A stretch of DNA of 64,000 bases from the NCBI GenBank assembly GCA_027943245.1, contig JANDJZ010001754.1, positions 62,001 through 126,000 on the forward strand, in the 5' to 3' direction. The DNA comes from Acanthamoeba sp. SK_2022b. Lineage: Eukaryota; Discosea; Longamoebia; Acanthamoebidae. Below are positions 1 to 64,000 of this stretch, one piece after another; position 1 is the stretch's first letter, and each line of letters opens with the position of its first letter. Both the position numbers and the translations under genes were made by a program. Below the pieces are notes generated by a model. That model was not told where the DNA came from. It was given only the letters and a program-made list of their open reading frames with translations, and did no database searches.

Positions 1-2142
1 GCGCTTCCAGCCGTGATCTTTTTTCTCGATGTAGACCCCCTGCAGCTCCGGCGAGAAGCCCGGCAGGCGGTTGATGCCCTCTTCCAGCGCCAGGAAGTAG
101 CGCTGCACCGCGCCGCCCCACACTTCGCCCGGCACCACGCACAGCACGCCCGGCGGGTACGGCAAGGCCCCTTCCGCCGCGATGCGCCCTTCCGCCTGGC
201 CGATCGGCACCAGCTCGACGTTATCGCGGATAAACTCCACGTTGGCGTCCTGCGGGTTCATCACCACCGGCGGGAAGTGATCCTGCCGGAACATCTCCTT
301 TTGCAGCTGTTTGACGTCGAAGCTGACGTACAGATCGTGCATCTCCTGGCACAGCCGGCGAATGCTGTAGCCGCGGTAGCGCTGCTCGTTCTTGCGGTAC
401 ACCGTTGGCAGCACCACGCTCAGCGGCGCGTCCTCTGCAACATAGCGCTCGAACTGCGCCAGCATCTCCACCAGGTGCTCCATCTTGGCCGGGTTTTCCG
501 CAGGGGTCAGCAGGAACAGGATCGAGTTGAGATCGCACTTCTCCGGCACGATGCCGTTCTCACGCAGGAAGTTGGCCAGAATGGTGGCCGGCACGCCGAA
601 CTCGGTGTATTGGCCCGTCGCGGCGTCGATGCCCGGCGTGGTCAGCAGCAGCTTGCACGGATCCACCAAATACTGATCCTGGGCATAGCCTTCGAAGCCG
701 TGCCACGTTTCCCCCGGCACGAAGGTGAAGAAGCGCGCGTCGTTGGCGATAAGGTCAGTATCGTGATCCTGCCAGTCTTTGCCCGCCACCTGCTGCGGAA
801 TAAACGGCTTCAGCTGCGAGCAGCGCTTGAGCAGCTGTTTGCGGGTCTCGATGCCCAGCTTGACGCAGTCCATCCACATGCGGCGCCCGGCGGGGCCGGC
901 GTGCATCTTGGCGTTGACGTCCAGCGCGGCGAACAGCGGATAGAACGGGCTGGTCGACGCATGCAGCATGAACGCGTTGTTCAGGTGCTTGTGGTTGCAG
1001 TGGCGCTTTTGCCCTTTGATGTGGTCGTCTTTCTTGTGGATCTGCGAGGTCTGCGAGAACCCCGCCTGCTGTTTATGCACCGACTGGGTGACGAAAATGC
1101 CCGGATCGTGCTCGTCCAGCTCCAGCAGCAGCGGCGAACACTCTTTCAGCATCGGAATAAAGCCTTCGTAGCCCACCCAGGCGGAGTCGAACAGGATGTA
1201 GTCGCACAGGTGGCCGATGGTGTCGATCACCTGGCGAGCGTTGTAAATCGTGCCGTCGTAGGTGCCGAGCTGAATAATCGCCAGCCGGAACGGCCGCGCC
1301 GCCGCGGCCTTCTCAGGCGCCACCTCGCGGATCTGCTCACGCAGGTAGCGTTCGTCGAAGCAGTGCGCATCGATGCCGCCGATAAAGCCGAACGGGTTAC
1401 GGGCGGTTTCCAGATAGACCGGCGTGGCCCCAGCCTGGATCAGCGCCCCGTGGTGGTTGGATTTATGGTTGTTGCGATCGAACAACACCAGATCGCCACG
1501 GGTCAGCAGCGCGTTGGTCACCACCTTGTTGGCCGCCGAGGTGCCGTTGAGCACGAAGTAGGTTTTATCGGCGTTGAACACCCGCGCCGCGTGCTTTTGC
1601 GCATCCTTGGCCGACCCTTCGTGGATCAGCAGATCGCCCAGCTTGACGTCGGCGTTGCACATATCGGAACGGAACAGGGTCTCACCGTAGAAATCGAAGA
1701 ACTGCCGGCCGGCCGGGTGCTTGCGGAAGAACTCGCCGCCCTGATGCCCCGGGCAGGCGAAGGTCGAGTTTTCCATCTCGACGTAGGTCTTCAGCGTTTT
1801 GAAGAACGGCGGCAGCAGCGCCTGCTCGTAGGCGTCGGCGGCGGCCTCCAGCTGCGCCATGTAGAACGGCTTGCTGGCGCCGGCCAGCAGCGCGAAAACC
1901 CCACTGACGAACGGCAGATAGTCCGGCGAGAGATGCTCGTCCCCTTCCACCGCCACGAAGGTCGGAATGTCGAACCCCGTCGCCTGCAAGCGCGCCAGAA
2001 TGCCGGCGTTCACGTCGGCGACCGACACCACCACCGCCGCCACGTCGGTGTAGTCCGTCTGCTCTACGCGCACGATTTGGCGCAGCGTCTCAATGGTGGC
2101 GACCAGGCTGGCGCTGGTCGCGATTTTCAATTCTTTCATCAT
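1..2142 (-). CDS. Ornithine decarboxylase (SpeC/SpeF family), 3' end cut by window
   Basis: PLP-dependent cytosolic decarboxylase that makes putrescine from L-ornithine. The translation has the family order: an N-terminal wing domain, the conserved stretch around NSTFACPGHQ, LLIHEGSAKDAQ and FDRNNHKSNHHGA, and the PLP-lysine motif SVHKQQAGFSQTSQ. It begins ATGATGAAA at 2142 (or 2139) and runs off the left edge about 10-15 residues before the usual end (about 711-730 aa in E. coli). Its N-terminus mixes features of constitutive SpeC and inducible SpeF, so I do not assign a paralog. I saw no SpeFL-like leader peptide upstream, which leans towards SpeC. It is GC-rich, unlike the DNA to its right, and is taken as chromosomal flank of the ICE. 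Confidence 0.93.
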   Translation of the reverse strand, partial: MMKELKIATSASLVATIETLRQIVRVEQTDYTDVAAVVVSVADVNAGILARLQATGFDIPTFVAVEGDEHLSPDYLPFVSGVFALLAGASKPFYMAQLEAAADAYEQALLPPFFKTLKTYVEMENSTFACPGHQGGEFFRKHPAGRQFFDFYGETLFRSDMCNADVKLGDLLIHEGSAKDAQKHAARVFNADKTYFVLNGTSAANKVVTNALLTRGDLVLFDRNNHKSNHHGALIQAGATPVYLETARNPFGFIGGIDAHCFDERYLREQIREVAPEKAAAARPFRLAIIQLGTYDGTIYNARQVIDTIGHLCDYILFDSAWVGYEGFIPMLKECSPLLLELDEHDPGIFVTQSVHKQQAGFSQTSQIHKKDDHIKGQKRHCNHKHLNNAFMLHASTSPFYPLFAALDVNAKMHAGPAGRRMWMDCVKLGIETRKQLLKRCSQLKPFIPQQVAGKDWQDHDTDLIANDARFFTFVPGETWHGFEGYAQDQYLVDPCKLLLTTPGIDAATGQYTEFGVPATILANFLRENGIVPEKCDLNSILFLLTPAENPAKMEHLVEMLAQFERYVAEDAPLSVVLPTVYRKNEQRYRGYSIRRLCQEMHDLYVSFDVKQLQKEMFRQDHFPPVVMNPQDANVEFIRDNVELVPIGQAEGRIAAEGALPYPPGVLCVVPGEVWGGAVQRYFLALEEGINRLPGFSPELQGVYIEKKDHGWKR

Positions 2143-2837
2143 GCTGACTCTCAAACGGTGAAGGATGAGGGTGTGCCACCGGCACGGTAATGAGATAACG
2201 CGGTTATCCCGGTAAAGCGATACCCGGGCACGGCAGCATAAGCGGCGTGCGTGACCGGCTCATGATCGGGGATCATCAGGCGGCTATCGGGGGAACTGGT
2301 CTTGGCAGCGTCCGACAGGCATCAGTAAAATCAGGGCCATAGCGCTGGCTTTACGCATGCCTAACAGCGAGCATCAGGCGGCCTTACCGCATGGCCGGCA
2401 GGCGTATTCGGGCGGATGACGTGCAAAGGAGACAACGGCGGAACGGTGGCGGCGTCAGATGTCTGGTGCGCAGCAGCGCTTGAGCAACAAAACCAGTCAT
2501 GCCAATAACCCTCTGGCTTATAAGAAGCGGGAACTAACGCATTGTTATTCAATTAAAAATTCATCTTAACGACGGTATAAATACACGTTTTATATGCATA
2601 TTTATTGAATGACGATACCCTCCCATTCCCCACTCCGCCAGGTTCGCTGCCTGAAAATAGAGCAACCGATCGGCTTTGTGACAGAAAGCGATTGACGCCA
2701 CCCCTAATTCTGCATCAATGCACACTGGTTAAAGGATGAGAACTTTAACGGGTGGTTAATACGGAATCGACTTGTCAAAGTGATAACAGAGTAACTGTTT
2801 ACTACCGCGACGTTGTAAGTTGAATTCCTCAAGAAGG
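2143..2837. other. Intergenic ICE-chromosome junction region
   Basis: About 700 bases between the decarboxylase start and the end of the integrase gene. It must hold the decarboxylase promoter and probably the ICE attachment site. I found no tRNA gene or recognisable tRNA 3' fragment in it. The only sizeable reading frame (2361-2552, minus) has no clear ribosome site and is not called. Base composition falls from GC-rich to mixed at about 2530. Confidence 0.5.
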
Positions 2838-2861
2838 ATGCCTGTGTGACAGCACAGGCAT
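2838..2861 (-). terminator. Hairpin behind the integrase gene
   Basis: A perfect 9-bp inverted repeat, ATGCCTGTG and CACAGGCAT, with a 6-base loop lies 35 bases beyond the integrase stop codon and is followed on the minus strand by a weak T-rich tract. The word ATGCCTGTGT recurs at 2898-2907 over the integrase stop codon. A terminator is the simplest reading. Confidence 0.5.
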
Positions 2862-2895
2862 ACTTTTCTCGATAACTGGTGATATTCACAGCAAA

Positions 2896-3927
2896 TCATG
2901 CCTGTGTCAAGCTTTGTAAGCTTCTCGTAGCGGTGATATCCGTATGTAAAACAAGCTCCTGTTCTAGTGCTCTTCCTGCTACTTCCATATCCAATTCGAT
3001 ATACTCCATCGTGGTACTGACGTTACGGTGCCCCAGCAAATCCTTCACCAGTTTTAGATTTCTGTCCGGGGATTTCATCAACTCCGTGGCAAGTGTGTGA
3101 CGGAAACGGTGTGAGGAAATATCGAAGCCACTCTCCCTGGACAACCGACGATAGAAGCTACGAAATGACTGCAGAACGTTTTTCTCGTCATAGATGTAAT
3201 GAGTATTCCGTGGATTGGTGAACCGTTTGACATCAAAAAGCAGGTCATGCTGACCCGCACCTCGCTCGATTGCACGTATCATGAGCAGCTCTATTCGCTT
3301 CCTTAATTGACGAACCACCGGTACTTTCCACTCTCGATGTGTTTTGCTACCTTCAAGTCGAAGTTCGATCCAACCTTGCTCAATGTTCACATCTCTCAGG
3401 CGGATGTGGATCATCTGATTGTTACGCATACCGGTATATCGAAATGTGTCTAATACCGTCATCCAGAACCAGGTAGGATAGAGTGCGCACTTTCCCCCCT
3501 TCACTGGTTTTCTCTCCTTCTCCCGCTGTTCATACTGTTGCATCACGAGGTAAAGACGGGTCAATTGAGACTTCGTCAATATTCGTTTTTTCTTAGTGTC
3601 AGATCGAACTACCGTTCCATTAAAAGGGTTCTCACCGTGCTGAACCAACGCTTTTTTAATACCCAAATTAAATATTGCCCGCAGATGGGCAACCTTATTG
3701 TTCCAGGTATGTACCGAAAGGTTTTTCTCCTTTAACAGATGCCGACGCCAAAGCAACACATCCCTTTGCGTCACCATAGCAGGTGTTATAGCTCCACCAA
3801 TAAAACGCGTAAATGTTAGTGCTACTTTCCTATAACTCCATTCCGTTGCTGCACGTAGTTGTTTGGTGAAAAAATATTCCTCGAGCAAGAACTCCCACTC
3901 ATCGTGCATTTTTTCTTCACTTTTCAT
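2896..3927 (-). CDS. Tyrosine recombinase / ICE integrase
   Basis: Site-specific recombinase of the phage integrase family, expected to integrate and excise the element. The C-terminal catalytic domain keeps the full set: Arg in YTGMRNNQ, the HRFRHTLAT box, LLGHRNVS and the nucleophile Tyr in TMEYIELD. The N-terminal half is a SAM-like core-binding domain. I chose ATG 3927 (343 aa) because GAGG lies 7 bases upstream; a longer frame from 4008 has no ribosome site. It follows the relaxase gene by under 100 bases, as in SPI-7/PFGI-1 class elements where an integrase and traI lie together at one end. Confidence 0.85.
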   Translation of the reverse strand: MKSEEKMHDEWEFLLEEYFFTKQLRAATEWSYRKVALTFTRFIGGAITPAMVTQRDVLLWRRHLLKEKNLSVHTWNNKVAHLRAIFNLGIKKALVQHGENPFNGTVVRSDTKKKRILTKSQLTRLYLVMQQYEQREKERKPVKGGKCALYPTWFWMTVLDTFRYTGMRNNQMIHIRLRDVNIEQGWIELRLEGSKTHREWKVPVVRQLRKRIELLMIRAIERGAGQHDLLFDVKRFTNPRNTHYIYDEKNVLQSFRSFYRRLSRESGFDISSHRFRHTLATELMKSPDRNLKLVKDLLGHRNVSTTMEYIELDMEVAGRALEQELVLHTDITATRSLQSLTQA

Positions 3928-4012
3928 TTCATAACCTCGAATGAGTATATTTATCCACTCACAATCCGTCAGTTTTACCCAACACTTATGAGATTCTCCC
4001 TGCATCAAAAAA

Positions 4013-5713
4013 CTACGGGATCACGAGTAACTGACTGTCCTCTGGCACGCGTGTCCCACCATACAAACTATTTGCCTTAATCAGGTAACCATTGATACGG
4101 CGATATGTGCCCACCCCCTCAGGCTTTTCATAAAGATGGCCAATAAAGAATCGCTGCCCCTTACGGATCCGATGTCTTCCCAGTTTTTCAAATGCTTTTT
4201 GGATAGCATTTCGGTCACTACGCTCCAAATTATTTTCTTTGATATACAGATGAAAAATATCTGGAACGCAGAGAAACACGAAACCACTAACAATATGTGC
4301 CCTGGAACCTATAGTATTAACAGATATATCACCTTTTTTTATCCCAAGACTCAACCACTGTAGAAAGGCGTTCCCAACATTATTCTCTGCATTCAAAATA
4401 CCTTCCACGCTATTTTCTTCCAACCCTGGAGCCTTTGATAAATGTTGAACGTCTAAAATAGTCGTTGTTTCCGTGCTATTTAATAGTTCCGGTTCTATTA
4501 CGCCTGGTAAAACACAGTCATCTTCAATTACAGTAGTTATGTCATGTACCGACCCCTGCTTTTCTTCAGGAAGGAGGCTCTCTTTCTGAGGGGCGTTTCC
4601 CTCTTCTTGGTTATCCAGGCAAGTCGGTACTGACACCTCTACCGCCATTAATGACAACAAAGCCTGCATATCTTCTTCCACACCAACCTCTGTTTCTGGC
4701 GCCAGGACCATCTCAGCCAAAGGCTTATCGTTGACCGGCGCATCCAGGGCCGAACTAAGAAACACTTCCGTGACTAACGGTGCATTTTCGTTGGGCTGAT
4801 CTAATGTCTCTGCCGGCAGTTGCTCCTGAGCGAGAGTGGGACGGATACTGCTGACTGCGCTTTGCAAATCAGTCTCGGGTACTGAAGAGGTGATATGTTC
4901 TGTCGCCGGCGCCACTGACGGTAAGGTTATTGCCAATGTGTCGGGGTTGGATATCGGCAAAAGCGATACGGCCAAACCATCGCCACGAGCCAGTTTAGCC
5001 GCCTCCAGAGTAATATCGTCAATTGCAGGTAATGTGCTCGGTTGCCTGGACGCTATCGTCATCAACGAATGTATCGACGCTGGTAGTGTTGACAACCATT
5101 CAATAAGCTCTTCAGGCAGCAGTCGTGCCGCAATCATTGCGCTCTGACTGCTGGCCAGAGTCGGGGCTAACGGAGTGGCTCTGAAGCGAAAACGGTAAGG
5201 TTCACCCGGTACCGTCAAACCAGGTAACCAGGCACGGCCACTTTGGAACTCACCCTGCAGCTGGCTCAACAGCGGCAGGTAGTGCCATAGAGCTGCATAA
5301 AACACCACGACATTCCACTGCACATTCTGGGCGGATTGTTCTTCAGGCGCAGCCCCTGGTGGCAACATGTACCCCTTGGCCAGTCGAACCGCATACGTCG
5401 TCGTCTGCAGGGTAACATCGACCAGCCCTCCTTCCCTGGCATACTCCCCCTGGGACGAGGCCGGAAGTACCTGCATCAGCGTAACAAGCTGCTTCAAGGG
5501 TTGCAGATAGAAATGTTCATAGAGATCTTTGGGCAGTGCGCTGTTCTCCCACAGCTGCTGCAAACACTGCTGACGAGAGGCCGTGCTCAAAAGCTGCTCT
5601 GCGGATGCCGGCATAAAATAACCTACAGGACATTGAGAGGCTGAAATGCTTGTCGTTGGATTTGCCGGCATAACCCGGGTTCCAACCAGCAGTTCTTTGA
5701 TAGCCTTCAGCAT
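4013..5713 (-). CDS. traI: ICE relaxase-like protein TraI (PFGI-1 class, MobH-like), catalytic motifs degenerate
   Basis: Homologue of the relaxase that nicks oriT in this ICE class (TIGR03760 type), 566 aa. The N-terminal TraI_2 domain (about residues 15-200) and C-terminal TraI_2_C domain (about 450-560, with GFVFLCVPD and NGYLIKANSLYG) are recognisable around a long low-complexity acidic middle. The N-terminal domain normally carries a His-rich motif followed by HD; here the equivalents read SSQGEYAREGGLVDVTLQ (about residues 88-105) and YAALWHYLPLL (about 138-148), so these histidines and the HD pair are absent. Start at 5713 is set by GGAGG six bases upstream; it overlaps the helicase gene by 7 bases. 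It may be structural or need a partner nuclease. Confidence 0.8.
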   Translation of the reverse strand: MLKAIKELLVGTRVMPANPTTSISASQCPVGYFMPASAEQLLSTASRQQCLQQLWENSALPKDLYEHFYLQPLKQLVTLMQVLPASSQGEYAREGGLVDVTLQTTTYAVRLAKGYMLPPGAAPEEQSAQNVQWNVVVFYAALWHYLPLLSQLQGEFQSGRAWLPGLTVPGEPYRFRFRATPLAPTLASSQSAMIAARLLPEELIEWLSTLPASIHSLMTIASRQPSTLPAIDDITLEAAKLARGDGLAVSLLPISNPDTLAITLPSVAPATEHITSSVPETDLQSAVSSIRPTLAQEQLPAETLDQPNENAPLVTEVFLSSALDAPVNDKPLAEMVLAPETEVGVEEDMQALLSLMAVEVSVPTCLDNQEEGNAPQKESLLPEEKQGSVHDITTVIEDDCVLPGVIEPELLNSTETTTILDVQHLSKAPGLEENSVEGILNAENNVGNAFLQWLSLGIKKGDISVNTIGSRAHIVSGFVFLCVPDIFHLYIKENNLERSDRNAIQKAFEKLGRHRIRKGQRFFIGHLYEKPEGVGTYRRINGYLIKANSLYGGTRVPEDSQLLVIP

Positions 5714-7155
5714 GCCAGGCCTCCGGCGATATCATTACCCTCGCTGTCCATCAACATCTGGAGCAATTCATTCAGTACCAGCGTTTGCCGGGCCCGGGTC
5801 ACAGCGACATACAGCAGGTTGGTTTCATCGGTACGTTCGCAGTCGGCCATCAGGGGATCTGTGATATCGGCAAAATCATGATTCAACACCACCACAGACC
5901 ACTCCAGCCCTTTGCTTCGATGCGCCGTCGAAACGGTTATCTGAGCCTGGCATTCATCAGTCACTGCATGCTCACGCATCACCTGCAGCTTTTGTGGCAG
6001 CGGGAAGTACTGTTCGAGTAACCGGAGGCCTTGGTTCATTTCAACATCCCGGGTTGCTCTGGCAACCGACTCAAATTCCTCAAAGTTGCGGTATTCTCGC
6101 GCCAGCCGCGGAGATTGCATTCGCTCAGGCATGTCCGCCGAAAACCAGTACAGATCTTCCAGTTCTTCCGTTTTGTAGCCGCTGATACCCCCAACCCAGT
6201 AGACCTTCTTCCCTGCCAGGCTGGCATCCAGCGCAGCGCCGATGACCCCAGCCACCGTTCGGCTCAATATGGCAACAGGCTGACCCTTCACGTCATCAGG
6301 TATGCACCCAACAACCCTGTCGTTTCCCCCCTCCTCGACCACCGACATCGTTTCGCCTTGCCGCGCAAGCAGCATATTGGCCACCTGGGCCACGGCAGGA
6401 CCAAAACGGAAACTGTGTGTCAGGTAAAGTTGGTCCGCATCGGCCAACTCAGGAGCATCGAGGGCATTTTCCGCGCCACGGAATCGGTAGATTTGTTGAT
6501 GCCGGTCGCCAACCAACACCACATTACAACCCTGCGCCAGTACCAGTGACTGCGTCACCGGATTCGCGTCTTGCCCCTCGTCAAACAGGAGCGTCTGCCA
6601 GCGTTTGGAAAGGTCGGGCTGAGAGAGCTGATACAGCTTGAGGTAAACGTCATGGGTGACAGGGAAAGTACCATCCTGGCGTGCAGACTCACGCCAGAGC
6701 AATTGCGCCGCTGCCAGGATTTTATCGGGCGACAAACCACTGCGTGAGTCTTCATCAGGCAAGTGTTGCAAACCCAATTCGCCATCCCCACTGCAGAGGA
6801 AAGCGTTAAAGGTCGTGATAGATGTGCGTGCCAGCGGCCAATAGCGGGTATTGAGTTGGCGAGCAACGTCAGTGATCCGCAGGTTAGCTGTCAACCGCCG
6901 CTGATAATGGCGCCCGAAGTTAGGCCAGGCCAGCTGATGCGACGTCTTACATTCAACGTTAAACGGGAATTTTTGCTCAGCCTCATCCCTGACTGCACGG
7001 TTATAGGCAAGATAAAGCATCCTGCAATCCGGGTTTGCCTGGGCAAAACGGACCAATGTAGACGTTTTACCGGTGCCGGCAAACGCCCTGACCACCAGGC
7101 GATGGCCGGACCAACCAATGATGGCGGCCTGTTCAGGTGTATCACAATAAGACAT
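5707..7155 (-). CDS. UvrD/Rep-like superfamily 1 helicase
   Basis: ATP-dependent DNA helicase, 482 aa and so compact compared with UvrD or Rep (about 670-720 aa). Seen motifs: Walker A in AFAGTGKTS (about residue 25), Walker B-type LLFDEGQDA (about 190), motif III-like VGDRHQQIYRFRGA, motif V region STAHRSKGLEWSVVVL and motif VI YVAVTRARQ (about 450). The size suggests reduced 1B/2B insertions. ATG 7155 is preferred because GGAG lies 8 bases upstream. It is translationally coupled to traI (7-base overlap), so it probably unwinds the nicked strand with the relaxase. A similar helicase accompanies traI in related ICEs. Confidence 0.85.
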   Translation of the reverse strand: MSYCDTPEQAAIIGWSGHRLVVRAFAGTGKTSTLVRFAQANPDCRMLYLAYNRAVRDEAEQKFPFNVECKTSHQLAWPNFGRHYQRRLTANLRITDVARQLNTRYWPLARTSITTFNAFLCSGDGELGLQHLPDEDSRSGLSPDKILAAAQLLWRESARQDGTFPVTHDVYLKLYQLSQPDLSKRWQTLLFDEGQDANPVTQSLVLAQGCNVVLVGDRHQQIYRFRGAENALDAPELADADQLYLTHSFRFGPAVAQVANMLLARQGETMSVVEEGGNDRVVGCIPDDVKGQPVAILSRTVAGVIGAALDASLAGKKVYWVGGISGYKTEELEDLYWFSADMPERMQSPRLAREYRNFEEFESVARATRDVEMNQGLRLLEQYFPLPQKLQVMREHAVTDECQAQITVSTAHRSKGLEWSVVVLNHDFADITDPLMADCERTDETNLLYVAVTRARQTLVLNELLQMLMDSEGNDIAGGLAC

Positions 7156-7580
7156 AAGCAGCACTCCGTAAAACTTGACCGGCGCTTATCCTGCGCAGGT
7201 CAGTACGGCCAGTACCACAGAAAAACCTTTTCCCGAAAGAAATAGATTCCCGCAGTCAGCCGTGTTCAGGTTGATAGACAGCTATCAACCCCTCATTGCT
7301 GGAGTCTCTTAGAGCAAAACAGTGGGGAAGCCTATACCTCCGAAGGCAACCCCAAAGCTAACAATCTATTGTTTTATTGTGTTTTTATCAGGTTTCCCTG
7401 GTGCCAAGAACAACAAATATCAGGTGATTTTATTACGGGGCGTTCCGACGATTCACAAAATGCATCTACAAATGAAAAGTCCACCCTCATGATTTCTGCG
7501 CATCCCTCCGCATCGTTTGGTTATTCCCCCAAACGCTGAGTGGGCGCTTTCTCTGGTGTTGTGCGCTATAGCATCACCTG

Positions 7581-7618
7581 AGCGTTATGCTCTCCCGAAA
7601 GGAGATGAACATAACGCT
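7581..7618. other. Long imperfect hairpin in a divergent intergenic region
   Basis: AGCGTTATG (7581-7589) pairs with CATAACGCT (7610-7618), and inside it CTCTCC pairs with GGAGAT around a CGAAA loop. It lies in the 665-base gap between the helicase and the plus-strand cargo genes. Nearby are a further GAGCCT/AGGCTC hairpin (about 7644-7665) and GC-rich segments at about 7300-7360 and 7500-7570. The whole 7300-7700 stretch looks structured but has no reading frame. Role unknown. Confidence 0.4.
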
Positions 7619-7720
7619 TAGAAGCCTCAGTTAAGCACCGCGAGCCTCCACACTCAGGCTCCTTTCTAACAACTACAGTGACCCCGCGTCAACAAAAATG
7701 ACACTTTTGGGATTCTAACA

Positions 7721-7743
7721 ATCGTTTTGCGACATATAACGAT
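7721..7743. promoter_or_regulatory. Inverted repeat, candidate operator
   Basis: ATCGTT (7721-7726) and AACGAT (7738-7743) form a 6-bp inverted repeat with an 11-base spacer, just upstream of the -35 box of the cargo promoter. It may bind the HTH protein encoded immediately downstream. Confidence 0.3.
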
Positions 7744-7752
7744 GCGGTTTTC

Positions 7753-7780
7753 TTGAATTAAACAACTTGGAGTGTAGAAT
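7753..7780 (+). promoter_or_regulatory. Sigma-70 promoter for the signalling cargo operon
   Basis: TTGAAT (7753-7758), a 16-base spacer and TAGAAT (7775-7780) with a TG extension before the -10 box. It reads towards the start at 7821. Confidence 0.55.
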
Positions 7781-7820
7781 GATGTCTGTTTTTTAAACCG
7801 AAAAAGGGTGAAGGTGGGAG

Positions 7821-8654
7821 ATGGTAACCAACAATAAAACTGCACTTGGGGAAGTCATTGCCAAAGCGATGACGATGAAAGGAATTCCAAAGCAAAAACA
7901 CATCAGCCATACGAGCCACGTACTGGACATCACAACAGCTGCAGCCCAGAAAAAGATGAGCGGTGCCTCAAACTGGGAGGTATCCCAGCTGGTTAAAGTC
8001 ATTGATTCAATCGATATGAGGATGAGTGACTTCTTTGATATTTATAATTATGCAATAAATGAAGTGCATGATGCTATATGGAATGATGGCAAGAACAACG
8101 TTAAATGCAAAATATACCTATCTAATGTAAACGCTATTGATACAACTGAATATTCTGCCTTAAAAATTAATGATGAGTGGGTTGTTTTTCATACTAACGA
8201 TATAAAAGATGATGTTTTTTTTGAATCAAAACGCAACATTGAAATGATTCAGTTATATCCTCAAAAACAAAATGAAGAAAAACACCGAATCGCTATTCTT
8301 GATGATGACAAAAACATCGTCGATAGCCTCAAAGAAATCATTGTAAACAATGAATATCTTGTTGATGCCTTTTATGATATTAACTCATTAGAGGAGAGCC
8401 TGAAAAATAAGCCATATGATGCGTATATTTTGGATTGGGTTATAGGAACAAAAACCGTGTTCAGCACGATTAAAGAGATAAGAAAAACTGAAAATAATAA
8501 TGCCATGGTACTGGTTCTTACCGGGCAACTGTCAGGGATCGTAGATAGCGAAATCGCAAGTGCTATAAATGATTATGATATAACAGGCCCTCACGAGAAA
8601 CCTATCAAAGCCAGTGTAATAAAATCATTAGTGGATAAACACTTTCCCAAGTGA
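7821..8654 (+). CDS. HTH (BetR-like) and receiver-domain response regulator
   Basis: 277 aa. The N-terminal part (about 1-75) resembles the BetR-type helix-turn-helix domain. A linker leads to a C-terminal receiver domain with the acidic cluster ILDDDKN (about residue 161), the phospho-acceptor Asp in YILDWVIG (about 204), the Thr in VLTGQ and the Lys in HEKPIK (about 259), so phosphotransfer looks possible. DNA binding sits at the N-terminus, the reverse of OmpR/NarL types. Ribosome site AAGGTG precedes ATG 7821. It heads a four-gene plus-strand cluster whose last gene is a hybrid kinase, its probable partner. Confidence 0.75.
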   Translation: MVTNNKTALGEVIAKAMTMKGIPKQKHISHTSHVLDITTAAAQKKMSGASNWEVSQLVKVIDSIDMRMSDFFDIYNYAINEVHDAIWNDGKNNVKCKIYLSNVNAIDTTEYSALKINDEWVVFHTNDIKDDVFFESKRNIEMIQLYPQKQNEEKHRIAILDDDKNIVDSLKEIIVNNEYLVDAFYDINSLEESLKNKPYDAYILDWVIGTKTVFSTIKEIRKTENNNAMVLVLTGQLSGIVDSEIASAINDYDITGPHEKPIKASVIKSLVDKHFPK

Positions 8655-8660
8655 ATCATT

Positions 8661-9647
8661 ATGAACGATAATTTACTGACTTATACAGGAAGTCTATTGC
8701 TTGATGGAAGATACATAGTGTCTCCATATGGAGTGGGTAAAGATATTCCATGTGGAGAAATCTCTCCCTTGAATGACTCTATTATTCATAATAATGCAAT
8801 CAGTAAAATATCAGTTGACTATTCCACCGTAAAAAGCCTTGCAATCATCAATGGGTTAGGGGTGACGCTGGGTGATTCAGTTGTTGGGATATCAGCACTG
8901 CACGCAATAAAAATATTCAATCCAAGTATCGGCATCAAAATCATTCGTCCTGAAAACTGCCCTGACTATGTTAATGAAGTATATACGTTGGCAAAGCATA
9001 TAATAGATGACATTTCCTATATGCCGTTTGACATTACCAGCGCTACCGATGCAGATCTAGTAATAGATATCGGGAACCAACTATACTGGAAAGATTTTAA
9101 CACACTGGAAATGCATGACTTCTTCTTAAGAAGTTTAGGCATAGAACACAAACATGTATCAGCCAGTTTAAAAATCAACTCATGGCTCAATGAAGCACCT
9201 ATCGAAGATTTAAATTTGGGTGAGTATGTTCTTTTCTGCCCATACGCTAGTACAAAAATAAGAAGCATACCCAAGAAATATCATAAAAAAATAATATCTT
9301 ACCTGAGTGATAAATTTAAGGTTAAGGTCTTAGGGTTCAGTGATATTAGCCATGACAATTACACGAACATTACCTCACTATCTACAAACACAACTTATTT
9401 TACATCCATCATTAAAAATGCAAAGCACCTTTACACGTGTGATTCAGCAGCCTTGCATATTGGCGCGGGGTTTAAAACCCCCACAACTTGTATATTCACA
9501 ACCGTGAAACCTGAACTTCGCAGCTTATACTACGATAACTGCACCTCTATTTATATTGGAAATAATAAAACAGAGGGCATACACAACAGTGAAAATATAT
9601 TTTTACTCGATTTAATCAGTAAGGAGTTTGAGGGCTATTATGCGTAA
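8661..9647 (+). CDS. GT9 / heptosyltransferase-like protein
   Basis: 328 aa, no signal peptide. The pattern GLGVTLGDSVVGISALHAIK near residue 60 and the C-terminal stretch HLYTCDSAALHIGAGFKTPTT match the two ends of the GT-B fold in glycosyltransferase family 9 (ADP-heptose transferase relatives), where the second segment contacts the nucleotide sugar. Similarity is by pattern only and the substrate is unknown. A sugar transferase between a response regulator and a sensor kinase is unusual; it may modify a sugar or protein sensed by the pathway, or be a divergent non-catalytic member. Confidence 0.55.
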   Translation: MNDNLLTYTGSLLLDGRYIVSPYGVGKDIPCGEISPLNDSIIHNNAISKISVDYSTVKSLAIINGLGVTLGDSVVGISALHAIKIFNPSIGIKIIRPENCPDYVNEVYTLAKHIIDDISYMPFDITSATDADLVIDIGNQLYWKDFNTLEMHDFFLRSLGIEHKHVSASLKINSWLNEAPIEDLNLGEYVLFCPYASTKIRSIPKKYHKKIISYLSDKFKVKVLGFSDISHDNYTNITSLSTNTTYFTSIIKNAKHLYTCDSAALHIGAGFKTPTTCIFTTVKPELRSLYYDNCTSIYIGNNKTEGIHNSENIFLLDLISKEFEGYYA

Positions 9648-10143
9648 ATTAATATCTCTAGCATTGTCTTTTTTAGTTATTCTATTTATTTCGGCCCCCT
9701 CTTTCGCAAATAAAGGAGATATCTACATTGATGGCGCAATAACTAACAAAAATTACGGAGATGGATACATCTTATCAGCAAAAGAGTTCAACACGCTGGA
9801 AAAAAGCCATATAAAGACGACAACTTCCTGGACTGTTCCGGGACGCGTTGTGGATTTTGAAGGCGTAAAATTCAAAGACTTGCTGAAACTTGTTGGTGCT
9901 CGTGGGAAAACGTTAAGAATGAGGGCATTAAATGATTACTGGGTCGATATCCCAGTCTCAGACATAGAACAATTCGATATTCTGCTGGCAAACAAAATGG
10001 ATGGTAGCCCTCTGAAAGTTAGAGACTTTGGGCCATACTTCGTCATTTACCCGATGGACAAATTTTACGATAAGCTTAATAGTCCTACTTTTCAAGCCCG
10101 CCATATTTGGCAGGTCAGCGGCATAACGGTATTAGAAAAATGA
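9640..10143 (+). CDS. Exported molybdopterin-dependent oxidoreductase-fold protein
   Basis: 167 aa from ATG 9640. A clear Sec signal peptide (RKLISLALSFLVILFISAPSFA) predicts periplasmic location. The mature part resembles the short sulfite-oxidase-like domain (VVDFEGVKFKDLLKLVGARGKTLRMRALNDYW, then PMDKFYD and RHIWQVSGITVLE). Short stand-alone members usually lack the cofactor-ligating Cys; I see no Cys in the mature protein, so it probably does not carry out molybdenum catalysis and may act as a sensor or ligand-binding module. It overlaps the preceding gene by 8 bases and the kinase gene by an ATGA junction. Confidence 0.6.
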   Translation: MRKLISLALSFLVILFISAPSFANKGDIYIDGAITNKNYGDGYILSAKEFNTLEKSHIKTTTSWTVPGRVVDFEGVKFKDLLKLVGARGKTLRMRALNDYWVDIPVSDIEQFDILLANKMDGSPLKVRDFGPYFVIYPMDKFYDKLNSPTFQARHIWQVSGITVLEK

Positions 10144-11852
10144 AACTGAAAAGGCTTATCATTCAATACTTATTAGTGTTCCTGGTGCTGACAGGTGGAT
10201 TTGTGTGGATGTATGAACAATACTTCTCCACTAGCCATAATATGAACTCAGCGGGACCTCAAGAGAACTACGCATGGGCAATCGCAAAATTCACGATCAG
10301 ACTAGCAGGATTTAATGCAAAAGTTGAGCGCCAACTTCGGTTAGGTAACAATGATAAAGAGGAATTACAAACAGAACTTGACCTCCTATTCTCAAGCTCA
10401 AATGTGCTGTTGCATAAAAGTGTTTCAACCAGATATTTATATGAAGAGGCTGGCTATGCCAATACGGTAGAGCAAATAAATGCCAACCTTGAAAATATCG
10501 ACACTGAACTAAACAAACCGACACCTGACTATTCGATCATACTTAAAAGCATTGAATTAATAGGTCAAGAAAATAAAGATCTAGTGGTAATATCTGACCA
10601 TGCAGAGGTCAGGCAAAGAAACATAATTCAGCAGGACTATATCGACAAAGCTAACTCAATGAAGTTCCCAATTGCTACACTGTACTTCCTATTTTTGTTG
10701 ATGCTTTTTATTTCATATCGACAAGTAAAGTCTATTAATAATCAATTAGAGTCCGAAAAGAAATCTTTTAACAACAAAAACGCATTCCTCGGGGTGTTGG
10801 GTCATGAATTAAGGACTTCACTTCAGGCAATAATTTCGTCGGTTGAGGTGATTATTCAGAAAAAAGATTCTATAGCATTCAACCACTTTGAGCGATTAGA
10901 GAATGCAGCCATGAAAATGGAACGTCAGATGAAAGACCTCGCTGAGTTCGCCAAAGTCGATAATGGTAATGTTGAAATAAAAAAATCATCATTCAACTTA
11001 CGAAAGATTGTTCATGACACTGTCGAGCAAAGCATTTCTATATTGAACAAGCAAAATGTTAGTGTAAGCATAGATAACATTCCAGATACATATATCAAAA
11101 GCGATCCATCAAGGGTCATGCAAATCATAGAGAATATTGTCACCAATGCAATAAAATATACAGACAATGGTCTCGTGCAGGTAAGCGCAAACATCCAAGA
11201 TAAATCAACTTTGGTTCTCAAAATCAAAGACACAGGTCAAGGCATTCCGAAGGACAAGGTTGATACAATATTCTATCCGTTCATCCGAGTTGGGAATGAT
11301 AATAAAGTTCCCGGTTTTGGAATGGGTTTGGCTATTGTTCATGGTGTTGTTAAAGCCATGAACGGAACAATTGATGTAAAAAGTGACATCGGTAAAGGAA
11401 GTACTTTTACAGTATCATTACCCATTGAATTTTCAACTCCTGAAGAGATTGGCATTACAACTGAGATCGCGAATGCGTTTTTCTCAGTACAAGACATCAG
11501 CATTTTAATTATCGATGACAATGAAATGGCATGCGAATCGCTGGTCTCTATACTTCAAAATGAGTTTACAGTAGAGTATACAACATCCCCTGAAAGAGCT
11601 TTGGAGAAATTATCTCGAAAATCTTTCGATCTTGTTTTGAGTGATCTACAAATGCCTATTATTACAGGTGATGAGCTATATAGAATGGTCAAAGAAAATA
11701 AAGGTCCAAATAAAAACACACCATTCATATTCATCAGTGCATACACCAACGAAAGCCCCATTAAAGATGTTGAATTTCTAACCAAGCCAGTGAGATTGAA
11801 TGACATTAAAAAAGCCATAAAGTCAGTGCTGGCAAAGGATTTAGACTCATAA
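10140..11852 (+). CDS. Membrane hybrid sensor histidine kinase
   Basis: 570 aa. An N-terminal membrane segment (about 5-23) and a second near residue 175-195 bracket a mostly helical periplasmic sensor of about 150 residues. Then come HisKA with the phospho-His in GVLGHELRTS (about residue 222), HATPase_c with the N box (IIENIVTNAIKY), the G1 box DTGQGIP and the G2 box GFGMGLAIV, and a C-terminal receiver with Asp in LVLSDLQMP (about 500) and Lys in FLTKPVR. The start at 10140 is fixed by the ATGA overlap with the exported protein. With the receiver protein at 7821 it can form a phosphorelay, possibly gated by the exported protein. Confidence 0.85.
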   Translation: MKLKRLIIQYLLVFLVLTGGFVWMYEQYFSTSHNMNSAGPQENYAWAIAKFTIRLAGFNAKVERQLRLGNNDKEELQTELDLLFSSSNVLLHKSVSTRYLYEEAGYANTVEQINANLENIDTELNKPTPDYSIILKSIELIGQENKDLVVISDHAEVRQRNIIQQDYIDKANSMKFPIATLYFLFLLMLFISYRQVKSINNQLESEKKSFNNKNAFLGVLGHELRTSLQAIISSVEVIIQKKDSIAFNHFERLENAAMKMERQMKDLAEFAKVDNGNVEIKKSSFNLRKIVHDTVEQSISILNKQNVSVSIDNIPDTYIKSDPSRVMQIIENIVTNAIKYTDNGLVQVSANIQDKSTLVLKIKDTGQGIPKDKVDTIFYPFIRVGNDNKVPGFGMGLAIVHGVVKAMNGTIDVKSDIGKGSTFTVSLPIEFSTPEEIGITTEIANAFFSVQDISILIIDDNEMACESLVSILQNEFTVEYTTSPERALEKLSRKSFDLVLSDLQMPIITGDELYRMVKENKGPNKNTPFIFISAYTNESPIKDVEFLTKPVRLNDIKKAIKSVLAKDLDS

Positions 11853-11860
11853 AATACAAC

Positions 11861-11909
11861 CCGTAATTTATACGGGATAAAGAATAAATCGCCCCACTCA
11901 GGGGCGATT
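11861..11909. terminator. Bidirectional terminator between convergent genes
   Basis: CCCGTA/TACGGG (11861-11877) and the stronger AATCGCCCC-ACTCA-GGGGCGATT (11887-11909) lie between the end of the kinase gene and the end of the minus-strand methylase gene. Confidence 0.65.
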
Positions 11910-11925
11910 ATAGTCAATTAATTGC

Positions 11926-12594
11926 TTACGAATTTTGTAAGCGAAGTGGCCATTTTTCCAACCAATGCATCGGGGTATACATCACCAATCGCCGTTCATC
12001 TGCTAGCGCGTTACCCAACACAACTTCTCTAGGAATGCCAAGCGAAGACAGCTGGATATACGCCATCGACATCGCTACTACATCGATATCAACGCACGAG
12101 ACCCACATATGCTTTGGTGGCGGATACCCCAAAGCCTGCATCTCGACTGCGGCCGCGATCATCATACCGCCGGCCCCACATGCCGGTTCGCTGATCGTCA
12201 CGAACGGCTGAGTCAGCAACAGTTGTTCCAACTCAGTGAACTGCAGCCTGGCCATCATGGACGCTACGCACCAAGGGGTAAAAAACTGCCCACGGTGTTT
12301 ATCACCGAGCTCTAACTTCATGAAGGACATTCCCAAAAAATCACAAGGTTCAGCGGCCAGTGCTATTCGGACCAGAGCAAGTAGATGCGCCAGGCGTTCG
12401 ACATCCTCACGTTCATACCCTTTGATGAGCGACATGTACTGCTTCTCCAGCGCGTCGTCCGGACAAAAGCGGTTGTGTATTGCTATCGCGCTGCACTGAA
12501 CAAAGTCAGAAAAGACCTTGTACCGGTGATGGTAGCGTGCCGTTTGGCCAAAGAGGCCGATGAATTGGTTTTGTACTTCAGTAAACGTCAGCAT
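11926..12594 (-). CDS. Short N-6 adenine methylase-like protein without catalytic motif IV
   Basis: 222 aa. It has the HsdM-type segments QFFTPWCVASMMARL (motif X region), EPACGAGGMMIAA (motif I, S-adenosylmethionine pocket) and CVDIDVVAM (motif II region). No (D/N)PP(Y/F) catalytic motif follows; the protein ends about 40 residues after motif II. Short methylase-like proteins of this kind occur on plasmids and ICEs. It may bind S-adenosylmethionine without methylating. ATG 12594 is chosen over an in-frame ATG at 12606 because GGAG sits 6 bases upstream, inside a three-part leader. It is the last gene of the 18.3-11.9 kb operon. Confidence 0.7.
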   Translation of the reverse strand: MLTFTEVQNQFIGLFGQTARYHHRYKVFSDFVQCSAIAIHNRFCPDDALEKQYMSLIKGYEREDVERLAHLLALVRIALAAEPCDFLGMSFMKLELGDKHRGQFFTPWCVASMMARLQFTELEQLLLTQPFVTISEPACGAGGMMIAAAVEMQALGYPPPKHMWVSCVDIDVVAMSMAYIQLSSLGIPREVVLGNALADERRLVMYTPMHWLEKWPLRLQNS

Positions 12595-12647
12595 GGTGAA
12601 CTCCATTAATAAATGGGAGTTCACCCGCAGTGGGAGAACTCCCCCAC
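12595..12647 (-). promoter_or_regulatory. Three-part RNA leader L1 (methylase)
   Basis: Minus-strand order: hairpin 1 (12630-12647) holding GGGAGTTCTCCC; hairpin 2 (12615-12626) GGGTGAACTCCC; ribosome site (12595-12606) ATGGAGTTCACC. Hairpin 2 is complementary to the ribosome site over 12 bases with one bulge, and its TGAACT loop is complementary to the AGTTC of hairpin 1. The structures are mutually exclusive. Confidence 0.65.
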
Positions 12648-12657
12648 GGGAAAAAAA

Positions 12658-12679
12658 GGCCACCGGGATACCGGTGGCC
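12658..12679 (-). terminator. Rho-independent terminator after the YubB-like gene
   Basis: Perfect stem GGCCACCGG / CCGGTGGCC with a 4-base loop followed on the minus strand by seven T (12651-12657). It lies about 30 bases after the stop of the 12710-13633 gene. Confidence 0.85.
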
Positions 12680-12709
12680 ATACGTTAGTGCTTCAACAAA
12701 AGACGGTGA

Positions 12710-13633
12710 TTAGCCGGCGGCTGCATTCGGTGACAACGGCACAGAATCCTTATCGGCGTAGGTCAGGTGGATCACCTCACCAGCCTCAACCTCAGCCGCT
12801 ATTCGTCCACCGTCGACATGCTCACCACGGTCGTAACGATCGTAGCCACTGCGTTCCGCATCAGGCATATACCAGGTATGTTCCACCTGGCAGCTGAACT
12901 GCTCCGACACTGTCCCGATAACCTCGCCGGCTGGCGGGTACCATGGGGAATCAAAGTGCACTGTCAACGTGTTAATGCCATCCCGTACACAGCCGACATT
13001 ATGGCCTGCCGGCCATTCGACGCCGTACTGTCGACCATAGAGCTCGACAGTGGTCGGCACATCACGCAGCAGTCCACCAGAGCCATTCAGTTCGGTCGCC
13101 AGACGCGTCGGGATCAGCATCAGCATATCGCACGGTGCAGTATATTCAGGCATCATCCCCAAACGTTCCCAGCAGATGCCGGCATCGATATCAGGGCTAA
13201 CCCCCACCAGACCGAACCAGTCCGCATACTGGCGAGAAAGCACATCCTCCATACGCGCCTTCGCCACGTTGGGGATGCTTTCCCATTTAACCGCATCGAT
13301 ACCCGACTGGCGGTAGAGTCGCTCTATCAGGCGAATGTTCTCGCCCGTTAACGGCACATCCGCCTTCAGCAACCCGAACCAGTGTTCAAAGGCCAGATTC
13401 TGAGGCGATGCAATCCCCGGCTGCGTTAACAGTGCCGGGTAAGGCACGTAAACACCGGGTTTTGTTGTCGCCGGCTTCAATATGCCGGCACACCCGGCCA
13501 GGAACAGCCGGCAGCTTTGTTGAACAGCATGACGGTAGTCAGGGACAACATGGCCATTGACCCATTGCTGCAGTTCATCAACAAAAACGGATTGGCCAGT
13601 GATCACTAAACGGTTATTGCACCAGTTCGACAT
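12710..13633 (-). CDS. YubB / DUF1281-like protein (Api92-like, ferredoxin-like fold)
   Basis: 307 aa. It starts MSNWCNNRLVITG, the typical opening of Api92/YubB-like proteins, and ends with the family's FDSPWYPP...Y block (about residues 215-260) followed by an acidic tail. Members are common on conjugative plasmids and ICEs; their function is not established, though they cluster with antirestriction and single-strand-DNA genes. ATG 13633 is set by GAGGAG. It belongs to the ardC operon, is preceded by leader L2 and followed by a strong terminator. Confidence 0.75.
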   Translation of the reverse strand: MSNWCNNRLVITGQSVFVDELQQWVNGHVVPDYRHAVQQSCRLFLAGCAGILKPATTKPGVYVPYPALLTQPGIASPQNLAFEHWFGLLKADVPLTGENIRLIERLYRQSGIDAVKWESIPNVAKARMEDVLSRQYADWFGLVGVSPDIDAGICWERLGMMPEYTAPCDMLMLIPTRLATELNGSGGLLRDVPTTVELYGRQYGVEWPAGHNVGCVRDGINTLTVHFDSPWYPPAGEVIGTVSEQFSCQVEHTWYMPDAERSGYDRYDRGEHVDGGRIAAEVEAGEVIHLTYADKDSVPLSPNAAAG

Positions 13634-13700
13634 GGTCGTTCTCCTCTTCTTACAAGAAAAAGAGGGAGCTTTCCCCAACGGGGGAAAGTCTCCCCCGTTG
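13634..13700 (-). promoter_or_regulatory. Three-part RNA leader L2 (YubB-like gene)
   Basis: Hairpin 1 (13676-13700) is CAACGGGGGA with TTCCCCCGTTG and loop GACT. Segment 2 (13656-13676) is GGGGAAAGCTCCC followed by TCTTTTTC. The ribosome site (13634-13649) contains GAAGAGGAG. Segment 2 is complementary both to the GGGAGACTTTCCCC of hairpin 1 and to the ribosome site. Confidence 0.65.
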
Positions 13701-13743
13701 GGTTAGGTGTTACCTCATGATGGCCAGGACGCTGATCCTGTCC

Positions 13744-13866
13744 TTAGTGGGCTTGCTCGCCATAGTGAGCCCGGTATACCTGATGTTCGTCGCCATTAGC
13801 GACCAATCCCAGCTGTACCTCAGGGTCAACGGTTATCTGCAGCCCCTTGTTGGTGGCTTTAGTCAC
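13744..13866 (-). CDS. Small hypothetical protein (40 aa), GTG start
   Basis: A GTG codon at 13866 lies behind AGGAG with suitable spacing and opens a 40-residue frame (VTKATNKGLQITVDPEVQLG..., ending GEQAH). It overlaps the end of the 13859-14137 gene by 8 bases, so the two are probably coupled. No signal peptide or membrane segment is visible. The evidence is ribosome site and overlap only; I do not recognise the family. Confidence 0.45.
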   Translation of the reverse strand: MTKATNKGLQITVDPEVQLGLVANGDEHQVYRAHYGEQAH

Positions 13867-14137
13867 CGGTTATCTCCTGTTCTGTTTCACCGATCACGCC
13901 CAGCTCTTCCACCTGGCGCAGATACGGTGATGATGAGGTAAAGGGATTGGCGCCAAGGCGAACCAGGTGGTATTTATCCACCAGGTTGTTGATCGCCTCA
14001 AACGGCCGCACCCCCGCTTCCTGTAAAGCCTTCACGCACTCCGCTTCACACAGATCGGTATCGTTTAACGCCAGGCCAAAATATTTGGCCAGTAACCTGC
14101 CGGCAATGGTCTGCCAGTAACGTTGTTCAATCGTCAT
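13859..14137 (-). CDS. Hypothetical protein in the ardC operon
   Basis: 92 aa, unrecognised; it reads like a small soluble helical protein (MTIEQRYWQTIAGRLLAKYF...). ATG 14137 is preferred because GAGGAG lies 7 bases upstream. An alternative ATG at 14152 makes an ATGA overlap with the ardC stop. Either way it is coupled to ardC. Unlike its neighbours it has no three-part leader. Confidence 0.65.
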   Translation of the reverse strand: MTIEQRYWQTIAGRLLAKYFGLALNDTDLCEAECVKALQEAGVRPFEAINNLVDKYHLVRLGANPFTSSSPYLRQVEELGVIGETEQEITGD

Positions 14138-14148
14138 CACCAGACTCC

Positions 14149-15159
14149 TCATGCCGCAACGGCTGGATCGGTTGTCACCGGGTCCGCCAGGGGCTTCAGC
14201 AAAAATTCTGACGCCTCACGGGCCTGTTTGGCCGCACGAAACAGCGCGCGCTTGTCCTCTCGCAATACCTTGAGCCAATGCTCGAGGTAGCTGTCGTGCT
14301 GGACGTCGCCAAAGACGCCGAGCTGCGCGCACATAAAAGCACTGCCCAGCTCCGCCACCAGTTCCTCAAACGCGTACACCGGGTCGCCGAACCTCCGGGA
14401 AGAAGACGTGATCCCTTCCCGGTTAAGCCGTTTAGCATGGCCGGTGCTGTGCACCAGTTCATGCAACAACGTTGACCAGTAATCCGCCTCAGTCCGAAAT
14501 TGCTGAGCCTGTGGCAGGACAATCTGGTCCCGGAGCGGGGAGTAAAACGCCCTGTCCTGGTAGGCCTGTTCAACCCGAACACCGCAGGCCTCAACGAGGG
14601 TGTTAACCTGAGCCTGCGTTTTCGCATCAACCGACGCATCACCCTCATCCGTCTCGGTTGCCGGCATAACGCCGACAACGATCTCGGGGAGGTTGTCGCA
14701 TTGGGCAACGTTAAACAGATACAGCGGCTTCAGCACGGGTATTCGCGTTTTCAGCGGTTTTCCCTCTTCGTCAAACAGCTGCCGGCCATCAGCATCCTCC
14801 ACCTGCTTATCCCAGGGTTTGAATACCACAGCCAGGGTTGCCGTCTCGCCGGCACGTACATGGCCACCGACGGCCTCCGCCTGTTTATAAGTCAGCCAGC
14901 GATTGGAGTGAAAACCGCGCTCTTCCGCGGCTATCCACAACAGCAGCACATTCACACCGCTGTAGTGGTAACCCGTCGTGCCGTTCTGCGGCATGACAGA
15001 CCCGGTATAAACCCGGTTCCGGTCAGTCCGCCAGGGCTTGCGCCAGGGTAAGGTGCCACGCTCAATGGCGCCGATGATACTGTCCGTGACCTGTTGGTAC
15101 AGGTCTGGTCGTTCGCGACGGGCTTTTGCCGGCCGGCGTGATGGTGATGTTTTCTTCAT
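14149..15159 (-). CDS. ardC: ArdC-type antirestriction protein (ssDNA-binding and zincin-like domains)
   Basis: 336 aa. The N-terminal ssDNA-binding ArdC domain (DLYQQVTDSIIGAIERGTLPWRKPW, about residues 20-150, with YSGVNVLLLW) is followed by a zincin-like metallopeptidase domain with HELVHSTGH (about residue 238) and a downstream Glu in FEELVAELG. ArdC proteins bind incoming single-stranded DNA and protect it from restriction in the recipient. ATG 15159 has GAGGAG upstream. It is preceded by leader L3 and shares an operon with DUF3085 and YubB-like genes, a typical leading-region set. Confidence 0.85.
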   Translation of the reverse strand: MKKTSPSRRPAKARRERPDLYQQVTDSIIGAIERGTLPWRKPWRTDRNRVYTGSVMPQNGTTGYHYSGVNVLLLWIAAEERGFHSNRWLTYKQAEAVGGHVRAGETATLAVVFKPWDKQVEDADGRQLFDEEGKPLKTRIPVLKPLYLFNVAQCDNLPEIVVGVMPATETDEGDASVDAKTQAQVNTLVEACGVRVEQAYQDRAFYSPLRDQIVLPQAQQFRTEADYWSTLLHELVHSTGHAKRLNREGITSSSRRFGDPVYAFEELVAELGSAFMCAQLGVFGDVQHDSYLEHWLKVLREDKRALFRAAKQAREASEFLLKPLADPVTTDPAVAA

Positions 15160-15221
15160 GGAATGCTCCTCAATGAAAAAGGCGCATTCCTCCCCTGGCG
15201 GCGAAGAATACGCCCCAGGGG
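15160..15221 (-). promoter_or_regulatory. Three-part RNA leader L3 (ardC)
   Basis: Hairpin 1 (15192-15221) has stem CCCCTGG/CCAGGGG with GGCG/CGCC inside and GTATTC in the loop. Segment 2 (15175-15190) is GGAATGCGCCTTTTTC. The ribosome site (15160-15171) is GAGGAGCATTCC. Segment 2 pairs with GGCGTATTC of hairpin 1 and with the ribosome site. The TTTTTC after segment 2 would make the first pairing terminator-like. Confidence 0.65.
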
Positions 15222-15234
15222 ACAGGAAAAGTGG

Positions 15235-15837
15235 TTAGAGCGCGGGGTAACGCAGTGCCCCTTTCGGATTCACTGTGTCAACACGCTGTTTCAGCCGTTC
15301 GAACAGAGCCAGGTAATCAGCCCGATCGGCGGGTTTTGCCCGTTTGCAATCGGTATGACAGGCCGTGGCCAGCAGGTTGATGGCCCGCTCACGCCAGTGT
15401 TTAAACTCATCCTGGCTGACGCAGACCGAGTAATGGACCTCGGCCAGCTGCAGCATGCGCGCGGTCACCCGGCGATAATCGGCGACACACACCCAGTTAA
15501 CCGTGGCAACGTGCATATAGACCGTTTCGGGTAACAGGTGGATCCAGAGCTCATGGCCTTGCGACAGTATTCGTTCGATACAACTGTCGTTCAGCACCAG
15601 CTCCTCGCCAAAGTCGTCGCCGCCGGCAAGCTGCCGGGACGTTTCATACCAGGCCTCATCCTTGTCAGGATGACACCCGTCGGCATACGCCAGGTGTTTG
15701 ATACGGCCGGTGGCGTTTCGTTCGCCCACGGCCGGCATCAGATAGACGCCATTATCCTTGGCCAACACCAGCGCACACTGATTGGCGCGCACTTCAGCCA
15801 CCACGGCGCGCAGTTCTGCAGGGTTAAAATGCAACAT
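15235..15837 (-). CDS. DUF3085-like protein
   Basis: 200 aa. The N-terminal half (MLHFNPAELRAVVAEVRANQ..., then NGVYLMPAVGE and HLAYADGC) fits the DUF3085 family found on plasmids and ICEs; the C-terminal third (about 135-200) is helical and basic. Function unknown. ATG 15837 lies behind AGGAG and leader L4. It sits directly upstream of ardC in the same operon, suggesting a role around DNA entry (inference). Confidence 0.65.
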   Translation of the reverse strand: MLHFNPAELRAVVAEVRANQCALVLAKDNGVYLMPAVGERNATGRIKHLAYADGCHPDKDEAWYETSRQLAGGDDFGEELVLNDSCIERILSQGHELWIHLLPETVYMHVATVNWVCVADYRRVTARMLQLAEVHYSVCVSQDEFKHWRERAINLLATACHTDCKRAKPADRADYLALFERLKQRVDTVNPKGALRYPAL

Positions 15838-15890
15838 GATAAGTCTCCTGAGTTGCGGAGACGGACTTCCCCGGGAGGGAAAGCCCCTCC
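15838..15890 (-). promoter_or_regulatory. Three-part RNA leader L4 (DUF3085 gene)
   Basis: Hairpin 1 (15874-15890) is GGAGGG-GCTTT-CCCTCC. Segment 2 (15857-15874) is CCGGGGAAGTCCGTCTCC. The ribosome site (15838-15849) is AGGAGACTTATC. Segment 2 can pair with GGGGCTTTCCC of hairpin 1 (with G-U) or with GGAGACTT of the ribosome site (with a bulge). From memory, a candidate RNA motif named after DUF3085 has been described; I cannot say whether this is it. Confidence 0.6.
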
Positions 15891-15923
15891 AGGGAAATGA
15901 AACGTTATGGTCAGTGGGTGGTG

Positions 15924-16409
15924 TTACCACGAAGCCCGGAAGTAAAGGTGGTCCAGACTGAAATCAAAACCGGCAAGAACGCTGTTAACGTACTCCCTCA
16001 GTAAATCGACCTGCGTCCAGTAAATACCGCCGTAGTCACGCGATTCAGAAGGAAACTCTTCATGGCAGTTCGCTTCATTCAGCCGCGACAGACACAAATC
16101 CAGCATCTGGACGTCGTTGCGGTCAAACGCCATCAGTTCACCGCTTGTGACCTCCCCGACACTGTTGTCCACCCAATGCATCAACGCAGTAAACCCGCGA
16201 AAATGACAGGTGTGAACCAGCAGCGGCGGATGGTAGTGGTTACACGTTTTGTGGTTGTATATTCGCGGCGCCTGCACACAATCACCGCCGTCCTCCAGCC
16301 ACGCTGGTGAACACGGCACCCAGTCACCGACGGGTGTCCAGTCGCCGTTTACCGGCAACATCGGATAGTCAGCCTTACGCTGACGGAAAAAGTTGATATC
16401 AAGCCCCAT
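15924..16409 (-). CDS. Hypothetical protein in the ardC operon
   Basis: 161 aa, not recognised. It begins MGLDINFFRQRK and is rich in Cys, His and Trp (CNHYHPPLLVHTCHF about residues 57-71), which might bind metal or be structural. No signal peptide. ATG 16409 has GAGAGGAG upstream within leader L5. Proteins opening MGLDxxF are frequent in accessory regions of mobile elements, but I cannot name a function. Confidence 0.7.
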   Translation of the reverse strand: MGLDINFFRQRKADYPMLPVNGDWTPVGDWVPCSPAWLEDGGDCVQAPRIYNHKTCNHYHPPLLVHTCHFRGFTALMHWVDNSVGEVTSGELMAFDRNDVQMLDLCLSRLNEANCHEEFPSESRDYGGIYWTQVDLLREYVNSVLAGFDFSLDHLYFRASW

Positions 16410-16461
16410 GGGTCACTCCTCTCGGTATACGGACAGGAGCTCCCCTGCAGGGAAGCCCTGC
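16410..16461 (-). promoter_or_regulatory. Three-part RNA leader L5
   Basis: Hairpin 1 (16447-16461) is GCAGGG-CTT-CCCTGC. Hairpin 2 (16431-16447) is CAGGGGAGCTCCTG. The ribosome site (16410-16423) is GAGAGGAGTGACCC. Hairpin 2 is complementary to AGGAG of the ribosome site and, with G-U pairs, to the GCTTCC of hairpin 1. Confidence 0.55.
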
Positions 16462-16483
16462 CGGGTGAATCAAAAAATCGCGA

Positions 16484-17062
16484 CTATGCCGCCGAATGCG
16501 CCTGATTCAGACGCACGGCCAGCACTTCATCCATGCCGACAATAACGCGCCAGCGACAAAGCAATTCATCGGGATCATCGTTATGACTGCTATACCCTTC
16601 CAAATGGTAAAGAATGGAGTCATCAGCCAGTGCCGCCTCATCCACTTCACCCGGAGCAAGAAGTTCCGGGCGTTTAAGGTGGTGGCGCAACCAGAGTAGT
16701 GGCAACTCCCATCCTGGATTTTTGGAAAGTCTGGAGTCGTTCCGCTCTATCCGTACAGAGCCAGGGCACAGGTTATGAATCAGTATCAGAACCAGTCGGT
16801 GAAAAAAATCAGGGCGCTGAAAGAACCCCACACGTTCTTCGACGTAAGGCATCGGTTGCATCGGGATATTTACCTCTGCTACCGGTGATACACGTAAACC
16901 GGCCGTTTCGAAGATCATGCCATCAAACAGCTGACCGGCTTCCGTGATACCTTCTGGCCGGGCCTCTTCAGGCAACAACCAGAACACCTCGGTCACCGCC
17001 AGGGTGAAATCAATCCATGCGTCCTGGGACGGTGATGCGACAAAATAAACGTTCATACTCAC
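16484..17062 (-). CDS. Hypothetical protein in the ardC operon, probable GTG start
   Basis: 192 aa, not recognised; an acidic soluble protein (MNVYFVASPSQDAWIDFTLAV...). The GTG at 17062 is 7 bases from GGAGG, the spacing seen for the neighbouring genes, whereas ATG 17056 is 13 bases away, so the GTG start is preferred. It carries leader L6, almost identical in its pairing words to L7 of the next upstream gene, suggesting the two are co-regulated. Confidence 0.65.
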   Translation of the reverse strand: MSMNVYFVASPSQDAWIDFTLAVTEVFWLLPEEARPEGITEAGQLFDGMIFETAGLRVSPVAEVNIPMQPMPYVEERVGFFQRPDFFHRLVLILIHNLCPGSVRIERNDSRLSKNPGWELPLLWLRHHLKRPELLAPGEVDEAALADDSILYHLEGYSSHNDDPDELLCRWRVIVGMDEVLAVRLNQAHSAA

Positions 17063-17125
17063 GATAAATCCTCCGGTAACAAAAAATTGGGGGGATTTAT
17101 CCCCCGGACGGGAATAAATCCCCGT
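17063..17125 (-). promoter_or_regulatory. Three-part RNA leader L6
   Basis: Hairpin 1 (17108-17125) is ACGGGGATTTATTCCCGT. Hairpin 2 (17089-17105) is GGGGGATAAATCCCCCC followed by AATTTTTTG. The ribosome site (17063-17074) is GGAGGATTTATC. The ATAAAT loop of hairpin 2 is complementary to the GATTTATT loop of hairpin 1 and to the ribosome site. Confidence 0.7.
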
Positions 17126-17157
17126 CAGGGTGTGTGTCTGTCAGGCTGCCGTGCCGA

Positions 17158-17532
17158 TCACCAAACCTCGAACTCGCCAATCGCAATGTCGGCTTCGACA
17201 TCGCGCTTGCCTTGCTCCACGGCCTGCGCCCAATAAGACGCGTGAATATCTTTGCTCAGTGTATCCAGACGAGCCATAAGCGCTTGCCCGTTAGCGGAAA
17301 GTGTCGATATATAGCCGTACTGCATGACCAGCAGGAAACTCCCAAAGGCCTCACCCGCATTGATAACGGCATTTTCCACATCATTCAGCTCAGTGGGGTC
17401 TTCACGTTCAAGACCCAGTCCCAGACGCTGGCAAGCCCGGATACTCATGAGCTTGCCTTCCACCAGGCAAAGGAAATGAAACGCATCAAGCGCGGTTTTC
17501 ACGTCAAGTACGTTGGGTAACGGGGTATGCAT
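17158..17532 (-). CDS. Hypothetical protein in the ardC operon
   Basis: 124 aa, not recognised; largely helical and acidic (MHTPLPNVLDVKTALDAFHFLCLVEGKLMSIRACQRLG...). ATG 17532 lies 8 bases after GGAGG; the in-frame ATG at 17547 lies within the ribosome site and is not credible. No signal peptide or membrane segment is visible. Confidence 0.7.
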   Translation of the reverse strand: MHTPLPNVLDVKTALDAFHFLCLVEGKLMSIRACQRLGLGLEREDPTELNDVENAVINAGEAFGSFLLVMQYGYISTLSANGQALMARLDTLSKDIHASYWAQAVEQGKRDVEADIAIGEFEVW

Positions 17533-17591
17533 CGATAAATCCTCCATAAAATGCCGAGGGATTTATCCCCATAACGGGTGTAAATCCCCGT
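17533..17591 (-). promoter_or_regulatory. Three-part RNA leader L7
   Basis: Hairpin 1 (17574-17591) is ACGGGGATTTACACCCGT. Hairpin 2 (17556-17570) is GGGGATAAATCCCTC, then CGGCATTTTATG. The ribosome site (17533-17545) is GGAGGATTTATCG. Pairing logic as in L6 and with nearly the same words, while stems and linkers differ. Confidence 0.7.
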
Positions 17592-17620
17592 CAGGGTATT
17601 AAGTGGGTAAACCGACCGCT

Positions 17621-17959
17621 CTAAAAGCGGTAACGCAGTCTGGCCAAATGCTCAGCATGTTGGCTGGCGAGTCGGTAAGCTTTTCTGCGCTCGGTATGCT
17701 TGCAAGACAGCACAACGTGGGTGCTTGCGTAGGTATATTCGCCTTTGTACCAACCTTTGCGCAGCGTCAGTAACGCGCTGACCGAACCATCATCACTGCA
17801 GATAACATGCGCGCGAACGGCAAAATTACCTGCTGCATTGACGTACCAGTCAGTAAAACGCGGCGGCGCCATGCGAAAAGGTATTCGCTGGAAAGCCGAT
17901 TTGACACGGTGCAGGGTTGAGAAGAAATCAGGAACAACTGAAGAAGTAAAAGCAGACAT
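17621..17959 (-). CDS. Hypothetical basic protein, first gene of the ardC operon
   Basis: 112 aa, basic, not recognised (MSAFTSSVVPDFFSTLHRVKSAFQRIPFRMAPPRFTDWYV...). ATG 17959 is set by AGGAG and leader L8. It is the first coding gene after the promoter at 18299-18327 and structured RNA copy A, so expression of the operon begins here. The basic character would suit nucleic acid binding (inference). Confidence 0.7.
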   Translation of the reverse strand: MSAFTSSVVPDFFSTLHRVKSAFQRIPFRMAPPRFTDWYVNAAGNFAVRAHVICSDDGSVSALLTLRKGWYKGEYTYASTHVVLSCKHTERRKAYRLASQHAEHLARLRYRF

Positions 17960-18018
17960 GGTGTTTCTCCTGTAAAAAAGGGAAACACCGCTCCCAGGGG
18001 AAAGGTATTTCCCTTGGG
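17960..18018 (-). promoter_or_regulatory. Three-part RNA leader L8
   Basis: Hairpin 1 (17995-18018) contains GGGAAA-TACC-TTTCCC. Segment 2 (17980-17995) is GGGAGCGGTGTTTCCC followed by TTTTTTAC. The ribosome site (17960-17971) is AGGAGAAACACC. Segment 2 pairs along 16 bases with hairpin 1 (G-U tolerated) or along 12 with the ribosome site. The T run makes the former terminator-like. Confidence 0.7.
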
Positions 18019-18085
18019 ATTTGATTGCGTCACGCGCAATCATCATTGGTAAGAAAGTTAAGCCTTGTTCATCAAAACTAAGATG

Positions 18086-18283
18086 ACATCTACTCTCAAA
18101 GGCGGGCAGATGTACTACACCGTAAACGGCGTGCTTCCTTTCAAGCTACGGAAGCGTTTTTTGCCACTACCCGAAGGCGATCCTCACAAGTGACAGGATC
18201 ATTGGTGGCTGTCGACTGACAGCTAGGTCACCCGAAGGCGCTCATCACAGACCCACTGAGCATTGGTGGTTGTCCGAAGACAA
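18086..18283 (-). ncRNA. Structured RNA element, copy A (5' leader of the ardC operon)
   Basis: About 198 nt, homologous to 20147-20346 and 58414-58552. Minus-strand order: UUGUC-UUCG-GACAA hairpin (18270-18283); a module CCACCAAUG-[CUCA..UGAG]-CGCCUUCGGGUG; hairpin GCUGUC/GACAGC; a second module with stem GAUCCU/AGGAUC; stem GCUUCC/GGAAGC; ACGCCG/CGGUGU; and a terminal stem ACAUCU/AGAUGU (ending near 18086). Several stems keep pairing across copies through compensatory or G-U changes, mostly on the minus strand. It lies between promoter 18299-18327 and leader L8. Confidence 0.8.
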
Positions 18284-18298
18284 CGAGTAAGCTTGTTT

Positions 18299-18327
18299 AT
18301 TTTCCGAGCAAATCACTGTTCTGTCAA
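18299..18327 (-). promoter_or_regulatory. Promoter of the ardC operon
   Basis: On the minus strand TTGACA (18327-18322), a 17-base spacer and GAAAAT (18304-18299). Transcription would start about 18290, just before the first hairpin of RNA copy A. The arrangement recurs at 58569-58596. Confidence 0.7.
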
Positions 18328-18406
18328 GAGGCCATGCGCACCTGTTTTTGGAATAATATTTCCTATTATCCTAATAACCTAACGTCTCAGTACCATTATG
18401 ATTTTA

Positions 18407-18433
18407 GGTCGCAGCCCTGTGAGAGCTGCGACC
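18407..18433 (-). terminator. Strong hairpin after the second integrase gene
   Basis: GGTCGCAGC (18407-18415) and GCTGCGACC (18425-18433) form a perfect 9-bp stem 85 bases beyond the integrase stop. No T run follows on either strand, so its terminator role is only probable; it separates the integrase from the ardC operon promoter. Confidence 0.45.
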
Positions 18434-18518
18434 GTTATGTACGAACCATCATATTCACGTATACAGTTGAGAAAATTTTAAATTAATAAAACCACGCGCA
18501 CTTAAAGAAATTAATCCG

Positions 18519-19418
18519 TTACTCCACATCACCTTTGAAATAGACTTGCTTAATATAACGACCTCGGCCATCCCCATGTCCCAAATCCATCGATACCAAT
18601 GCCTCCGCTTCTACACGACTCATTCCATTTTTAACATGATGAGTCACTGCATCGCGTGAATAAGCGTATCGCAAACTATGGGGAGCATCTTTCCCTGTCA
18701 TTCCTGCTTCACGAACTATATTTCGATAGCGTTCTATTGCTGTATGCAATGAAGGTTTATCAATCAATTTTCCATTGTGGTCATCACAATGCTTTATTGC
18801 AGCATCTAAAATAGATAAAACCTTCTCACGATTAAAAATAGTTGTATCGCGAGGCCGACCTCCTTTTGTACCAAAAACAACCCGAACACGCTCGTCGCCA
18901 TTAATTAAAGCCTGCCGCCATGTTTTTAATGACTTTGCTGACTGAACAGTTTCTTCCGTTCGCAAACCTACATAGCGAGACAACTGAACACCCAATGCTA
19001 CCCCTGCGTCTTTTTTTAAGACGTGATTTATGACAGCAGTTAACTTCTCATCTGAAATAGGAGCTTTTGTTCCATCACGGTTAGCACCTGAAATCCCTAA
19101 AGCCTGGTTGCTCAATTTCTCATGGTTGGGATCGGCCAGTTTATTCCGCCCCGCAGCGGACATGATTGAACGCACGGCTGCCATCTCGTTTTGCAATGTG
19201 CGAAGCGATATATTCTCAGCCTGCCGGCTACGAATGTACTTTTCGATATGGGTCGTTTTAATGTGTTTTACATCCCTGATTTGAATATTCAACTTTGCCA
19301 GACGTTCAGAAAAACGGTCTGCAATTCTGGAACGGTCAGCAACGGTTTTAAAGCTCCCTCGTCCCTGACGAGCTAGCGTGACAAGTTGTTTTCCCAGCTG
19401 TTTACCGAATCTGGACAT
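18519..19418 (-). CDS. Second tyrosine recombinase (integrase-domain protein)
   Basis: 299 aa. N-terminal SAM-like domain (about 1-110) and C-terminal catalytic domain resembling the Integrase_1 group carried by SPI-7-like ICEs and conjugative plasmids. The catalytic residues look complete: Arg in SRYVGLRTEE, HSLRYAYS (His and Arg), LGHGDGRGRYIKQVY (His and Tyr). ATG 19418 has GGAGG 7 bases upstream. It lies inside the element rather than at an end, so a role in resolution, circle maintenance or cassette movement is as likely as integration. Confidence 0.8.
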   Translation of the reverse strand: MSRFGKQLGKQLVTLARQGRGSFKTVADRSRIADRFSERLAKLNIQIRDVKHIKTTHIEKYIRSRQAENISLRTLQNEMAAVRSIMSAAGRNKLADPNHEKLSNQALGISGANRDGTKAPISDEKLTAVINHVLKKDAGVALGVQLSRYVGLRTEETVQSAKSLKTWRQALINGDERVRVVFGTKGGRPRDTTIFNREKVLSILDAAIKHCDDHNGKLIDKPSLHTAIERYRNIVREAGMTGKDAPHSLRYAYSRDAVTHHVKNGMSRVEAEALVSMDLGHGDGRGRYIKQVYFKGDVE

Positions 19419-20146
19419 CTTAATACCTCCAATGGGATACACGTCCTTCTGCTTTTAAAGAAGCAGACGGATCTGTACCTCAGTAATTTCAACCCCGACG
19501 ACACGGTTGCTTTTGCGCTTCCTGCGTCTCGACTGGTATCTGTGCATCGGGGCGGCGAAATGTTGAGTTCTTGCGAGGCACCCCAGATCTCTGATCTGTT
19601 TGCTGCTTATGCAGAGCTGACTTTCGTCAAGCTGCCTCCAACACTACTGTTCGTAGTGTCGCCATCGATACCGAGTCGATTTCCTCCTTTTTAGATAGTG
19701 AAACGTTCAAAACGGATTTCCCGTCGTAATTACGTTGAAGTGAATGAGTGTTTAAGACCGTACTGACACGGACTACATGTTGGTCAGATGGTAGTAAAAC
19801 GTTGAAAGCCACGTCGTGCGTGGTTTGAGACGTTATGCGCTACGCGCGTCACTTGGTAGTGTCTTCGCCACTTCACAAGTGACGCGCGCTCCTCTGCTCC
19901 TAATGAGACTCACGTAAGCGGCCAAATGTACCAAATGGCCTTATACGTGCGTTCAAAAGTCGCATCGTCAGCAACACGTCATAAAAGCCTTAACAGCTTT
20001 AAAGAAGTAAGTGATATCAGTCTGTTGCGACTGAATTTTTCAGGCAAGGACTGCCATATGTAGATGTGTGCCAGGCTAAAAGCGCCATGGCATTGTGATG
20101 ACTTTTCAGCAGCCTTAACCGCCCCGAATACTACGTTATACAGGCG
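19419..20146. other. Gene-free structured stretch with large hairpins
   Basis: No convincing gene. The main features are a 13-bp inverted repeat CGCGCGTCACTTG / CAAGTGACGCGCG (19843-19855 and 19876-19888) whose 20-base loop has its own AGTG/CACT stem, and next to it an ACGTAAGcGGCCA / TGGCCTTAtACGT stem (about 19911-19954). A CTGCTT/AAGCAG hairpin at about 19449-19470 precedes the integrase ribosome site. A 61-codon minus frame (19627-19812, GTG start) lacks a ribosome site and is not called. Candidate cis-acting locus such as oriT. Confidence 0.45.
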
Positions 20147-20346
20147 ATATCTGCTCCCAAAGGCGGGCAGATGTACCACACCATATATGGCGTGCTCCCT
20201 CTCAGGCTACGGAAGCTTTCTTTTGCCATCACCCGAAGGCGATCCTCGCAGATGGCCAGATCATTGGTGGCTGCCTATCGACAGCAGGGTCACCCGAAGG
20301 CGCTCATCACAGACCCACTGAGCATTGGTGGTCGTCCGAGGACGAC
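20147..20346 (-). ncRNA. Structured RNA element, copy B
   Basis: About 200 nt with both modules, matching copy A over its whole length with many substitutions. Its first hairpin on the minus strand is GUCGUC-CUCG-GACGAC (20331-20346), where U-A pairs of copies A and C become C-G. Other stems keep pairing only on the minus strand through G-U: GCUUCC/GGGAGC, GCUGUC/GGCAGC and GAUCU/GGAUC. The upstream promoter is weaker than for copies A and C (TTGACG about 20 bases before, no good -10). Downstream lie the hairpin cluster and the integrase gene. Confidence 0.75.
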
Positions 20347-20558
20347 AGTACAACGTCGCAATCCTAACAAACCACGTCAAACAAAGGAATAGACATTTTT
20401 CAGTTATTTGATAACTTTTCTCTCAGAAAGTAAGAACCGTTAAAGTGATCGATATTTCTTATCTAAAAGAGGTTGTGTTTTTAGGTTTGGCATAGCGTCA
20501 GTATTACTAGTCAGAACCTCCCAATAAGAACATTTCGATAAAACATGCTGAGGGGCTA

Positions 20559-21512
20559 ATGAACAACAATAGAAATAAAGATGAATCAATAAAACATCTG
20601 GCATCAGAGTTTAAAACTGATGAACACTCACGCTTTAACAAAATAAAATCGACAAAACAACTGATACAAGATATAGCAAATGCAGCAACATATCTAAAAC
20701 ATGAAAAAGAGTACGAAGGGAAGAGAAAAGAGTGGGGAATCATAAACGCCCTTAACGGCCTGGCTATTTTAGCCATATTAATACTGATATTCTCCATCAA
20801 CCGAGATAGCGACTCTGAATACCTTGGTAAATGGAAATTTTATGCGTATCTTTTTTCAGTCTCCCTTACGGCAATTTGGATAGGCGTTAACATTGAAAGA
20901 CTGTTTTTAGTCAGAGAACTCTGGAAATTTGGCATAACAAAACTTATGGTGTCATTATCATTTACTGCATTGCTTGTTTTTTCTACAGCAACAGCATCAT
21001 CTGCCATAAATGGTATTTTCGGAATTGACTCATCTCACTTCCCATTCACCAGGAGTTTTCTGACTGCATATATCTTTTTCACCCACGCATCACAGCTTGT
21101 CTATGTTCTGTTGATTGCAGCTGCATTTAACCTTTTACCAATATGCTATTATCTAAAAAAATTATGGGATGATGACACTGATAGAGAGATTCCATGGGGG
21201 GCAATTACCTTTATTTTGCTAACACTCGTGTTCACCTACTTTTCCTGGGGCTGGGTAAGTAATAACTTTAATAAAGACACTCTGAGTGAGAAAATATACA
21301 TCCTTGCTCACCAGCTTGATTTCAATGACAATAACTTGTGTTTAAACCTAAGGAACAAAAATGCCAGTGTTATCTTCCTGGGACCAGAGCAAAGACAGGT
21401 AATGGTTGATTTTAATACTATTAAGCCAGACGATATTTCAAGTTTTGTTGAGGGTGGCCGAAGTTTCAGACTGGAAATGAAAGATTTTCAGATTATGCCT
21501 TGTTTCTATTAA
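20559..21512 (+). CDS. Hypothetical polytopic membrane protein
   Basis: 317 aa, AT-rich, not recognised. A charged cytoplasmic N-terminus (about 1-55) is followed by about five or six predicted membrane segments (near 62-80, 93-112, 128-150, 168-195, 215-235) and an extra-membrane C-terminal domain of about 70 residues. ATG 20559 lies behind GAGGGG. It is on the plus strand, opposite to the ICE backbone, between the second integrase and traG. It may be cargo; membrane-spanning proteins next to traG can act in exclusion or immunity, but nothing here proves that. Confidence 0.7.
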   Translation: MNNNRNKDESIKHLASEFKTDEHSRFNKIKSTKQLIQDIANAATYLKHEKEYEGKRKEWGIINALNGLAILAILILIFSINRDSDSEYLGKWKFYAYLFSVSLTAIWIGVNIERLFLVRELWKFGITKLMVSLSFTALLVFSTATASSAINGIFGIDSSHFPFTRSFLTAYIFFTHASQLVYVLLIAAAFNLLPICYYLKKLWDDDTDREIPWGAITFILLTLVFTYFSWGWVSNNFNKDTLSEKIYILAHQLDFNDNNLCLNLRNKNASVIFLGPEQRQVMVDFNTIKPDDISSFVEGGRSFRLEMKDFQIMPCFY

Positions 21513-21646
21513 GCGGTTGCCAGCGTATCAAAAACGAACGACGAATGCTTCTGTGCCCACCCATTTGCCGAAGAGCCAAGTAAATAGCCATTGATTGTTA
21601 TTTAAGCTATAGTACTCAAACGGCTAAGCAGGCATATGGAGGCATT

Positions 21647-22039
21647 ATGAGCCAAGCCAGAGATCAACAGGCCTATCAAAGAGGCATTTGGGCAGCCCGC
21701 AAGTGGACACGCCTGAAAGACACGATCATGAGATGGGATCGACACTGCGTGGCTAAGGCACGAAAGCACAGGCTTCCGGGTTGGATAGGACACATTCCAA
21801 TCGTCATGTTCACCATTAGCATGCTGGCAATTTTGGCATTCGGAGGGATGTTTATTGCAGCTTCAGCAGTATTGGTTGGAACGATTATTCTCTTAGTTTT
21901 CCCGTCAAAAACGCAGCTCTCAAGTTTTCGACAATCCGATGATAATGACAAGCAAATCTATCACGATTGGAATCGTGACCGTTTCAATGGTAGAGAATAC
22001 CATCCTCATCGTTATAATGAATGGAAAGATGATGACTAG
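21647..22039 (+). CDS. Small membrane protein next to traG (possibly DUF3742-like)
   Basis: 130 aa. A basic N-terminus with a tryptophan-rich stretch (GIWAARKWTRLKDTIMRWD), one or two hydrophobic segments (about 45-90, GHIPIVMFTISMLAILAFGGMFIAASAVLVGTIILLVF) and an acidic tail ending WKDDD. The position, convergent with traG, is where many PFGI-1-like ICEs have a DUF3742 gene, and the layout is compatible, but the sequence match is weak. GGAGG precedes ATG 21647. Confidence 0.65.
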   Translation: MSQARDQQAYQRGIWAARKWTRLKDTIMRWDRHCVAKARKHRLPGWIGHIPIVMFTISMLAILAFGGMFIAASAVLVGTIILLVFPSKTQLSSFRQSDDNDKQIYHDWNRDRFNGREYHPHRYNEWKDDD

Positions 22040-22059
22040 GCTGGGGATGTCCCCCAGCC
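22039..22059. terminator. Bidirectional terminator between convergent genes
   Basis: GGCTGGGG (22039-22046) and CCCCAGCC (22052-22059) with a 5-base loop lie between the end of the plus-strand membrane gene and the traG stop codon. Confidence 0.7.
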
Positions 22060-22068
22060 ATAAATAGT

Positions 22069-23607
22069 TTACCCTCCAGTCAAATTTTTCCCGGCTTTTT
22101 GCCCAATTGCCCCTTCAACTGCGCCTCCCAATTTACCCCCGGTATTATGAGCCGTGTCAGTACCGCTTTTAACTGCCGCACCGATAGAATGCCCAACACT
22201 AACACCGGCCCAGGACAATGCTCCCAACCACACAGCCGGCAACACGATAAACATACAGCCCATCACCAAGTTCATAATCAGGTCATCGGCACTATTCTGG
22301 AACCCTGCCACATTCCAGCGGCTGTGCGAGTCAGAACTGTACAATGCCTCCAGTAACCAGCTATCCAGCCAGCGCGACAGTTCCCACCAGAACGTCAGGA
22401 AGTTCAGCGCAAATACCACGAACGTCACGGTAATCACCGTCTTGTACGCGTAGGCCGCAAAGGCCAGGATGAGCGGCACCATGATATAGACCGCCATCAG
22501 CAGTACCGCCTGCACCATCGGCAAGGCCTGACGCATGGCATCAAATGCCGGATAGGCCGCCAGGCTCCCCAGTGTAGTGCCACCCATAGAGGCAATACGG
22601 TTAACCGAGTTGTCCAGGGTAAAGTCTGCATTGCCGCCGTAGCCGGCATAAGCGCGTCCGCTCTGGGAGACCGTCAGGTTATCCGGGCTGACCAGGCGCC
22701 GTACCACGGCTTCCTTATAATCTGCATCCGGTTGCCCCATCATCTTCAGCGCGGCAGACATCCGCAACATCACGCCTGGATCGACCTGTTTCACCACGCG
22801 AGCCTCCAGCCCCGTCTCGCCGGCTGACCACCACTCGCTGCAGGTCGGGTACCCACCTCGTCCGGTGTTTGGCCGGCCGCTGTCCCTCGCCTCATTCCAC
22901 GGGAAGCTGGCGCGCGGCGTTTTGGACTGAAGGTTGTTGTAGTAGCCGCCGTTCAGGAAGGTTTTCGACCCCAGCCACTCGATATCACGTAGCGTGGCCT
23001 TGTCGGTCGTTTGCCCCTGGTCACGGTTCTGCCAGGTATACAACACCAGTGCGTAGCAGTCGTTAGTGAAGTCCTGCAGCTCCTTCGCCAATGCAGGATT
23101 ATTGACCCGGCTGTGCTGAACCTCAAAACGCACCTGCCGCAGATCCGGCCGACACGGAATGGTTGCAACGGCCGCCGACGTGATGCCTTTTGAGAGTTTA
23201 TGCACCACCAACCACCACACCGGCACCTTCGCCGTCTGGCCGTTCATACTCGACATGATGTTGGCGTAGCCCGTTTCATCCGGCTTCTTCGGTGTCCATG
23301 TACCACAGGTCGCCGCCCGGCTGCTGTCGTACTTGATGGTGTCGAGGCTGACATTCATCAGCGGCAGACAGCAGGCCAGCATCACAAAGAATGCCCCGTA
23401 GAGCAGGTTTTCGATGCGTGGCAGAGACAGCATCCCTTTGTTGCCCTCATCCTCCCCTTCCTCGCGTACCTTCAGCCAGATGGCTGCCACCTTGAACAGC
23501 AGCGGCAGCACAAACAGCCCCGTACTGACCAGCAACTCCCACAGGCCATTGTTAATCAGCCAGCCGAGCAGCGTCAGAAAATACTCCAGATAGCTGTTGG
23601 TCATCAT
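22069..23607 (-). CDS. traG: Conjugation protein TraG (N-terminal-domain type), ICE T4SS
   Basis: 512 aa inner-membrane component of the G-type conjugation apparatus, related to the N-terminal domain of F TraG, which acts in mating-pair stabilisation. Hydrophobic segments near residues 20-45, 50-70 and in the C-terminal half (about 365-480, VLLMAVYIMVPLILAFAAYAYKTVITVTFVVFALNFLTFW) surround a large extra-cytoplasmic part with several Cys. The C-terminus is Gly-rich. The start makes an ATGA overlap with the upstream gene. It is the last gene of the distal T4SS block. Confidence 0.85.
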   Translation of the reverse strand: MMTNSYLEYFLTLLGWLINNGLWELLVSTGLFVLPLLFKVAAIWLKVREEGEDEGNKGMLSLPRIENLLYGAFFVMLACCLPLMNVSLDTIKYDSSRAATCGTWTPKKPDETGYANIMSSMNGQTAKVPVWWLVVHKLSKGITSAAVATIPCRPDLRQVRFEVQHSRVNNPALAKELQDFTNDCYALVLYTWQNRDQGQTTDKATLRDIEWLGSKTFLNGGYYNNLQSKTPRASFPWNEARDSGRPNTGRGGYPTCSEWWSAGETGLEARVVKQVDPGVMLRMSAALKMMGQPDADYKEAVVRRLVSPDNLTVSQSGRAYAGYGGNADFTLDNSVNRIASMGGTTLGSLAAYPAFDAMRQALPMVQAVLLMAVYIMVPLILAFAAYAYKTVITVTFVVFALNFLTFWWELSRWLDSWLLEALYSSDSHSRWNVAGFQNSADDLIMNLVMGCMFIVLPAVWLGALSWAGVSVGHSIGAAVKSGTDTAHNTGGKLGGAVEGAIGQKAGKNLTGG

Positions 23608-23975
23608 AACGACAGCCCTCCACCAAAGAGGCTGTATTCACAGGCCAGGGCAAATACTGCGCAGGCGATGGCCATACGTTTGAGCGGCTGCTGGTATTCC
23701 GGTTTGCAACCCGGCGCGTGCCAGATTTTCCAGAATCCCCAGGCCAGCGCGGCGTATAGCGCCAGGCGCCAGCTCAGCCAGCCATAACGGGTGCTGTGCA
23801 CCCAGTCACGCAGCGCGGCACTCTCTCCCGGGTGATTGACACCCCAGTGAGCCATGCCCAGCGCGACAATCATCGCTATCACCAACATGCCCAACATCTG
23901 CAGAACACGCTTAGCCCGCAGACCCAATCGGCGCCTCCTGGCGGGCGTCACCGCTTTTTTCTCTGTTTCGGTCAT
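23604..23975 (-). CDS. Small T4SS-cluster membrane protein
   Basis: 123 aa from ATG 23975 (MTETEKKAVTPARRRRLGLRAKRVLQ...). A basic N-terminus is followed by about three hydrophobic segments (29-46, 72-88, 101-118). It lies between PFL_4711-family and traG genes, overlapping traG by an ATGA junction, as in related ICEs where a small membrane protein occupies this slot. Function unknown. An upstream in-frame ATG at 24047 falls inside the preceding gene and lacks a ribosome site. Confidence 0.75.
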   Translation of the reverse strand: MTETEKKAVTPARRRRLGLRAKRVLQMLGMLVIAMIVALGMAHWGVNHPGESAALRDWVHSTRYGWLSWRLALYAALAWGFWKIWHAPGCKPEYQQPLKRMAIACAVFALACEYSLFGGGLSL

Positions 23976-23991
23976 TGATTCATCCTCACGA

Positions 23992-25476
23992 TTACTGGTC
24001 GCTTTCCGGCACGGCCAGCTGGTTGAACTTGGTATCCGGACTGTCAACCGACTGACGCTGTGGGTTGGTATCCGCCCGATTGTTCTCCCTGTCGATGATG
24101 GTCAGTACCGCGTTACGCGCAATTTCACGCTTCATCTCCATCTCGTTCTTGAGCGCCGTGATCTCACGATCCAGCGCCTCGATACGCCAATCGCCTTCTT
24201 CCATCGCGACTTTTTGCGCAGAGGCGTTCGGCTCAGACATCCCTGTGGTGATCATGCGCCGCATGATAAAGGCCGTTTCGATGGTATCCGCCATCGCCAG
24301 TTCACTGGCCAGGCGCCCAACCAGGGCGGCATTATCCGGATCGCGCTGCAGTGCCTTGATAACGCCGGCGGTCACCGCCAGGCTACCCGTCTTGAGTTTG
24401 GCCAGGTTGCCCGCGGTGGGTTTTGCTGCCCCATTGACCAGCCTGGCCAACTGCTCGTTATTCGTTTTCGTCGCCTCTTCCAGCATCGGCGCAAACCCCG
24501 TACCGGCTACGGTGCTGCCTGGCTGTTCGGTCCCTTCGCCACTGGTGCATTGCGCTGCGTCCTTGCAGGTGCGCAGCGAGGTGTCGCCCAACACCTTCAC
24601 TACAGCTGCTGCCGCTTCTTCACTGCTGGCATATTTGGTACAGGCACCGCCGGTACAGCTGCTGCCGGATACGCTGGAGGTGCTGGTGACCGGCAGCGCA
24701 TTCATCATGTTGTAGCCGGCTGCAGCCAGATCGTGCGTTGGCTTGATAGCCGGCTGACCGGCGCCGCCGCGCTTCTGTCCACCGATCCAGGTCTGGCCGG
24801 ATTGCCCGGTTACTTTCTCGGTGGCATTCATCGACCGCACTGCATCGGCATCCCCGTTATTGATCAGGCTTTTGGCCTCCTCCATCACCGCCGCCTGGCT
24901 CCATCCGCCGGAGTCCGCCATATCCATCATCCGTTTGGAGAGGTTCTGGCAATTGAGCTGGGCTTTGTCGAATGCCACATTGGCCTGCAATACCCCGTTG
25001 GTCAACATTTCATACAAGCCCGGGTTAGCACGCTGGATAGCCATCGCAGGCAGACTGGCTACCGCACCGGTAGCGCCCTGAATAACGTTACCCATCAGGC
25101 TCTTGAACCCGTCCGTCACGCCATTGAGCTGGTTACCGATGGTACTCTTCAGGTCGTAGTTGCCGCACATCAAATCCGAGCTCCAGCCCAGGTTCATCCC
25201 CAGTCGCTGCATATTGCCACGCGTCGCCGGCTGCGATATCACCGAGCCTCCGCCCAGGGAATAGAACAGCTTGTCCGAGACGGCGCCGCTGGCGTTCTTT
25301 CCGTAACCGATATTGCTGTCATTCACCTGGGGCAACGAAATACCAAACAGGGTACCGTTATCGTCATTGTCGTCAGCGTGCGCATTTACGCCGGCCAATG
25401 CCATACTGCTGACAACCAACAGAGACAGCAGACTGCGCCGTCCCCAGAGAGATTTATTCATTGGTTTTTTCATCAT
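23992..25476 (-). CDS. ICE conjugation protein, PFL_4711 family (TIGR03755)
   Basis: 494 aa, exported: MKKPMNKSLWGRRSLLSLLVVSSMALAGVNAHA is a signal peptide. The mature part has the family's blocks (YSLGGGSVISQPAT, LGMNLGWSSDLMCGNYDLKSTIGNQLNG, YEMLTNGVLQANVAFDKAQLNCQNLSKRMMDM). It also has a Cys-rich segment (SGSSCTGGACTKYASSEEA) and a C-terminal coiled-coil-like tail with RNAVLTIIDRENNRADTNPQRQS. It is probably a periplasmic part of the mating channel, by analogy with F TraH. It follows the PFL_4710 gene by 7 bases. Confidence 0.85.
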   Translation of the reverse strand: MMKKPMNKSLWGRRSLLSLLVVSSMALAGVNAHADDNDDNGTLFGISLPQVNDSNIGYGKNASGAVSDKLFYSLGGGSVISQPATRGNMQRLGMNLGWSSDLMCGNYDLKSTIGNQLNGVTDGFKSLMGNVIQGATGAVASLPAMAIQRANPGLYEMLTNGVLQANVAFDKAQLNCQNLSKRMMDMADSGGWSQAAVMEEAKSLINNGDADAVRSMNATEKVTGQSGQTWIGGQKRGGAGQPAIKPTHDLAAAGYNMMNALPVTSTSSVSGSSCTGGACTKYASSEEAAAAVVKVLGDTSLRTCKDAAQCTSGEGTEQPGSTVAGTGFAPMLEEATKTNNEQLARLVNGAAKPTAGNLAKLKTGSLAVTAGVIKALQRDPDNAALVGRLASELAMADTIETAFIMRRMITTGMSEPNASAQKVAMEEGDWRIEALDREITALKNEMEMKREIARNAVLTIIDRENNRADTNPQRQSVDSPDTKFNQLAVPESDQ

Positions 25477-25483
25477 TTATGCC

Positions 25484-26491
25484 TCAAAAATCCGTGCTGT
25501 AGAGGAAACGCTGCCCGCGGCGCTGGCAGCAGCTGTATGGTTGCCACAAGGCGAAGGCAGCGTTCGCATCCGCGGCCGGCGGATGCTCACCGTCCGGGAA
25601 CACGGCACAGGACTGGCTCAGTTGAGGTGCCAGACGTTGCCATTTGTGGTTGCTGGTTCCGGTATTTTCCTGAACCGCACTTGGTGGCCAGTACCCTTCC
25701 GAGCGCTGGCCCTTCAGGGGCTGGTAGACGTGCGGCTGACCAGATCGAGTGATGATGTCCGCCACCCGCTGTGCCACCAGAGCACCCGCCTTGTCGTCAT
25801 CGACCTGAGTCACAAATCCCGAACGGGGATAGACATTGCCCCACATATTCGTGGCCGCCTGACTGCCGACCTCGCGCTGACCAGGCACCAATGCTTCGGG
25901 ATAGAGGGATTCCGGCATATCAGTACGCCATGCCAGGCTGTCCAGCGTGCTGAGGAAATAAGGCACGAAGGGGGTCGCCGCACTGCGGCACGAATAGCCG
26001 GCAATGCTGCCGCCAATCAGAGTCGTCGCCGGATGACCAATGGCATCGGCATACTTGAAGTGAAGGTTGGTTTTACGCTGCCCGGGGGTTTTCAGCTCAT
26101 TGTTGCCACCGCCGGCTGCAACGCCGCCCAGCGCGCTGGTGATATTGCTCTCGAGTCCGCCGGCGGCCTGACTGACCATCGACATCTCACGCCACGGATT
26201 GCCTCCCGGGGTGTTATACGCCGACACTACCGCCTCCGGGATGAAATGGCTAACTTTGACCGAAGTTCGGACAGTGCAGCCGCCCCAACTGCAGAACAAC
26301 CAGTAGCAAATACCGCTGACGCGCCAGCTGATGCAGGACTGCGACACCGCACTGGCAACAATCTGCGCGCTGTTAAGTGTGGCATTCGTCGCCGGCACGC
26401 CGGCCGCAGACAGCATCATGGCCACACCGGAGGATTTAAGGGTCAGCCGGAGTTGTCCGGGAGACGCCAACTGCAAGGGAGATCGTTGCAT
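25484..26491 (-). CDS. ICE conjugation protein, PFL_4710 family (TIGR03756), TraU-like
   Basis: 335 aa, periplasmic TraU-like component with conserved Cys pairs (SGICYWLFCSWGGCTVRTSVKVSHFIPEAVVSAYN) and the block PFVPYFLSTLDSLAWRTDMPESLYPEALVPG. The start is taken at ATG 26491, one base after the stop of the preceding gene; the frame extends further upstream but only as antisense of that gene. The N-terminus (MQRSPLQLASPGQLRLTLKSSGVAMMLSAAGVPA) contains a weak signal-like stretch. It probably helps mating-pair formation or stabilisation. Confidence 0.85.
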   Translation of the reverse strand: MQRSPLQLASPGQLRLTLKSSGVAMMLSAAGVPATNATLNSAQIVASAVSQSCISWRVSGICYWLFCSWGGCTVRTSVKVSHFIPEAVVSAYNTPGGNPWREMSMVSQAAGGLESNITSALGGVAAGGGNNELKTPGQRKTNLHFKYADAIGHPATTLIGGSIAGYSCRSAATPFVPYFLSTLDSLAWRTDMPESLYPEALVPGQREVGSQAATNMWGNVYPRSGFVTQVDDDKAGALVAQRVADIITRSGQPHVYQPLKGQRSEGYWPPSAVQENTGTSNHKWQRLAPQLSQSCAVFPDGEHPPAADANAAFALWQPYSCCQRRGQRFLYSTDF

Positions 26492-26492
26492 A

Positions 26493-26897
26493 TCACTGGC
26501 CCTCCAGTGACTTCGCGCGCAACGCGGTGGCCCGGGCGATATCAGCGGTGCCATACACCACATCCCGCTCATCAAACACGACCGCGGGGACTTTTTTGAC
26601 GCCCAGTTCCCAGGCGCGCACCACCGCGCGGTAAACCGTGGCCAGCTCCTGTTCATGCGCCTGCCACTGCGGTGACTGCAGTACGGCTTTCGCCTGGCGC
26701 TGCGCTTCATCCGGGTTCGACGACAGTGCACCAAAGAGCTGCGTCTGCAACTGCTCAGGACCGTCAAGATAAATCACGGTCACGGAGGCATCATTATTGG
26801 TCGGGGGATGGTGGGAATCGGTATACAGCACCGTGCCGGCAAGCACCGATGCCGGCATCAACAGAGGAAACAACGTCAGCAACGTGCTGATTTTCAT
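26493..26897 (-). CDS. ICE conjugation protein, PFL_4709 family (TIGR03757, DUF1525), TrbC-like
   Basis: 134 aa. A signal peptide (MKISTLLTLFPLLMPASVLA) is followed by a thioredoxin-fold-like domain ending VKKVPAVVFDERDVVYGTADIARA, the family's signature. Periplasmic; F TrbC is the analogue. ATG 26897 is supported by AGGAG nine bases upstream. In the usual ICE order it follows traC directly; here the fimbrial island lies in between, so it must use a local promoter. Confidence 0.85.
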   Translation of the reverse strand: MKISTLLTLFPLLMPASVLAGTVLYTDSHHPPTNNDASVTVIYLDGPEQLQTQLFGALSSNPDEAQRQAKAVLQSPQWQAHEQELATVYRAVVRAWELGVKKVPAVVFDERDVVYGTADIARATALRAKSLEGQ

Positions 26898-26912
26898 GGC
26901 GTACACTCCTAC

Positions 26913-26927
26913 GTGGATAGAATCCAC
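26913..26927 (-). promoter_or_regulatory. Palindrome before the distal T4SS block
   Basis: GTGGAT-AGA-ATCCAC, a perfect 6-bp inverted repeat with a 3-base centre, just ahead of the AGGAG of the PFL_4709-family gene. It may be an operator or an RNA hairpin near the ribosome site. Confidence 0.35.
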
Positions 26928-26929
26928 AC

Positions 26930-29550
26930 AAGGTGCTATAACGTGCTCAGAAATACAGCAAAGAAGTCTTTATTGGATTGCGATAATTTTCTTCGAAAGC
27001 CAGCTCTTTATAATCTCTATTAAAAAATCAAAAAAAATAGCAGCCCAGAACCTTTCTCTCTTCGTATGAACTCTCGCAAGACTGATATCCTCCCCTATAG
27101 AGAAAAGGTATCAGTGAACTTATCGGCATTAAGGAACCGATTTCCGGATGAGAAACTTAACGTAATAACTCACCAAACAATGAGTTCCTCCAGTAAAAAC
27201 ATCCCGAAAAAATAATCGTGGGGCAGCACCCCAAAAATTCTTTCTTTTAATCCACGTAAAAATTAGCAACATTTGAACTTTCGTAAAAAATCTACCAACT
27301 CATCTAGGACACTCCCATCAAACGAAAAACGAGACAAGGAAACATACACATATCTATGATACCCATCTCCATAGAGATAAATCTGATAAAGAATAATTAA
27401 TTACAATCAGCTTGACATCAACATATTTCTCACCATAACACTATGTGCCTGTTATAATTTCCATCTGTCAAAATTAGAGTTTCGTACATAAACCATACTT
27501 AATTAACAATATTTTACTTACAACCCCATTCATGCAAAACCAAGTTACTATGTTTCACTTTATCTTAAGCCTTATAAGGATATTTGCCGTCTTGCGGTAT
27601 TATTGTCTCTGGAGCGATAAGGTATACAGCATAGTTTTCAATCCTATGATTTTTTGTGATAAACAGTCAGGCCGCCAATGCATAACGCTGAGGTTCACAC
27701 TTAGATGATAGCAGCAGGATAAGAAGGATACCGTGCCCCACAACTCAGAGCGTAGATATCAATAGCACGAAGCATGGCTGCAGTTCATATTCATCATGGT
27801 TTTGTAAATAATGCGTTAACATCTGGTGGTGGTTTCGGATAACAGCCTATACCGAAAAAAATCAGTAATGATATTCAGTTATTACTTCAACCAATGAATA
27901 GATGAAGGTCAAAAATAACCATCCCCATAATAGAGTTAACTTTTATAACAATGTGAATGTGCTTAGATTTTTATCCCATCAAGGACTTCAAATGGCTTAC
28001 ATAGAGACAACACCCAATAATATCAACGATAGCTTTTAGATCACAACCAAATTACAAAACAATAAACAACCCATCACTATAATTTATATGCAATGATAAA
28101 AACCGCATTAAAAAATAGCTACTCCAACAAATCAATAAAAACGCAACACAAAAAATCAATATATTACCATTAAGAAATAAAAACTGGATTTGAAAAATTT
28201 TTTTGCATTTAAACTTATCATTATAGCTTTCAGTATAAATGTTAACTTTGCCTGAAAAACAATGCGTTGCATACTTTAATAAAAAAACGCTTAGTTTTAA
28301 TAAATTTATTCTTGACTTTCATCTTTCTTGATATGACTATTTTCCTTCTATATATTTTTCGAGATTTTAATAGACTAACGTGAAACGCAAAGGAAACGTA
28401 ACAGATGAAAACATTCAATATTAAGAAGGTGACCATACAAGAACCCTATTAAGAATCAATGAACAATTCTAATACGGCCAGCAAATTTATTTAAATTAAA
28501 TAGATAATAGATAGACAAAAAAAACATAATACCAAAAAAAACACAGCCACGTATTTAATTGGCAGGCAACACTCATTATTCAGCATCAAATTTCGAAAAT
28601 GCAGTGCCATCAAGATAAAAAACCAACGTACCTTTAATTAGGTAAATTAGATTTGCTAATATTATAAACGCACTTTATTACTAGCATAGTTAAACAGGGT
28701 TTGAGTTTCATCTGAAATTAACATGCAGCATGCCATTTACAACAATCAAATATAACCTATCTAATTATTTAAGCACTCTCTAAATATAATAACCTTTCCA
28801 GACATACATCAAACAGCATTTCAAGTTCCAAAATCAAAAAAGCTCTCTTTAATAGGCTCAGATGTCTCTTTCGGAACTCTCAACTTGTCGCATGAAGCAT
28901 TTTATAAAACCATATTACTTAGTGATAATAAGACACTCCAATTATTATCTTTAATTAATAAAAAAACCAAATTCATTTACTCCAGTTATATTTAAATAAA
29001 AATCTAATTTTTAATTTTAAAAATCACTTATTTATTGGAAATTTCACTTTATCTAGCCACATCATTAACTAATCTCTCCAATAGAATTACATCGATCTGG
29101 TTATTATAATAGTAAACACCCAAGATTTTCGAAATTTTAAAATGAATTTATCTTTACTGCATTACTCTATAATCCTAATTCTCGAGTATCCTCTTAGAAA
29201 TCCAATCAGCAATAGCTGACACACTCTCTAAAGAAACATACATGATTTTTTTAAAAGTTAATTTTACGGGCAATAGTAACACTCTCGATTAGAAATGTAT
29301 TCTCATAACGATACATAACATCTAAATAGTCAGAGTAAGTATATTACGTTGGAGGGGAAATAGAGAAATGCGTGCAGGCCTAAATAAACGTATGCAAAAA
29401 AACTGCTATTATATATTTCCATTCGTACAACGACTTGAATATCACAGACAAAAAATCAAATCCCACACCCACTACGCTCTACCATATACAATTATGACAA
29501 AACATAATTAGTCATCACACTTTTATATGCTTATATATGTATATATCACA
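26930..29550. other. AT-rich stretch of 2.6 kb without recognisable genes
   Basis: Very AT-rich, with no reading frame above about 65 codons that looks coding. A less AT-rich patch at about 27650-27860 differs in composition and could be a fragment of older DNA, but it matches nothing I recognise. A TTGACA at about 27411 with possible -10 boxes is the only promoter-like sequence noted. I saw no insertion sequence ends, CRISPR-type repeats or tRNA. It forms the left arm of the fimbrial island and resembles the silenced, H-NS-bound DNA common beside fimbrial operons (inference). Confidence 0.5.
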
Positions 29551-29751
29551 TCAACCCCCTAGTGTTTTATTGTTGACTTTATTGCAAAAGTTTATAACTT
29601 CATTAAATTTAAATTTCATACCACCTTTTGAACCCCTCGTAGGACTAGGCAGCTTACAGCCCTTATAATCACTTTTACTTCTAATGTAAAATATTAATTC
29701 CCCAGGCTTCAACCCTATCATTTTGGCGAAAACATCAACATCAATTAACAT
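29551..29751 (-). CDS. Small putative DNA-binding protein (AlpA/MerR-like)
   Basis: 66 aa from ATG 29751 (a TTG nine bases further upstream is possible). The pattern DVFAKMIGLKPGELIFYIRS followed by basic residues and KFNEVINFCNKV looks like a compact winged-helix domain of the excisionase/AlpA kind. The ribosome site is weak (GGGA). It lies upstream of nothing obvious in the AT-rich arm of the fimbrial island; a regulatory role for the fimbriae is only a guess. Confidence 0.4.
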   Translation of the reverse strand: MLIDVDVFAKMIGLKPGELIFYIRSKSDYKGCKLPSPTRGSKGGMKFKFNEVINFCNKVNNKTLGG

Positions 29752-29937
29752 ACATCCCAACTTATAAATTCGGCATTGATAATAAAATCAAGACTATGTA
29801 ATGCGTGGCGAAAATTAATAATGAAAGACACAAAAAACATACCAATACTAACTAACAGCCACGCATGAAATTATAGAAACTGAACAAAAAAGCATAAACA
29901 ACTACAGAAACGCAATGCCCCTAACAACAAATAAGCT

Positions 29938-30171
29938 TTACCACAAAGTTGCGCAGGAGAAGAAACTAAGCACCTTCTCAAAAGTAAAGTTAAAAGTAAG
30001 AATAAAAACCATTATCATGATAACTGTTACAGCCATGAAGAAATTAGATATGAAGATCATACTTCTTGATCTTGGAATAGTCCCCTTTCGATACATATAT
30101 GCACTTATTGTTAAACTGAGAACAATAAAAAACATTGTCAAAAAAAAAGAAAACAATGTGTAACTAGTCAT
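29938..30171 (-). CDS. Small membrane protein, unknown
   Basis: 77 aa with two hydrophobic segments (about residues 4-24, SFFLTMFFIVLSLTISAY; and 40-62, FISNFFMAVTVIMIMVFILTF) separated by a short basic loop. GAGG lies just upstream of ATG 30171, which supports translation. It sits between the LuxR-type regulator and the AT-rich arm and I do not recognise it. Confidence 0.4.
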   Translation of the reverse strand: MTSYTLFSFFLTMFFIVLSLTISAYMYRKGTIPRSRSMIFISNFFMAVTVIMIMVFILTFNFTFEKVLSFFSCATLW

Positions 30172-30255
30172 ATATCCTCACGTTAATTAGTTTGAATAGT
30201 ATCTTATAGATAATATAATCTCTTAACACTCTCAAAAAATATAGGATCAGCAAGA

Positions 30256-30912
30256 TTACTTACTAAGAATATTGTGTTTTCTAAAAAAAATTCTTTCTTT
30301 AATAACATCGCTGCCAGAACTCCATCGCAGCCAGCTGTAAAGCTCGGCATTACGCCGGAACCCCATCTTGCGCATAACGCTCATCTTGTGGTTGCTGACC
30401 GTCTTCACGCTGATGTCCAGCAGCCGGGCGATCTGCCTTACCCCCATCTCTCGTGCCATCCAGCGCATGATCTCCTGTTCCCGCAGCGTAAGACCTCGGT
30501 GTTGGCATACACAGTTCATGCCACAACTCGGCCAGTCCGGCCATTTGCCGCCCAACTCCAGCTCAGTGCTCACCTGATGCAGCGCCGAGTCCAACGGCAT
30601 ATTGTGGTAGATGACGCCGGCTTCCAGCCCACAGCTATCGTCAATAACACGATGAAATCTTTTTTTCGGTTTTCGCAACGAGAAATACAGTGTTTTCCGC
30701 CCTATATTCTGCATATCAAATAAATGGCCAAAGCAACTCTTTACGCCGGGAGGAAAATAGCAGAACACCAGATCGGCTTCGTGAACCTGCCGCGCATCCA
30801 CTAACAGCGTGCGCTTGCCGTAAGTGCTGAAGTGCAGCGCCAGAGCCTCTTGCCAACCGGCGCTGAAGTATCGATTCTCATCAAATAGCGCGATTTTTAC
30901 CATCGTGTTCAT
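30256..30912 (-). CDS. LuxR/FixJ-type transcriptional regulator of the fimbrial operon
   Basis: 218 aa. The C-terminal HTH (about 140-200, LTLREQEIMRWMAREMGVRQIARLLDISVKTVSNHKMSVMRKMG) is typical LuxR type. The N-terminal 125 residues have a receiver-like size but lack a convincing phospho-acceptor Asp, so signal input is probably not phosphorylation. It overlaps the isomerase gene by ATGA and is thus the last gene of the fimbrial operon. LuxR-type regulators at fimbrial loci often control motility or the operon itself. Confidence 0.8.
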   Translation of the reverse strand: MNTMVKIALFDENRYFSAGWQEALALHFSTYGKRTLLVDARQVHEADLVFCYFPPGVKSCFGHLFDMQNIGRKTLYFSLRKPKKRFHRVIDDSCGLEAGVIYHNMPLDSALHQVSTELELGGKWPDWPSCGMNCVCQHRGLTLREQEIMRWMAREMGVRQIARLLDISVKTVSNHKMSVMRKMGFRRNAELYSWLRWSSGSDVIKERIFFRKHNILSK

Positions 30913-32300
30913 CCCTGCCCTCCCGCCGTGTCGGCTTCCCGTTTAACCGCCTGGACGCCCTTTGCCGGCGCCTGGCTGTTGTCGATGCGCAATTCATAAA
31001 CCATGGTGGCGTTGGGCGGCACCTTCGGCGGATAGCCGGTTTCACCGTAGGCCAGCGCCGGCGGCACGACCATCGTCAACGAGCCGTGGTTGTGCAGATG
31101 ACTTATCGCCTCCCGGAACAGCGGCGGATACTCGGACAGCGGTTGCGACAGCACCTTGCCGCTCAGTTCCATATCCTGGATCACCGTGCCGTCGGTCAAT
31201 TTCTCCTTCACGACCACATCGACCACCGCCGTTGGCGCCAGCGCGCCCTCCCCGGCGTAATCCACCCGATACCAAAAGCCCATCGCCGATTGTTTTACGC
31301 CCTTTTGTTGACTGAACTGCGCCAGATAATCTTCATCACGCCGCCGCTGTTCGTTAAGGCGTTTCTCACGCGCGGCCACGGCGGCGGCATCCGCCTGCGC
31401 CGTCAACGTGTTCAGTTCCTGCGGCGGCAGCTGCAAACGCCCCGACACGCTGTCGATAACGCCCGCCAACAGGCTGTCGCGATCCACCGGTACGCCCCAG
31501 CTTTGACGCTCCGTCATCAACCCCTGAATATCCCGCCCCAGCGCACTGCCCGCCGCATAGGACAAACGCTTGCGTTCATCCTTCAACTGCTCCGGCGTCA
31601 TCTCCCATTGCAGCCGCTTACGCAACGCCAGCAGGTCTTCGCGCGCCTGCTGGGTCACTTTCTGCTCATCGGCCCGCTTCTGCTCGCTTTCTTCCAACGC
31701 GGCGCGCAGAGCATGCAACGCCTCCTGGTGCTCGCGTTGGCGTTGTGCAAGCGTCTGTGCCGATGCCTGCGCGGCAGACTCAAGTTCGTTGACGCGCCGT
31801 TCGGCCTGCGCCGCCGTCGCTCTGCTTTTGGCGGTTTCCTGCGTCGCCTGCCGCAACAGCGCCTCGGCGCGCTGCGCGTCAGGCGAACCGCGCCAGGCGG
31901 CACCCAGCCCGGCGATCCACTGCTGCAGCGTTGACGAGTCCGGCAACGCCGCGACCGGGGGGACCGCTTTCTCCGCCCGCAGCGCAGTAAGTTCCTGGCG
32001 CAACACCGTCAGTTCCATTCGCTGGCGCGCCAGCTGTTGATCGCGCGCCAATGATTCCTGGCTCAGCGTAAACGTTTTGGCCGGTGAGGCTGGCTTATTG
32101 TTGTCCGACGGGCGCTTCGCGGGTTCACGCTTTTTTTGCCCCGACGCACGGTCGTCCGGCGCCGTTTTTTCTTCGCTCGCCGATTCGGTGTTCTGCCGTT
32201 GATACTGCTCGGCAAACTGCAGCAGCGCCGGCACGCCGTCGTCCGCTTGCGCGACGCCGGTGAACAGCAAAGCGACACAGCCCAGCAGACGCAGCCTCAT
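30909..32300 (-). CDS. Periplasmic FKBP-type peptidyl-prolyl isomerase with long coiled coil
   Basis: 463 aa. Signal peptide MRLRLLGCVALLFTGVAQA; a charged linker (about 20-75); a long heptad-rich Ala/Glu/Gln coiled coil (about 75-235); an FKBP N-terminal dimerisation-like domain (about 238-330, YAAGSALGRDI...); and a C-terminal FKBP catalytic domain (about 340-450, GFWYRVDYAGEG, then MVVPPALAYGETGYP and YELRIDN). It is much longer than FkpA or Mip (about 230-270 aa) because of the coiled coil. It is embedded in the fimbrial operon, ATGA-coupled to the lipoprotein gene, so it probably helps fold or space fimbrial subunits. Confidence 0.8.
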   Translation of the reverse strand: MRLRLLGCVALLFTGVAQADDGVPALLQFAEQYQRQNTESASEEKTAPDDRASGQKKREPAKRPSDNNKPASPAKTFTLSQESLARDQQLARQRMELTVLRQELTALRAEKAVPPVAALPDSSTLQQWIAGLGAAWRGSPDAQRAEALLRQATQETAKSRATAAQAERRVNELESAAQASAQTLAQRQREHQEALHALRAALEESEQKRADEQKVTQQAREDLLALRKRLQWEMTPEQLKDERKRLSYAAGSALGRDIQGLMTERQSWGVPVDRDSLLAGVIDSVSGRLQLPPQELNTLTAQADAAAVAAREKRLNEQRRRDEDYLAQFSQQKGVKQSAMGFWYRVDYAGEGALAPTAVVDVVVKEKLTDGTVIQDMELSGKVLSQPLSEYPPLFREAISHLHNHGSLTMVVPPALAYGETGYPPKVPPNATMVYELRIDNSQAPAKGVQAVKREADTAGGQG

Positions 32301-32719
32301 TTAACCTGCTCCCCGCGATCCGCCAAGCCGGTCAACACCGCCTGATTCACCCCGGCGCACAGATAGTTGACCTTGTAGCGATACAGCGCATCCACCGTCT
32401 CCTGCGTGTCGCCGTTTACCCGGGCGCGCAGGCTGGCGTACTGCGAAGCGCCGCTCATCAGGCTGTCGAACGCCTGTTTGTAGCGCTTATACTGTTTCTC
32501 GTTGACCGTGCGCAACGCGCCCAGCTGCTCCTGGCACTGCCGCAGCTGCTCGGCCTCACGCTGCTTGCGCAAAGCCTCTTCTGACGGAGGTTGCACAGCC
32601 TGATTTTGGGTGTTCACGGCGGGCTTGCCCGACTTTTGGCTTTGGCAAGCGGCGGCGCTCAACGCCAACAGGCACAGCAGACTCATGCGCAGGGCGCGAG
32701 TGAGGGGTTTAATCATCAT
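32297..32719 (-). CDS. Fimbrial operon lipoprotein
   Basis: 140 aa. A lipoprotein signal peptide (MSLLCLLALSAAACQSQ) with lipobox SAAC. The mature part has Gln-rich coiled-coil (about 45-75, SEEALRKQREAEQLRQCQEQLG) and then a helical domain with two further Cys. It is coupled by ATGA to the isomerase gene. Both proteins carry coiled coils and both are envelope proteins, so they may interact. I do not recognise the family; it is not a standard Pap/Mrp component. Confidence 0.7.
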   Translation of the reverse strand: MMIKPLTRALRMSLLCLLALSAAACQSQKSGKPAVNTQNQAVQPPSEEALRKQREAEQLRQCQEQLGALRTVNEKQYKRYKQAFDSLMSGASQYASLRARVNGDTQETVDALYRYKVNYLCAGVNQAVLTGLADRGEQVK

Positions 32720-32743
32720 TGCGTTTTTTGTCCTTGTAGACGC

Positions 32744-33298
32744 TTATTCGTATTCCAACGTAAAAGTGGCCACCGCGCTGAAGGTGCCGCGGCCGATGGA
32801 CTTCGTCTGGATGGCTTCCGGCTCTCCCTGCACATAGGCCTGCAGCGTGAGTGTGGTGTTGCCGGCGTTCAGGCGGAATTTATCGCTGGCGCGATTGAGC
32901 GGCAGCGCCTTGCCGCTGCTGTCCTCCAGCCCGATGCCGATCCCCGACGCCAGGCTGCCGGTATCCAGCGCCAACAGGCCGGGCAGCTTAGCGTTCTCGG
33001 TGCCGGTAAACGTGATGGCCACCGTATTGCCCAGGCTGAGATCGCACTCGGTCAGGTGCAACGCGAAGGTTTGGCTGTGGGTGCGGGTGTTCAGGTACAG
33101 GTATTTGTCGACGATGGTGCCGAAATCCAGTTTGATATCCTCATCTCCCGGCTGAATGACGCACGGCTCGGCCACCAGCGTACCGTGAAAGCGCATGTTT
33201 TCCGCCGCAGCCGCCGGCGGCGCCATCATGCCGGCTGCCATGACCATGCCGGCCCCCAACAGCGCGCTCCGGCGCCGGTTCGTCTCTGTCGCGCGCAT
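32744..33298 (-). CDS. Minor fimbrial subunit (adaptor type)
   Basis: 184 aa from ATG 33298 (AAGGGAG upstream). Signal peptide ending PPAAAAENM. The mature domain is a pilin: first Cys in GTLVAEPCVIQPGDED, second in HLTECDLSLGN, and a C-terminal beta-zipper strand ending ATFTLEYE with the penultimate Tyr that chaperones recognise. It resembles minor subunits such as MrpF/PapE-type adaptors. It sits fifth in the operon, after the chaperone and another minor subunit. Confidence 0.8.
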   Translation of the reverse strand: MRATETNRRRSALLGAGMVMAAGMMAPPAAAAENMRFHGTLVAEPCVIQPGDEDIKLDFGTIVDKYLYLNTRTHSQTFALHLTECDLSLGNTVAITFTGTENAKLPGLLALDTGSLASGIGIGLEDSSGKALPLNRASDKFRLNAGNTTLTLQAYVQGEPEAIQTKSIGRGTFSAVATFTLEYE

Positions 33299-33348
33299 GA
33301 CGCCACTCCCTTTGGTTGTGCTTGCGCCTGCCAGGCGCAAGCGGCGTA

Positions 33349-34005
33349 TTAGTCGTAATAAAGGCGGAAATCGATCGCCGCACGGTAGGCGCCGGCGCTC
33401 AGCGTCGCCGGAGTGCGCACCGGCGTCACCGTATACGTCAGGGTGTTTTGTCCCGGCGTCAGCAATACCGGTTTGTTGCGCGCGCCGAGGCGGACCGGCA
33501 GACCGCGGGCATCCGCCAACTGCAACCCCAAACCGGTGACGCCGGCGACCCTGACCAGACCTGGCGCGTCGTCATCCGTCGGCGCGGCAAACGCCACGGA
33601 CACCGCAGGCTGGCTGCCGCTCCAGGCCAGAACCCCGGTCCAGGCGTCGCGGTTGCTCGCCGGCGCCCGCAGGCAGTCTTTCAGCGTCAACTCGAAGGCG
33701 ACCGGCGTGCCGCGATCGCCCGGGCGCTGGAAGTGCGCCGTTCCCGTCTCGCCCAGCCATACCTCCTGGCGGGCGGTGGTCATTTCCAGACTGCAGGCGC
33801 TTTCCGTTAACGCGCCGTAGACGTGGAGCGTGCCGTTCGCCCCCTCAACGTCCCAGTTATCCACCGCGCGGGCCGGCGGCATCAGCATCAGCATCGTGCC
33901 CGCCGTCAGCGGCACCATCAGCGCGGCCAACACCGTCAGGCCAATAGTGCGTCGCTGATGACGTTCATAGGCCTTTCCCAACAGCATGGGGTTCTTTCGT
34001 TGCAT
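33349..34005 (-). CDS. Minor fimbrial subunit
   Basis: 218 aa. A longer than usual N-terminus (MQRKNPMLLGKAYERHQRRTIGLTVLAALMVPLTAGTMLMLMPPARA) contains the signal sequence. The pilin domain has Cys in LTESACSLEM and LKDCLRAP, and ends RAAIDFRLYYD with the usual penultimate-Tyr pattern. It is comparable to MrpE/PapF-type subunits, with an insertion of about 20 residues after the second Cys. GGAG lies upstream of ATG 34005. GC-rich like the usher gene. Confidence 0.8.
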   Translation of the reverse strand: MQRKNPMLLGKAYERHQRRTIGLTVLAALMVPLTAGTMLMLMPPARAVDNWDVEGANGTLHVYGALTESACSLEMTTARQEVWLGETGTAHFQRPGDRGTPVAFELTLKDCLRAPASNRDAWTGVLAWSGSQPAVSVAFAAPTDDDAPGLVRVAGVTGLGLQLADARGLPVRLGARNKPVLLTPGQNTLTYTVTPVRTPATLSAGAYRAAIDFRLYYD

Positions 34006-34061
34006 GATTCGTTCACTCCGCTGTGTTCATGACTTGGTCTTCCCTGCTTGCGCGCGGCGCG

Positions 34062-34826
34062 TCATTTGGCGGCCGGCACGACCTGGCAGGCATTGCCGGC
34101 GCAGCGGAAGTTCAACTGCGGCCGACCACCGTAATCGTTGATGTACGCCAGCGACGGGCCGCTGCCGAGGCTCGCGGCGGAGACGTTCAGCGGGGCGCTG
34201 GCCTTCGGCGCCACCATCAACGGTTCAAAGCCGGCGGCCCCTTTCCCGCCCTTGCCGGCGCTCGCCTCAACGATCGTCACGTAATAAGGGGTCGGGTTGT
34301 TCACCACGTACTTGTCGCCCTGCCGGGTCAGCGTCAGCTGCTCCTGCCACGGCGCGGCGTTCTTTTCCGGGGCGAGCGCCGCCGGGCGATAAAACATTTT
34401 GATGCGCGTCTGCAGCGCTATCTGCAGCGTGTTCGGCTTATTGCTGCGCGGCGGTATTTCGCGCAGGTTGAAGTAATACAGCGTCTCCCTGTCCTGCGGC
34501 AGCTGACGCGCCGCCGGCAGCGACTGGATCTTCACCTGGCTCGGTTTGCCCGGCTCCACCCGCTGCACCGGCGGCAGCACGGTGAAAGGGCTTTGGATCT
34601 TGTTGCCGCGATCGTCTTCGATCCATCCCTGCGCCAGATACGGCAACTGTTTGTTCTGGTTACTGATGTTGAGACTGACCGTTTTCAGGTCGCCGTCGAA
34701 AATCACGCGCGTGCGATCCAGCGCGATAGCCGCATGGGCGGGCAGGCCAATCGCGCCGATCGTCAACGCGGCGGCGAGCGAGCTCAAAAGGGAAACGGTC
34801 TTTCTGGTCATAGTCAAATTCATCAT
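34062..34826 (-). CDS. Periplasmic fimbrial chaperone (PapD/MrpD-like)
   Basis: 254 aa. Signal peptide ending GLPAHA; then the two-domain immunoglobulin-like chaperone. The G1/F1 region is seen in the alternating hydrophobics of NTLQIALQTRIKMFYRPA and the subunit-anchoring basic residues in LDRTRVIF and IKMFYRP. Two Cys near the C-terminus (NFRCAGNACQVV) can form a disulfide, as in PapD. It binds subunits by donor-strand complementation and delivers them to the usher encoded just upstream. Confidence 0.9.
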   Translation of the reverse strand: MMNLTMTRKTVSLLSSLAAALTIGAIGLPAHAAIALDRTRVIFDGDLKTVSLNISNQNKQLPYLAQGWIEDDRGNKIQSPFTVLPPVQRVEPGKPSQVKIQSLPAARQLPQDRETLYYFNLREIPPRSNKPNTLQIALQTRIKMFYRPAALAPEKNAAPWQEQLTLTRQGDKYVVNNPTPYYVTIVEASAGKGGKGAAGFEPLMVAPKASAPLNVSAASLGSGPSLAYINDYGGRPQLNFRCAGNACQVVPAAK

Positions 34827-34904
34827 GTCTTCACGGTTCCAGTCAGCCGAAGGCGGGCGATTCCGCCCCGGCGGTTTAGCGGCGAAGCACGCTCCGCCGG
34901 GGTA

Positions 34905-37439
34905 TCAGTTGGCGTTCTCCGCCGGCTTGTTACCGGTGAGAGGACGGCAAGGCAGCAGCAACGTGTTCATCAGCATTTCGGCCGGCAACGGCGCCGGCAG
35001 CTGGATTTCACACTGCGCCGCGCCGTTCCAGTGCACGCTCATGCGCTCGCCGGGGTTGAGGCCGGACAGGTAAACGCTGCCGCCGTCATTGATGATGCCG
35101 GTCTCCTGTTTGCGGGCATTCAGCACCGTGGCGCCAAACGGCGGCTCACTGCCGTCCGCCAGCTTGACGATCGCCATCGCCTTCTCACCGGCAATCACCT
35201 CGAACTTGCGGTAGCCGATGGCGCCCTCGGTCAACGTGGCCTGCACCACGGAACGCGTCGCCTCGACGTTGTCGCCCAGGCTGTTGAGATCGATGCTGGC
35301 CTTGTTGCGGTAGTAGCTGTTCACATCCGCCACCACCGCCTTGCCGTAACGGTTGGTCAGCACCGTACTGCCGTAGCCACGCACCGGCACACCGGCGACG
35401 CCTTCGGTATCGAGCAGCAAGCGCGTGCCGCCCGGCGTATTGACGCGGTGCAGCACCGCCCCTTCCGCCGCCATCGTCAGGCCGCCCTGCGCGCCGATGC
35501 CGACGGCGCTGTAGCGACCGGCCTGGTAGCTGGCGTTGGCGTTGATCTGCGCCATATCGCCCTGATGGCTGTAATACCCGCTGGCGGTCGCCCCACTGCG
35601 CGCGGTGCCCGCGCTGATCTGATAGTTGTTGTGTTCATCGACCCGGTTGTAGTACCCGACCCGATGGGCGTTCTCTTCGCGATCGAGCGTCATGTTGTAA
35701 CTGAGCGTCCCGGCGCTGCCCCAGGGCAGCGACAGCGACAGGTACATCCCGTCGTCGTTGCGCTCGTTGTAACGGTTACGATAGGCCGACAGCGAAACGC
35801 TGACGTTCTTGAAATCGCCGATATCGAAGTAGCGCGATACCATCAGGTTGTAACGATCGTTCGGCGCCCGATCCCAATAGGTTTGGTGGCTGTAGTTGAG
35901 ATAGGTGCTGAGCCCCAGATCGCGGAACTGCTTGTTGAAGGTGATGGTGTACATCTCCTTGCTCTTGCCGCTGCGTCCCCCTTCGTAACGCGCATCGAGG
36001 TAGTCCCCCATGCTCATGAAGTCCTCCTGGGAGAAGCGGTAACCGGCGAAGGTGACCTGGCTGTCGTATTCATCGAAGTTCTTCGAATAGCTCAACCGAT
36101 ACGAACCGCCGGTAAGCGTGCCCTCCTGCGGCAAACGCGCGCGCGACTGCGTGGCATCGAACGACAGCGCCCCCAGCGCCATCAGATCGCGCCCGATCCC
36201 CAGCGACAGCGCGTTGTAATCGCCGCCGGCGATGCCCCCGCCGTACAGCGACCAGCCGTTGCTGATACCCCAGGAGAACTCGCCGGTGCCGAACATCGGC
36301 CCGCGCAGGTGATGCCCCCACTCCGACGGTTTGCCCGTCGCCAGCTTGTAACGCACCGTGCCCGGGCGCGTCAGGTAAGGAATGTTGGCGGTGTTCATCT
36401 TGAACTCCTGCACGCTGCCGTCCTGCTCTTCGACGCGCACGTCCAGCTCGCCGGAAACGGCGTCGTTGATGTCCTGAATGCGGAACGGCCCCGCCGCCAC
36501 TTGCGTTTCATACAGCACGCGCCCCTGCTGGCTGACCACTACTTTGGCGTTGGTCTTCGCCACGCCCGTCACTTCCGGCGCATAGCCGCGCAGGTTGGGC
36601 GGCAACATGCTGTCGTCGGATCGCAAACTGACACCGGTAAAAAGCAGGCTGTCGAAAATGTCGGAGTTCAGGTAATCCTCACCCATCGTCAGCCGCGAAC
36701 GCAGCGCCGGGATCGCCCGGTAGGCGTAATAGCGGCTCCAGTCGAACTGTTTATCAGTCGACTGAGAAGCACCGGTCTGGTGGTTGAGGTTGGCCTGCCA
36801 GTCGGCGCGCAGACGCCAGGCGCCCAGGTTGGCGCCGCCGGTGCCGTTGCCGCTCAGGCTGTAGCTGCTGCCGCCTTTCTGGTGCTTTTGCGTTTGGGCG
36901 TTGACGTTATAGTCAAACAGCAGCCCGGGAATACCGTCATCCCAGCGCGAAGGCGGGTCCCAGTTTTCCGAGCTGTACTCCAGATAGGCCTGTGGGATGT
37001 TGAGATACAGCGCGGAACTGGCGAGATCGCCGCGCGCTTCCATCCCCGCCAGACTGGAGGCGTCAAGGCAGCGGCCGCCGTGTGTCCAGTTCAGCGTGCT
37101 TAACAGCTTTTCTTTCAGCCCCAGTTGGTTGACCAATGCCGGCGAAAGACAGGCTTCGCTGCCTTTAGGATCGTTCTCGGGCGCCATAAACGTCACCGGC
37201 TGTTCCGGCAGGTCGTTCTTATTGACGTGCACCACCATGGTATAAACGCCCGGCATGATGTAGCCGCTGCGCGTAAATTGGCTCAAATCGATATTTTTAC
37301 GATCGTTGATGTCCAATACGTCGGTATTGAATTGAATAGCGTCGGCGGCATAAACCAACGCAATGGGATTTCCCAGAGAAAGGGCAACACAGAGCCCCAA
37401 AGCTTGAAGACGAAATAACTTCCCTGCCGGTGAAAGCAT
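34905..37439 (-). CDS. Outer-membrane fimbrial usher (PapC/MrpC-like)
   Basis: 844 aa with a signal peptide (MLSPAGKLFRLQALGLCVALSLGNPIALVYA). Order: N-terminal chaperone-subunit binding domain (about 32-150, FNTDVLDINDRKNIDLSQFTRSGYIMPGVY), 24-strand barrel with plug (about 170-660, with the plug region around TNAKVVVSQQGRVLYETQVAAGPF), and two C-terminal domains (about 675-840, with Cys pair). Full length and intact. It assembles and exports the fimbria at the outer membrane. It is followed by the chaperone gene and preceded by the MrpB/PapH-like gene. Confidence 0.93.
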   Translation of the reverse strand: MLSPAGKLFRLQALGLCVALSLGNPIALVYAADAIQFNTDVLDINDRKNIDLSQFTRSGYIMPGVYTMVVHVNKNDLPEQPVTFMAPENDPKGSEACLSPALVNQLGLKEKLLSTLNWTHGGRCLDASSLAGMEARGDLASSALYLNIPQAYLEYSSENWDPPSRWDDGIPGLLFDYNVNAQTQKHQKGGSSYSLSGNGTGGANLGAWRLRADWQANLNHQTGASQSTDKQFDWSRYYAYRAIPALRSRLTMGEDYLNSDIFDSLLFTGVSLRSDDSMLPPNLRGYAPEVTGVAKTNAKVVVSQQGRVLYETQVAAGPFRIQDINDAVSGELDVRVEEQDGSVQEFKMNTANIPYLTRPGTVRYKLATGKPSEWGHHLRGPMFGTGEFSWGISNGWSLYGGGIAGGDYNALSLGIGRDLMALGALSFDATQSRARLPQEGTLTGGSYRLSYSKNFDEYDSQVTFAGYRFSQEDFMSMGDYLDARYEGGRSGKSKEMYTITFNKQFRDLGLSTYLNYSHQTYWDRAPNDRYNLMVSRYFDIGDFKNVSVSLSAYRNRYNERNDDGMYLSLSLPWGSAGTLSYNMTLDREENAHRVGYYNRVDEHNNYQISAGTARSGATASGYYSHQGDMAQINANASYQAGRYSAVGIGAQGGLTMAAEGAVLHRVNTPGGTRLLLDTEGVAGVPVRGYGSTVLTNRYGKAVVADVNSYYRNKASIDLNSLGDNVEATRSVVQATLTEGAIGYRKFEVIAGEKAMAIVKLADGSEPPFGATVLNARKQETGIINDGGSVYLSGLNPGERMSVHWNGAAQCEIQLPAPLPAEMLMNTLLLPCRPLTGNKPAENAN

Positions 37440-37486
37440 AATAAAAGTCCTTTCAATAACGAATTAACCGTCAGTACGAGAAAAAA

Positions 37487-38023
37487 TCAAAAATAATCCA
37501 GCTTAAAACGCACTGTGGAAAAATACGCTCCCGCCTTCAACGGCTGGTGATTCGGCATCAACGTCATGGAATAATTCAGCACTCTATTTCCCAGTATTAT
37601 TCCTTCCATCGGTAAGGGTTTCCCTGGAATAATCGGCGTGCCGCTGCTGTCTTTTATCTTCAATGCGACGCCGCGCGCCTCGCCCTGTACGCCAAACAGA
37701 GCGCCTTCCGCATAACCATCAAACGTGACCTGAAAGAATTTCCAATCAGGTTTGTTTTCCGGCCGTTCCAAAATGCAGTTGACCAATTCAATACTGAAAG
37801 GTTTGGTCATCCCCTGGCCGTCACGAATGATCTGCCCGAGAGGAAGAGTGTCCATATCGATCGTCTGATCGCGGCTGCCGGCAGCAATGGCGCAGGCGGT
37901 GTCGATAATGGCGCCGTGCACGCTGACTTTGCCCCACCCCTGTACGGCGTTAGTTGCACTGCTATTCGCAAACGCCAACGACGCCAAAAGAACGGCACCC
38001 GCTCGATTCCTTGGTAAAAACAT
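37487..38023 (-). CDS. Minor fimbrial subunit, PapH/MrpB-like anchor or terminator
   Basis: 178 aa. Signal peptide ending NSSATNA; pilin domain with Cys in IIDTACAIAAG and ELVNCILERP, ending VRFKLDYF. Its position between the major subunit and usher genes matches PapH/MrpB, which stop growth of the rod and anchor it. Rod terminators lack a free acceptor groove; this cannot be judged by eye. It is separated from the major subunit gene by an attenuator-like hairpin. Confidence 0.8.
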   Translation of the reverse strand: MFLPRNRAGAVLLASLAFANSSATNAVQGWGKVSVHGAIIDTACAIAAGSRDQTIDMDTLPLGQIIRDGQGMTKPFSIELVNCILERPENKPDWKFFQVTFDGYAEGALFGVQGEARGVALKIKDSSGTPIIPGKPLPMEGIILGNRVLNYSMTLMPNHQPLKAGAYFSTVRFKLDYF

Positions 38024-38049
38024 CGCGACATTCCTTTGACAGGGAGATT

Positions 38050-38081
38050 AACCAGGCATGCGGCGAACCCCATGCCTGGTT
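38050..38081 (-). terminator. Attenuator hairpin after the major subunit gene
   Basis: AACCAGGCATG (38050-38060) and CATGCCTGGTT (38071-38081) form an 11-bp stem about 20 bases after the major subunit stop codon. Such hairpins commonly raise the ratio of major to minor subunit mRNA. Confidence 0.7.
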
Positions 38082-38101
38082 GATTAAGCCTTCGGACTTA
38101 C

Positions 38102-38623
38102 TTACTGATAAGCCAGGGTGAAATCGGCTACGGCAGTGAAATCGCCCGGAACGATGGTGGCGGAAGCGCCTTCACCCTGCAGGTAGGCGGCGAAATGCAG
38201 GGTGTTATTACCAGGATTTAGTGTTTGTGCAGTAGTTGCCTGACCCAATTTCACCGGTTTACCACCGTATGTAATAACTACGCCTGCACCACTAGCTGTA
38301 CCAGTAATTCCCAGAAGAGATGTATTTACTGCCGACGATGCACCGGTGAAAGTGGCTTTTACAGTTTTTGAAGTTGGGAAATCGCACTGCTCGAGATCGA
38401 TTGAGAAATCTACGGCCGTAGATTTTCCAGAGTTTTTTAACGCCACATTGGAAATTGAACCTAAATCAACTTCTTGATTAGCAGTTTTACTTGAGATAGA
38501 GCAAGGTGCATCAATAATAGAGCCCTTGAATGTAACTTTCCCTTGTCCCTGATCTGCTGCTTGTGCATAGAAGTTTGCACCAAATGCAACTGCTGCAGCC
38601 AAGATAATTTTTTCAATTTTCAT
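38102..38623 (-). CDS. Major fimbrial subunit (MrpA/SmfA-like pilin)
   Basis: 173 aa. Signal peptide ending FYAQA, mature ADQGQGKVTFKGSIIDAPCSISSK, second Cys in SIDLEQCDF, and C-terminal ADFTLAYQ with the penultimate-Tyr donor-strand pattern. It is the first gene of the minus-strand operon and is less GC-rich than the usher and minor subunits. ATG 38623 follows AAGGAA. Transcription starts in the 578-base gap to the divergent PapI/FaeA-like regulator. Confidence 0.9.
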   Translation of the reverse strand: MKIEKIILAAAVAFGANFYAQAADQGQGKVTFKGSIIDAPCSISSKTANQEVDLGSISNVALKNSGKSTAVDFSIDLEQCDFPTSKTVKATFTGASSAVNTSLLGITGTASGAGVVITYGGKPVKLGQATTAQTLNPGNNTLHFAAYLQGEGASATIVPGDFTAVADFTLAYQ

Positions 38624-38941
38624 AAAATCTATATTCCTTAATAGAAAATTGTGCTTACTAACTAAATGAAAGGTTTTAACTAACTAAAAATCAGTCACTT
38701 GTAATAACTTCAGTTTGGTTTTGAACACAACACCTGGCCACAATACAGCTAGTTAATTCTAAGGTAAATTTACTTATGCAAAATAGCTAATAGATAAACA
38801 CACATAGTTAAGCCAGTGTTTTCGCTCTGCGTAGATATCTTGTCAAACCAATCTTAATAAGAAAAGTTTTTTTTACAAAAAAGCAAAAAATCAATATTTA
38901 TTCCCTAGCCAGAGTTAAATAGCGACATTAATTAGCGATAT

Positions 38942-39012
38942 AGATCGCAAAAAAAAATTTTTCAGCATTTAATGCTTTTTTTAAGTAAAACGCAACCAAT
39001 CAGATCGCAAAG
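38942..39012. promoter_or_regulatory. Paired GATC sites in the divergent fimbrial control region
   Basis: The only two GATC (Dam) sites in 38624-39201 are at 38943 and 39003. Both lie in the word AGATCGCAAA, 60 bases apart, each next to an A tract. In pap-type operons two Lrp-bound GATC sites between papI and papBA create methylation-dependent phase variation. Here they sit between a PapI/FaeA-like gene and the major pilin gene; the pap spacing (about 102) is larger. Confidence 0.5.
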
Positions 39013-39201
39013 AGCCACCTGTGTAATATAATCATCCAATATTTTGTTTGGCCGCTACAGCTCACACTACACAAACGCACCAATCTAGTTAAAAGCGAAA
39101 AAGCCTTCATGACTGAAATCTAAGAACAAAGTTTTTCTAGATTTGTAAGGGTTCAAAACCCTTCTTAGCCGTAGATGACTATCGGGATACCAAGGGGAAA
39201 A

Positions 39202-39495
39202 ATGGAAGATTTGTCTAGCAAACAGAAAGAAACACGTAAGTTACAGCAAGCTCTACTTGCTGCATTACTTGATATGTCACCACAACATTATCAGGCTACA
39301 GAGCTTCCGCCACAGCATAATTGGATGTCGACAAGGCAATTAGCAAATGCAGTAAACGTCGGGGTATATCGAGCCAGACACCTTTTGCTAAATATGCTTG
39401 ATAGAAAAGAGGTAATTGTAACAGATGGCCCTATAGGAAAATCACTGAGGTGGTATCCTACCGCTCTACTCGTCGTCAACAAAGACGACACATAA
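39202..39495 (+). CDS. PapI/FaeA-like fimbrial regulator
   Basis: 97 aa from ATG 39202, with AAGGGGA just upstream. The C-terminal half is a winged helix (about 45-90: WMSTRQLANAVNVGVYRARHLLLNMLDRKEVIVTDG, then LRWYP), the pattern of PapI/FaeA proteins that help Lrp choose between GATC sites. The N-terminal extension of about 40 residues is longer than in PapI (77 aa). It is divergent from the major pilin operon and heads a plus-strand group with the adhesin. Confidence 0.75.
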   Translation: MEDLSSKQKETRKLQQALLAALLDMSPQHYQATELPPQHNWMSTRQLANAVNVGVYRARHLLLNMLDRKEVIVTDGPIGKSLRWYPTALLVVNKDDT

Positions 39496-39602
39496 AAAAG
39501 ATGCATTTGGTGAATAAAATTCGCTAAGTTATCCCTAATGAGTAGTTTGCAACACCTCATTGCAGCACAAGCCGAAAAAAATTTATCTATTGAGACATAA
39601 TC

Positions 39603-40568
39603 ATGAATAGAATAATACGTCTACTACTCCGTTCTTCTTTAGCATTATCTTTCATGATAACTGCCAACGCTAACGCATTTGACTGCACAACCTCCGATGG
39701 TCGCACTATTGGTACCGGAGGCTCACAAACGCCGGTAGACGTACGCGTAACCATCGGCCCTCAATTATCTTATGGCAAAAATGAAATCGTCAACGTAAGT
39801 CAAGTAACCTGCAGAAATACTATCGCGAGCTGGTATGACTATCTCAAAACAGATAGCAATGCACTATCCGTCAGTGGCGCTCTTAGCTCTGTTAGCACTG
39901 GTATGACAATTAACGGGACTGACTATTTATCGCCAATACGAGCAGGTATAAACGTATTGACACTGACTAATTTACAAAGTGGATCCATTCCTATTCGGGT
40001 TTATATTGTTTTGAACCGCTCCCCTACATCAGATATTAAGATAAACAAGGGCGACATAATAGGTCAAGTAAACTTTGCTCAGTCTAATAATCAGTCAGGA
40101 TGCCCACATTGCGGCCCTTATCGTTGGCGTCTAATCGCAAATAACGATGCCTATTTTGTTACAACCACCTGCTCCATCAATAACGGCCAGCAGATAAACG
40201 TTGACTTCGGTTCGATTCGCCAAGATTTTTTAACCCAGAGCCCAAGCAACTCTCAGATTAGCCAGAATAAAAGTATTAATTATCAATGTGATGATCTTAG
40301 CTCCACACAGGACATTTTAGTTCAGTTAATCAGCGACCCAACTAGCTTCTCGAGCGACTTTATAAAAACGACCAATCCGGATATTGGTGTAGCCATGGTT
40401 TATAACGGGAATGTGGTTAAGCCCAATAATACCTTTAGAACTCGTATCGTTAACGGTCTTGGCAGCGATACCGTAACCTTTGTACCTGTAAAGAGGAATG
40501 TTCCCTATACCAGCTTAAGTACAGGACCTTTATCAGGCTCTGCAACATTGCTCTTCAGCGCTCCTTGA
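39603..40568 (+). CDS. FimH-like two-domain tip adhesin
   Basis: 321 aa. Signal peptide ending TANANA; the mature protein begins FDCTTSDGRTIG, like the FACKTANGTAIP start of FimH, whose N-terminal Phe lines the mannose pocket. An N-terminal lectin-like domain (about 25-195, Cys in VTCRNT; an extra CPHC pair at about 172) is joined to a C-terminal pilin domain (about 200-320, TTTCSINNGQQINVDFG and YQCDDLSS). It is AT-richer than the main operon. As the minus-strand operon lacks an adhesin gene, this probably supplies the tip. Confidence 0.75.
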   Translation: MNRIIRLLLRSSLALSFMITANANAFDCTTSDGRTIGTGGSQTPVDVRVTIGPQLSYGKNEIVNVSQVTCRNTIASWYDYLKTDSNALSVSGALSSVSTGMTINGTDYLSPIRAGINVLTLTNLQSGSIPIRVYIVLNRSPTSDIKINKGDIIGQVNFAQSNNQSGCPHCGPYRWRLIANNDAYFVTTTCSINNGQQINVDFGSIRQDFLTQSPSNSQISQNKSINYQCDDLSSTQDILVQLISDPTSFSSDFIKTTNPDIGVAMVYNGNVVKPNNTFRTRIVNGLGSDTVTFVPVKRNVPYTSLSTGPLSGSATLLFSAP

Positions 40569-40589
40569 AAATAGTGGAGAATATATAAA

Positions 40590-41081
40590 ATGATGAAACG
40601 AAGATGTCATGTTCTACTGCTAGCACTGAGTCTGCATACAACCTTTGCTCTGGCTGCTGACCAGGGAACCAAGATTAGCATAACCGCAACAGTGGTTGCG
40701 CCCCCTCCTTGCGTTATCAACGACGGACGCACTATTGATATAGATTTCGGCAATGTTGGCATTAACCGTATCGATGGTAATCGATATATGCAACGTATTG
40801 ATTATAGCATAAAATGCGATTTTCTAGATAACAGCCGTCAGTTGAAAATGAAAATTATTGGTACCGCAGCGACTTTTGACTCTAGCATATTAGGAAGTAA
40901 CATTAATGGATTAGGCATCAAACTTTTGGCGAACGGAAGATCTTTCGCAATTAATACGCCTCTAGATATCACCTACTCCAGCCCACCGACACTTGATGTA
41001 GTGCCTGTAAAAAAAGGTTCAGTGCATCTGACAGAAGGTAAATTCACAAGCGGCGCAACTATGTTAGTAGATTATTTCTAG
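40590..41081 (+). CDS. Minor fimbrial subunit (FimF/FimG-like tip adaptor)
   Basis: 163 aa. Signal peptide ending TFALA; mature ADQGTKISITATVVAPPPCVIND with a second Cys in DYSIKCDFLDN and a C-terminal strand ending TMLVDYF. It lies 21 bases after the adhesin gene with GGAG upstream, so it is co-translated and probably links the adhesin to the rod. It is similar in base composition to the adhesin. Confidence 0.75.
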   Translation: MMKRRCHVLLLALSLHTTFALAADQGTKISITATVVAPPPCVINDGRTIDIDFGNVGINRIDGNRYMQRIDYSIKCDFLDNSRQLKMKIIGTAATFDSSILGSNINGLGIKLLANGRSFAINTPLDITYSSPPTLDVVPVKKGSVHLTEGKFTSGATMLVDYF

Positions 41082-41195
41082 TGATTTACATATTGTCGGA
41101 TTAAGCTCTCTCAGGCACCACTTAAACATCATTAGGATCAAACTCATCTTCGAGATGAAAAAATACTACGAGATAGTATAATCATTAGGAAAATC

Positions 41196-44030
41196 TTAAA
41201 TCGTTAGGCCGCGTAGAAAGTCAAGTTTTCTTGCTATCTTGCGAGCTGCCTCCAGCTCACTGCAGCCAAATTCCTGCATCAGCGCGCGGCGTTCGGCCTT
41301 CTCTTCTTTCTCCGTCATCCCCAGCGCCAGGTACAGGCTCGGTGGTACTGCACGGAACAGCGCCTCGAGTTTTCTCGACAGAACCACACCTTCGGTATAG
41401 CAACCCGACAATTTACTGGCCGACAGTAACACCGCCTTTTGCTCCTCGGTCAGCGCCTTGAAGCGAGCAATGTCGTTGACCTCCTCCGGCGGCATGGTCA
41501 GACAGACCCACCACTCCGCCATGTTCAGCATCTTCTCGGCAATATCCGGGAAGTCTTTCAGGTTCTGCGTGGCCAGCCACAGCCAGGCACCGAGCTTACG
41601 CCACATCTTGACAATTTTGGTCATGTACGGCGCCAGCAGCGGGTTCACCGTCACAATGTGCGCCTCATCCACCGCGAACACGATATCCTGCTCCGAGTAC
41701 TGGTCTCGTTCGGCAATGTTGTTGATGGTGTTGGTCAGGCTCACCATCGTCAGCGCCATCTGTGCCTCATAGCCCTCACGAGCCAGATGCCCCAGGTCAA
41801 TCAGAGTCACATCCGCCTCTGGCCACAGGCTGCCCTCACGGTTAAACAGCTCTGCTTCAAAACTGCCGGCCTGGGTAAACATCCCGAGCGACTCCGCCAT
41901 TTCGGCCGCTTTGGCCCGGCGCTGGACGTTACGGATATCACTCCCTTCGTCTTTGGATATGGCGTACAGTGCCTTCTGCAGGTCTGCCGGCAACATCTGC
42001 CGCCCTTTGTCATAGGTCTGCCGCGCTGCCATCAGCAACGCCTCACGGATCATCGCGCGGTCAGCGCGTTTCAGTTCATGTTCTTCCTTCGCATCGCCGC
42101 CGGTGATCATCATGCGCGCCGAGATTTCCATTTCTCCCAGGTAATCGCGCTTATCTTCATCCTCGTCGTCATCGGCATCGATGTCCGGCAGGTCATTTTC
42201 ATCCAGGGCCAGCGAGGTTAACGCATCGCCGACGAGTTTATGCGCGTAGGAGAACGGCGGCAGCGAGACGCCACTGCCCGGTTTGATACTCACCTTGTTG
42301 ACGCTGAGCCCCAGGCTTTCGAAATAATCGGCCAGCAGTCCGAACGAGTTCCCCGCTTCGGCAATAAACAGCCGCGGTCGGTGTATTGCCATCAACTGTG
42401 ACAGGGTCGCGCACAACGTCGCCGACTTCCCCGCACCGGTCGGACCAAAATACAGCATGTGCGCATTCTGACTCCGGTCGTGCTTGTTGAGCGGATCAAA
42501 CGTCAGCGTATCCCCGCCGCGGTTGAAGAAGCTCATGCCGGGGTGACCGGTCCCGGTTTCGCGGCCGGTCACCGGCAAAAGCCCCGCCAGGTGTTGCACC
42601 CAGGTCAACCGGGTATACCAGTGTTTCTTGTCCGTCTCCGGGTTAAAACACATCGGCAGCGCCCGCAGGTAGGTATTGAGCGGCGCCACATCAAACTCCG
42701 GGCGAACCGGCTGCAAGCCGGCACCGAGCAGCACGTTGGTGAGCTCGACGCGCTTGTGATTAAGCGCGGTCAGATCGCCGGCACGCAGCAGGAAGGTGAT
42801 ACCGGCACGGTACAGCTTGTGACGATTACCCAGGTATTCCTTTACCTGAGCCACGTCCTGACGCACGCGCCCGGATTCGGTGTTCTCACCGACGGCATTC
42901 TTGGCAAGCCGGTTAAAATCGTTTTCCAACGTGTCCTGGGGCTGCACCACAATGGTCATACATACCATCGTCCCTTCCGGGAACAGATCCATCAGCGCGT
43001 TGATTTTCTTCTCGCCGCGTTTCATTTCACCGGTAATGGTGCCCGGCTCCGGCGGACGGCGCAGTTTCTCGACCGGAATGGCGCAATGCGCCTGATTATC
43101 GAACCACCATACGCCGTGGTCAGGATCGGATACGGGCGGGGTGAACAGCAGGGTTTCGGCAAAATCATTCTGCACCGGCATCGCGCCTTCCGGGGTGTCA
43201 CGGCTGTCAAAATAGGCGGCATCGCGGTACAGCGTCTCTTTATCCACCCACTCCGGGCTGGGGTTAAAATGACGCAGCAACCAGTCATGGACCTGCGCCC
43301 CGTTCTGGCGCACGCAGGCAACGCCGGCACCGGCCAGGGCCCCGGTCACGCGCTCACAGGTCTGATTGAGCATGGCAATCGGTGGCATCGGATCATGATT
43401 GCTCTTGCCAATCCAGCGATAGACCACCATGCGGGTCCGTCGCTGCTGCCCACGCCATGGCTGGTCTGTTATCAGCGTATCTTTGAACAGACCTTCCGGA
43501 CGGGCAATCCCGCGCAGATGGCGCTCGGTCTCTTTCAACCAGTCTTCAGTAAACGCACTGCCCTGCGCGTGGGGTTTGACATACTGTCGCAGCCTGCCGA
43601 TATACGCCTCGACATTGTTTTCGTCCTGGCAGAAGAACTGCACGATCCAGGGGTTTTCATCATGTTCGTCAAACGAGTCCTGCAGGGCATCCTCCACCGT
43701 GTCACGCATCTGCTCCAGGCGATCGTCCGTCCGCCCTTCGGTCGCCACCGGCGTGATGTCAAACACAGCGCCGACAGATACGCCGTCATCGAGCAGGATA
43801 CACTGCTCGCGGTCGAGAAACTCCGCCCAGGGCAGGTAATCAACGATGGACGGATTGGCGTGATACACCTGCTGCTCATCCTTTACCGTCATCTTGCCCT
43901 GGCGCCGTAATGGCTCACGGCCGTCGACAGACAGCGGCACACCGTCCTCGGTCACGTTCAGTGCGTCCTGGGCAACAGCTGCCGGCTTTTTTCGCGCCAG
44001 GCGCTTTTTATCAAACAGGGAAAACCGCAT
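41196..44030 (-). CDS. traC: Conjugative transfer ATPase TraC (PFL_4706 family, TIGR03744), VirB4-like
   Basis: 944 aa cytoplasmic ATPase that powers assembly of the conjugation channel. Walker A GPTGAGKSAT (about residue 527), Walker B region DIVFAVDEAHIV (about 785) and the following WLATQNLKDF block are intact; the N-terminal half is the VirB4-type binding region. An acidic DDDEDEDKRD loop lies near 615. The start overlaps the lipoprotein stop by one base. The island begins just after its stop, separating it from the PFL_4709 gene that normally follows. Confidence 0.92.
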   Translation of the reverse strand: MRFSLFDKKRLARKKPAAVAQDALNVTEDGVPLSVDGREPLRRQGKMTVKDEQQVYHANPSIVDYLPWAEFLDREQCILLDDGVSVGAVFDITPVATEGRTDDRLEQMRDTVEDALQDSFDEHDENPWIVQFFCQDENNVEAYIGRLRQYVKPHAQGSAFTEDWLKETERHLRGIARPEGLFKDTLITDQPWRGQQRRTRMVVYRWIGKSNHDPMPPIAMLNQTCERVTGALAGAGVACVRQNGAQVHDWLLRHFNPSPEWVDKETLYRDAAYFDSRDTPEGAMPVQNDFAETLLFTPPVSDPDHGVWWFDNQAHCAIPVEKLRRPPEPGTITGEMKRGEKKINALMDLFPEGTMVCMTIVVQPQDTLENDFNRLAKNAVGENTESGRVRQDVAQVKEYLGNRHKLYRAGITFLLRAGDLTALNHKRVELTNVLLGAGLQPVRPEFDVAPLNTYLRALPMCFNPETDKKHWYTRLTWVQHLAGLLPVTGRETGTGHPGMSFFNRGGDTLTFDPLNKHDRSQNAHMLYFGPTGAGKSATLCATLSQLMAIHRPRLFIAEAGNSFGLLADYFESLGLSVNKVSIKPGSGVSLPPFSYAHKLVGDALTSLALDENDLPDIDADDDEDEDKRDYLGEMEISARMMITGGDAKEEHELKRADRAMIREALLMAARQTYDKGRQMLPADLQKALYAISKDEGSDIRNVQRRAKAAEMAESLGMFTQAGSFEAELFNREGSLWPEADVTLIDLGHLAREGYEAQMALTMVSLTNTINNIAERDQYSEQDIVFAVDEAHIVTVNPLLAPYMTKIVKMWRKLGAWLWLATQNLKDFPDIAEKMLNMAEWWVCLTMPPEEVNDIARFKALTEEQKAVLLSASKLSGCYTEGVVLSRKLEALFRAVPPSLYLALGMTEKEEKAERRALMQEFGCSELEAARKIARKLDFLRGLTI

Positions 44031-44464
44031 CAGTAAGCCTCCGTCCGTTCACCCGGCATCGCATACTGCACCTGGCTGTAGAAAGGAAACACGGTGCTGT
44101 ACCCCGGCACCGGCGCGTTGCCATCCGCCAGGTGCGGGAACACGTACATCACAAGATCGGGATTCGGCAGGCGCGGGAACTGCTGGCTGATTTCGCTTTC
44201 CTGCGTGCGGCTGTAGCTGCGATCGCTCGCGGCTGTTGCCTGGCTTTCGCGCTCGGTGAGCGGCCGGCGCAGGCTGTCGCGCGCCGCCACCGCATTGCGC
44301 GCCGTTCCGCCGCCATCCTCACCCTGCCACAATTCCAGCATCGAGCTGTCGCCTGGCGGCAGCATTTCCTCTTTCGACGTTGAACAGCCGGCCAGCGCCA
44401 TGACGCTGACGATGACAGCAGTGGCCAGGGCTCGATTAAATAGATTTTTCCGCATGATTATCAT
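44030..44464 (-). CDS. Conjugal transfer lipoprotein (TIGR03751 family)
   Basis: 144 aa from ATG 44464. The lipoprotein signal peptide RKNLFNRALATAVIVSVMALAGCSTSKEE has lipobox LAGC. It is TraV-like, an outer-membrane-associated core component of the secretion channel. The start is fixed by an ATGA overlap with the 39-codon gene just upstream; ATG 44455 is an alternative. Confidence 0.8.
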   Translation of the reverse strand: MIIMRKNLFNRALATAVIVSVMALAGCSTSKEEMLPPGDSSMLELWQGEDGGGTARNAVAARDSLRRPLTERESQATAASDRSYSRTQESEISQQFPRLPNPDLVMYVFPHLADGNAPVPGYSTVFPFYSQVQYAMPGERTEAY

Positions 44465-44580
44465 TCTCTTATAAGCAAACACAGCAGGAGCAGCACACCC
44501 AGCCAAAACGCGCTGCAGGACAGCAAGACCAGCGCCCAGCTCTGCGGGCGACTCATCCTTGCGCATTGACGCCACAGCAT
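44461..44580 (-). CDS. Small membrane protein of the T4SS operon (39 aa)
   Basis: A short gene with a very strong ribosome site (GAGGAGGAG, 5 bases before ATG 44580) and an ATGA overlap with the lipoprotein gene. The product has a short basic N-terminus and a single hydrophobic segment (WALVLLSCSAFWLGVLLLLCLL). The position between TIGR03752 and TIGR03751 genes and the tight coupling on the lipoprotein side argue that it is real; annotation length limits would miss it. Confidence 0.65.
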   Translation of the reverse strand: MLWRQCARMSRPQSWALVLLSCSAFWLGVLLLLCLLIRE

Positions 44581-44604
44581 GTTTCTCCTCCTCTGAATGA
44601 CGTG

Positions 44605-46107
44605 TTAATCCAGCCCGCCGGTGCTGCCGTCTTCACCTGGCAGGCTGAAGTCGTCATAACGCACCTTGCGCCCTTTGGTCTCAAAGTCGATCGCCAACTG
44701 GTGGGTAATGTGCACGGCCAGTTTCTGACCCGGGGGAACATACACGGCGTCGAACATCATGCCGTAGCGCTCACGCACCCAATCCGCTGTCTCTTTCATC
44801 CCGCCGGACAGCGCCTTGCCCAGCACTGCCTGGCCGGCATTACCGGTCATGGTCGAGGTGATGCCATTCACATTGTTTTGCGTGGTGTATTGCCCCTGGC
44901 TGATCCCTTCCCCGGCGGCGCTAGCGGCCGACAAGGCGGCGATCGTCGGCAGGTAGGTCGAGGCATTGGACTTACGCTCTCCACCGATGCAGGGGATGCC
45001 GTTGTCATCTGAAATCCAGCCAATGCCGGCGGTGGTGCTGACATCCTTCGCATTACTGCCGCCATTATTGTTACTGCCGTTGGCATTCATATTGGTGTTG
45101 GGTTTTGGCAGGGTGCGGACCGTCCCGTCCGCAAACACGAAGGTGATGCTGTTGACCTGGCCGCGCACGCACGACAATGTCCAGTCCCCGCTGGCGGTCC
45201 CCGAGACAATCGCCCCTTCCACGTCCGGTAGCTCGATGCCGTTCGCCGTCAGGTTGTCTTTGCCAATCATCAGCTTGAACGGGTAAGGGTCAGTCACCGT
45301 GCCGTTGATCGGCACGCGCCCCAGCAGCGCAGTCATGGCGCGGCTGCCCACCAGTGTGGAATTCTCGGGCAGGGTAAACACCGGCTCGGCGTTCTCCTCC
45401 GCCCCTTTTTCATTGGTATGTCCTTTAACTTGCTGCTCATAGGCAGCTTTCTGGCGTGTGATCGCATTGTCCGACAGGAACGACGTCGGGAACTGCGGGC
45501 CGTCTTTGACGCTGTTCGGATTACGCGGGTCGGGTTCTTTCATGTCTTTCGGTCCGACCCACATCAAGCCATCCTGACCAGGAGCGGCACCACCGTCCCC
45601 GGCGCCCATTCCATCCAGTCCCAGCCCCAGCGGAATATCACTGTCGCTTTTTGCCTTGTCCTTGTTCGCACTCAACTGCTCGGTCAGCGTCTGGATTTTT
45701 CCCATCAGCGTTTGCTGCTCCTGCTGAAGCTGCTGCTGGCGCTGCTGCGCTTGTTTTTGGAAGCCGGCCACGGCCTCATTGACCTGACCGGACACATTGG
45801 TATTGCGCTTGCGAAGTTCTTCGTTTTCTTTCAGCACTTTATCAATGTTTTTCTGCAGCTCGGCCTGCTGGGTTCGGGTAGTACGTAGGGTGCCCACCAG
45901 GGTACGCAGCGTATCTTCTGGAGTATCCCCCTCTACACCCAGCGCCCGCAGCTCTTCCGGCGACATGCTGGCCAGCACGTTATGCGCCTGCTGAGTCTCC
46001 TCCTGTGCTTTACCGCCGCTGCAGGCCTTAAGCCCGACGATGATCGCGGTGGCCAGCACGCCGAACACAATGACCTTCGGCAGCATGTTGGATTTCACCT
46101 CAGCCAT
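44605..46107 (-). CDS. ICE conjugation protein, PFL_4705 family (TIGR03752), TraB-like
   Basis: 500 aa, the VirB10/TraB-like scaffold between the two membranes. A membrane anchor (about 9-29, KVIVFGVLATAIIVGLKACSGG), a coiled coil (about 65-150, ending QQRQQQLQQEQQTLMGKIQTLTEQL) and a C-terminal beta domain (about 235-480, NSTLVGSRAMTALLGRVPINGTVTDPYPF and VYVPPGQKLAVHITHQLAIDFE). The start overlaps the PFL_4704 gene by 8 bases. Confidence 0.88.
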   Translation of the reverse strand: MAEVKSNMLPKVIVFGVLATAIIVGLKACSGGKAQEETQQAHNVLASMSPEELRALGVEGDTPEDTLRTLVGTLRTTRTQQAELQKNIDKVLKENEELRKRNTNVSGQVNEAVAGFQKQAQQRQQQLQQEQQTLMGKIQTLTEQLSANKDKAKSDSDIPLGLGLDGMGAGDGGAAPGQDGLMWVGPKDMKEPDPRNPNSVKDGPQFPTSFLSDNAITRQKAAYEQQVKGHTNEKGAEENAEPVFTLPENSTLVGSRAMTALLGRVPINGTVTDPYPFKLMIGKDNLTANGIELPDVEGAIVSGTASGDWTLSCVRGQVNSITFVFADGTVRTLPKPNTNMNANGSNNNGGSNAKDVSTTAGIGWISDDNGIPCIGGERKSNASTYLPTIAALSAASAAGEGISQGQYTTQNNVNGITSTMTGNAGQAVLGKALSGGMKETADWVRERYGMMFDAVYVPPGQKLAVHITHQLAIDFETKGRKVRYDDFSLPGEDGSTGGLD

Positions 46108-47008
46108 GATTAGCCCCCTTCTTCACCGCTTTTACGGCTTTGCGAACCGCCGATGGTTCCGCGACAAACGCCCCGTCCGGGCGACCGGCGGTAACCAGGT
46201 ACAGCGTGGTGGTGTCTTCCGGCGTGCCAACGGGTCCCAAATAACGGTGCTGGAACGTCGCCGTCACAAACTGCCCCTGCAGTACCCGGGGATCGAGCGT
46301 GATTTTGCGGCTGGCGGTGTTTTGCACCTTCAGCGCCACCACGTTGCGACTGCCAATACCCCAGCCGCCCAGCGGCGTGATGGTCACCGGCTCTGACGGG
46401 TACAGTGTGGTGATACGCTTCGGCAGGTGTGGGTTGACCGGATGAATGCCGGGCACCGCTTCAACCGTGCGTACCGGGCCGTACAGGCTTTGTGCTGCGT
46501 ACCGTGTCAGGACGACCGGCAGCGGCGCGTTGTATTTGACTTTTTTACGCTTCGCCTGGGTGCCGTTATCCGCCCCGGGCGCCGCGTTGTTTCCCCCTGA
46601 AGCAGCAGACGCGTCATTACTGCTGCTGACCGATGTCACGTCACCGCTGTAGACAATGCGCACCGGTTCGGCCGAGCCTTTGTCCGATGCCGTCACATCA
46701 AGGAGAATAACTTCCCCATTTTCGACGTCCTGCAGCTGCAGACGCGTTGGCGGGAAAGCCGCATCCGCTTTCAGGTAGACCGCGCCGCCACTGCTTTGCA
46801 CCCGCAGCTTGCCGTTCAGCGCCGGCGGGAAACCGACGCGGACATTTTTATCGGCAAACAACACCCGCTCCTTGCCGACGGCCAGCGGGATTTGCAACGG
46901 GATACGCTCCCATTTCATCAGCTCTTCCGCCTGCGTAACCGGCACGATAAACGTCGCCGCCAGGGGAAGTACACTCAGGGAAAGCGCCAGAACACGTGCT
47001 TTCATCAT
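46100..47008 (-). CDS. ICE conjugation protein, PFL_4704 family (TIGR03749, DUF3438), TraK-like
   Basis: 302 aa. Signal peptide (MKARVLALSLSVLPLAATFIVPVTQA) and the mature start EELMKWERIPLQIPLAVGKERVLFADKNVRVGFP typical of the family. Periplasmic or outer-membrane core component, analogous to F TraK/VirB9. A low-complexity Ser/Ala/Gly stretch lies near 135-150. AAGGAG precedes ATGATG 47008, which overlaps the preceding stop as ATGA. Confidence 0.88.
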   Translation of the reverse strand: MMKARVLALSLSVLPLAATFIVPVTQAEELMKWERIPLQIPLAVGKERVLFADKNVRVGFPPALNGKLRVQSSGGAVYLKADAAFPPTRLQLQDVENGEVILLDVTASDKGSAEPVRIVYSGDVTSVSSSNDASAASGGNNAAPGADNGTQAKRKKVKYNAPLPVVLTRYAAQSLYGPVRTVEAVPGIHPVNPHLPKRITTLYPSEPVTITPLGGWGIGSRNVVALKVQNTASRKITLDPRVLQGQFVTATFQHRYLGPVGTPEDTTTLYLVTAGRPDGAFVAEPSAVRKAVKAVKKGANHG

Positions 47009-47676
47009 TGGAATACTCCTTTTTTCTCAGGCGCGGGTTCCGCCGGCGCCGCAGCAAGACGCTGTGGCATGCTGTCGTAACAATCCAGTGCCAGACCAAA
47101 CTCATTACGTTCCGGATCCCCTTCTGCGCGCACCACTTTCAGCGGGTAACGTGTCAGTGCGCGTTTCACCGGTTCGCCGGCAAAGGACTCGTCCGCCACC
47201 AGATCAAGGCGCACCACCCAGTTATCACGGCCTTTGACCGTCACCGGGTTCTGGTTATAGCGACCGTTGTAGCCATGCTCAGGGATTTCGAATACCACGC
47301 GCGTTCTGCCGGCAAGCTCACCGCTTTCGCTACGCTTTTTGGCGTCCGCCCTCAGGAAACGTGCGCAGGAGTCGGTCAGATAAGGAGACAGCGCGGCAAT
47401 TTTGGCCGGGTAATCGGCATCACCGTTCTTTGGCCAGGCATTGAGTTGCTGGAAGATATAAAAGCCGAAGCTGTAGACCGTGGACGGTGGTACCTCCCAC
47501 CAGGCGCGGGTAGAGCCGCTGCGCAGGTCTGGCGGGTTATGGATGGTCAAATTGTCTGGCGCCCGCATCCAGCCGATGCTAGCTACCAGAAGGAAAACGA
47601 CCAGCACGCCACAGGCAACACGCAACGTGAGAATATGCTGATCGCGGTTTTTAACCGCATGTCTGAAACGGCTCAT
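47005..47676 (-). CDS. ICE conjugation protein, PFL_4703 family (TIGR03746, DUF2895), TraE/VirB8-like
   Basis: 223 aa. One membrane segment near the N-terminus (about 15-36, ILTLRVACGVLVVFLLVASIGW), then a periplasmic VirB8-like domain (YSFGFYIFQQLNAWPKNGDADYPAKIAALSPYLTDSC, VFEIPEHGYNGRYNQNPVTVKGRDNWVVRLDLV). It stabilises the inner-membrane part of the channel. ATGA-type overlaps link it to both neighbours. Confidence 0.88.
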   Translation of the reverse strand: MSRFRHAVKNRDQHILTLRVACGVLVVFLLVASIGWMRAPDNLTIHNPPDLRSGSTRAWWEVPPSTVYSFGFYIFQQLNAWPKNGDADYPAKIAALSPYLTDSCARFLRADAKKRSESGELAGRTRVVFEIPEHGYNGRYNQNPVTVKGRDNWVVRLDLVADESFAGEPVKRALTRYPLKVVRAEGDPERNEFGLALDCYDSMPQRLAAAPAEPAPEKKGVFQ

Positions 47677-48038
47677 GTGGACCTCTTAACAACGCGGCTG
47701 CGACGCAACGACCAGCCCTGTTTGTCGATAATCAGGGTGGGATCCCCCCACCCCATGCGACGTTTACGCGCCTCGAGGCGCTGCCAGATATAATTCTCCG
47801 GTTTACCGTGCTTCAGGCGCGTCAACCGGCTGCCCCCAAACCAGATGACGAGAAGCGGCGTCACCAGCATGCCGGTGGGTATCACGACCCAACCGGCAAG
47901 GGGAAGAAACGGCAACGACACGAGCAGACCCAGCCCTACGCCCGCCAACGCCGCCAGTCCCATCTCCGGGGTGGTGAACCCCCGGAAGACGACAGGCTCT
48001 GCGTTAAGACGGTCAGGTAAGAATCGGATAGTCTGCAT
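47673..48038 (-). CDS. Conjugal transfer protein, TIGR03750 family (DUF3487), TraL/VirB3-like
   Basis: 121 aa from ATG 48038 (AAGGTGG upstream). Begins MQTIRFLPDRLNAEPVVFRGFTTPEM, the typical start, followed by two membrane segments (about 30-48 and 52-70) and a basic C-terminus. It is thought to sit in the inner membrane with the VirB4-type ATPase. Confidence 0.85.
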   Translation of the reverse strand: MQTIRFLPDRLNAEPVVFRGFTTPEMGLAALAGVGLGLLVSLPFLPLAGWVVIPTGMLVTPLLVIWFGGSRLTRLKHGKPENYIWQRLEARKRRMGWGDPTLIIDKQGWSLRRSRVVKRST

Positions 48039-48049
48039 GGCCGGCCACC

Positions 48050-48415
48050 TTAGAACAGGATTTCGGCGGACTTGCCAACCAGCCAAATAACGGTGACCAG
48101 CAGCACCACACCAACCAGCACGATGGCGCCGAACTTGGCCCAGGTCGCCTTCTGATCACGGACCTCGGCAAAGGTATGGATCGCAGCGTTGGCGACAATC
48201 AGGAAGGCCACCGCAGCGGCGACCAGACCGATAATAACGATCCCGTCCTGGAAATAGCCTTTGATGGTATCCATCAGACCACCGCCACCACCGGAGGACG
48301 GAGGTTCAACCGACGGCAGAGCCGCCTGCACCGGCTGGCTGGTGACATACGCCAGGGAGGTGGCTACCGCGGCACGCGTGCAGAGTTGACGGAAAAGACG
48401 AACTGCAGCATTCAT
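48050..48415 (-). CDS. ICE membrane protein, TIGR03745 family (DUF2976), pilin-like
   Basis: 121 aa from ATG 48415 with AAGGAA upstream. A signal-like N-terminus (MNAAVRLFRQLCTRAAVATSLAYVTSQPVQA), a Gly/Ser linker, then two membrane segments (about 60-82 and 98-118). Layout like VirB2/TraA-type conjugative pilins, so it may be the pilus subunit. Confidence 0.82.
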   Translation of the reverse strand: MNAAVRLFRQLCTRAAVATSLAYVTSQPVQAALPSVEPPSSGGGGGLMDTIKGYFQDGIVIIGLVAAAVAFLIVANAAIHTFAEVRDQKATWAKFGAIVLVGVVLLVTVIWLVGKSAEILF

Positions 48416-48487
48416 AAAACATTCCTTATGGGTGTGTGAAAATAACATCGTGAAATACGGTCCAGCGCCTCTTGCGCCTCTTACAGG

Positions 48488-48730
48488 TCAGCTGGCAAAC
48501 ATCCAGATTGAAACAACCAGCAACAGCACGGTTTTGATGACGAAGTGAACCAACGCCCCATTGCGTACTTTTTCGTTGCTCCAGCCCTGGTAAACATCAA
48601 CCAAAGCCCAGGCCGCCCAGACAAACAGCACCGCCAGTAACCCACCGATGCAAATCAGCGACAGAATATTGACTTCAACACCGCCGCTGGCCGCCTTGAA
48701 GGCCTGCTCCTGCGCACCGGTCATGGCCAT
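48488..48730 (-). CDS. ICE membrane protein, TIGR03758 family (DUF3262)
   Basis: 80 aa with two membrane segments (about 20-40, ILSLICIGGLLAVLFVWAAWALVDVY; and 58-78, HFVIKTVLLLVVSIWMFAS). Its start overlaps the RAQPRD gene stop as TGATG, so the two are coupled. Small inner-membrane component of the same class as the DUF2976 protein. Confidence 0.82.
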   Translation of the reverse strand: MAMTGAQEQAFKAASGGVEVNILSLICIGGLLAVLFVWAAWALVDVYQGWSNEKVRNGALVHFVIKTVLLLVVSIWMFAS

Positions 48731-49065
48731 CAGGGGCGCTCCCGACGGTAGTTGCCAGCCACCGCACTGCCATCACGTGGTTGGGCACGCGAGGGTTCCA
48801 GATAGCGGTCAATGCCGGCATTGATGGTTTTGAGATCGGCGGTAGCGCGGGCATAGTCGAAGAAGAAACGACCGCGCTCCGACGGGTCAGCTTGAACGGC
48901 GGCAACACGCGCACGTTCAAGTGCTGCCTGCACCTGAATCAGCATGCGCTGGGCAGAGGCCAGCTCATCTTTTTCAGCGGCAAAGGCAGGCAGTGCGGTC
49001 AGCAAAGTCAGCCCCAGCAAACAGCCGGCACCGAGACCACGAACAACGGGGATAGGCATACACAA
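48730..49065 (-). CDS. ICE protein, RAQPRD family (TIGR01690)
   Basis: 111 aa. Signal peptide (GLGAGCLLGLTLLTALPAFA), a helical mature part (KDELASAQRMLIQVQAALERARVAAVQADPSERGRFFFDYARATADL) and near the C-terminus the literal RAQPRD motif that names the family, followed by DGSAVAGNYR. Periplasmic; function unknown, found only in conjugative elements. First gene of the run down to traC. Confidence 0.9.
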   Translation of the reverse strand: MCMPIPVVRGLGAGCLLGLTLLTALPAFAAEKDELASAQRMLIQVQAALERARVAAVQADPSERGRFFFDYARATADLKTINAGIDRYLEPSRAQPRDGSAVAGNYRRERP

Positions 49066-49205
49066 GCACTCCTTGATGATTTAGGGTGCTCTCAGGGTGC
49101 GACAGATGGGGCGGGAGGTCAGCGGATAACTCTTTATAGAATTTTGATAATTTTTAGCCAGGGGAAGCGCATGAAGCTAAATAAGCGGTCTGCAGACACT
49201 ATTGT

Positions 49206-49228
49206 TGTACAAAGGCCTATTTTGTACA
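49206..49228. promoter_or_regulatory. Palindrome upstream of the RAQPRD gene, candidate operator
   Basis: TGTACAAA (49206-49213) and TTTGTACA (49221-49228) form a perfect 8-bp inverted repeat with a 7-base spacer, 140 bases before the RAQPRD start. TTTTGTAC occurs once more at about 49687 before the next upstream gene block. Confidence 0.4.
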
Positions 49229-49313
49229 TCAGCAGCAATAAGAGAAGGGGGTATCAGTTTGCACCGTTGGTAACACCAACGGCAGTAATACCAGTATCAG
49301 AATCAGCCCGACC

Positions 49314-49499
49314 TCATAAATGCATCACGACACTGAAAAGGAACATAGATCCCCCAATACACAAGATCGCAAGTACTTGCAGGACACGTAACCAACGTTG
49401 AACACGGTTTTCCGGAGGGGCTTTCTCTAAAATAGGTTTAAGCAGTGTGGCTAGAATAACAGCCTCAAGAGCAATAACAGCGCAAATATACAGATTCAT
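49314..49499 (-). CDS. Small membrane protein between T4SS genes
   Basis: 61 aa with two hydrophobic segments (about 3-22, LYICAVIALEAVILATLLKPIL; and 38-58, VLQVLAILCIGGSMFLFSVV). GAGG lies a few bases upstream of ATG 49499. It is not part of the usual gene set here and has its own flanking gaps (about 250 and 220 bases). It may be an exclusion or accessory protein; unassigned. Confidence 0.55.
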   Translation of the reverse strand: MNLYICAVIALEAVILATLLKPILEKAPPENRVQRWLRVLQVLAILCIGGSMFLFSVVMHL

Positions 49500-49720
49500 T
49501 CAACACCTCGTTTTCGATTAAATTGCAGAGCCACAAAAATATTTAGGGGACATTCAGAGGACAATAAATGGTTCGAACAAGAAGGACAGCAGGTAACTCG
49601 TTATGAAGTTTTGATGGTTTTTAAGCCTGGAAATACTGCCGCGCCGCACAGCGGCTTGTCTGCTGACGGCAGCGCACAAAAGCCAGTTTTGTACGCCGCC
49701 GTCCAGCTCGAGTTTTCGCT

Positions 49721-50482
49721 CTAGAGATACTTTTTAAAGGAGGCTGTCGTTACCGTTACCGCAATGCCGAGCAGAATAGCAGCCGGCAACAACAGCAGAT
49801 TGGGGTATACCGCCGTTGGCCATGACAGGTACAGCATGCAGGGGATATACACCGCCGGTTTCACCATCCGCTTGGCGTGGTGGTACACAAAGCTCGACTC
49901 ATAGCCGGCACCGTAGCGCCGAATATCACGCCGCCCCAACCCCTCGGTCAACGCAACCAGGACCACCAGGATAAACAGCGGGATGGACAGCACTAAAATG
50001 GTCACGCGTACCAGGGTGATCACGATGACGTACACCGTTGCCATCAGGTACTCTTTAAGCGTGGTAGCCAGCCAACCGCTCCAGCTGTTCAGCTCCCTGG
50101 CCACGGCATTCTGGCTGTGTACCTGCGTGTCATACGCCTGCTTAATCCAGTCCAAAAAGCCACTGTTGTCCACGAAGGTCCATTGATACGCCATCATAAT
50201 CCAACGGGTGACGGTCACTGACGGTTCAGACAACAGCAGGCTGCGTGTAAACTCAGAGGACAGATACCCCAACTCGGTGTTCATCACCGCTTCACTGTGC
50301 GACGCGCCAAGCTCCGGCCAGAAGAATGCCATCCCGACATATTCGATCACCAGGCTCACCAAAAGCGAAGTCAGGAACATACCGAGCAGCATCCACGGCC
50401 AGCCCCACAGTACATTGTAAAACAGTCCATGCTTACGGGGTTGTGCGAGCTGCTGAGGCTGATTATTCACCGCTTGCGACAT
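49721..50482 (-). CDS. ICE membrane protein, TIGR03747 family
   Basis: 253 aa with about four to five membrane segments (about 28-52, 60-75, 145-190, 215-250) and the family stretch KHGLFYNVLWGWPWMLLGMFLTSLLVSLVIEYVGM. It overlaps the end of traD by 20 bases, as usual for this pair; probably assists the coupling protein at the inner membrane. Confidence 0.85.
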   Translation of the reverse strand: MSQAVNNQPQQLAQPRKHGLFYNVLWGWPWMLLGMFLTSLLVSLVIEYVGMAFFWPELGASHSEAVMNTELGYLSSEFTRSLLLSEPSVTVTRWIMMAYQWTFVDNSGFLDWIKQAYDTQVHSQNAVARELNSWSGWLATTLKEYLMATVYVIVITLVRVTILVLSIPLFILVVLVALTEGLGRRDIRRYGAGYESSFVYHHAKRMVKPAVYIPCMLYLSWPTAVYPNLLLLPAAILLGIAVTVTTASFKKYL

Positions 50483-52577
50483 TCAGCCCCCCTTGGATGG
50501 CAACATCCGGCATTACAGTGCTGGCTGACCACCAGGACTCGCTGGTACGGTAGTTGCGCTGCATCTCCTCGGCAATCTTCTGCAGGTTGGCCGGCATAAG
50601 CGCATCATCCCTGTCGCCGCTGGGCAGTGGCATCCGAATTTTCCACAGTTGACCACCTTCCAGCAGCGCGAACGCCTGTCCTTTCGGGAGGTTAATCACA
50701 TCCGCCGGGGCAAGCAGTGGGGCTTTCACAGTACCGACGCGGTCCTGGGTGTTGGAGGTAAAATCCTGTCCCTTCTCCACATCGGCCGTATCGGCATGCC
50801 CTGATACCAGGGTTTTGGTGTAGATATCCACTTCCGGCAACTGTGTGGTAAGCAACTGCGCGGTGCGGTTCTCACGGACACGGAGCATGATCAGGGTATT
50901 GAAGTTACCCGTCACCTGAGCCGCCTTGACGGTACTGCCGATGCGCGCCTCGATATCCGACTCGGTTTGCGTATAGGCCGTCACCTGCATACCGGCACCG
51001 CCGCCTTTGTTGATAAGCGGGATAAATTCGTCCCCCATGAGTTCGTTGAACTCGTCACAGTGCAGGTTGATTGGCAGTTTACCATCTGCCCGAGTCGGCA
51101 ACCCGCCGTGCATACCGTGTTTATAGATATGACCGGCAACCGACACCAGGTCGGCAAACATGCTGTTGCCGACGGCAGAGGCGACCACCCCGTCCGACAA
51201 GGCATCCAGCCCCACGTAGACAATACCGCGCTTGCGGATGACCTGCTCCCAATCAAAAATGGGTCTCGGGTCGCTCATATCCATATAGTTCGGCGCCAGA
51301 AGCTCGGCGGTCTTGCCGGTGGTAAGTTTTTCCAGCAGCGGCAACAGGGACGCCACAATTTTATCGAAGTAAGTACGGTCATAACGGACGGCTGACCGCA
51401 GGCCATCGAGAATGGGGTCATACAGCTGCTTGCCGGCCTCGGAACTCAGCGCCATTTCCACCGCCATGATTTTTATCGCATTCGGCTGGCCCTGCATATT
51501 GCGCGTTACATCGTCCTCCGTCAGCACCTGCAGGCTGTTGTCGATTTGTTGCTGCAGCGCCGGCATACGCGCCTCAATCACTTTCTTCGCGTAGGTCTCA
51601 TACAGCTCGCTGATGTTGTTCACGTAACGGGTGATCAACTGATAGTCCGGACGTTGCCCCAGCGCGACCAGGGCACGAGCCACAATATTGACGAATCGCC
51701 AGGCAAACTCACGGAACGCAGCACTATTGCCCTCTCCGCTCAGTTGCCCAGAAATACGCCCGGCCACTTCGGACACACGCTCAAAGCGCCCGACGGCGTT
51801 ATAGCGTGCCGAGATATCCGGCCAGCCCAGGTGGAAGATGAACAGCTCATCCCCACGGCCGGCACGGTGGGCTTCAGCCCAAACACGCCGCAGCAGGTCA
51901 GCATCCCCTTTCGGATCAAACACAATGGTGATATCACCGCGGCGAATATCTTGGGTGATCAGCAGTTCCGCCAGGCGGGTCTTACCGACACGGGTAGTGC
52001 CCAACACCAGACTATGCCCTACGCGTTCACCCAGTGCCATCGAGACATCGAGCTCATCGGGTTCAATACCATGGATCGCCGGGTTCCCCCCGACCGGTGG
52101 CAGCGGCCGCACCGGATTGAGTGGAGAATCCTTGCGCAGCAGCTGGGACAACCACGGCAGGGTATATTCGGCTTTAAGCTCCAGTCGGCGCGCCATCTGG
52201 TACAACTGCGACGGTTGGACATATTTTTCCACTTCCGGCCGACGGGTATCCATCAGGCGCTGGGTGTGCTTTTGCTGCCAACGGAAACCCCGCCCCAGGA
52301 ACAGCCGCTGCCTGCTCACCGGGATCTGTCGACTTTCCATGACATAGCGCGGTAACCGACGCAGATTACGGCGATAACGGACCACCCGCAGGCCCTGCCG
52401 TGCTCGTACCGCGGACAGCACCGCAAACCCGCCGGCAGTAACATAACTCACCGACGGCGCCAGGGCGACCGACCAGGGAGCAGCAAAACAAATCGCTGCC
52501 GCAGCACCGGCAACGATCGCGGTATTCAATTCTACCGCCGGGCGCAGCAGCGCTTCCATGACATGACGATTACTCAT
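50463..52577 (-). CDS. traD: Type IV coupling protein TraD (TIGR03743 type)
   Basis: 704 aa from ATG 52577 (AAGGAAGG upstream). Two N-terminal membrane segments (about 15-50), Walker A VLGTTRVGKTRLAELL (about residue 197), Walker B NLHCDEFNEL (about 509) and a following QTESDIEARIG segment. Hexameric ATPase that brings the relaxosome to the channel and pumps DNA. It overlaps the endonuclease-like gene by 8 bases. Confidence 0.92.
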   Translation of the reverse strand: MSNRHVMEALLRPAVELNTAIVAGAAAAICFAAPWSVALAPSVSYVTAGGFAVLSAVRARQGLRVVRYRRNLRRLPRYVMESRQIPVSRQRLFLGRGFRWQQKHTQRLMDTRRPEVEKYVQPSQLYQMARRLELKAEYTLPWLSQLLRKDSPLNPVRPLPPVGGNPAIHGIEPDELDVSMALGERVGHSLVLGTTRVGKTRLAELLITQDIRRGDITIVFDPKGDADLLRRVWAEAHRAGRGDELFIFHLGWPDISARYNAVGRFERVSEVAGRISGQLSGEGNSAAFREFAWRFVNIVARALVALGQRPDYQLITRYVNNISELYETYAKKVIEARMPALQQQIDNSLQVLTEDDVTRNMQGQPNAIKIMAVEMALSSEAGKQLYDPILDGLRSAVRYDRTYFDKIVASLLPLLEKLTTGKTAELLAPNYMDMSDPRPIFDWEQVIRKRGIVYVGLDALSDGVVASAVGNSMFADLVSVAGHIYKHGMHGGLPTRADGKLPINLHCDEFNELMGDEFIPLINKGGGAGMQVTAYTQTESDIEARIGSTVKAAQVTGNFNTLIMLRVRENRTAQLLTTQLPEVDIYTKTLVSGHADTADVEKGQDFTSNTQDRVGTVKAPLLAPADVINLPKGQAFALLEGGQLWKIRMPLPSGDRDDALMPANLQKIAEEMQRNYRTSESWWSASTVMPDVAIQGGLNVASGE

Positions 52578-53205
52578 GACGACCTTCCTTATCATTCAGG
52601 TTGGTGACCGAATTCACAGTTAAAAAAAGCAGCCACTCTGTATTGCCGGCTAGCAACGCAAGCAGCTTTCGGCCACTGACCAGGTGGACGTAGGGATGGT
52701 TCTGCAACAACACCCGGCTCAGTTGACCGGTACGGCCGGTATGAATGAAAAAACCATCACAATGGTGATGTCGCAGCAGCGCACCAAAACGCGTGATATG
52801 GGACGGTGAGATCGTCCGTCCGTAACGTTTGGCTTGGATGAAATAGGTCTTGCCTTCGATAATGACCTGACCGTCTAGGCCGCCGTCGCCGCTGTAGGAG
52901 GTATTGCGAATAACGGCATACCCCTGACGTTCAAATGCCAGGAGCAACAGCTCTTCAAATACATAGGGGTTGATTTTGCGTAGATAGGTCAGACGCTGGC
53001 CATCACCGCCCAGCAACGGTAAACGCGCCAGTACCCGCGTGGCCGTCGCCTGATATCGGCGGTGGCGCCGACGACTGGCTGTCTCCCGGCCACGGCAGTT
53101 CAGCCCCACCATAACAGCAACAAACAACACAACCAGCACAACCAGCACAACCGTCAGCACAGGGTTTACCATTAATGCTGCAGCAATGTGTTGCGCCGAT
53201 ATCAT
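52570..53205 (-). CDS. Mrr-type restriction endonuclease-fold protein
   Basis: 211 aa. An N-terminal membrane segment (about 13-34, VNPVLTVVLVVLVVLFVAVMVGL) is followed by an Mrr_cat domain (about 70-190) with Glu in FEELLLLAFERQGYAV, Asp in SGDGGLDGQVII and the QAK box FIQAKRYG: a complete D...QxK nuclease motif. Such membrane-tethered nucleases are regularly encoded next to traD in PFGI-1-type ICEs. It may process transferred DNA; since TraI lacks its motifs here, a role in nicking is worth testing. Confidence 0.75.
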   Translation of the reverse strand: MISAQHIAAALMVNPVLTVVLVVLVVLFVAVMVGLNCRGRETASRRRHRRYQATATRVLARLPLLGGDGQRLTYLRKINPYVFEELLLLAFERQGYAVIRNTSYSGDGGLDGQVIIEGKTYFIQAKRYGRTISPSHITRFGALLRHHHCDGFFIHTGRTGQLSRVLLQNHPYVHLVSGRKLLALLAGNTEWLLFLTVNSVTNLNDKEGRHE

Positions 53206-53726
53206 GGTGTGACCTGCTGGGACAAACCGGTATCAGTGATGAGTACCGGGTAATTCGACAGCTGCAGCCGGCGCGCCAAATCACTGCCGGAGGCTGGCGC
53301 CATCGGCACACCCGGCGCCAGTTCACGCAGTGCCTGCAGTGCAGGCAGGTTACTGACGTTAACGACGAGACCCGCAGCATGCCGGGATTTGAGTTGTTCC
53401 GCGTTCGCCTGCAGCCAGATACGACTGGCATCGTCATCACCCACAATAAACAACGAACCAATCCCGGGCAGTTGCAGCGGGCGCGCCGCTACCACACCCG
53501 GCGTCAGCTCCGGTGTCGTCACCGGCAATACGGCCACTTCAACTTCATCAGCAGAGGCTGGGGCTTGCGGCATGGCCGACGGTGCTACCGCGTCCCCCTG
53601 CCGATTAATCCCCTCAAAATAAGGTGATGCGTCATCGCCACCGATATCAGCGATAACATTCAGGTTGGCCAATGCCGTGGTAGTCACCAGACTCAGGCCG
53701 AACAGGAGAAAAGTCATTTTTTTCAT
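53202..53726 (-). CDS. ICE protein, PFL_4695 family (TIGR03765, DUF2859)
   Basis: 174 aa. Signal peptide (MKKMTFLLFGLSLVTTTALA), then LNVIADIGGDDASPYFEGI and the C-terminal half typical of the family (GIGSLFIVGDDDASRIWLQANAEQLKSRHAAGLVVNV, ending LSNYPVLITDTGLSQ). Periplasmic, unknown function. Coupled by ATGA to the endonuclease-like gene. Confidence 0.85.
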   Translation of the reverse strand: MKKMTFLLFGLSLVTTTALANLNVIADIGGDDASPYFEGINRQGDAVAPSAMPQAPASADEVEVAVLPVTTPELTPGVVAARPLQLPGIGSLFIVGDDDASRIWLQANAEQLKSRHAAGLVVNVSNLPALQALRELAPGVPMAPASGSDLARRLQLSNYPVLITDTGLSQQVTP

Positions 53727-53728
53727 GA

Positions 53729-54421
53729 TTATGGGTTCCGTGGTTCAATCCAGGTCAGCGCCACCGTTTGTGCCGGTAACACCGTGGCCGTGGGCGTTGT
53801 ACTGGCCATCCGAATCGGGGCGGTCCCCCTGCCGTTCAGGCGTGCCAGCTTGCCGCTCATGATGGATTTATACCGGGCTGCCGGTGCGCCGCCGGCGGGG
53901 TGGTGATAACACCCGGCGGCAACCAGCCAGCTTCCGGGATTGCGGTCATAGCATTCCCGCAGGATGGCCGCTGCCGCGTTGAGATTGGTGTAAGGGTCAA
54001 ACGCCTCCCAGGTCGACGTGAAGTGATGGCCGTTCCAGCCCAGATTGACCTGGGCAATCCCAACATCGATGCGCTTGCGAGGATGTGTTTTCAAAAAGCG
54101 CTGCAGTGCTTCCCAGGCCTGCAGGCGGCTGGCGTAACGATACCCTTTGCCGGCCACGTTAATGGTCCAGGGCCAGGGGCGTTCCACATCCGGGGCCGGA
54201 CCGGCCCCGCGAGTCACCGAGATGATGCTTTTCGGCGCCATCGATGTCTCGGCCAGCGCCACCGAGTACAGGGACTCCGGTGGCACCCCGTGACGCAGCG
54301 CCACCTCCCAGTAGCCGGAAGGAACCTGCTGGGTGGCGGCATGTACGACGCCACCGCTCACAACGGTGAGGAGGGCAAACAGGGGCAACAGTCCCCGGGT
54401 CAGAATGCGGCGAGTGTCCAT
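53729..54421 (-). CDS. Conjugation-associated lytic transglycosylase (SLT-like)
   Basis: 230 aa. Signal peptide (GLLPLFALLTVVSGGVVHA) and a lysozyme-like domain with the catalytic-type Glu in PESLYSVALAETSM and IDVGIAQVNLGWNG, the standard SLT pattern. It opens the peptidoglycan for the channel, like VirB1. It overlaps the end of the PFL_4693 gene by 22 bases. Confidence 0.85.
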   Translation of the reverse strand: MDTRRILTRGLLPLFALLTVVSGGVVHAATQQVPSGYWEVALRHGVPPESLYSVALAETSMAPKSIISVTRGAGPAPDVERPWPWTINVAGKGYRYASRLQAWEALQRFLKTHPRKRIDVGIAQVNLGWNGHHFTSTWEAFDPYTNLNAAAAILRECYDRNPGSWLVAAGCYHHPAGGAPAARYKSIMSGKLARLNGRGTAPIRMASTTPTATVLPAQTVALTWIEPRNP

Positions 54422-55113
54422 CCGTTTTCCCCTTGTTGCAGCACCACCGGCATCAGGCCGTTGCCGAATTTCATCCAGCGGCCACCGTCATGATTCAGCG
54501 TGATTTGACGTGCGCGCACCTTGTCGACAGGAATGTGATGCGCCTTCGCCCAGTTACGCAGCAGACTGTCATTACCCTTGCTGTCAACCAAGTAAATGTC
54601 GACCGGCCGGTTATCTGCCAGCACCGCCGCCAGGCGTGCATCGCACTGCCCGCAGTCCTTCGCTTTCACGAACAGCGCCAGTCGCCCGCCGGTGTCATGT
54701 GCGATACCGGCCGCATTCCCCATGTTCACCGGCAACACACCAAGGCGCTGCCAGGCCGCATCCACCTCACGCTGGAACTTGAGTTCTTTCTCGGTGCGGG
54801 CGAACTCCTGCTTTACCCACAGCTGCGCGTACTTTTTACGTTCGGCATCGCTCTGCGCCTCGATGCCAAGAGCAGTTAACGGATCAAGCCCCGGAGACTG
54901 CGTCCCGCGAGGGCCATCCATCAACTGCTGATAACGCTGGTACTCTTCGCCACTGAGGCCCCACTGCCTGCCCTGCTGCGCCGTCTTGTTGGCCTGACTC
55001 TGCTGAATCTCGCTCAGGGTAGACTGGCTGTTCTCAATGGCCGACTGCTGCGCCGCCTGTGATAACGGGCTCAGCAGCATCAGGGCAATCACGCTGTATT
55101 TCAGTTTCATCAC
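54400..55113 (-). CDS. ICE protein, PFL_4693 family (TIGR03759)
   Basis: 237 aa. Signal peptide (MKLKYSVIALMLLSPLSQA), a helical Gln-rich region with WGLSGEEYQRYQQLMDGPRGTQSPGLDPLTALGIEAQSDAER, the family signature, then a thioredoxin-like C-terminal half with one CGQC pair (KAKDCGQCDARLAAVL). The CxxC suggests a redox or structural role in the periplasm. Confidence 0.85.
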   Translation of the reverse strand: MMKLKYSVIALMLLSPLSQAAQQSAIENSQSTLSEIQQSQANKTAQQGRQWGLSGEEYQRYQQLMDGPRGTQSPGLDPLTALGIEAQSDAERKKYAQLWVKQEFARTEKELKFQREVDAAWQRLGVLPVNMGNAAGIAHDTGGRLALFVKAKDCGQCDARLAAVLADNRPVDIYLVDSKGNDSLLRNWAKAHHIPVDKVRARQITLNHDGGRWMKFGNGLMPVVLQQGENGWTLAAF

Positions 55114-55120
55114 GCTCTCC

Positions 55121-55864
55121 TTATTGGGCGCTGACGGTCTGCAGGCGACCGTTCACACGAAACGTCGCCTGCCCATAGCCGGCACTGACCAGGATCCAGC
55201 CGGCGATCGACTCCCCTTCCCCGATTAACCGCACCTGCGACAAATCACTGAACCCCTGCGGCGCCACAGCCGCAAAGGCCGACGTCCCGCGCTGCTCCAC
55301 CCCGGTCAGCACGAATGGCGCTTTGCGCGCCATACGAGGTACCGCATTACGCGGGGAGGATTTAATTGGCGTGGGCTTGTGCTTTGGGATGATTTTGGCG
55401 GTGGCTGACGGTGCAGCGGGTACGTCCGTTGAGGGTGCCACTGCCGGTACAGGCTTTTCAGTCGCTGACTTTTTCACGGACTCAATGCTGTCTTTCAGCG
55501 CATTCAACTCAACCTGTTGCGCCTGCAACTGCTGCGCAAGTTTTTCCGGTAACCCATTGGTTAGCGGCAGCGCACCAATCTGCCGCGTGAGCGAGTCCTG
55601 ACGCTCAGCCAGGCTTTTAAGCTGTTTAGCCTGCGCCTGCAGCTCATCGGCCATAGAGTTCATGCCATCCTGCGGCGCCAGTGCTTTCTGTGCCTGCTCA
55701 AGCAGGGCAATACGCTGATCGACATGCCTGATAGCCCCTGAACCGACGAGTCCAGCCATCAGGGCAACAACGACGCCAGCCGTTGCCCCCCAGAAGGTCT
55801 TGCTGCGTAGCACCCCTTTTTTTGCCGGTGTCATCGGCACCATGTCTTCATTATGCTCAGTCAT
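55121..55864 (-). CDS. T4SS-cluster membrane protein with coiled coil, unassigned
   Basis: 247 aa from ATG 55864, fixed by an ATGA overlap with pilL. One membrane segment (about 20-42, FWGATAGVVVALMAGLVGSGA), a long coiled coil (about 48-120, LLEQAQKALAPQ... to KDSIESVKKS), a Pro/Ala linker with basic residues and a C-terminal domain (about 180-247) ending ATFRVNGRLQTVSAQ. The layout resembles pilus alignment proteins, but I cannot assign a family. Confidence 0.75.
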   Translation of the reverse strand: MTEHNEDMVPMTPAKKGVLRSKTFWGATAGVVVALMAGLVGSGAIRHVDQRIALLEQAQKALAPQDGMNSMADELQAQAKQLKSLAERQDSLTRQIGALPLTNGLPEKLAQQLQAQQVELNALKDSIESVKKSATEKPVPAVAPSTDVPAAPSATAKIIPKHKPTPIKSSPRNAVPRMARKAPFVLTGVEQRGTSAFAAVAPQGFSDLSQVRLIGEGESIAGWILVSAGYGQATFRVNGRLQTVSAQ

Positions 55865-56505
55865 TTTTTCAGCCACCCGCCGGTTGCCGGTACCGCGTTA
55901 ACCGGCTGAGGTGCAATGACCGTTGCAGCAGGATGCGCTGAAACCGGTACTGAAACCGCCCTGACCGGAACCACCGTCACCGGCGGCAGCTGTGTCGCCG
56001 GCAACTGATACCCGTCACGCAGGCTGTGGCAGACAACACGTTGCACGTCGTCTACCTCGAGCTGCCACGCGGGGCCTGCCAGTACCTGCTGCGCGGTACG
56101 CAAACGCATCGGTCCCAGTTGGTACTGCACCGCCGGCAGCGCCTGGCGGTACAGCACGCCGTTTGCCGATCCGGTCGCGCACAGTGAATAGCCCGACTGG
56201 CGCAGCGCATAACGCAACGCGTCAGCCACCGTCGGTTTTACTGATGCCGGAATACGGATATCGATGATTTGCGAGAGCGGATCACGCTGAACGGCCGCCG
56301 GGTCGGTGCTGACCAGTAAATAACGGTCGTAGCGCACGACCTCAGGCACCTGCCCGTAAGCATCCGGGCTGACCGGTTGAACGTTGCGGGTGACGGTAAC
56401 CGAAGGCGTGACAGGGGAAATATCGCGCTGCTGCAGTGGCTGCTGAGTAACGCACCCGGTCAGCATGAGTGCAGCCAGGGAAGAGAAGAGAATTGTTTTT
56501 TTCAT
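55861..56505 (-). CDS. pilL: PilL-like lipoprotein (TIGR03748 family), first gene of the T4SS block
   Basis: 214 aa. Lipoprotein signal (MKKTILFSSLAALMLTGCVTQQ, lipobox LTGC). The conserved part (YDRYLLVSTDPAAVQRDPLSQIIDIRIPASVKPTVADALRYALRQSGYSLC) is the PilL N-terminal domain. In pKLC102 and SPI-7 pilL opens a type IVB pilus operon (pilL-V); here the other pil genes do not follow, and conjugation genes come directly. Confidence 0.82.
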   Translation of the reverse strand: MKKTILFSSLAALMLTGCVTQQPLQQRDISPVTPSVTVTRNVQPVSPDAYGQVPEVVRYDRYLLVSTDPAAVQRDPLSQIIDIRIPASVKPTVADALRYALRQSGYSLCATGSANGVLYRQALPAVQYQLGPMRLRTAQQVLAGPAWQLEVDDVQRVVCHSLRDGYQLPATQLPPVTVVPVRAVSVPVSAHPAATVIAPQPVNAVPATGGWLKK

Positions 56506-56522
56506 CCGGAAGATTTCCTGTT

Positions 56523-56547
56523 CAGTGACAATTGGCAGGTGTCACTG
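56523..56547. promoter_or_regulatory. Inverted repeat upstream of pilL, candidate operator
   Basis: CAGTGACA (56523-56530) and TGTCACTG (56540-56547), perfect 8-bp arms with a 9-base spacer, lie 18-42 bases before the pilL start where an RNA polymerase site would be expected. Confidence 0.4.
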
Positions 56548-56602
56548 TGCGGTTACCGTCCGGGAGGCTCAATTAACAACTCTTTATTGCTATTCAAAAA
56601 AA

Positions 56603-56626
56603 AACGCCAACCCGAAGGTCAGCGTT
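56603..56626 (-). terminator. Rho-independent terminator after the DUF2442 gene
   Basis: Minus strand: AACGCTGACC-TTCG-GGTTGGCGTT followed by a run of seven to nine T. It ends the ssb-DUF4160-DUF2442 transcript and isolates the T4SS block. Confidence 0.88.
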
Positions 56627-56651
56627 TAGTGTCAGATGACGAGGAACAACA

Positions 56652-56924
56652 TCAGGATAATGAAGGGGTACGAGTAATGCCTTTCGCTCCCATCAACAAC
56701 CCTTCCGTACTTAAGTCCTCATCCAGATCTGGCCAGTGTATACCCATTCCAGCCCCGCAGAGTTCCCAGTTTTCCCGTTGCGCCTGCGTACCGGCCGCAA
56801 GCCGTGGATACCAAGCTAACGGTGCCGAAATAGTTCGGCCATCCATCAAATCAACCGACAAACGGTCATCATCGATGCGGACATTCATTACACGCAGATC
56901 ATTTTCATTGCGTAAAGTAAGCAT
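56652..56924 (-). CDS. DUF2442 protein
   Basis: 90 aa matching the DUF2442 pattern: VRIDDDRLSVDLMDGRTISAPLAWYPRL and NWELCGAGMGIHWPDLDEDLSTEGLL. It overlaps the DUF4160 gene by 20 bases. DUF4160/DUF2442 pairs are common, look like two-gene toxin-antitoxin modules, and are often encoded on mobile DNA; the DUF2442 partner is the suspected antitoxin, without proof here. Confidence 0.85.
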   Translation of the reverse strand: MLTLRNENDLRVMNVRIDDDRLSVDLMDGRTISAPLAWYPRLAAGTQAQRENWELCGAGMGIHWPDLDEDLSTEGLLMGAKGITRTPSLS

Positions 56925-57141
56925 CCCAGGCCTCCTGTAAAAGTGTCCGATGTTCAGTCACCAGACGCTGCAGTATACGCAGTTCATGTGATGCAAATCC
57001 CACACTACGCGCAGTACTGACATCATGTAACCATATTTTAGCGGTTGCATTGCCCTTATCAATATGGACATGCGCCGGTTCGTTAGGTTCATGACTGTAA
57101 AAGTAAAAGCGAAAACCACCTACTCTAAGTATTGTCGGCAT
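56905..57141 (-). CDS. DUF4160 protein
   Basis: 78 aa with the full DUF4160 signature: MPTILRVGGFRFYFYSHEPNEPAHVHIDKGNATAKIWL. GGGAG precedes ATG 57141. Partner of the DUF2442 gene; possibly a small toxin-antitoxin-like maintenance module (family knowledge, function untested). Confidence 0.85.
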   Translation of the reverse strand: MPTILRVGGFRFYFYSHEPNEPAHVHIDKGNATAKIWLHDVSTARSVGFASHELRILQRLVTEHRTLLQEAWDAYFTQ

Positions 57142-57156
57142 AATGTCTCCCGACGA

Positions 57157-57708
57157 TCACAAAGCGTAAATGGCTGATTTTGCGATACCATAACCAAACC
57201 CAAGGAACGGTATGTCATCGTCAAAATCCATCGGCGCGGCATTTCCACCCGATTGAGCTGGCTGGGGTTGCTGAGCCGGCGTACCGCTATGCGAAGGTTG
57301 CGGTTGCTGAGGTTTCCCCCAACTGCCCTGGCCTGATTGTCCGGCGTTGGCAAGTTGCGAACGCCCACCCAACATCTGCAGAGTGCCGCCAATGTTGACG
57401 ACGATTTCAGTGGTGTATTTTTCAACACCGGCCTGATCGGTCCATTTGCGTGTCTGCAGGGAGCCTTCAATGTAAACTTGTGAGCCCTTACGCAAATATT
57501 CACCGGCAATTTCAGCAAGCTTGCCGAACAACACAACACGGTGCCATTCGGTTTTTTCTTTCTGCTCACCGGTTGCCTTATCGCGCCAGCTTTCAGAGGT
57601 CGCCAGGGTAATGTTAGCCACCGCACCGCCATTTGGCATGTAACGGACTTCAGGATCCTGGCCGAGATGACCGACAAGTATGACTTTGTTTACGCCGCGA
57701 GACGCCAT
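57157..57708 (-). CDS. ssb: Single-stranded DNA-binding protein, ICE type
   Basis: 183 aa. The OB fold opens [43 protein letters not shown] with the expected aromatic and basic residues, and includes [19 protein letters not shown] Gln/Pro-rich linker leads to the acidic tip MDFDDDIPF, but the protein continues 15 residues ([15 protein letters not shown]), so the tip is not terminal as in chromosomal SSB. It coats the transferred strand. GAGG lies upstream. Confidence 0.92.
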
Positions 57709-57748
57709 AATCGAATCCTCATAGGGAATAGAATTAGAAAGGGAAAAA

Positions 57749-57768
57749 CGCCCCGAAAAATCGAGGCG
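57749..57768 (-). terminator. Rho-independent terminator after the DUF3577 gene
   Basis: Minus strand CGCCTCG-ATTTTT-CGGGGCG followed by TTTTT, 12 bases after the DUF3577 stop. It probably reduces read-through into ssb. Confidence 0.75.
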
Positions 57769-57780
57769 TAGAGGGCGTTA

Positions 57781-58248
57781 TCAGAAAGAGTTTTCCGCGT
57801 ATTGTTGCTGTGCGGAACCCTGCTGAGGCGGCGTAGAGTCGGATTTCTCAGCCTGATATACCTTTTCCTGACCGATTTTGATCCAATCGACCTTGATAAG
57901 GCGGGCTTTAAGACTGACGCGCTGTTCACCGGCATGTTCGCCGCTGTTGAGCGTGAAGATGTCCGTTTTGGGATTGCTGAGCACAAAACCAATCAGGACT
58001 TTTTTGTCTTCATCAACTGACTTTTGACAGCGGTTGATCAGGCTGCTGGCTTCTTTACCGGCGACCGTCACATCGAAACGCGTGTAACTGGCGTTATCGG
58101 TAGGACCGGAAAGTCCATTGATGACACAGCTGATAAAGGTGCCATTCGGGCCATTAACTTGACGAATGTTGCTGAGGTACCCCATCCCTTTGATAGTCAG
58201 GTTGAAGTATTCAGTTTTGGTAGATGCTTGCTGAGATTGGGTAGACAT
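57781..58248 (-). CDS. STY4534-family ICE replication protein (DUF3577)
   Basis: 155 aa from ATG 58248. The DUF3577 pattern is clear: YFNLTIKGMGYLSNIRQVNGPNGTFISCVINGLSGPTDNASYTRFDVTVAG and VKVDWIKIGQEKVYQ-type C-terminal block. It has an OB-like composition and is always found near ssb and topB in this ICE class; the exact function in ICE replication is not established. It is preceded by three-part leader L9 and RNA copy C. Confidence 0.85.
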   Translation of the reverse strand: MSTQSQQASTKTEYFNLTIKGMGYLSNIRQVNGPNGTFISCVINGLSGPTDNASYTRFDVTVAGKEASSLINRCQKSVDEDKKVLIGFVLSNPKTDIFTLNSGEHAGEQRVSLKARLIKVDWIKIGQEKVYQAEKSDSTPPQQGSAQQQYAENSF

Positions 58249-58321
58249 GATGTTTTCTCCAGGAGTAAAGATTCGGTGACGGAGAAATACACCTTCCCTG
58301 ACGGGAAAAGTATTTCCCGTC
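58249..58321 (-). promoter_or_regulatory. Three-part RNA leader L9 (DUF3577 gene)
   Basis: Hairpin 1 (58300-58321) is GACGGGAAA-TACT-TTTCCCGTC, perfect. Segment 2 (58281-58298) is GGGAAGGTGTATTTCTCC. The ribosome site (58249-58263) is CCTGGAGAAAACATC. Segment 2 pairs with AAATACTTTTCCC of hairpin 1 or with GGAGAAA of the ribosome site. The pairing words are close to those of L8, 40 kb away. Confidence 0.65.
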
Positions 58322-58413
58322 GGGAGCCAGGTATGGGTATACGCCATATCCTGACAGTCTGATCAGATTGAATAAGCCTTAATCGTTACGCAAAGTCGCG
58401 CTCACTATCAACG

Positions 58414-58552
58414 ATATCTACTCTCAAAGGCGTGCAGATGTACCACGCAGCTAAGCTACGTACTCCCTCTCAGGCTAAGGAAGCGTTCTTTTGTTACCAC
58501 CCGAAGGCGCTCATCACAGACCCACTGAGCATTGGTGGTTGTCCGAAGACAA
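58414..58552 (-). ncRNA. Structured RNA element, copy C (5' leader of the DUF3577 gene)
   Basis: 139 nt, matching copies A and B except that one of the two CCACCAAUG...CGCCUUCGGGUG modules and the adjoining hairpin are absent. Stems: UUGUC-UUCG-GACAA (58539-58552); module stem GCUCA/UGAGC; CUUCC/GGGAG; ACGUAGC/GCUGCGU, whose sequence differs wholly from copies A and B yet still pairs; and the terminal AGAU/AUCU stem. It lies 16 nt behind the -10 box of a consensus promoter. Confidence 0.8.
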
Positions 58553-58568
58553 CAAGTAAGCCTGTTCA

Positions 58569-58596
58569 TTTTTAGTTCAGGTGCTGCTGCTGTCAA
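58569..58596 (-). promoter_or_regulatory. Promoter of the DUF3577 gene
   Basis: On the minus strand TTGACA (58596-58591), 16-base spacer, TAAAAA (58574-58569). The predicted start lies near 58562, just before RNA copy C, matching the arrangement at the ardC operon. Confidence 0.7.
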
Positions 58597-58634
58597 CCAG
58601 GAATATCAATTTTGTGAATTGAGAAAACAAAAAC

Positions 58635-58655
58635 GGCACAGTCAAAGACTGCGCC
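58635..58655 (-). terminator. Rho-independent terminator after topB
   Basis: Minus strand GGCGCAGTC-TTT-GACTGTGCC followed by GTTTTTGTTTTC. It ends the topB transcript about 250 bases beyond the stop and just before the DUF3577 promoter. The 58656-58901 stretch holds nothing else that I can identify. Confidence 0.8.
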
Positions 58656-58901
58656 GCGGAGTTTGCACCATAACTGGTAGTAGATCTCATCTGACTTCGA
58701 GGAGGGGTAGTAGACTCCTGGCGCGCTTTTCACGAAGTCGCATGCGCTTAATCAATCAACCTGAGTGTGGAGGCCATTGATACGGGCTGAAGCAGAATTG
58801 TCCATGCATTAAACTTTCCTGCCATCCGCAGCCTCGGGGTGCTCTGCATCAAAGCTCGCCCACATTAGCAAAACTTTCAGCGATAAACATCAGACAATCT
58901 C

Positions 58902-60941
58902 TTACTCCGCTCCGGTTGTTTTATTTTTAGCCTGTGATTTTGCTTTATAGCGCTTAGCCTTACGACTACCTTTTGCATCAATGTTGATGATGCCCTGGCA
59001 AGTGGGATAATTACTGCAGCCCCAGAAGGCACCGCCACCTTTCTTGCCTGCACGCCGGCGCATCGTCCCACCGCATGTCGGGCACGGCGGTGAAGGAGGC
59101 GCAGTGAACTTCACCGCCTGCGTCTTCCCTTTCTCCACCAGATGGCCCGTCCACTGTGCCTGGCGACTCATGAACGTCTCGAGTGTCATCTGGCCTTGGG
59201 CAATCTCGTCCAGCGCCTGCTCCCACAGCGCCGTCATCCCGGGGTTGGTCAGCGCCGTCGGTAACGCATCTATCAGTTCGCCGGCAATCGGCGTGGAGAG
59301 CAGGATTTTTCCCTTCTTCTGCAGGTAGCCGCGTTTAAACAGCGTTTCCAGGATACCGGCACGTGTCGCTTCAGTACCCAGTCCCGCATTCTCTTTCAGC
59401 ACCTTCTTCAGTTGCGGGTCACTGACGAACGCCGCAGCATTTTTCATGGCGGCGATCAGTGTCCCGTCAGTAAAATGCCCCGGGGGCTTCGTCTGCAGCG
59501 TTTTAAGCTCCGCGCCGGTAACCGCGACGGATTCACCTTTTACCAGCGCCGGCAGCCGGACATCATCCGTGTCCGCCGACTCCTCTTTCACCTCGCTCGC
59601 GTCATGCTGGAACAGAGCTTTCCAACCTACCACCGCCTCGACCTTGCCACGGGTTCGGAACAGTTGCCCGCCGATATTAAAGGTAGCCTCAGTCACATCC
59701 ACTTCATGTAAGGGCAGGAACTGTGCCAGGTAATGCTGACGGATCAGCTGATAGACCTTCAGCTCATCGGCAGACAGCTTGCTCAAATCGAACGGCTGCT
59801 TAGTCGGGATAATCCCATGGTGCGCCGTGATTATTTTGTCGTTCCAGATGCGGGAAACAAAGGCCCTGTCGAGCCTAGCCACAATTTCGCTCTGCGTTGG
59901 ATCCGTGCGGGTAACCGCACTCAGCACATCGGCAACCTCTTCCCGCATCGATGTCGGCAGATAGCCGCAATCTGTCCGGGGATATGTGGTCGCCTTGTGC
60001 GTTTCATACAGCGACTGCGCGATACTCAGCACCTGGTTTGCGCTCATCCCCCACTTGCGTGAGCAAGCCTGCTGCAGCGTCCCCAGGTCAAAGGCCAGCG
60101 GCGCGGACTCTTTCTTGCGCTCGGTCCCTACCTCAAGCACAACGGCATGACCTTTTTGCTGACACAGCTGCACCACGGCCTGCGCCACATTCTGCTGAAT
60201 ACAGCGCTTCTCTTCATCGCAGTAGTTGGCAGCCGGCACCCAGTTCGCAGGAAAAGTAATGCCATCCTTTTGCAGGTTCGCCCTGACTTGCCAGTACGGC
60301 TTGGAAATAAAGTTGGCGATTTCGCGGTCACGGTTCACGACCAGCGCCAGCGTGGGAGTCTGCACCCGCCCGATCGATAGCACCTCGCCATATCCCTGCT
60401 CACGGGCCTTGAGCGTGTAAAGTCGGGTTAAATTCATCCCCGTCATCCAGTCAGCCCGGGCGCGTGCCAGGCCGGCTTCATAAAGAGGAGCGGTCTTCTC
60501 GCCAGGGAGTTTGTTTGCCAGAGCATGCCGGATACTGGCCTCGTCCAGCGCTGACAACCAGAGCCGTTGGACTGGGCCGGTAAAGTGGCAATGCTCCAGT
60601 AATTCCCGTGCGATCACTTCCCCCTCACGATCCGCATCGGTCGCAATCACTACAGAATCAACCTGCTTGAGTAACCCACGGATGACCGCAAACTGATCGG
60701 CAGTGTCTTTTTTTACCGTCATTTTCCACTGAGTAGGCACGATAGGCAGTACAGACTCCCGCCAGGGGTTACCGAACTGTTCACCGTAGGTCTCCGGCTG
60801 AGCCTGCTCCAGCAGGTGCCCTATTGCCCAGGTGACGATGACGCCGCTACCCGCCAGATAGCCCTGCTTACGCTGGGTCGCCCCGAGAATGGCACCGATA
60901 TCTTTACCCTGGCTGGGTTTCTCACACAGGTAGAGCTGCAT
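58902..60941 (-). CDS. topB: DNA topoisomerase III, ICE type
   Basis: 679 aa type IA topoisomerase. Toprim start MQLYLCEKPSQGKDIGAILG with DADREGEVIARE; active-site Tyr in TYPRTDCGYLPTSM (about residue 319); the C-terminal zinc-ribbon CPTCGGTMRRRAGKKGGGAFWGCSNYPTCQG (about 627-657) and a basic tail. ATG 60941 has GGGAGG upstream. It decatenates or relaxes ICE DNA during replication and transfer. It is close in length to E. coli TopB (653 aa). Confidence 0.93.
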   Translation of the reverse strand: MQLYLCEKPSQGKDIGAILGATQRKQGYLAGSGVIVTWAIGHLLEQAQPETYGEQFGNPWRESVLPIVPTQWKMTVKKDTADQFAVIRGLLKQVDSVVIATDADREGEVIARELLEHCHFTGPVQRLWLSALDEASIRHALANKLPGEKTAPLYEAGLARARADWMTGMNLTRLYTLKAREQGYGEVLSIGRVQTPTLALVVNRDREIANFISKPYWQVRANLQKDGITFPANWVPAANYCDEEKRCIQQNVAQAVVQLCQQKGHAVVLEVGTERKKESAPLAFDLGTLQQACSRKWGMSANQVLSIAQSLYETHKATTYPRTDCGYLPTSMREEVADVLSAVTRTDPTQSEIVARLDRAFVSRIWNDKIITAHHGIIPTKQPFDLSKLSADELKVYQLIRQHYLAQFLPLHEVDVTEATFNIGGQLFRTRGKVEAVVGWKALFQHDASEVKEESADTDDVRLPALVKGESVAVTGAELKTLQTKPPGHFTDGTLIAAMKNAAAFVSDPQLKKVLKENAGLGTEATRAGILETLFKRGYLQKKGKILLSTPIAGELIDALPTALTNPGMTALWEQALDEIAQGQMTLETFMSRQAQWTGHLVEKGKTQAVKFTAPPSPPCPTCGGTMRRRAGKKGGGAFWGCSNYPTCQGIINIDAKGSRKAKRYKAKSQAKNKTTGAE

Positions 60942-60954
60942 CAGATAACCTCCC

Positions 60955-61527
60955 TCAGCCCTGACCTTTGGCAACCTGCTGCAACTGCATCATCAGTCTC
61001 CCAAGGTAGGCATCGGTCAGGTGTGACGCATCCGGTGAGCTGTATGTCACTTTCAGACGGCTGCCAACGCCGGACTTGACCACTTCGAGCTCAAGGCGAT
61101 CATTGCCTTTCCATTCCTGCCCCATCTTGTAATAACTGCCCCGATTTGCTGACCAGACCGGACGTGCTTCATCAATGGAGCTCGCACTCCAGTCACCGTG
61201 CTGATCACGCTGGCGCAGACTTTCAAGCTCCTCGGAGGAGATGAACTGATAATGACTTTTCAGCCGCGCCGCCGCGGTATCAACATCCACCGGGAGGCTA
61301 TACGTAAGTTGCACGTCCTGCCGGGGCCCGGAAATACCGGCTCGGGTCATCCAAGGCATGCTACCCTTACTGGAGCTACCGCTACCACCGCTTGCCAGCG
61401 AATGTGCAGCGTCACTGATTTTCTGGTTCCACTCGCCCAACGCAGTGCCTGCACAACCCGTTAACACCAACGCGGCGCAAAGAACACCTGGCATCAAAAA
61501 AGACGTTACCTGTCGATTCATACTCAT
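60955..61527 (-). CDS. Lipoprotein in the replication gene block, unassigned
   Basis: 190 aa. Signal peptide with lipobox (FLMPGVLCAALVLTGCAGT). The mature part has a Ser/Gly linker (about 45-55) and a domain with QLTYSLPVDVDTAAARLKSHYQFIS and LELEVVKSGVGSRLKVTYSSPDASHLTDAYLGRL, resembling small beta-alpha envelope domains. Coupled to the TIGR03761 gene by ATGA. A lipoprotein among replication genes is typical of SPI-7-like ICEs, but its job is unknown. Confidence 0.7.
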   Translation of the reverse strand: MSMNRQVTSFLMPGVLCAALVLTGCAGTALGEWNQKISDAAHSLASGGSGSSSKGSMPWMTRAGISGPRQDVQLTYSLPVDVDTAAARLKSHYQFISSEELESLRQRDQHGDWSASSIDEARPVWSANRGSYYKMGQEWKGNDRLELEVVKSGVGSRLKVTYSSPDASHLTDAYLGRLMMQLQQVAKGQG

Positions 61528-62273
61528 GATTTAGCTCCTTTTTTAGAGGAAATTAATGCAGAGGTCTTGAGTGGTGGAGAGAAAGAGGAGCGTATTGCGC
61601 CCGACATAATATCTTCGTCAGGCATACCAAAACGGGTGATCGCATCCTTACCTGCGGGCGTTTCGAGACGAATATCATCTCGAGTCACCTTCGCGGGACG
61701 ATAGTGTTGGACGACACCGTAAACGCTGCGGATCCAATGCCCCCCTCGGTCCAATAGAGTGTCGCGCTCCGAACGTGATAAAAGCCCATAGTGCCAGGCT
61801 TGAAAGGCTTTCATCGCAAGCTGGTCATAACCGACCAGAAGGAAAACACAGCGATATCCCACAGGAGTGCGACTAAATACACCAATATTTAGAGGAGACA
61901 CGGAAGCAACATCTGAAAGAGAAATTTGTGCAGGGATGTTTGCCAGTGTTTTGTCCAGCTCGGCAACAGCCTGTTGAAGTAACTGCGTACCTTTATTTAA
62001 GGTCTCTTCCAGGGCGACCATTGCAGCATCGGCATAAGGGTTATCTTCACCAGAAGCCTCATTGATCTGCCTTGCTCGTAGAATAAAACGGGGCATACTA
62101 TAAATATCAGGGCGTCGCTTCCCCGACGTTTCAGGATCAGCGTTTTGGCTACGTCGCCCTTCCCATAAACGAATGGCATAGAGGGTATGAAGCTCTACGG
62201 TAAGAGTGGATTTTAATGCACCAGCGCGTGCAGCCGCCGGTTTTTGTTCGTTATTCTTTGCTGATTCAACCAT
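61524..62273 (-). CDS. ICE protein, PFL_4669 family (TIGR03761)
   Basis: 249 aa from ATG 62273 (GGAAGG nine bases upstream). The family pattern is seen in LTVELHTLYAIRLWEGRR, PRFILRARQINEASGEDNPYADAAMVALEE and VGYRCVFLLVGYDQLAMKAFQAWHYGLLSR. Cytoplasmic; it lies between the STY4528 replication gene and topB in this ICE class and is presumed to act in replication or maintenance. Confidence 0.8.
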   Translation of the reverse strand: MVESAKNNEQKPAAARAGALKSTLTVELHTLYAIRLWEGRRSQNADPETSGKRRPDIYSMPRFILRARQINEASGEDNPYADAAMVALEETLNKGTQLLQQAVAELDKTLANIPAQISLSDVASVSPLNIGVFSRTPVGYRCVFLLVGYDQLAMKAFQAWHYGLLSRSERDTLLDRGGHWIRSVYGVVQHYRPAKVTRDDIRLETPAGKDAITRFGMPDEDIMSGAIRSSFSPPLKTSALISSKKGAKS

Positions 62274-62390
62274 TAGAAGCATCCTTCCGGGAATGTGTGT
62301 GGCTTGAAATAGTCTCGGCAGTCACCATTAGCAGCAATCCAAAACTCTTTTTCATTTCCAAAGGAAAAGTGATGACATGAATTTTGCTCA

Positions 62391-62543
62391 TTTTTTAGCC
62401 ACTGCTGGCAGTACCAACAGTGGCCACTTTTTAATCACACAAGTTTTAATCTGAGAGTGTCGAAAATTCTGGATACATACCCAGACCTTAGGTTGTTTAT
62501 TTTTTAAGCGGTGTTGGCAGTGCCAACACTGTGTATTTTTTAA
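62391..62543. repeat. Two related hairpins flanked by T runs
   Basis: Two homologous 43-base units, 62391-62433 and 62501-62543. Each starts with TTTTTTA, contains GGCAGT-(A/G)-CCAACA and ends with a T run. Unit 1 folds as GCCACTG/CAGTGGC with an inner stem; unit 2 as GTGTTGGC/GCCAACAC. They fill the gap after the STY4528 stop. T runs on the plus strand would suit terminators for plus-strand transcripts, but no plus-strand gene is seen, so binding sites are an alternative. Confidence 0.5.
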
Positions 62544-62563
62544 ACACCTCTTCCTGTTTAGAT

Positions 62564-63844
62564 TTATGACTTATTTTTTGCGCGTGCCATTCCCAAACGT
62601 AGCTTCGTAACTATGTCGCTGACATGCTCCCGCGACGCCAGGTGTTGACGGACCGGATCTGTTGGTTTTGCTGGCGCCGCAGAGCAAGGTATTTGGCGTC
62701 GCGGTACAGGCCGGGTAGGTTCTGGGGATTTTGCACTCGCATACAGCTCACCGTTCCGGGCGCGCTTGATCACCGCCAGCAGCCAGCCAGTGGGGTTATT
62801 CAGGCTGCCTTTGGCCATCGCCTGCTCAAGACTCTCCAGCACCTGACGGGCAACCTCTGCAGGCAATGCCTTAAGCTGGACACCAATCTGCCGCTGATCA
62901 TCTGCCGCTATGCTGTTCTGCAGTTCGGCCGGTAACTCAGGTACGTACGTTGTTTTATTCACACTCTGTGTGAAAGAACGTACGTTACAGTTCGGTTTCG
63001 TTGATGCACCGTAATTGACTGATTTCAGCATGAGTTCGGGAAGCGAACCCAGTGTTTTGCCTCCCTGATTTACACTGAGTTCGGCATCAGAACTGGGCTT
63101 AATTTGACTCAGTTCGGTATCCGAACCCGGGGATTTCTTACTGAGTTCGGCGTCCGAACTGGGGATATTTTCCTGTCGTTGAGACACTCTGGCAGCCATC
63201 TGTTGCGGGGTTTGTGGCGACCCAAGCCGTTCAGCAATCGCCGCCATCTGTGAATGCTGATGACGCATTGTCGGGTCATGTTGAATATCGGTCAGTACCG
63301 ACCAGGCAGTCTGGCTGACGGTGCGATTTTTATGCGCGCAGCCCATGGCGACCGTATCCAGCCAGGTCGGATCCAATGTCTCCGCATCACGGGCCGAGAG
63401 TGGTTCATCATGTTGGGCATAGATGTTCCCCCTCACTCGCCCCTTGTCGTCACGCACACGCCGGCACAAACTGAGCCAGCCTGTCAGGCGTAACATCAGC
63501 AGCACGCGGCTGACAGTCTCGCGGGACGCCTTACCGTTAAATGGCGAGGCGAGCTGCAGCTGCAGTTCGTCATAGGTCGGGAACACGGCGCCCTGGTTCT
63601 GTTGTGCGTACAGGCGGATCATTATCCACGCGGTTTTATCCAGCGGTGACAGGCGAGTGTCCAGAAGCAACCGGCGGGGGATAGAGTCATGCACATTGCC
63701 CATGTACAGCAGACCGCTGCGCAGATTCGTGACATCGGGACTCCCCGTGTGCTTTTCCGCGCCTATTCGTTCCGCCAGGCGGGCATTCATTTGTTCGAGC
63801 GTAAAGGTGATCAGGCTGTCATCAGGTGTTTTATTTATGCTCAT
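62564..63844 (-). CDS. STY4528-family ICE replication protein
   Basis: 426 aa from ATG 63844. The N-terminal part (about 40-130) is a helix-turn-helix-like domain (LLYMGNVHDSIPRRLLLDTRLSPLDKTAWIMIRLYAQQNQGAVFPTYDELQLQLASPFNGKASRETVSRVLLMLRLTGWL), typical of the family. The middle (about 225-275) is a repeated acidic linker with SSDAELS, GSDTELS and SSDAELS; the C-terminal part is basic. Thought to act in ICE or pathogenicity-island replication. The linker DNA contains four palindromes listed separately. Confidence 0.82.
   Translation of the reverse strand: MSINKTPDDSLITFTLEQMNARLAERIGAEKHTGSPDVTNLRSGLLYMGNVHDSIPRRLLLDTRLSPLDKTAWIMIRLYAQQNQGAVFPTYDELQLQLASPFNGKASRETVSRVLLMLRLTGWLSLCRRVRDDKGRVRGNIYAQHDEPLSARDAETLDPTWLDTVAMGCAHKNRTVSQTAWSVLTDIQHDPTMRHQHSQMAAIAERLGSPQTPQQMAARVSQRQENIPSSDAELSKKSPGSDTELSQIKPSSDAELSVNQGGKTLGSLPELMLKSVNYGASTKPNCNVRSFTQSVNKTTYVPELPAELQNSIAADDQRQIGVQLKALPAEVARQVLESLEQAMAKGSLNNPTGWLLAVIKRARNGELYASAKSPEPTRPVPRRQIPCSAAPAKPTDPVRQHLASREHVSDIVTKLRLGMARAKNKS
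63034..63160. repeat. Four AGTTCGG-N3-CCGAACT palindromes inside the STY4528 gene
   Basis: Sites at 63034-63048, 63078-63094, 63112-63126 and 63144-63160. The last is a perfect 7+3+7 palindrome, the third is perfect over 6+3+6, and the first two are partial. Centres are 45, 33 and 33 bases apart, about three helical turns for the last two steps. They encode the repeated linker of the protein. Confidence 0.6.
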
Positions 63845-63957
63845 CGATTTTGCGCATCCTTTTACGCGGCCCACGCCCACAGGGCGAAAGCATCAAGCGT
63901 TTGTAGGCCTAACGGCACTCAGGCCTGTACCCGACATCAGGTACAGGGTCAGTGTCA

Positions 63958-64000
63958 TCACTTCCACAGTTCGTTGTTGTAGCGTTCATGGGTCAACAGC
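63958..64000 (-). CDS. C-terminal end of an upstream gene, cut by window
   Basis: The last 13 codons of a minus-strand frame, ending LTHERYNNELWK and TGA, enter at the right edge. It is upstream of the STY4528 gene by about 110 bases and would be the next gene of the replication block (parA/dnaB side). Too little is present to name it. Confidence 0.5.
   Translation of the reverse strand, partial: LLTHERYNNELWK

What the first reader, a model, noticed from the sequence alone, without database searches (positions are those of the whole stretch)
12595..18018. Nine three-part leaders with mutually exclusive pairing
Leaders before genes at 12594, 13633, 15159, 15837, 16409, 17062, 17532, 17959 and 58248 share an architecture: a GC-rich hairpin 1, a segment or hairpin 2, and the ribosome site. 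In each, segment 2 is complementary both to the hairpin-1 loop and to the RBS, so hairpin 1 imitates the RBS. The words differ between leaders (GATTTA/ATAAAT, AGTTC/GAACT, AAATAC/GTGTTT and others) but match within each, which simple homology does not explain. Several have a T run after segment 2, so pairing 1:2 may terminate transcription while 2:3 would hide the RBS. I know of no described system like this spread gene by gene through an operon.
Basis: seen in the sequence. Interest (0 to 1): 0.87.

Follow-up and report, generated by a model that had tools for sequence, protein, structure and literature searches.

The report
Three-strand RNA switches before ICE genes
In a family of mobile DNA elements, nearly every gene of one operon starts with its own tiny RNA in which one strand can pair either with an upstream hairpin or with the ribosome landing site, a conserved arrangement for which no earlier description was found and which probably gates genes that help the element settle in a new cell.

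Summary
In detail: clear for 7 of 9 leaders, marginal for 13633, weak for 15837. In truncated folds T is the most stable fold before C exists in 13 of 16 leaders. Of 23 annotated operon genes in three plasmids 18 passed, against 0 of 17 other genes. ArdC leaders show two-sided changes in both helices. A:B mismatches in relatives are mostly G.U (73 to 8 A.C), fitting mRNA-sense RNA; B:C shows no such bias. These operons are usually headed by a STAXI RNA. No Rfam family matches. Best reading: a cis-acting translation gate with an attenuator-like competing hairpin. Function, trigger and antitermination are inferred, not shown.

The parts
17992..18019 (-). g1 leader: HP1 (strand A inside)
   Evidence: folds
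17979..17989 (-). g1 strand B, followed by TTTTTT
17960..17971 (-). g1 strand C (RBS)
17568..17596 (-). g2 HP1/A
17555..17567 (-). g2 strand B
17533..17545 (-). g2 strand C (RBS)
17102..17130 (-). g3 HP1/A; the T hairpin 17091-17123 is a 14-pair terminator-like site
17090..17101 (-). g3 strand B
17063..17074 (-). g3 strand C (RBS)
16447..16461 (-). g4 HP1/A
16430..16445 (-). g4 strand B (no U-run)
16410..16425 (-). g4 strand C (RBS)
15869..15894 (-). g5 HP1/A (weak case)
15857..15862 (-). g5 strand B, 6 bp with the RBS
15843..15848 (-). g5 strand C (SD)
15191..15222 (-). g6 (ArdC) HP1/A
15179..15190 (-). g6 strand B, then T-run
15160..15171 (-). g6 strand C (RBS)
13674..13702 (-). g7 (DUF1281) HP1/A
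13656..13672 (-). g7 strand B with U-rich tail (marginal case)
13641..13650 (-). g7 strand C (SD region)
12626..12650 (-). g8 (N6-MTase-like) HP1/A
12612..12625 (-). g8 strand B
12595..12607 (-). g8 strand C (RBS)
58296..58325 (-). g9 (DUF3577) HP1/A
58280..58293 (-). g9 strand B (no U-run)
58249..58262 (-). g9 strand C (RBS)
18109..18285 (-). STAXI RNA (RF01728) at the head of the g1-g8 operon
   Evidence: 105.5 bits
58394..58554 (-). STAXI RNA upstream of g9
   Evidence: 75.7 bits
12658..12679 (-). ordinary intrinsic terminator directly 5' of the g8 leader

Best explanation
Each leader is a cis-acting three-strand RNA switch that gates translation of its own gene. As RNA polymerase moves, HP1 folds first (strand A inside it). 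When B emerges it can invade HP1 through the loop and form the longer hairpin T (A:B); T leaves the RBS open but, where a U-run follows, also looks like an intrinsic terminator or pause. If C emerges while B is free, or at equilibrium, HP1 plus B:C form and hide the RBS. So the gene is locked at rest and is translatable mainly from RNA caught in the T state. Nearly every gene of the operon that is not overlapped or abutted by its neighbour carries its own copy with its own words, so no upstream gene, promoter or read-through transcript opens it. Shown: the complementarities, their conservation with two-sided change, the folding order in silico in most leaders, the mRNA-sense wobble bias of A:B in the relatives, the link to STAXI-headed operons. 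Inferred: that B:C represses, that T opens or terminates, and what tips the balance in the cell (polymerase speed or pausing, a bound factor, or a STAXI-modified polymerase).
For: Within-leader against between-leader pairing: 0 of 20,000 permutations reach the observed value over 16 leaders and over 35 non-redundant ones; both sets were partly picked for having the pattern. Annotated operon genes of L030, L031, L032: 18 of 23 at joint p<0.05 (A:B alone 17, B:C alone 11) against 0 of 17 other genes of the same records (A:B alone 1, B:C alone 0). ArdC orthologues (7): A:B 97.8% of cells paired, 3 of 13 pairs changed on both sides (shuffles reach this in 10 of 500); B:C 91.4%, 4 of 10 pairs (4 of 500); slid controls at most 76.9% and 50.0%. 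G.U against A.C under neutral scoring in A:B: 73 to 8 in 35 relative leaders, against 3228 to 1438 for mismatched leader pairs. Where A and C differ by a transition 3' of the SD, B is the base that can pair with both in 49 of 59 triplets from 50 leaders. Switch score 6 or more, at the best of five context lengths, in 30 of 35 relatives and 7 of 9 window leaders, against 43 of 410 shuffles. The fold that uses B beats HP1 alone by a mean 7.8 kcal/mol in the 41 of 50 leaders that passed that score. One promoter-like site in 11800-18400, 5' of STAXI (3.9 expected), so one transcript is likely.
Against: No expression, probing or mutant data exist here. B:C has no G.U bias (31 to 39); in the SD part B can pair with both A and C in only 14 of 38 transition triplets and usually follows A, and at transversions beyond the SD B pairs with A in 33 and with C in 13 of 47, so B:C may be less tightly selected than A:B. 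Of the 49 favourable triplets 39 are of one kind and come from related leaders. In the window's nine leaders alone the A:B wobble ratio (15 to 8) is hardly above that between leaders (171 to 113). 15837 and 13633 fail or are marginal. The switch depends on the length folded: at a fixed 78 nt 23 of 35 relatives and 5 of 9 window leaders reach 6. In the 78-nt full-length MFE 16409 and the L004 g8 leader keep T instead of HP1 plus B:C, and before C is made 15837, 15159 and the L004 g7 leader keep HP1 instead of T. Folding order rests on truncated thermodynamic folds, not on kinetics. The ArdC structure was drawn from one of the sequences, left out one mismatched column, and shuffles alone give 95.1% and 87.5% paired cells because most pairs do not vary.
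Confidence: 0.6

Rival explanations
1. Plain transcription attenuators: T is the working intrinsic terminator, HP1 the anti-terminator, and the RBS hairpin a by-product; they set a falling gradient of transcription along the operon.
For: T is GC-rich and often followed by a U-run; 16 terminator-like sites in 11800-18400 against 7.0 in shuffles, the g3 T hairpin listed second; T is the MFE before C exists in 13 of 16 leaders. A:B is the better kept helix.
Against: No U-run in 16409, 15837, 58248 and others, yet two of these three keep strong A:B and B:C; in 18 of 23 annotated operon genes the two pairings occur jointly.
Confidence: 0.15
2. Target of a trans-acting regulator (an ICE-encoded or host RNA-binding protein, or a small RNA) that reads the HP1 shape or its GGGA strand and so sets which pairing forms.
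For: The HP1 shape is shared while words differ; no known aptamer family matches.
Against: No RNA-binding regulator was recognised among the 30 window proteins scanned with Pfam, but not all window proteins were scanned; the words differ so much that a base-pairing sRNA would need a partner per gene.
Confidence: 0.12
3. DNA-level hairpins in the transferred single strand (priming sites, ssDNA promoters, SSB displacement).
For: The operon looks like a leading/establishment region, and ssDNA promoters are known there (PMC11541004, passages).
Against: A:B mismatches in relatives are G.U in the mRNA sense, 73 to 8 A.C; the helices are anchored on RBSs; no promoter-like hexamers in the eight leaders of 11800-18400.
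Confidence: 0.05
4. Mutational, not selective: hairpin-templated (quasipalindrome) correction during replication keeps A, B and C matched without any function.
For: A, B and C are imperfect direct and inverted repeats a few dozen bases apart, the classical setting for such events (recalled).
Against: Templating should give perfect copies, not a bias to G.U over A.C; joint pairing at RBSs was absent before 17 other genes of the same records.
Confidence: 0.06

Closest known systems
Type I toxin mRNAs with metastable anti-SD hairpins (aapA3 of H. pylori; hok) and the MS2 maturation leader (PMC6733600, passages)
   Same: Co-transcriptional succession of alternative hairpins in which anti-SD strands hide or free the SD.
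   Different: Single genes, with a toxin and an antisense RNA in the toxin cases; here eight genes of one operon (two of them weak) each have their own upstream A-B-C set.
Transcription attenuators and riboswitches with strand exchange (yxjA purine riboswitch, PMC9756952, search listing only)
   Same: A first hairpin is invaded by a later strand to give a terminator-like hairpin.
   Different: No known aptamer or Rfam match; the third strand is the RBS; the U-run is optional; repeated gene by gene.
Tn916 canT (PMC11658703, passages) and the antitermination of pLS20-type conjugation operons (PMC8955417, abstract)
   Same: Conjugative-element operons with internal terminators and an antitermination element that lets polymerase pass them; [quoted passage not shown]
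   Different: In what I read the terminators are not joined to RBS control; STAXI has no shown antitermination activity.
EGeRS1 of pLS20-family plasmids (PMC8708921, abstract and sections 3.3 and 4.1)
   Same: Structured regions before establishment operons including ardC, mechanism unknown.
   Different: 400-600 bp, conserved, before operons; here about 75 nt, own words, gene by gene.
STAXI RNA RF01728 (PMC2864571, passages)
   Same: Sits at the head of these operons.
   Different: STAXI is mainly a repeated pseudoknot; no leader matches it or another Rfam family at gathering score.

Membership tests
RBS-sequestering leader (anti-SD hairpin) | RBS region paired with an upstream strand in the stable fold | tested here: met
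   6 or more of the 14 bases before the start paired upstream in 9 of 9 window and 41 of 41 relative leaders at the context length with the best switch score; 312 of 410 shuffles also do, so this alone is not specific
RBS-sequestering leader (anti-SD hairpin) | repression of translation in vivo | not testable with these tools
   no experiment
Intrinsic-terminator attenuator | GC-rich hairpin followed by a U-run, competing with another hairpin | tested here: inconclusive
   competing hairpin present in most; T-run of 4 or more in 5 of 9 window leaders and 26 of 35 relatives, against 359 of 820 shuffles
Riboswitch of a known class | match to a known aptamer family | tested here: not met
   no Rfam match in the leaders at gathering score; at E up to 1 in 11900-18100 two sub-threshold hits (isrD, tfoR) near the g8 leader
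Type I toxin-antitoxin mRNA | leader of a small toxin peptide with an antisense RNA | tested here: not met
   proteins of 112-336 aa: ArdC, DUF1281, DUF3085, N6-MTase-like, DUF3577 and four without a Pfam match; an antisense RNA was not looked for
Processive antitermination operon (canT/conAn/put type) | element at the operon head that makes polymerase resist later terminators | not testable with these tools
   STAXI at the head and terminator-like hairpins inside are present; activity unknown
EGeRS1 | 400-600 bp conserved region before each establishment operon | tested here: not met
   leaders about 75 nt with different words, gene by gene

The most novel reading that the evidence does not exclude
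A self-checking double lock spread gene by gene: hairpin T is needed to open the RBS but kills an ordinary polymerase, and a polymerase that slips past because T did not fold makes mRNA whose RBS is hidden by B:C. Only polymerases made termination-proof at STAXI would pass every T and yield translated mRNA, so establishment genes are read out only from their own start and only in fresh transcripts, for instance just after DNA entry.
Probability: 0.15. Interest if true: 0.92.

Novelty: new variant of a known kind. Interest (0 to 1): 0.72.

Why it matters
It would be an RNA control layer for establishment-type genes (anti-restriction, DNA methylase-like) built from independent three-strand switches, one per gene. 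It gives a natural series for studying co-transcriptional strand exchange, a concrete partner for the unexplained STAXI RNA, and a possible answer to how such genes stay silent in a settled element.

Tried and rejected
Rfam matches for the leaders: none at gathering score. E. coli complete genomes by megablast: no match. Viral contigs: no relative. The best-B search under-scores 15837 and 13633 because B:C and A:B use partly different stretches; the scores stand as they came out. A MAFFT alignment of 16 leaders was not in structural register, so no covariance model was built. Family-wide pair counts on MAFFT alignments hold many broken A:B cells for the N6-MTase (424 of 1485), DUF1281 (332 of 938) and DUF3577 (143 of 391) sets, which I put down to columns out of register; only the cleaner ArdC set (50 of 608) was taken further. 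That STAXI equals the F-plasmid Frpo is not supported: no STAXI match at gathering score in the 19.5-kb F stretch; that stretch was not scanned for leaders. IncL (pOXA-48-type) plasmid L002: 18 starts scored, highest 4, so the architecture was not found there. STAXI is not strictly required: L045 and L048 have such leaders but no STAXI at E up to 1 in 19-kb stretches. The switch score alone is not specific: of 48 hits of 8 or more in L034-L048 I count 21 with the leader by eye, the other 27 look like chance hits, and the scan also hit inside apparent coding DNA (L055, L060, L067, L068, L074).

Rows dropped and sets picked: of 16 g8 homologues whose DNA before the aligned start was printed 7 show the leader, 1 is weak (L016) and 8 do not (true starts not located); those 9 are in no relative set, and L016 only. 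The 41 relative leaders, called unselected in that script, hold six taken from scan hits (L054, L056, L057, L058, L062, L071; L062 is not a DUF3577 gene although my script labels it so); one search repeats the counts without these six (35 leaders). Near-identical Serratia copies were left out. The 23 genes are every annotated gene from STAXI to the methylase gene, listed after I had seen their folds; the 17 controls are most, not all, other plus-strand genes of those stretches. STAXI places (28, of which 25 over the cut-off): 10 have an integrase homologue downstream and none shows the leader; 9 have a DUF3577 homologue downstream, 6 pass the scan and 3 show it by eye only (L059, L068, L074); of the 9 others 8 pass and L053 had no candidate start. 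Several starts per place were tried without correction.
Full report
What is there. The window is part of a Serratia integrative and conjugative element (about 94% identical in blocks of 11, 6.5 and 4.9 kb to plasmid pE36_1 of S. marcescens), inside a 44.9-Mb assembly. Eight genes with leaders run on the minus strand from 17959 to 11926: four without a Pfam match, then DUF3085, ArdC, DUF1281 and an N6-methylase-like protein in an order in which DUF3085 is fifth, with a CbtA-like gene overlapping the end of ArdC. A ninth leader stands before DUF3577 at 58248, near SSB and topoisomerase genes. Six of the seven gaps between the leader genes are 74-115 nt; the seventh, 515 nt before DUF1281, holds CbtA. 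A STAXI RNA stands upstream of both sets.

The anatomy. Each leader folds into a GC hairpin HP1 and a second hairpin that takes in the RBS region. B, the 5' strand of that second hairpin, is also complementary to A, the 5' arm and loop of HP1. The A:B helix runs on through the top of HP1 and gives a longer hairpin T, in most leaders with a loop of 4-5 nt and sometimes a bulge or internal loop; in g3 it is an unbroken 14-pair, terminator-like site. In 78-nt folds T is the MFE before C is made in 13 of 16 leaders (7 of 9 in the window; not 15837, 15159 and the L004 g7 leader), and with C present the MFE pairs B with C in most, while 16409 and the L004 g8 leader keep T. In the 41 of 50 leaders that passed the switch score, the fold that uses B beats HP1 alone by a mean 7.8 kcal/mol. 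Opening the RBS costs a mean 5.7 (window) and 6.0 kcal/mol (41 relatives), against 3.9 in shuffles.

Is it chance or plain homology? Within-leader pairing beats between-leader pairing in all 20,000 permutations, but these sets were partly picked for having the pattern. Seven of nine window leaders clearly exceed shuffles; 13633 is marginal and 15837 is not distinguishable; of 46 other window genes none reached 9, against 7 of 9 leaders. The fairest test took every annotated gene from STAXI to the methylase gene in Pantoea pROTS050421_D, Erwinia pEB102 and Salmonella pSGI4: 18 of 23 passed at joint p<0.05 (Fisher 4e-21; A:B alone 17, B:C alone 11), against 0 of 17 other genes of the same stretches (A:B alone 1). 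Four of the five misses start inside, or within 15 bases of, the previous gene; the fifth, L032_6390, has p=0.053.

Conservation with changed words. In ArdC leaders A/B/C read GGCGTATTC / GAATGCGCC / AGCATTCC in the window and GGCGTGCCTC / GAGGGGCACGCC / AGTGCTCC in Salmonella SGI4. On seven ArdC leaders A:B is 97.8% paired with three pairs changed on both sides, B:C 91.4% with four; shuffles reach the covariation scores in 4 and 6 of 500, which is no probability for related sequences, and the count of further pair types for B:C is not unusual (197 of 500). The g8 leaders of L004, L014, L015 and L022 use other words than the window but keep both pairings. By eye, leaders of this kind also stand in L043, L045 and L048, from genomes of 5.0, 2.6 and 1.9 Mb of the same order.

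RNA or DNA? With G.U and A.C scored alike, A:B mismatches in 35 relative leaders are 73 G.U to 8 A.C, against 3228 to 1438 between leaders; B:C shows 31 to 39, no bias. With six scan-derived leaders added the counts are 89 to 11 and 38 to 40; the nine window leaders alone show 15 to 8 against 171 to 113 between leaders, hardly a difference. In 50 leaders, where A and C differ by a transition beyond the SD, B can pair with both in 49 of 59 triplets (39 of one kind); in the SD part in only 14 of 38, where B usually follows A; at transversions beyond the SD B pairs with A in 33 and with C in 13 of 47. I read this as mRNA-sense RNA pairing of A with B, with B:C the less strictly kept helix.

Link to STAXI. 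STAXI was found in 6 of 295 genomes drawn from the order and, in 274 drawn from the class, only in the starting genome. Of 28 STAXI places 10 stand before an integrase homologue and none shows the leader; 9 stand before a DUF3577 homologue and 6 pass by scan, 3 more by eye; of 9 others 8 pass and 1 had no candidate start. L045 and L048 have leaders without a detectable STAXI. Only one promoter-like site lies in 11800-18400, just 5' of STAXI, where 3.9 are expected, and an ordinary terminator stands directly before the g8 leader, so g8 probably needs read-through.

How it most likely works. I hold the translation gate as the common core, because the RBS pairing is predicted throughout while the U-run is not universal. 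T opens the RBS and, where a U-run follows, is also terminator- or pause-like. What sets the balance is unknown. The boldest reading, a double lock that only a STAXI-modified polymerase opens, rests on the place of STAXI, the terminator-like hairpins inside the operon and the precedents of Tn916 canT and pLS20-type operons (PMC11658703 passages; PMC8955417 abstract); nothing here tests it. That this is the leading region, read first on entry, is inferred from gene content and from direction towards the relaxase gene; oriT was not located.

Literature. Nine searches of the held open-access library listed no paper that by title or abstract describes such leaders; most listed papers were not opened, and subscription papers and preprints are not in the library. 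Nearest in mechanism are the metastable anti-SD hairpins of type I toxin mRNAs and the MS2 maturation leader (PMC6733600, passages).

Noticed in passing
L002 (IncL plasmid NZ_CP086427.1) 10081, 11616, 15874, 16129, 17177, 18141, 18463, 18934, 19440, 20366: A different, nearly constant leader is repeated before many genes of a pOXA-48-type plasmid: GCGCCCCGACTGGCGCAGGAG, 10 copies within 3 mismatches, mean 0.00 in shuffles, often after a TCGAAAGGC...CTTTCG hairpin.
   Followed up: partly
window 12658-12679 (-): A strong ordinary terminator sits directly before the g8 leader with no room for a promoter; also seen in L001, L005 and (altered) L009.
   Followed up: partly
window 20170-20347, 18109-18285, 58394-58554 (-) and 19530-19679 (-): Three STAXI and one EFASI RNA; 10 of 28 STAXI places in other genomes stand before an integrase homologue, without three-part leaders downstream.
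   Followed up: partly
G000: The window lies in a 44.9-Mb assembly of 1129 contigs, far too big for one bacterium: perhaps a contaminant or symbiont contig in a eukaryote assembly.
   Followed up: no
window 37487-41081: Fimbrial genes (Fimbrial domains, a FimH-like adhesin) are carried as cargo in the element.
   Followed up: no
window 7821-11852 (+): A BetR/response-regulator gene and neighbours on the opposite strand (a hybrid sensor kinase in the pE36_1 annotation) sit between the leader operon and the helicase/TraI genes; in the Pantoea and Erwinia plasmids the operon runs straight into UvrD and TraI.
   Followed up: no
window 13859-14152 (-): A CbtA-like toxin gene overlaps the end of ArdC and has no leader of its own.
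   Followed up: no
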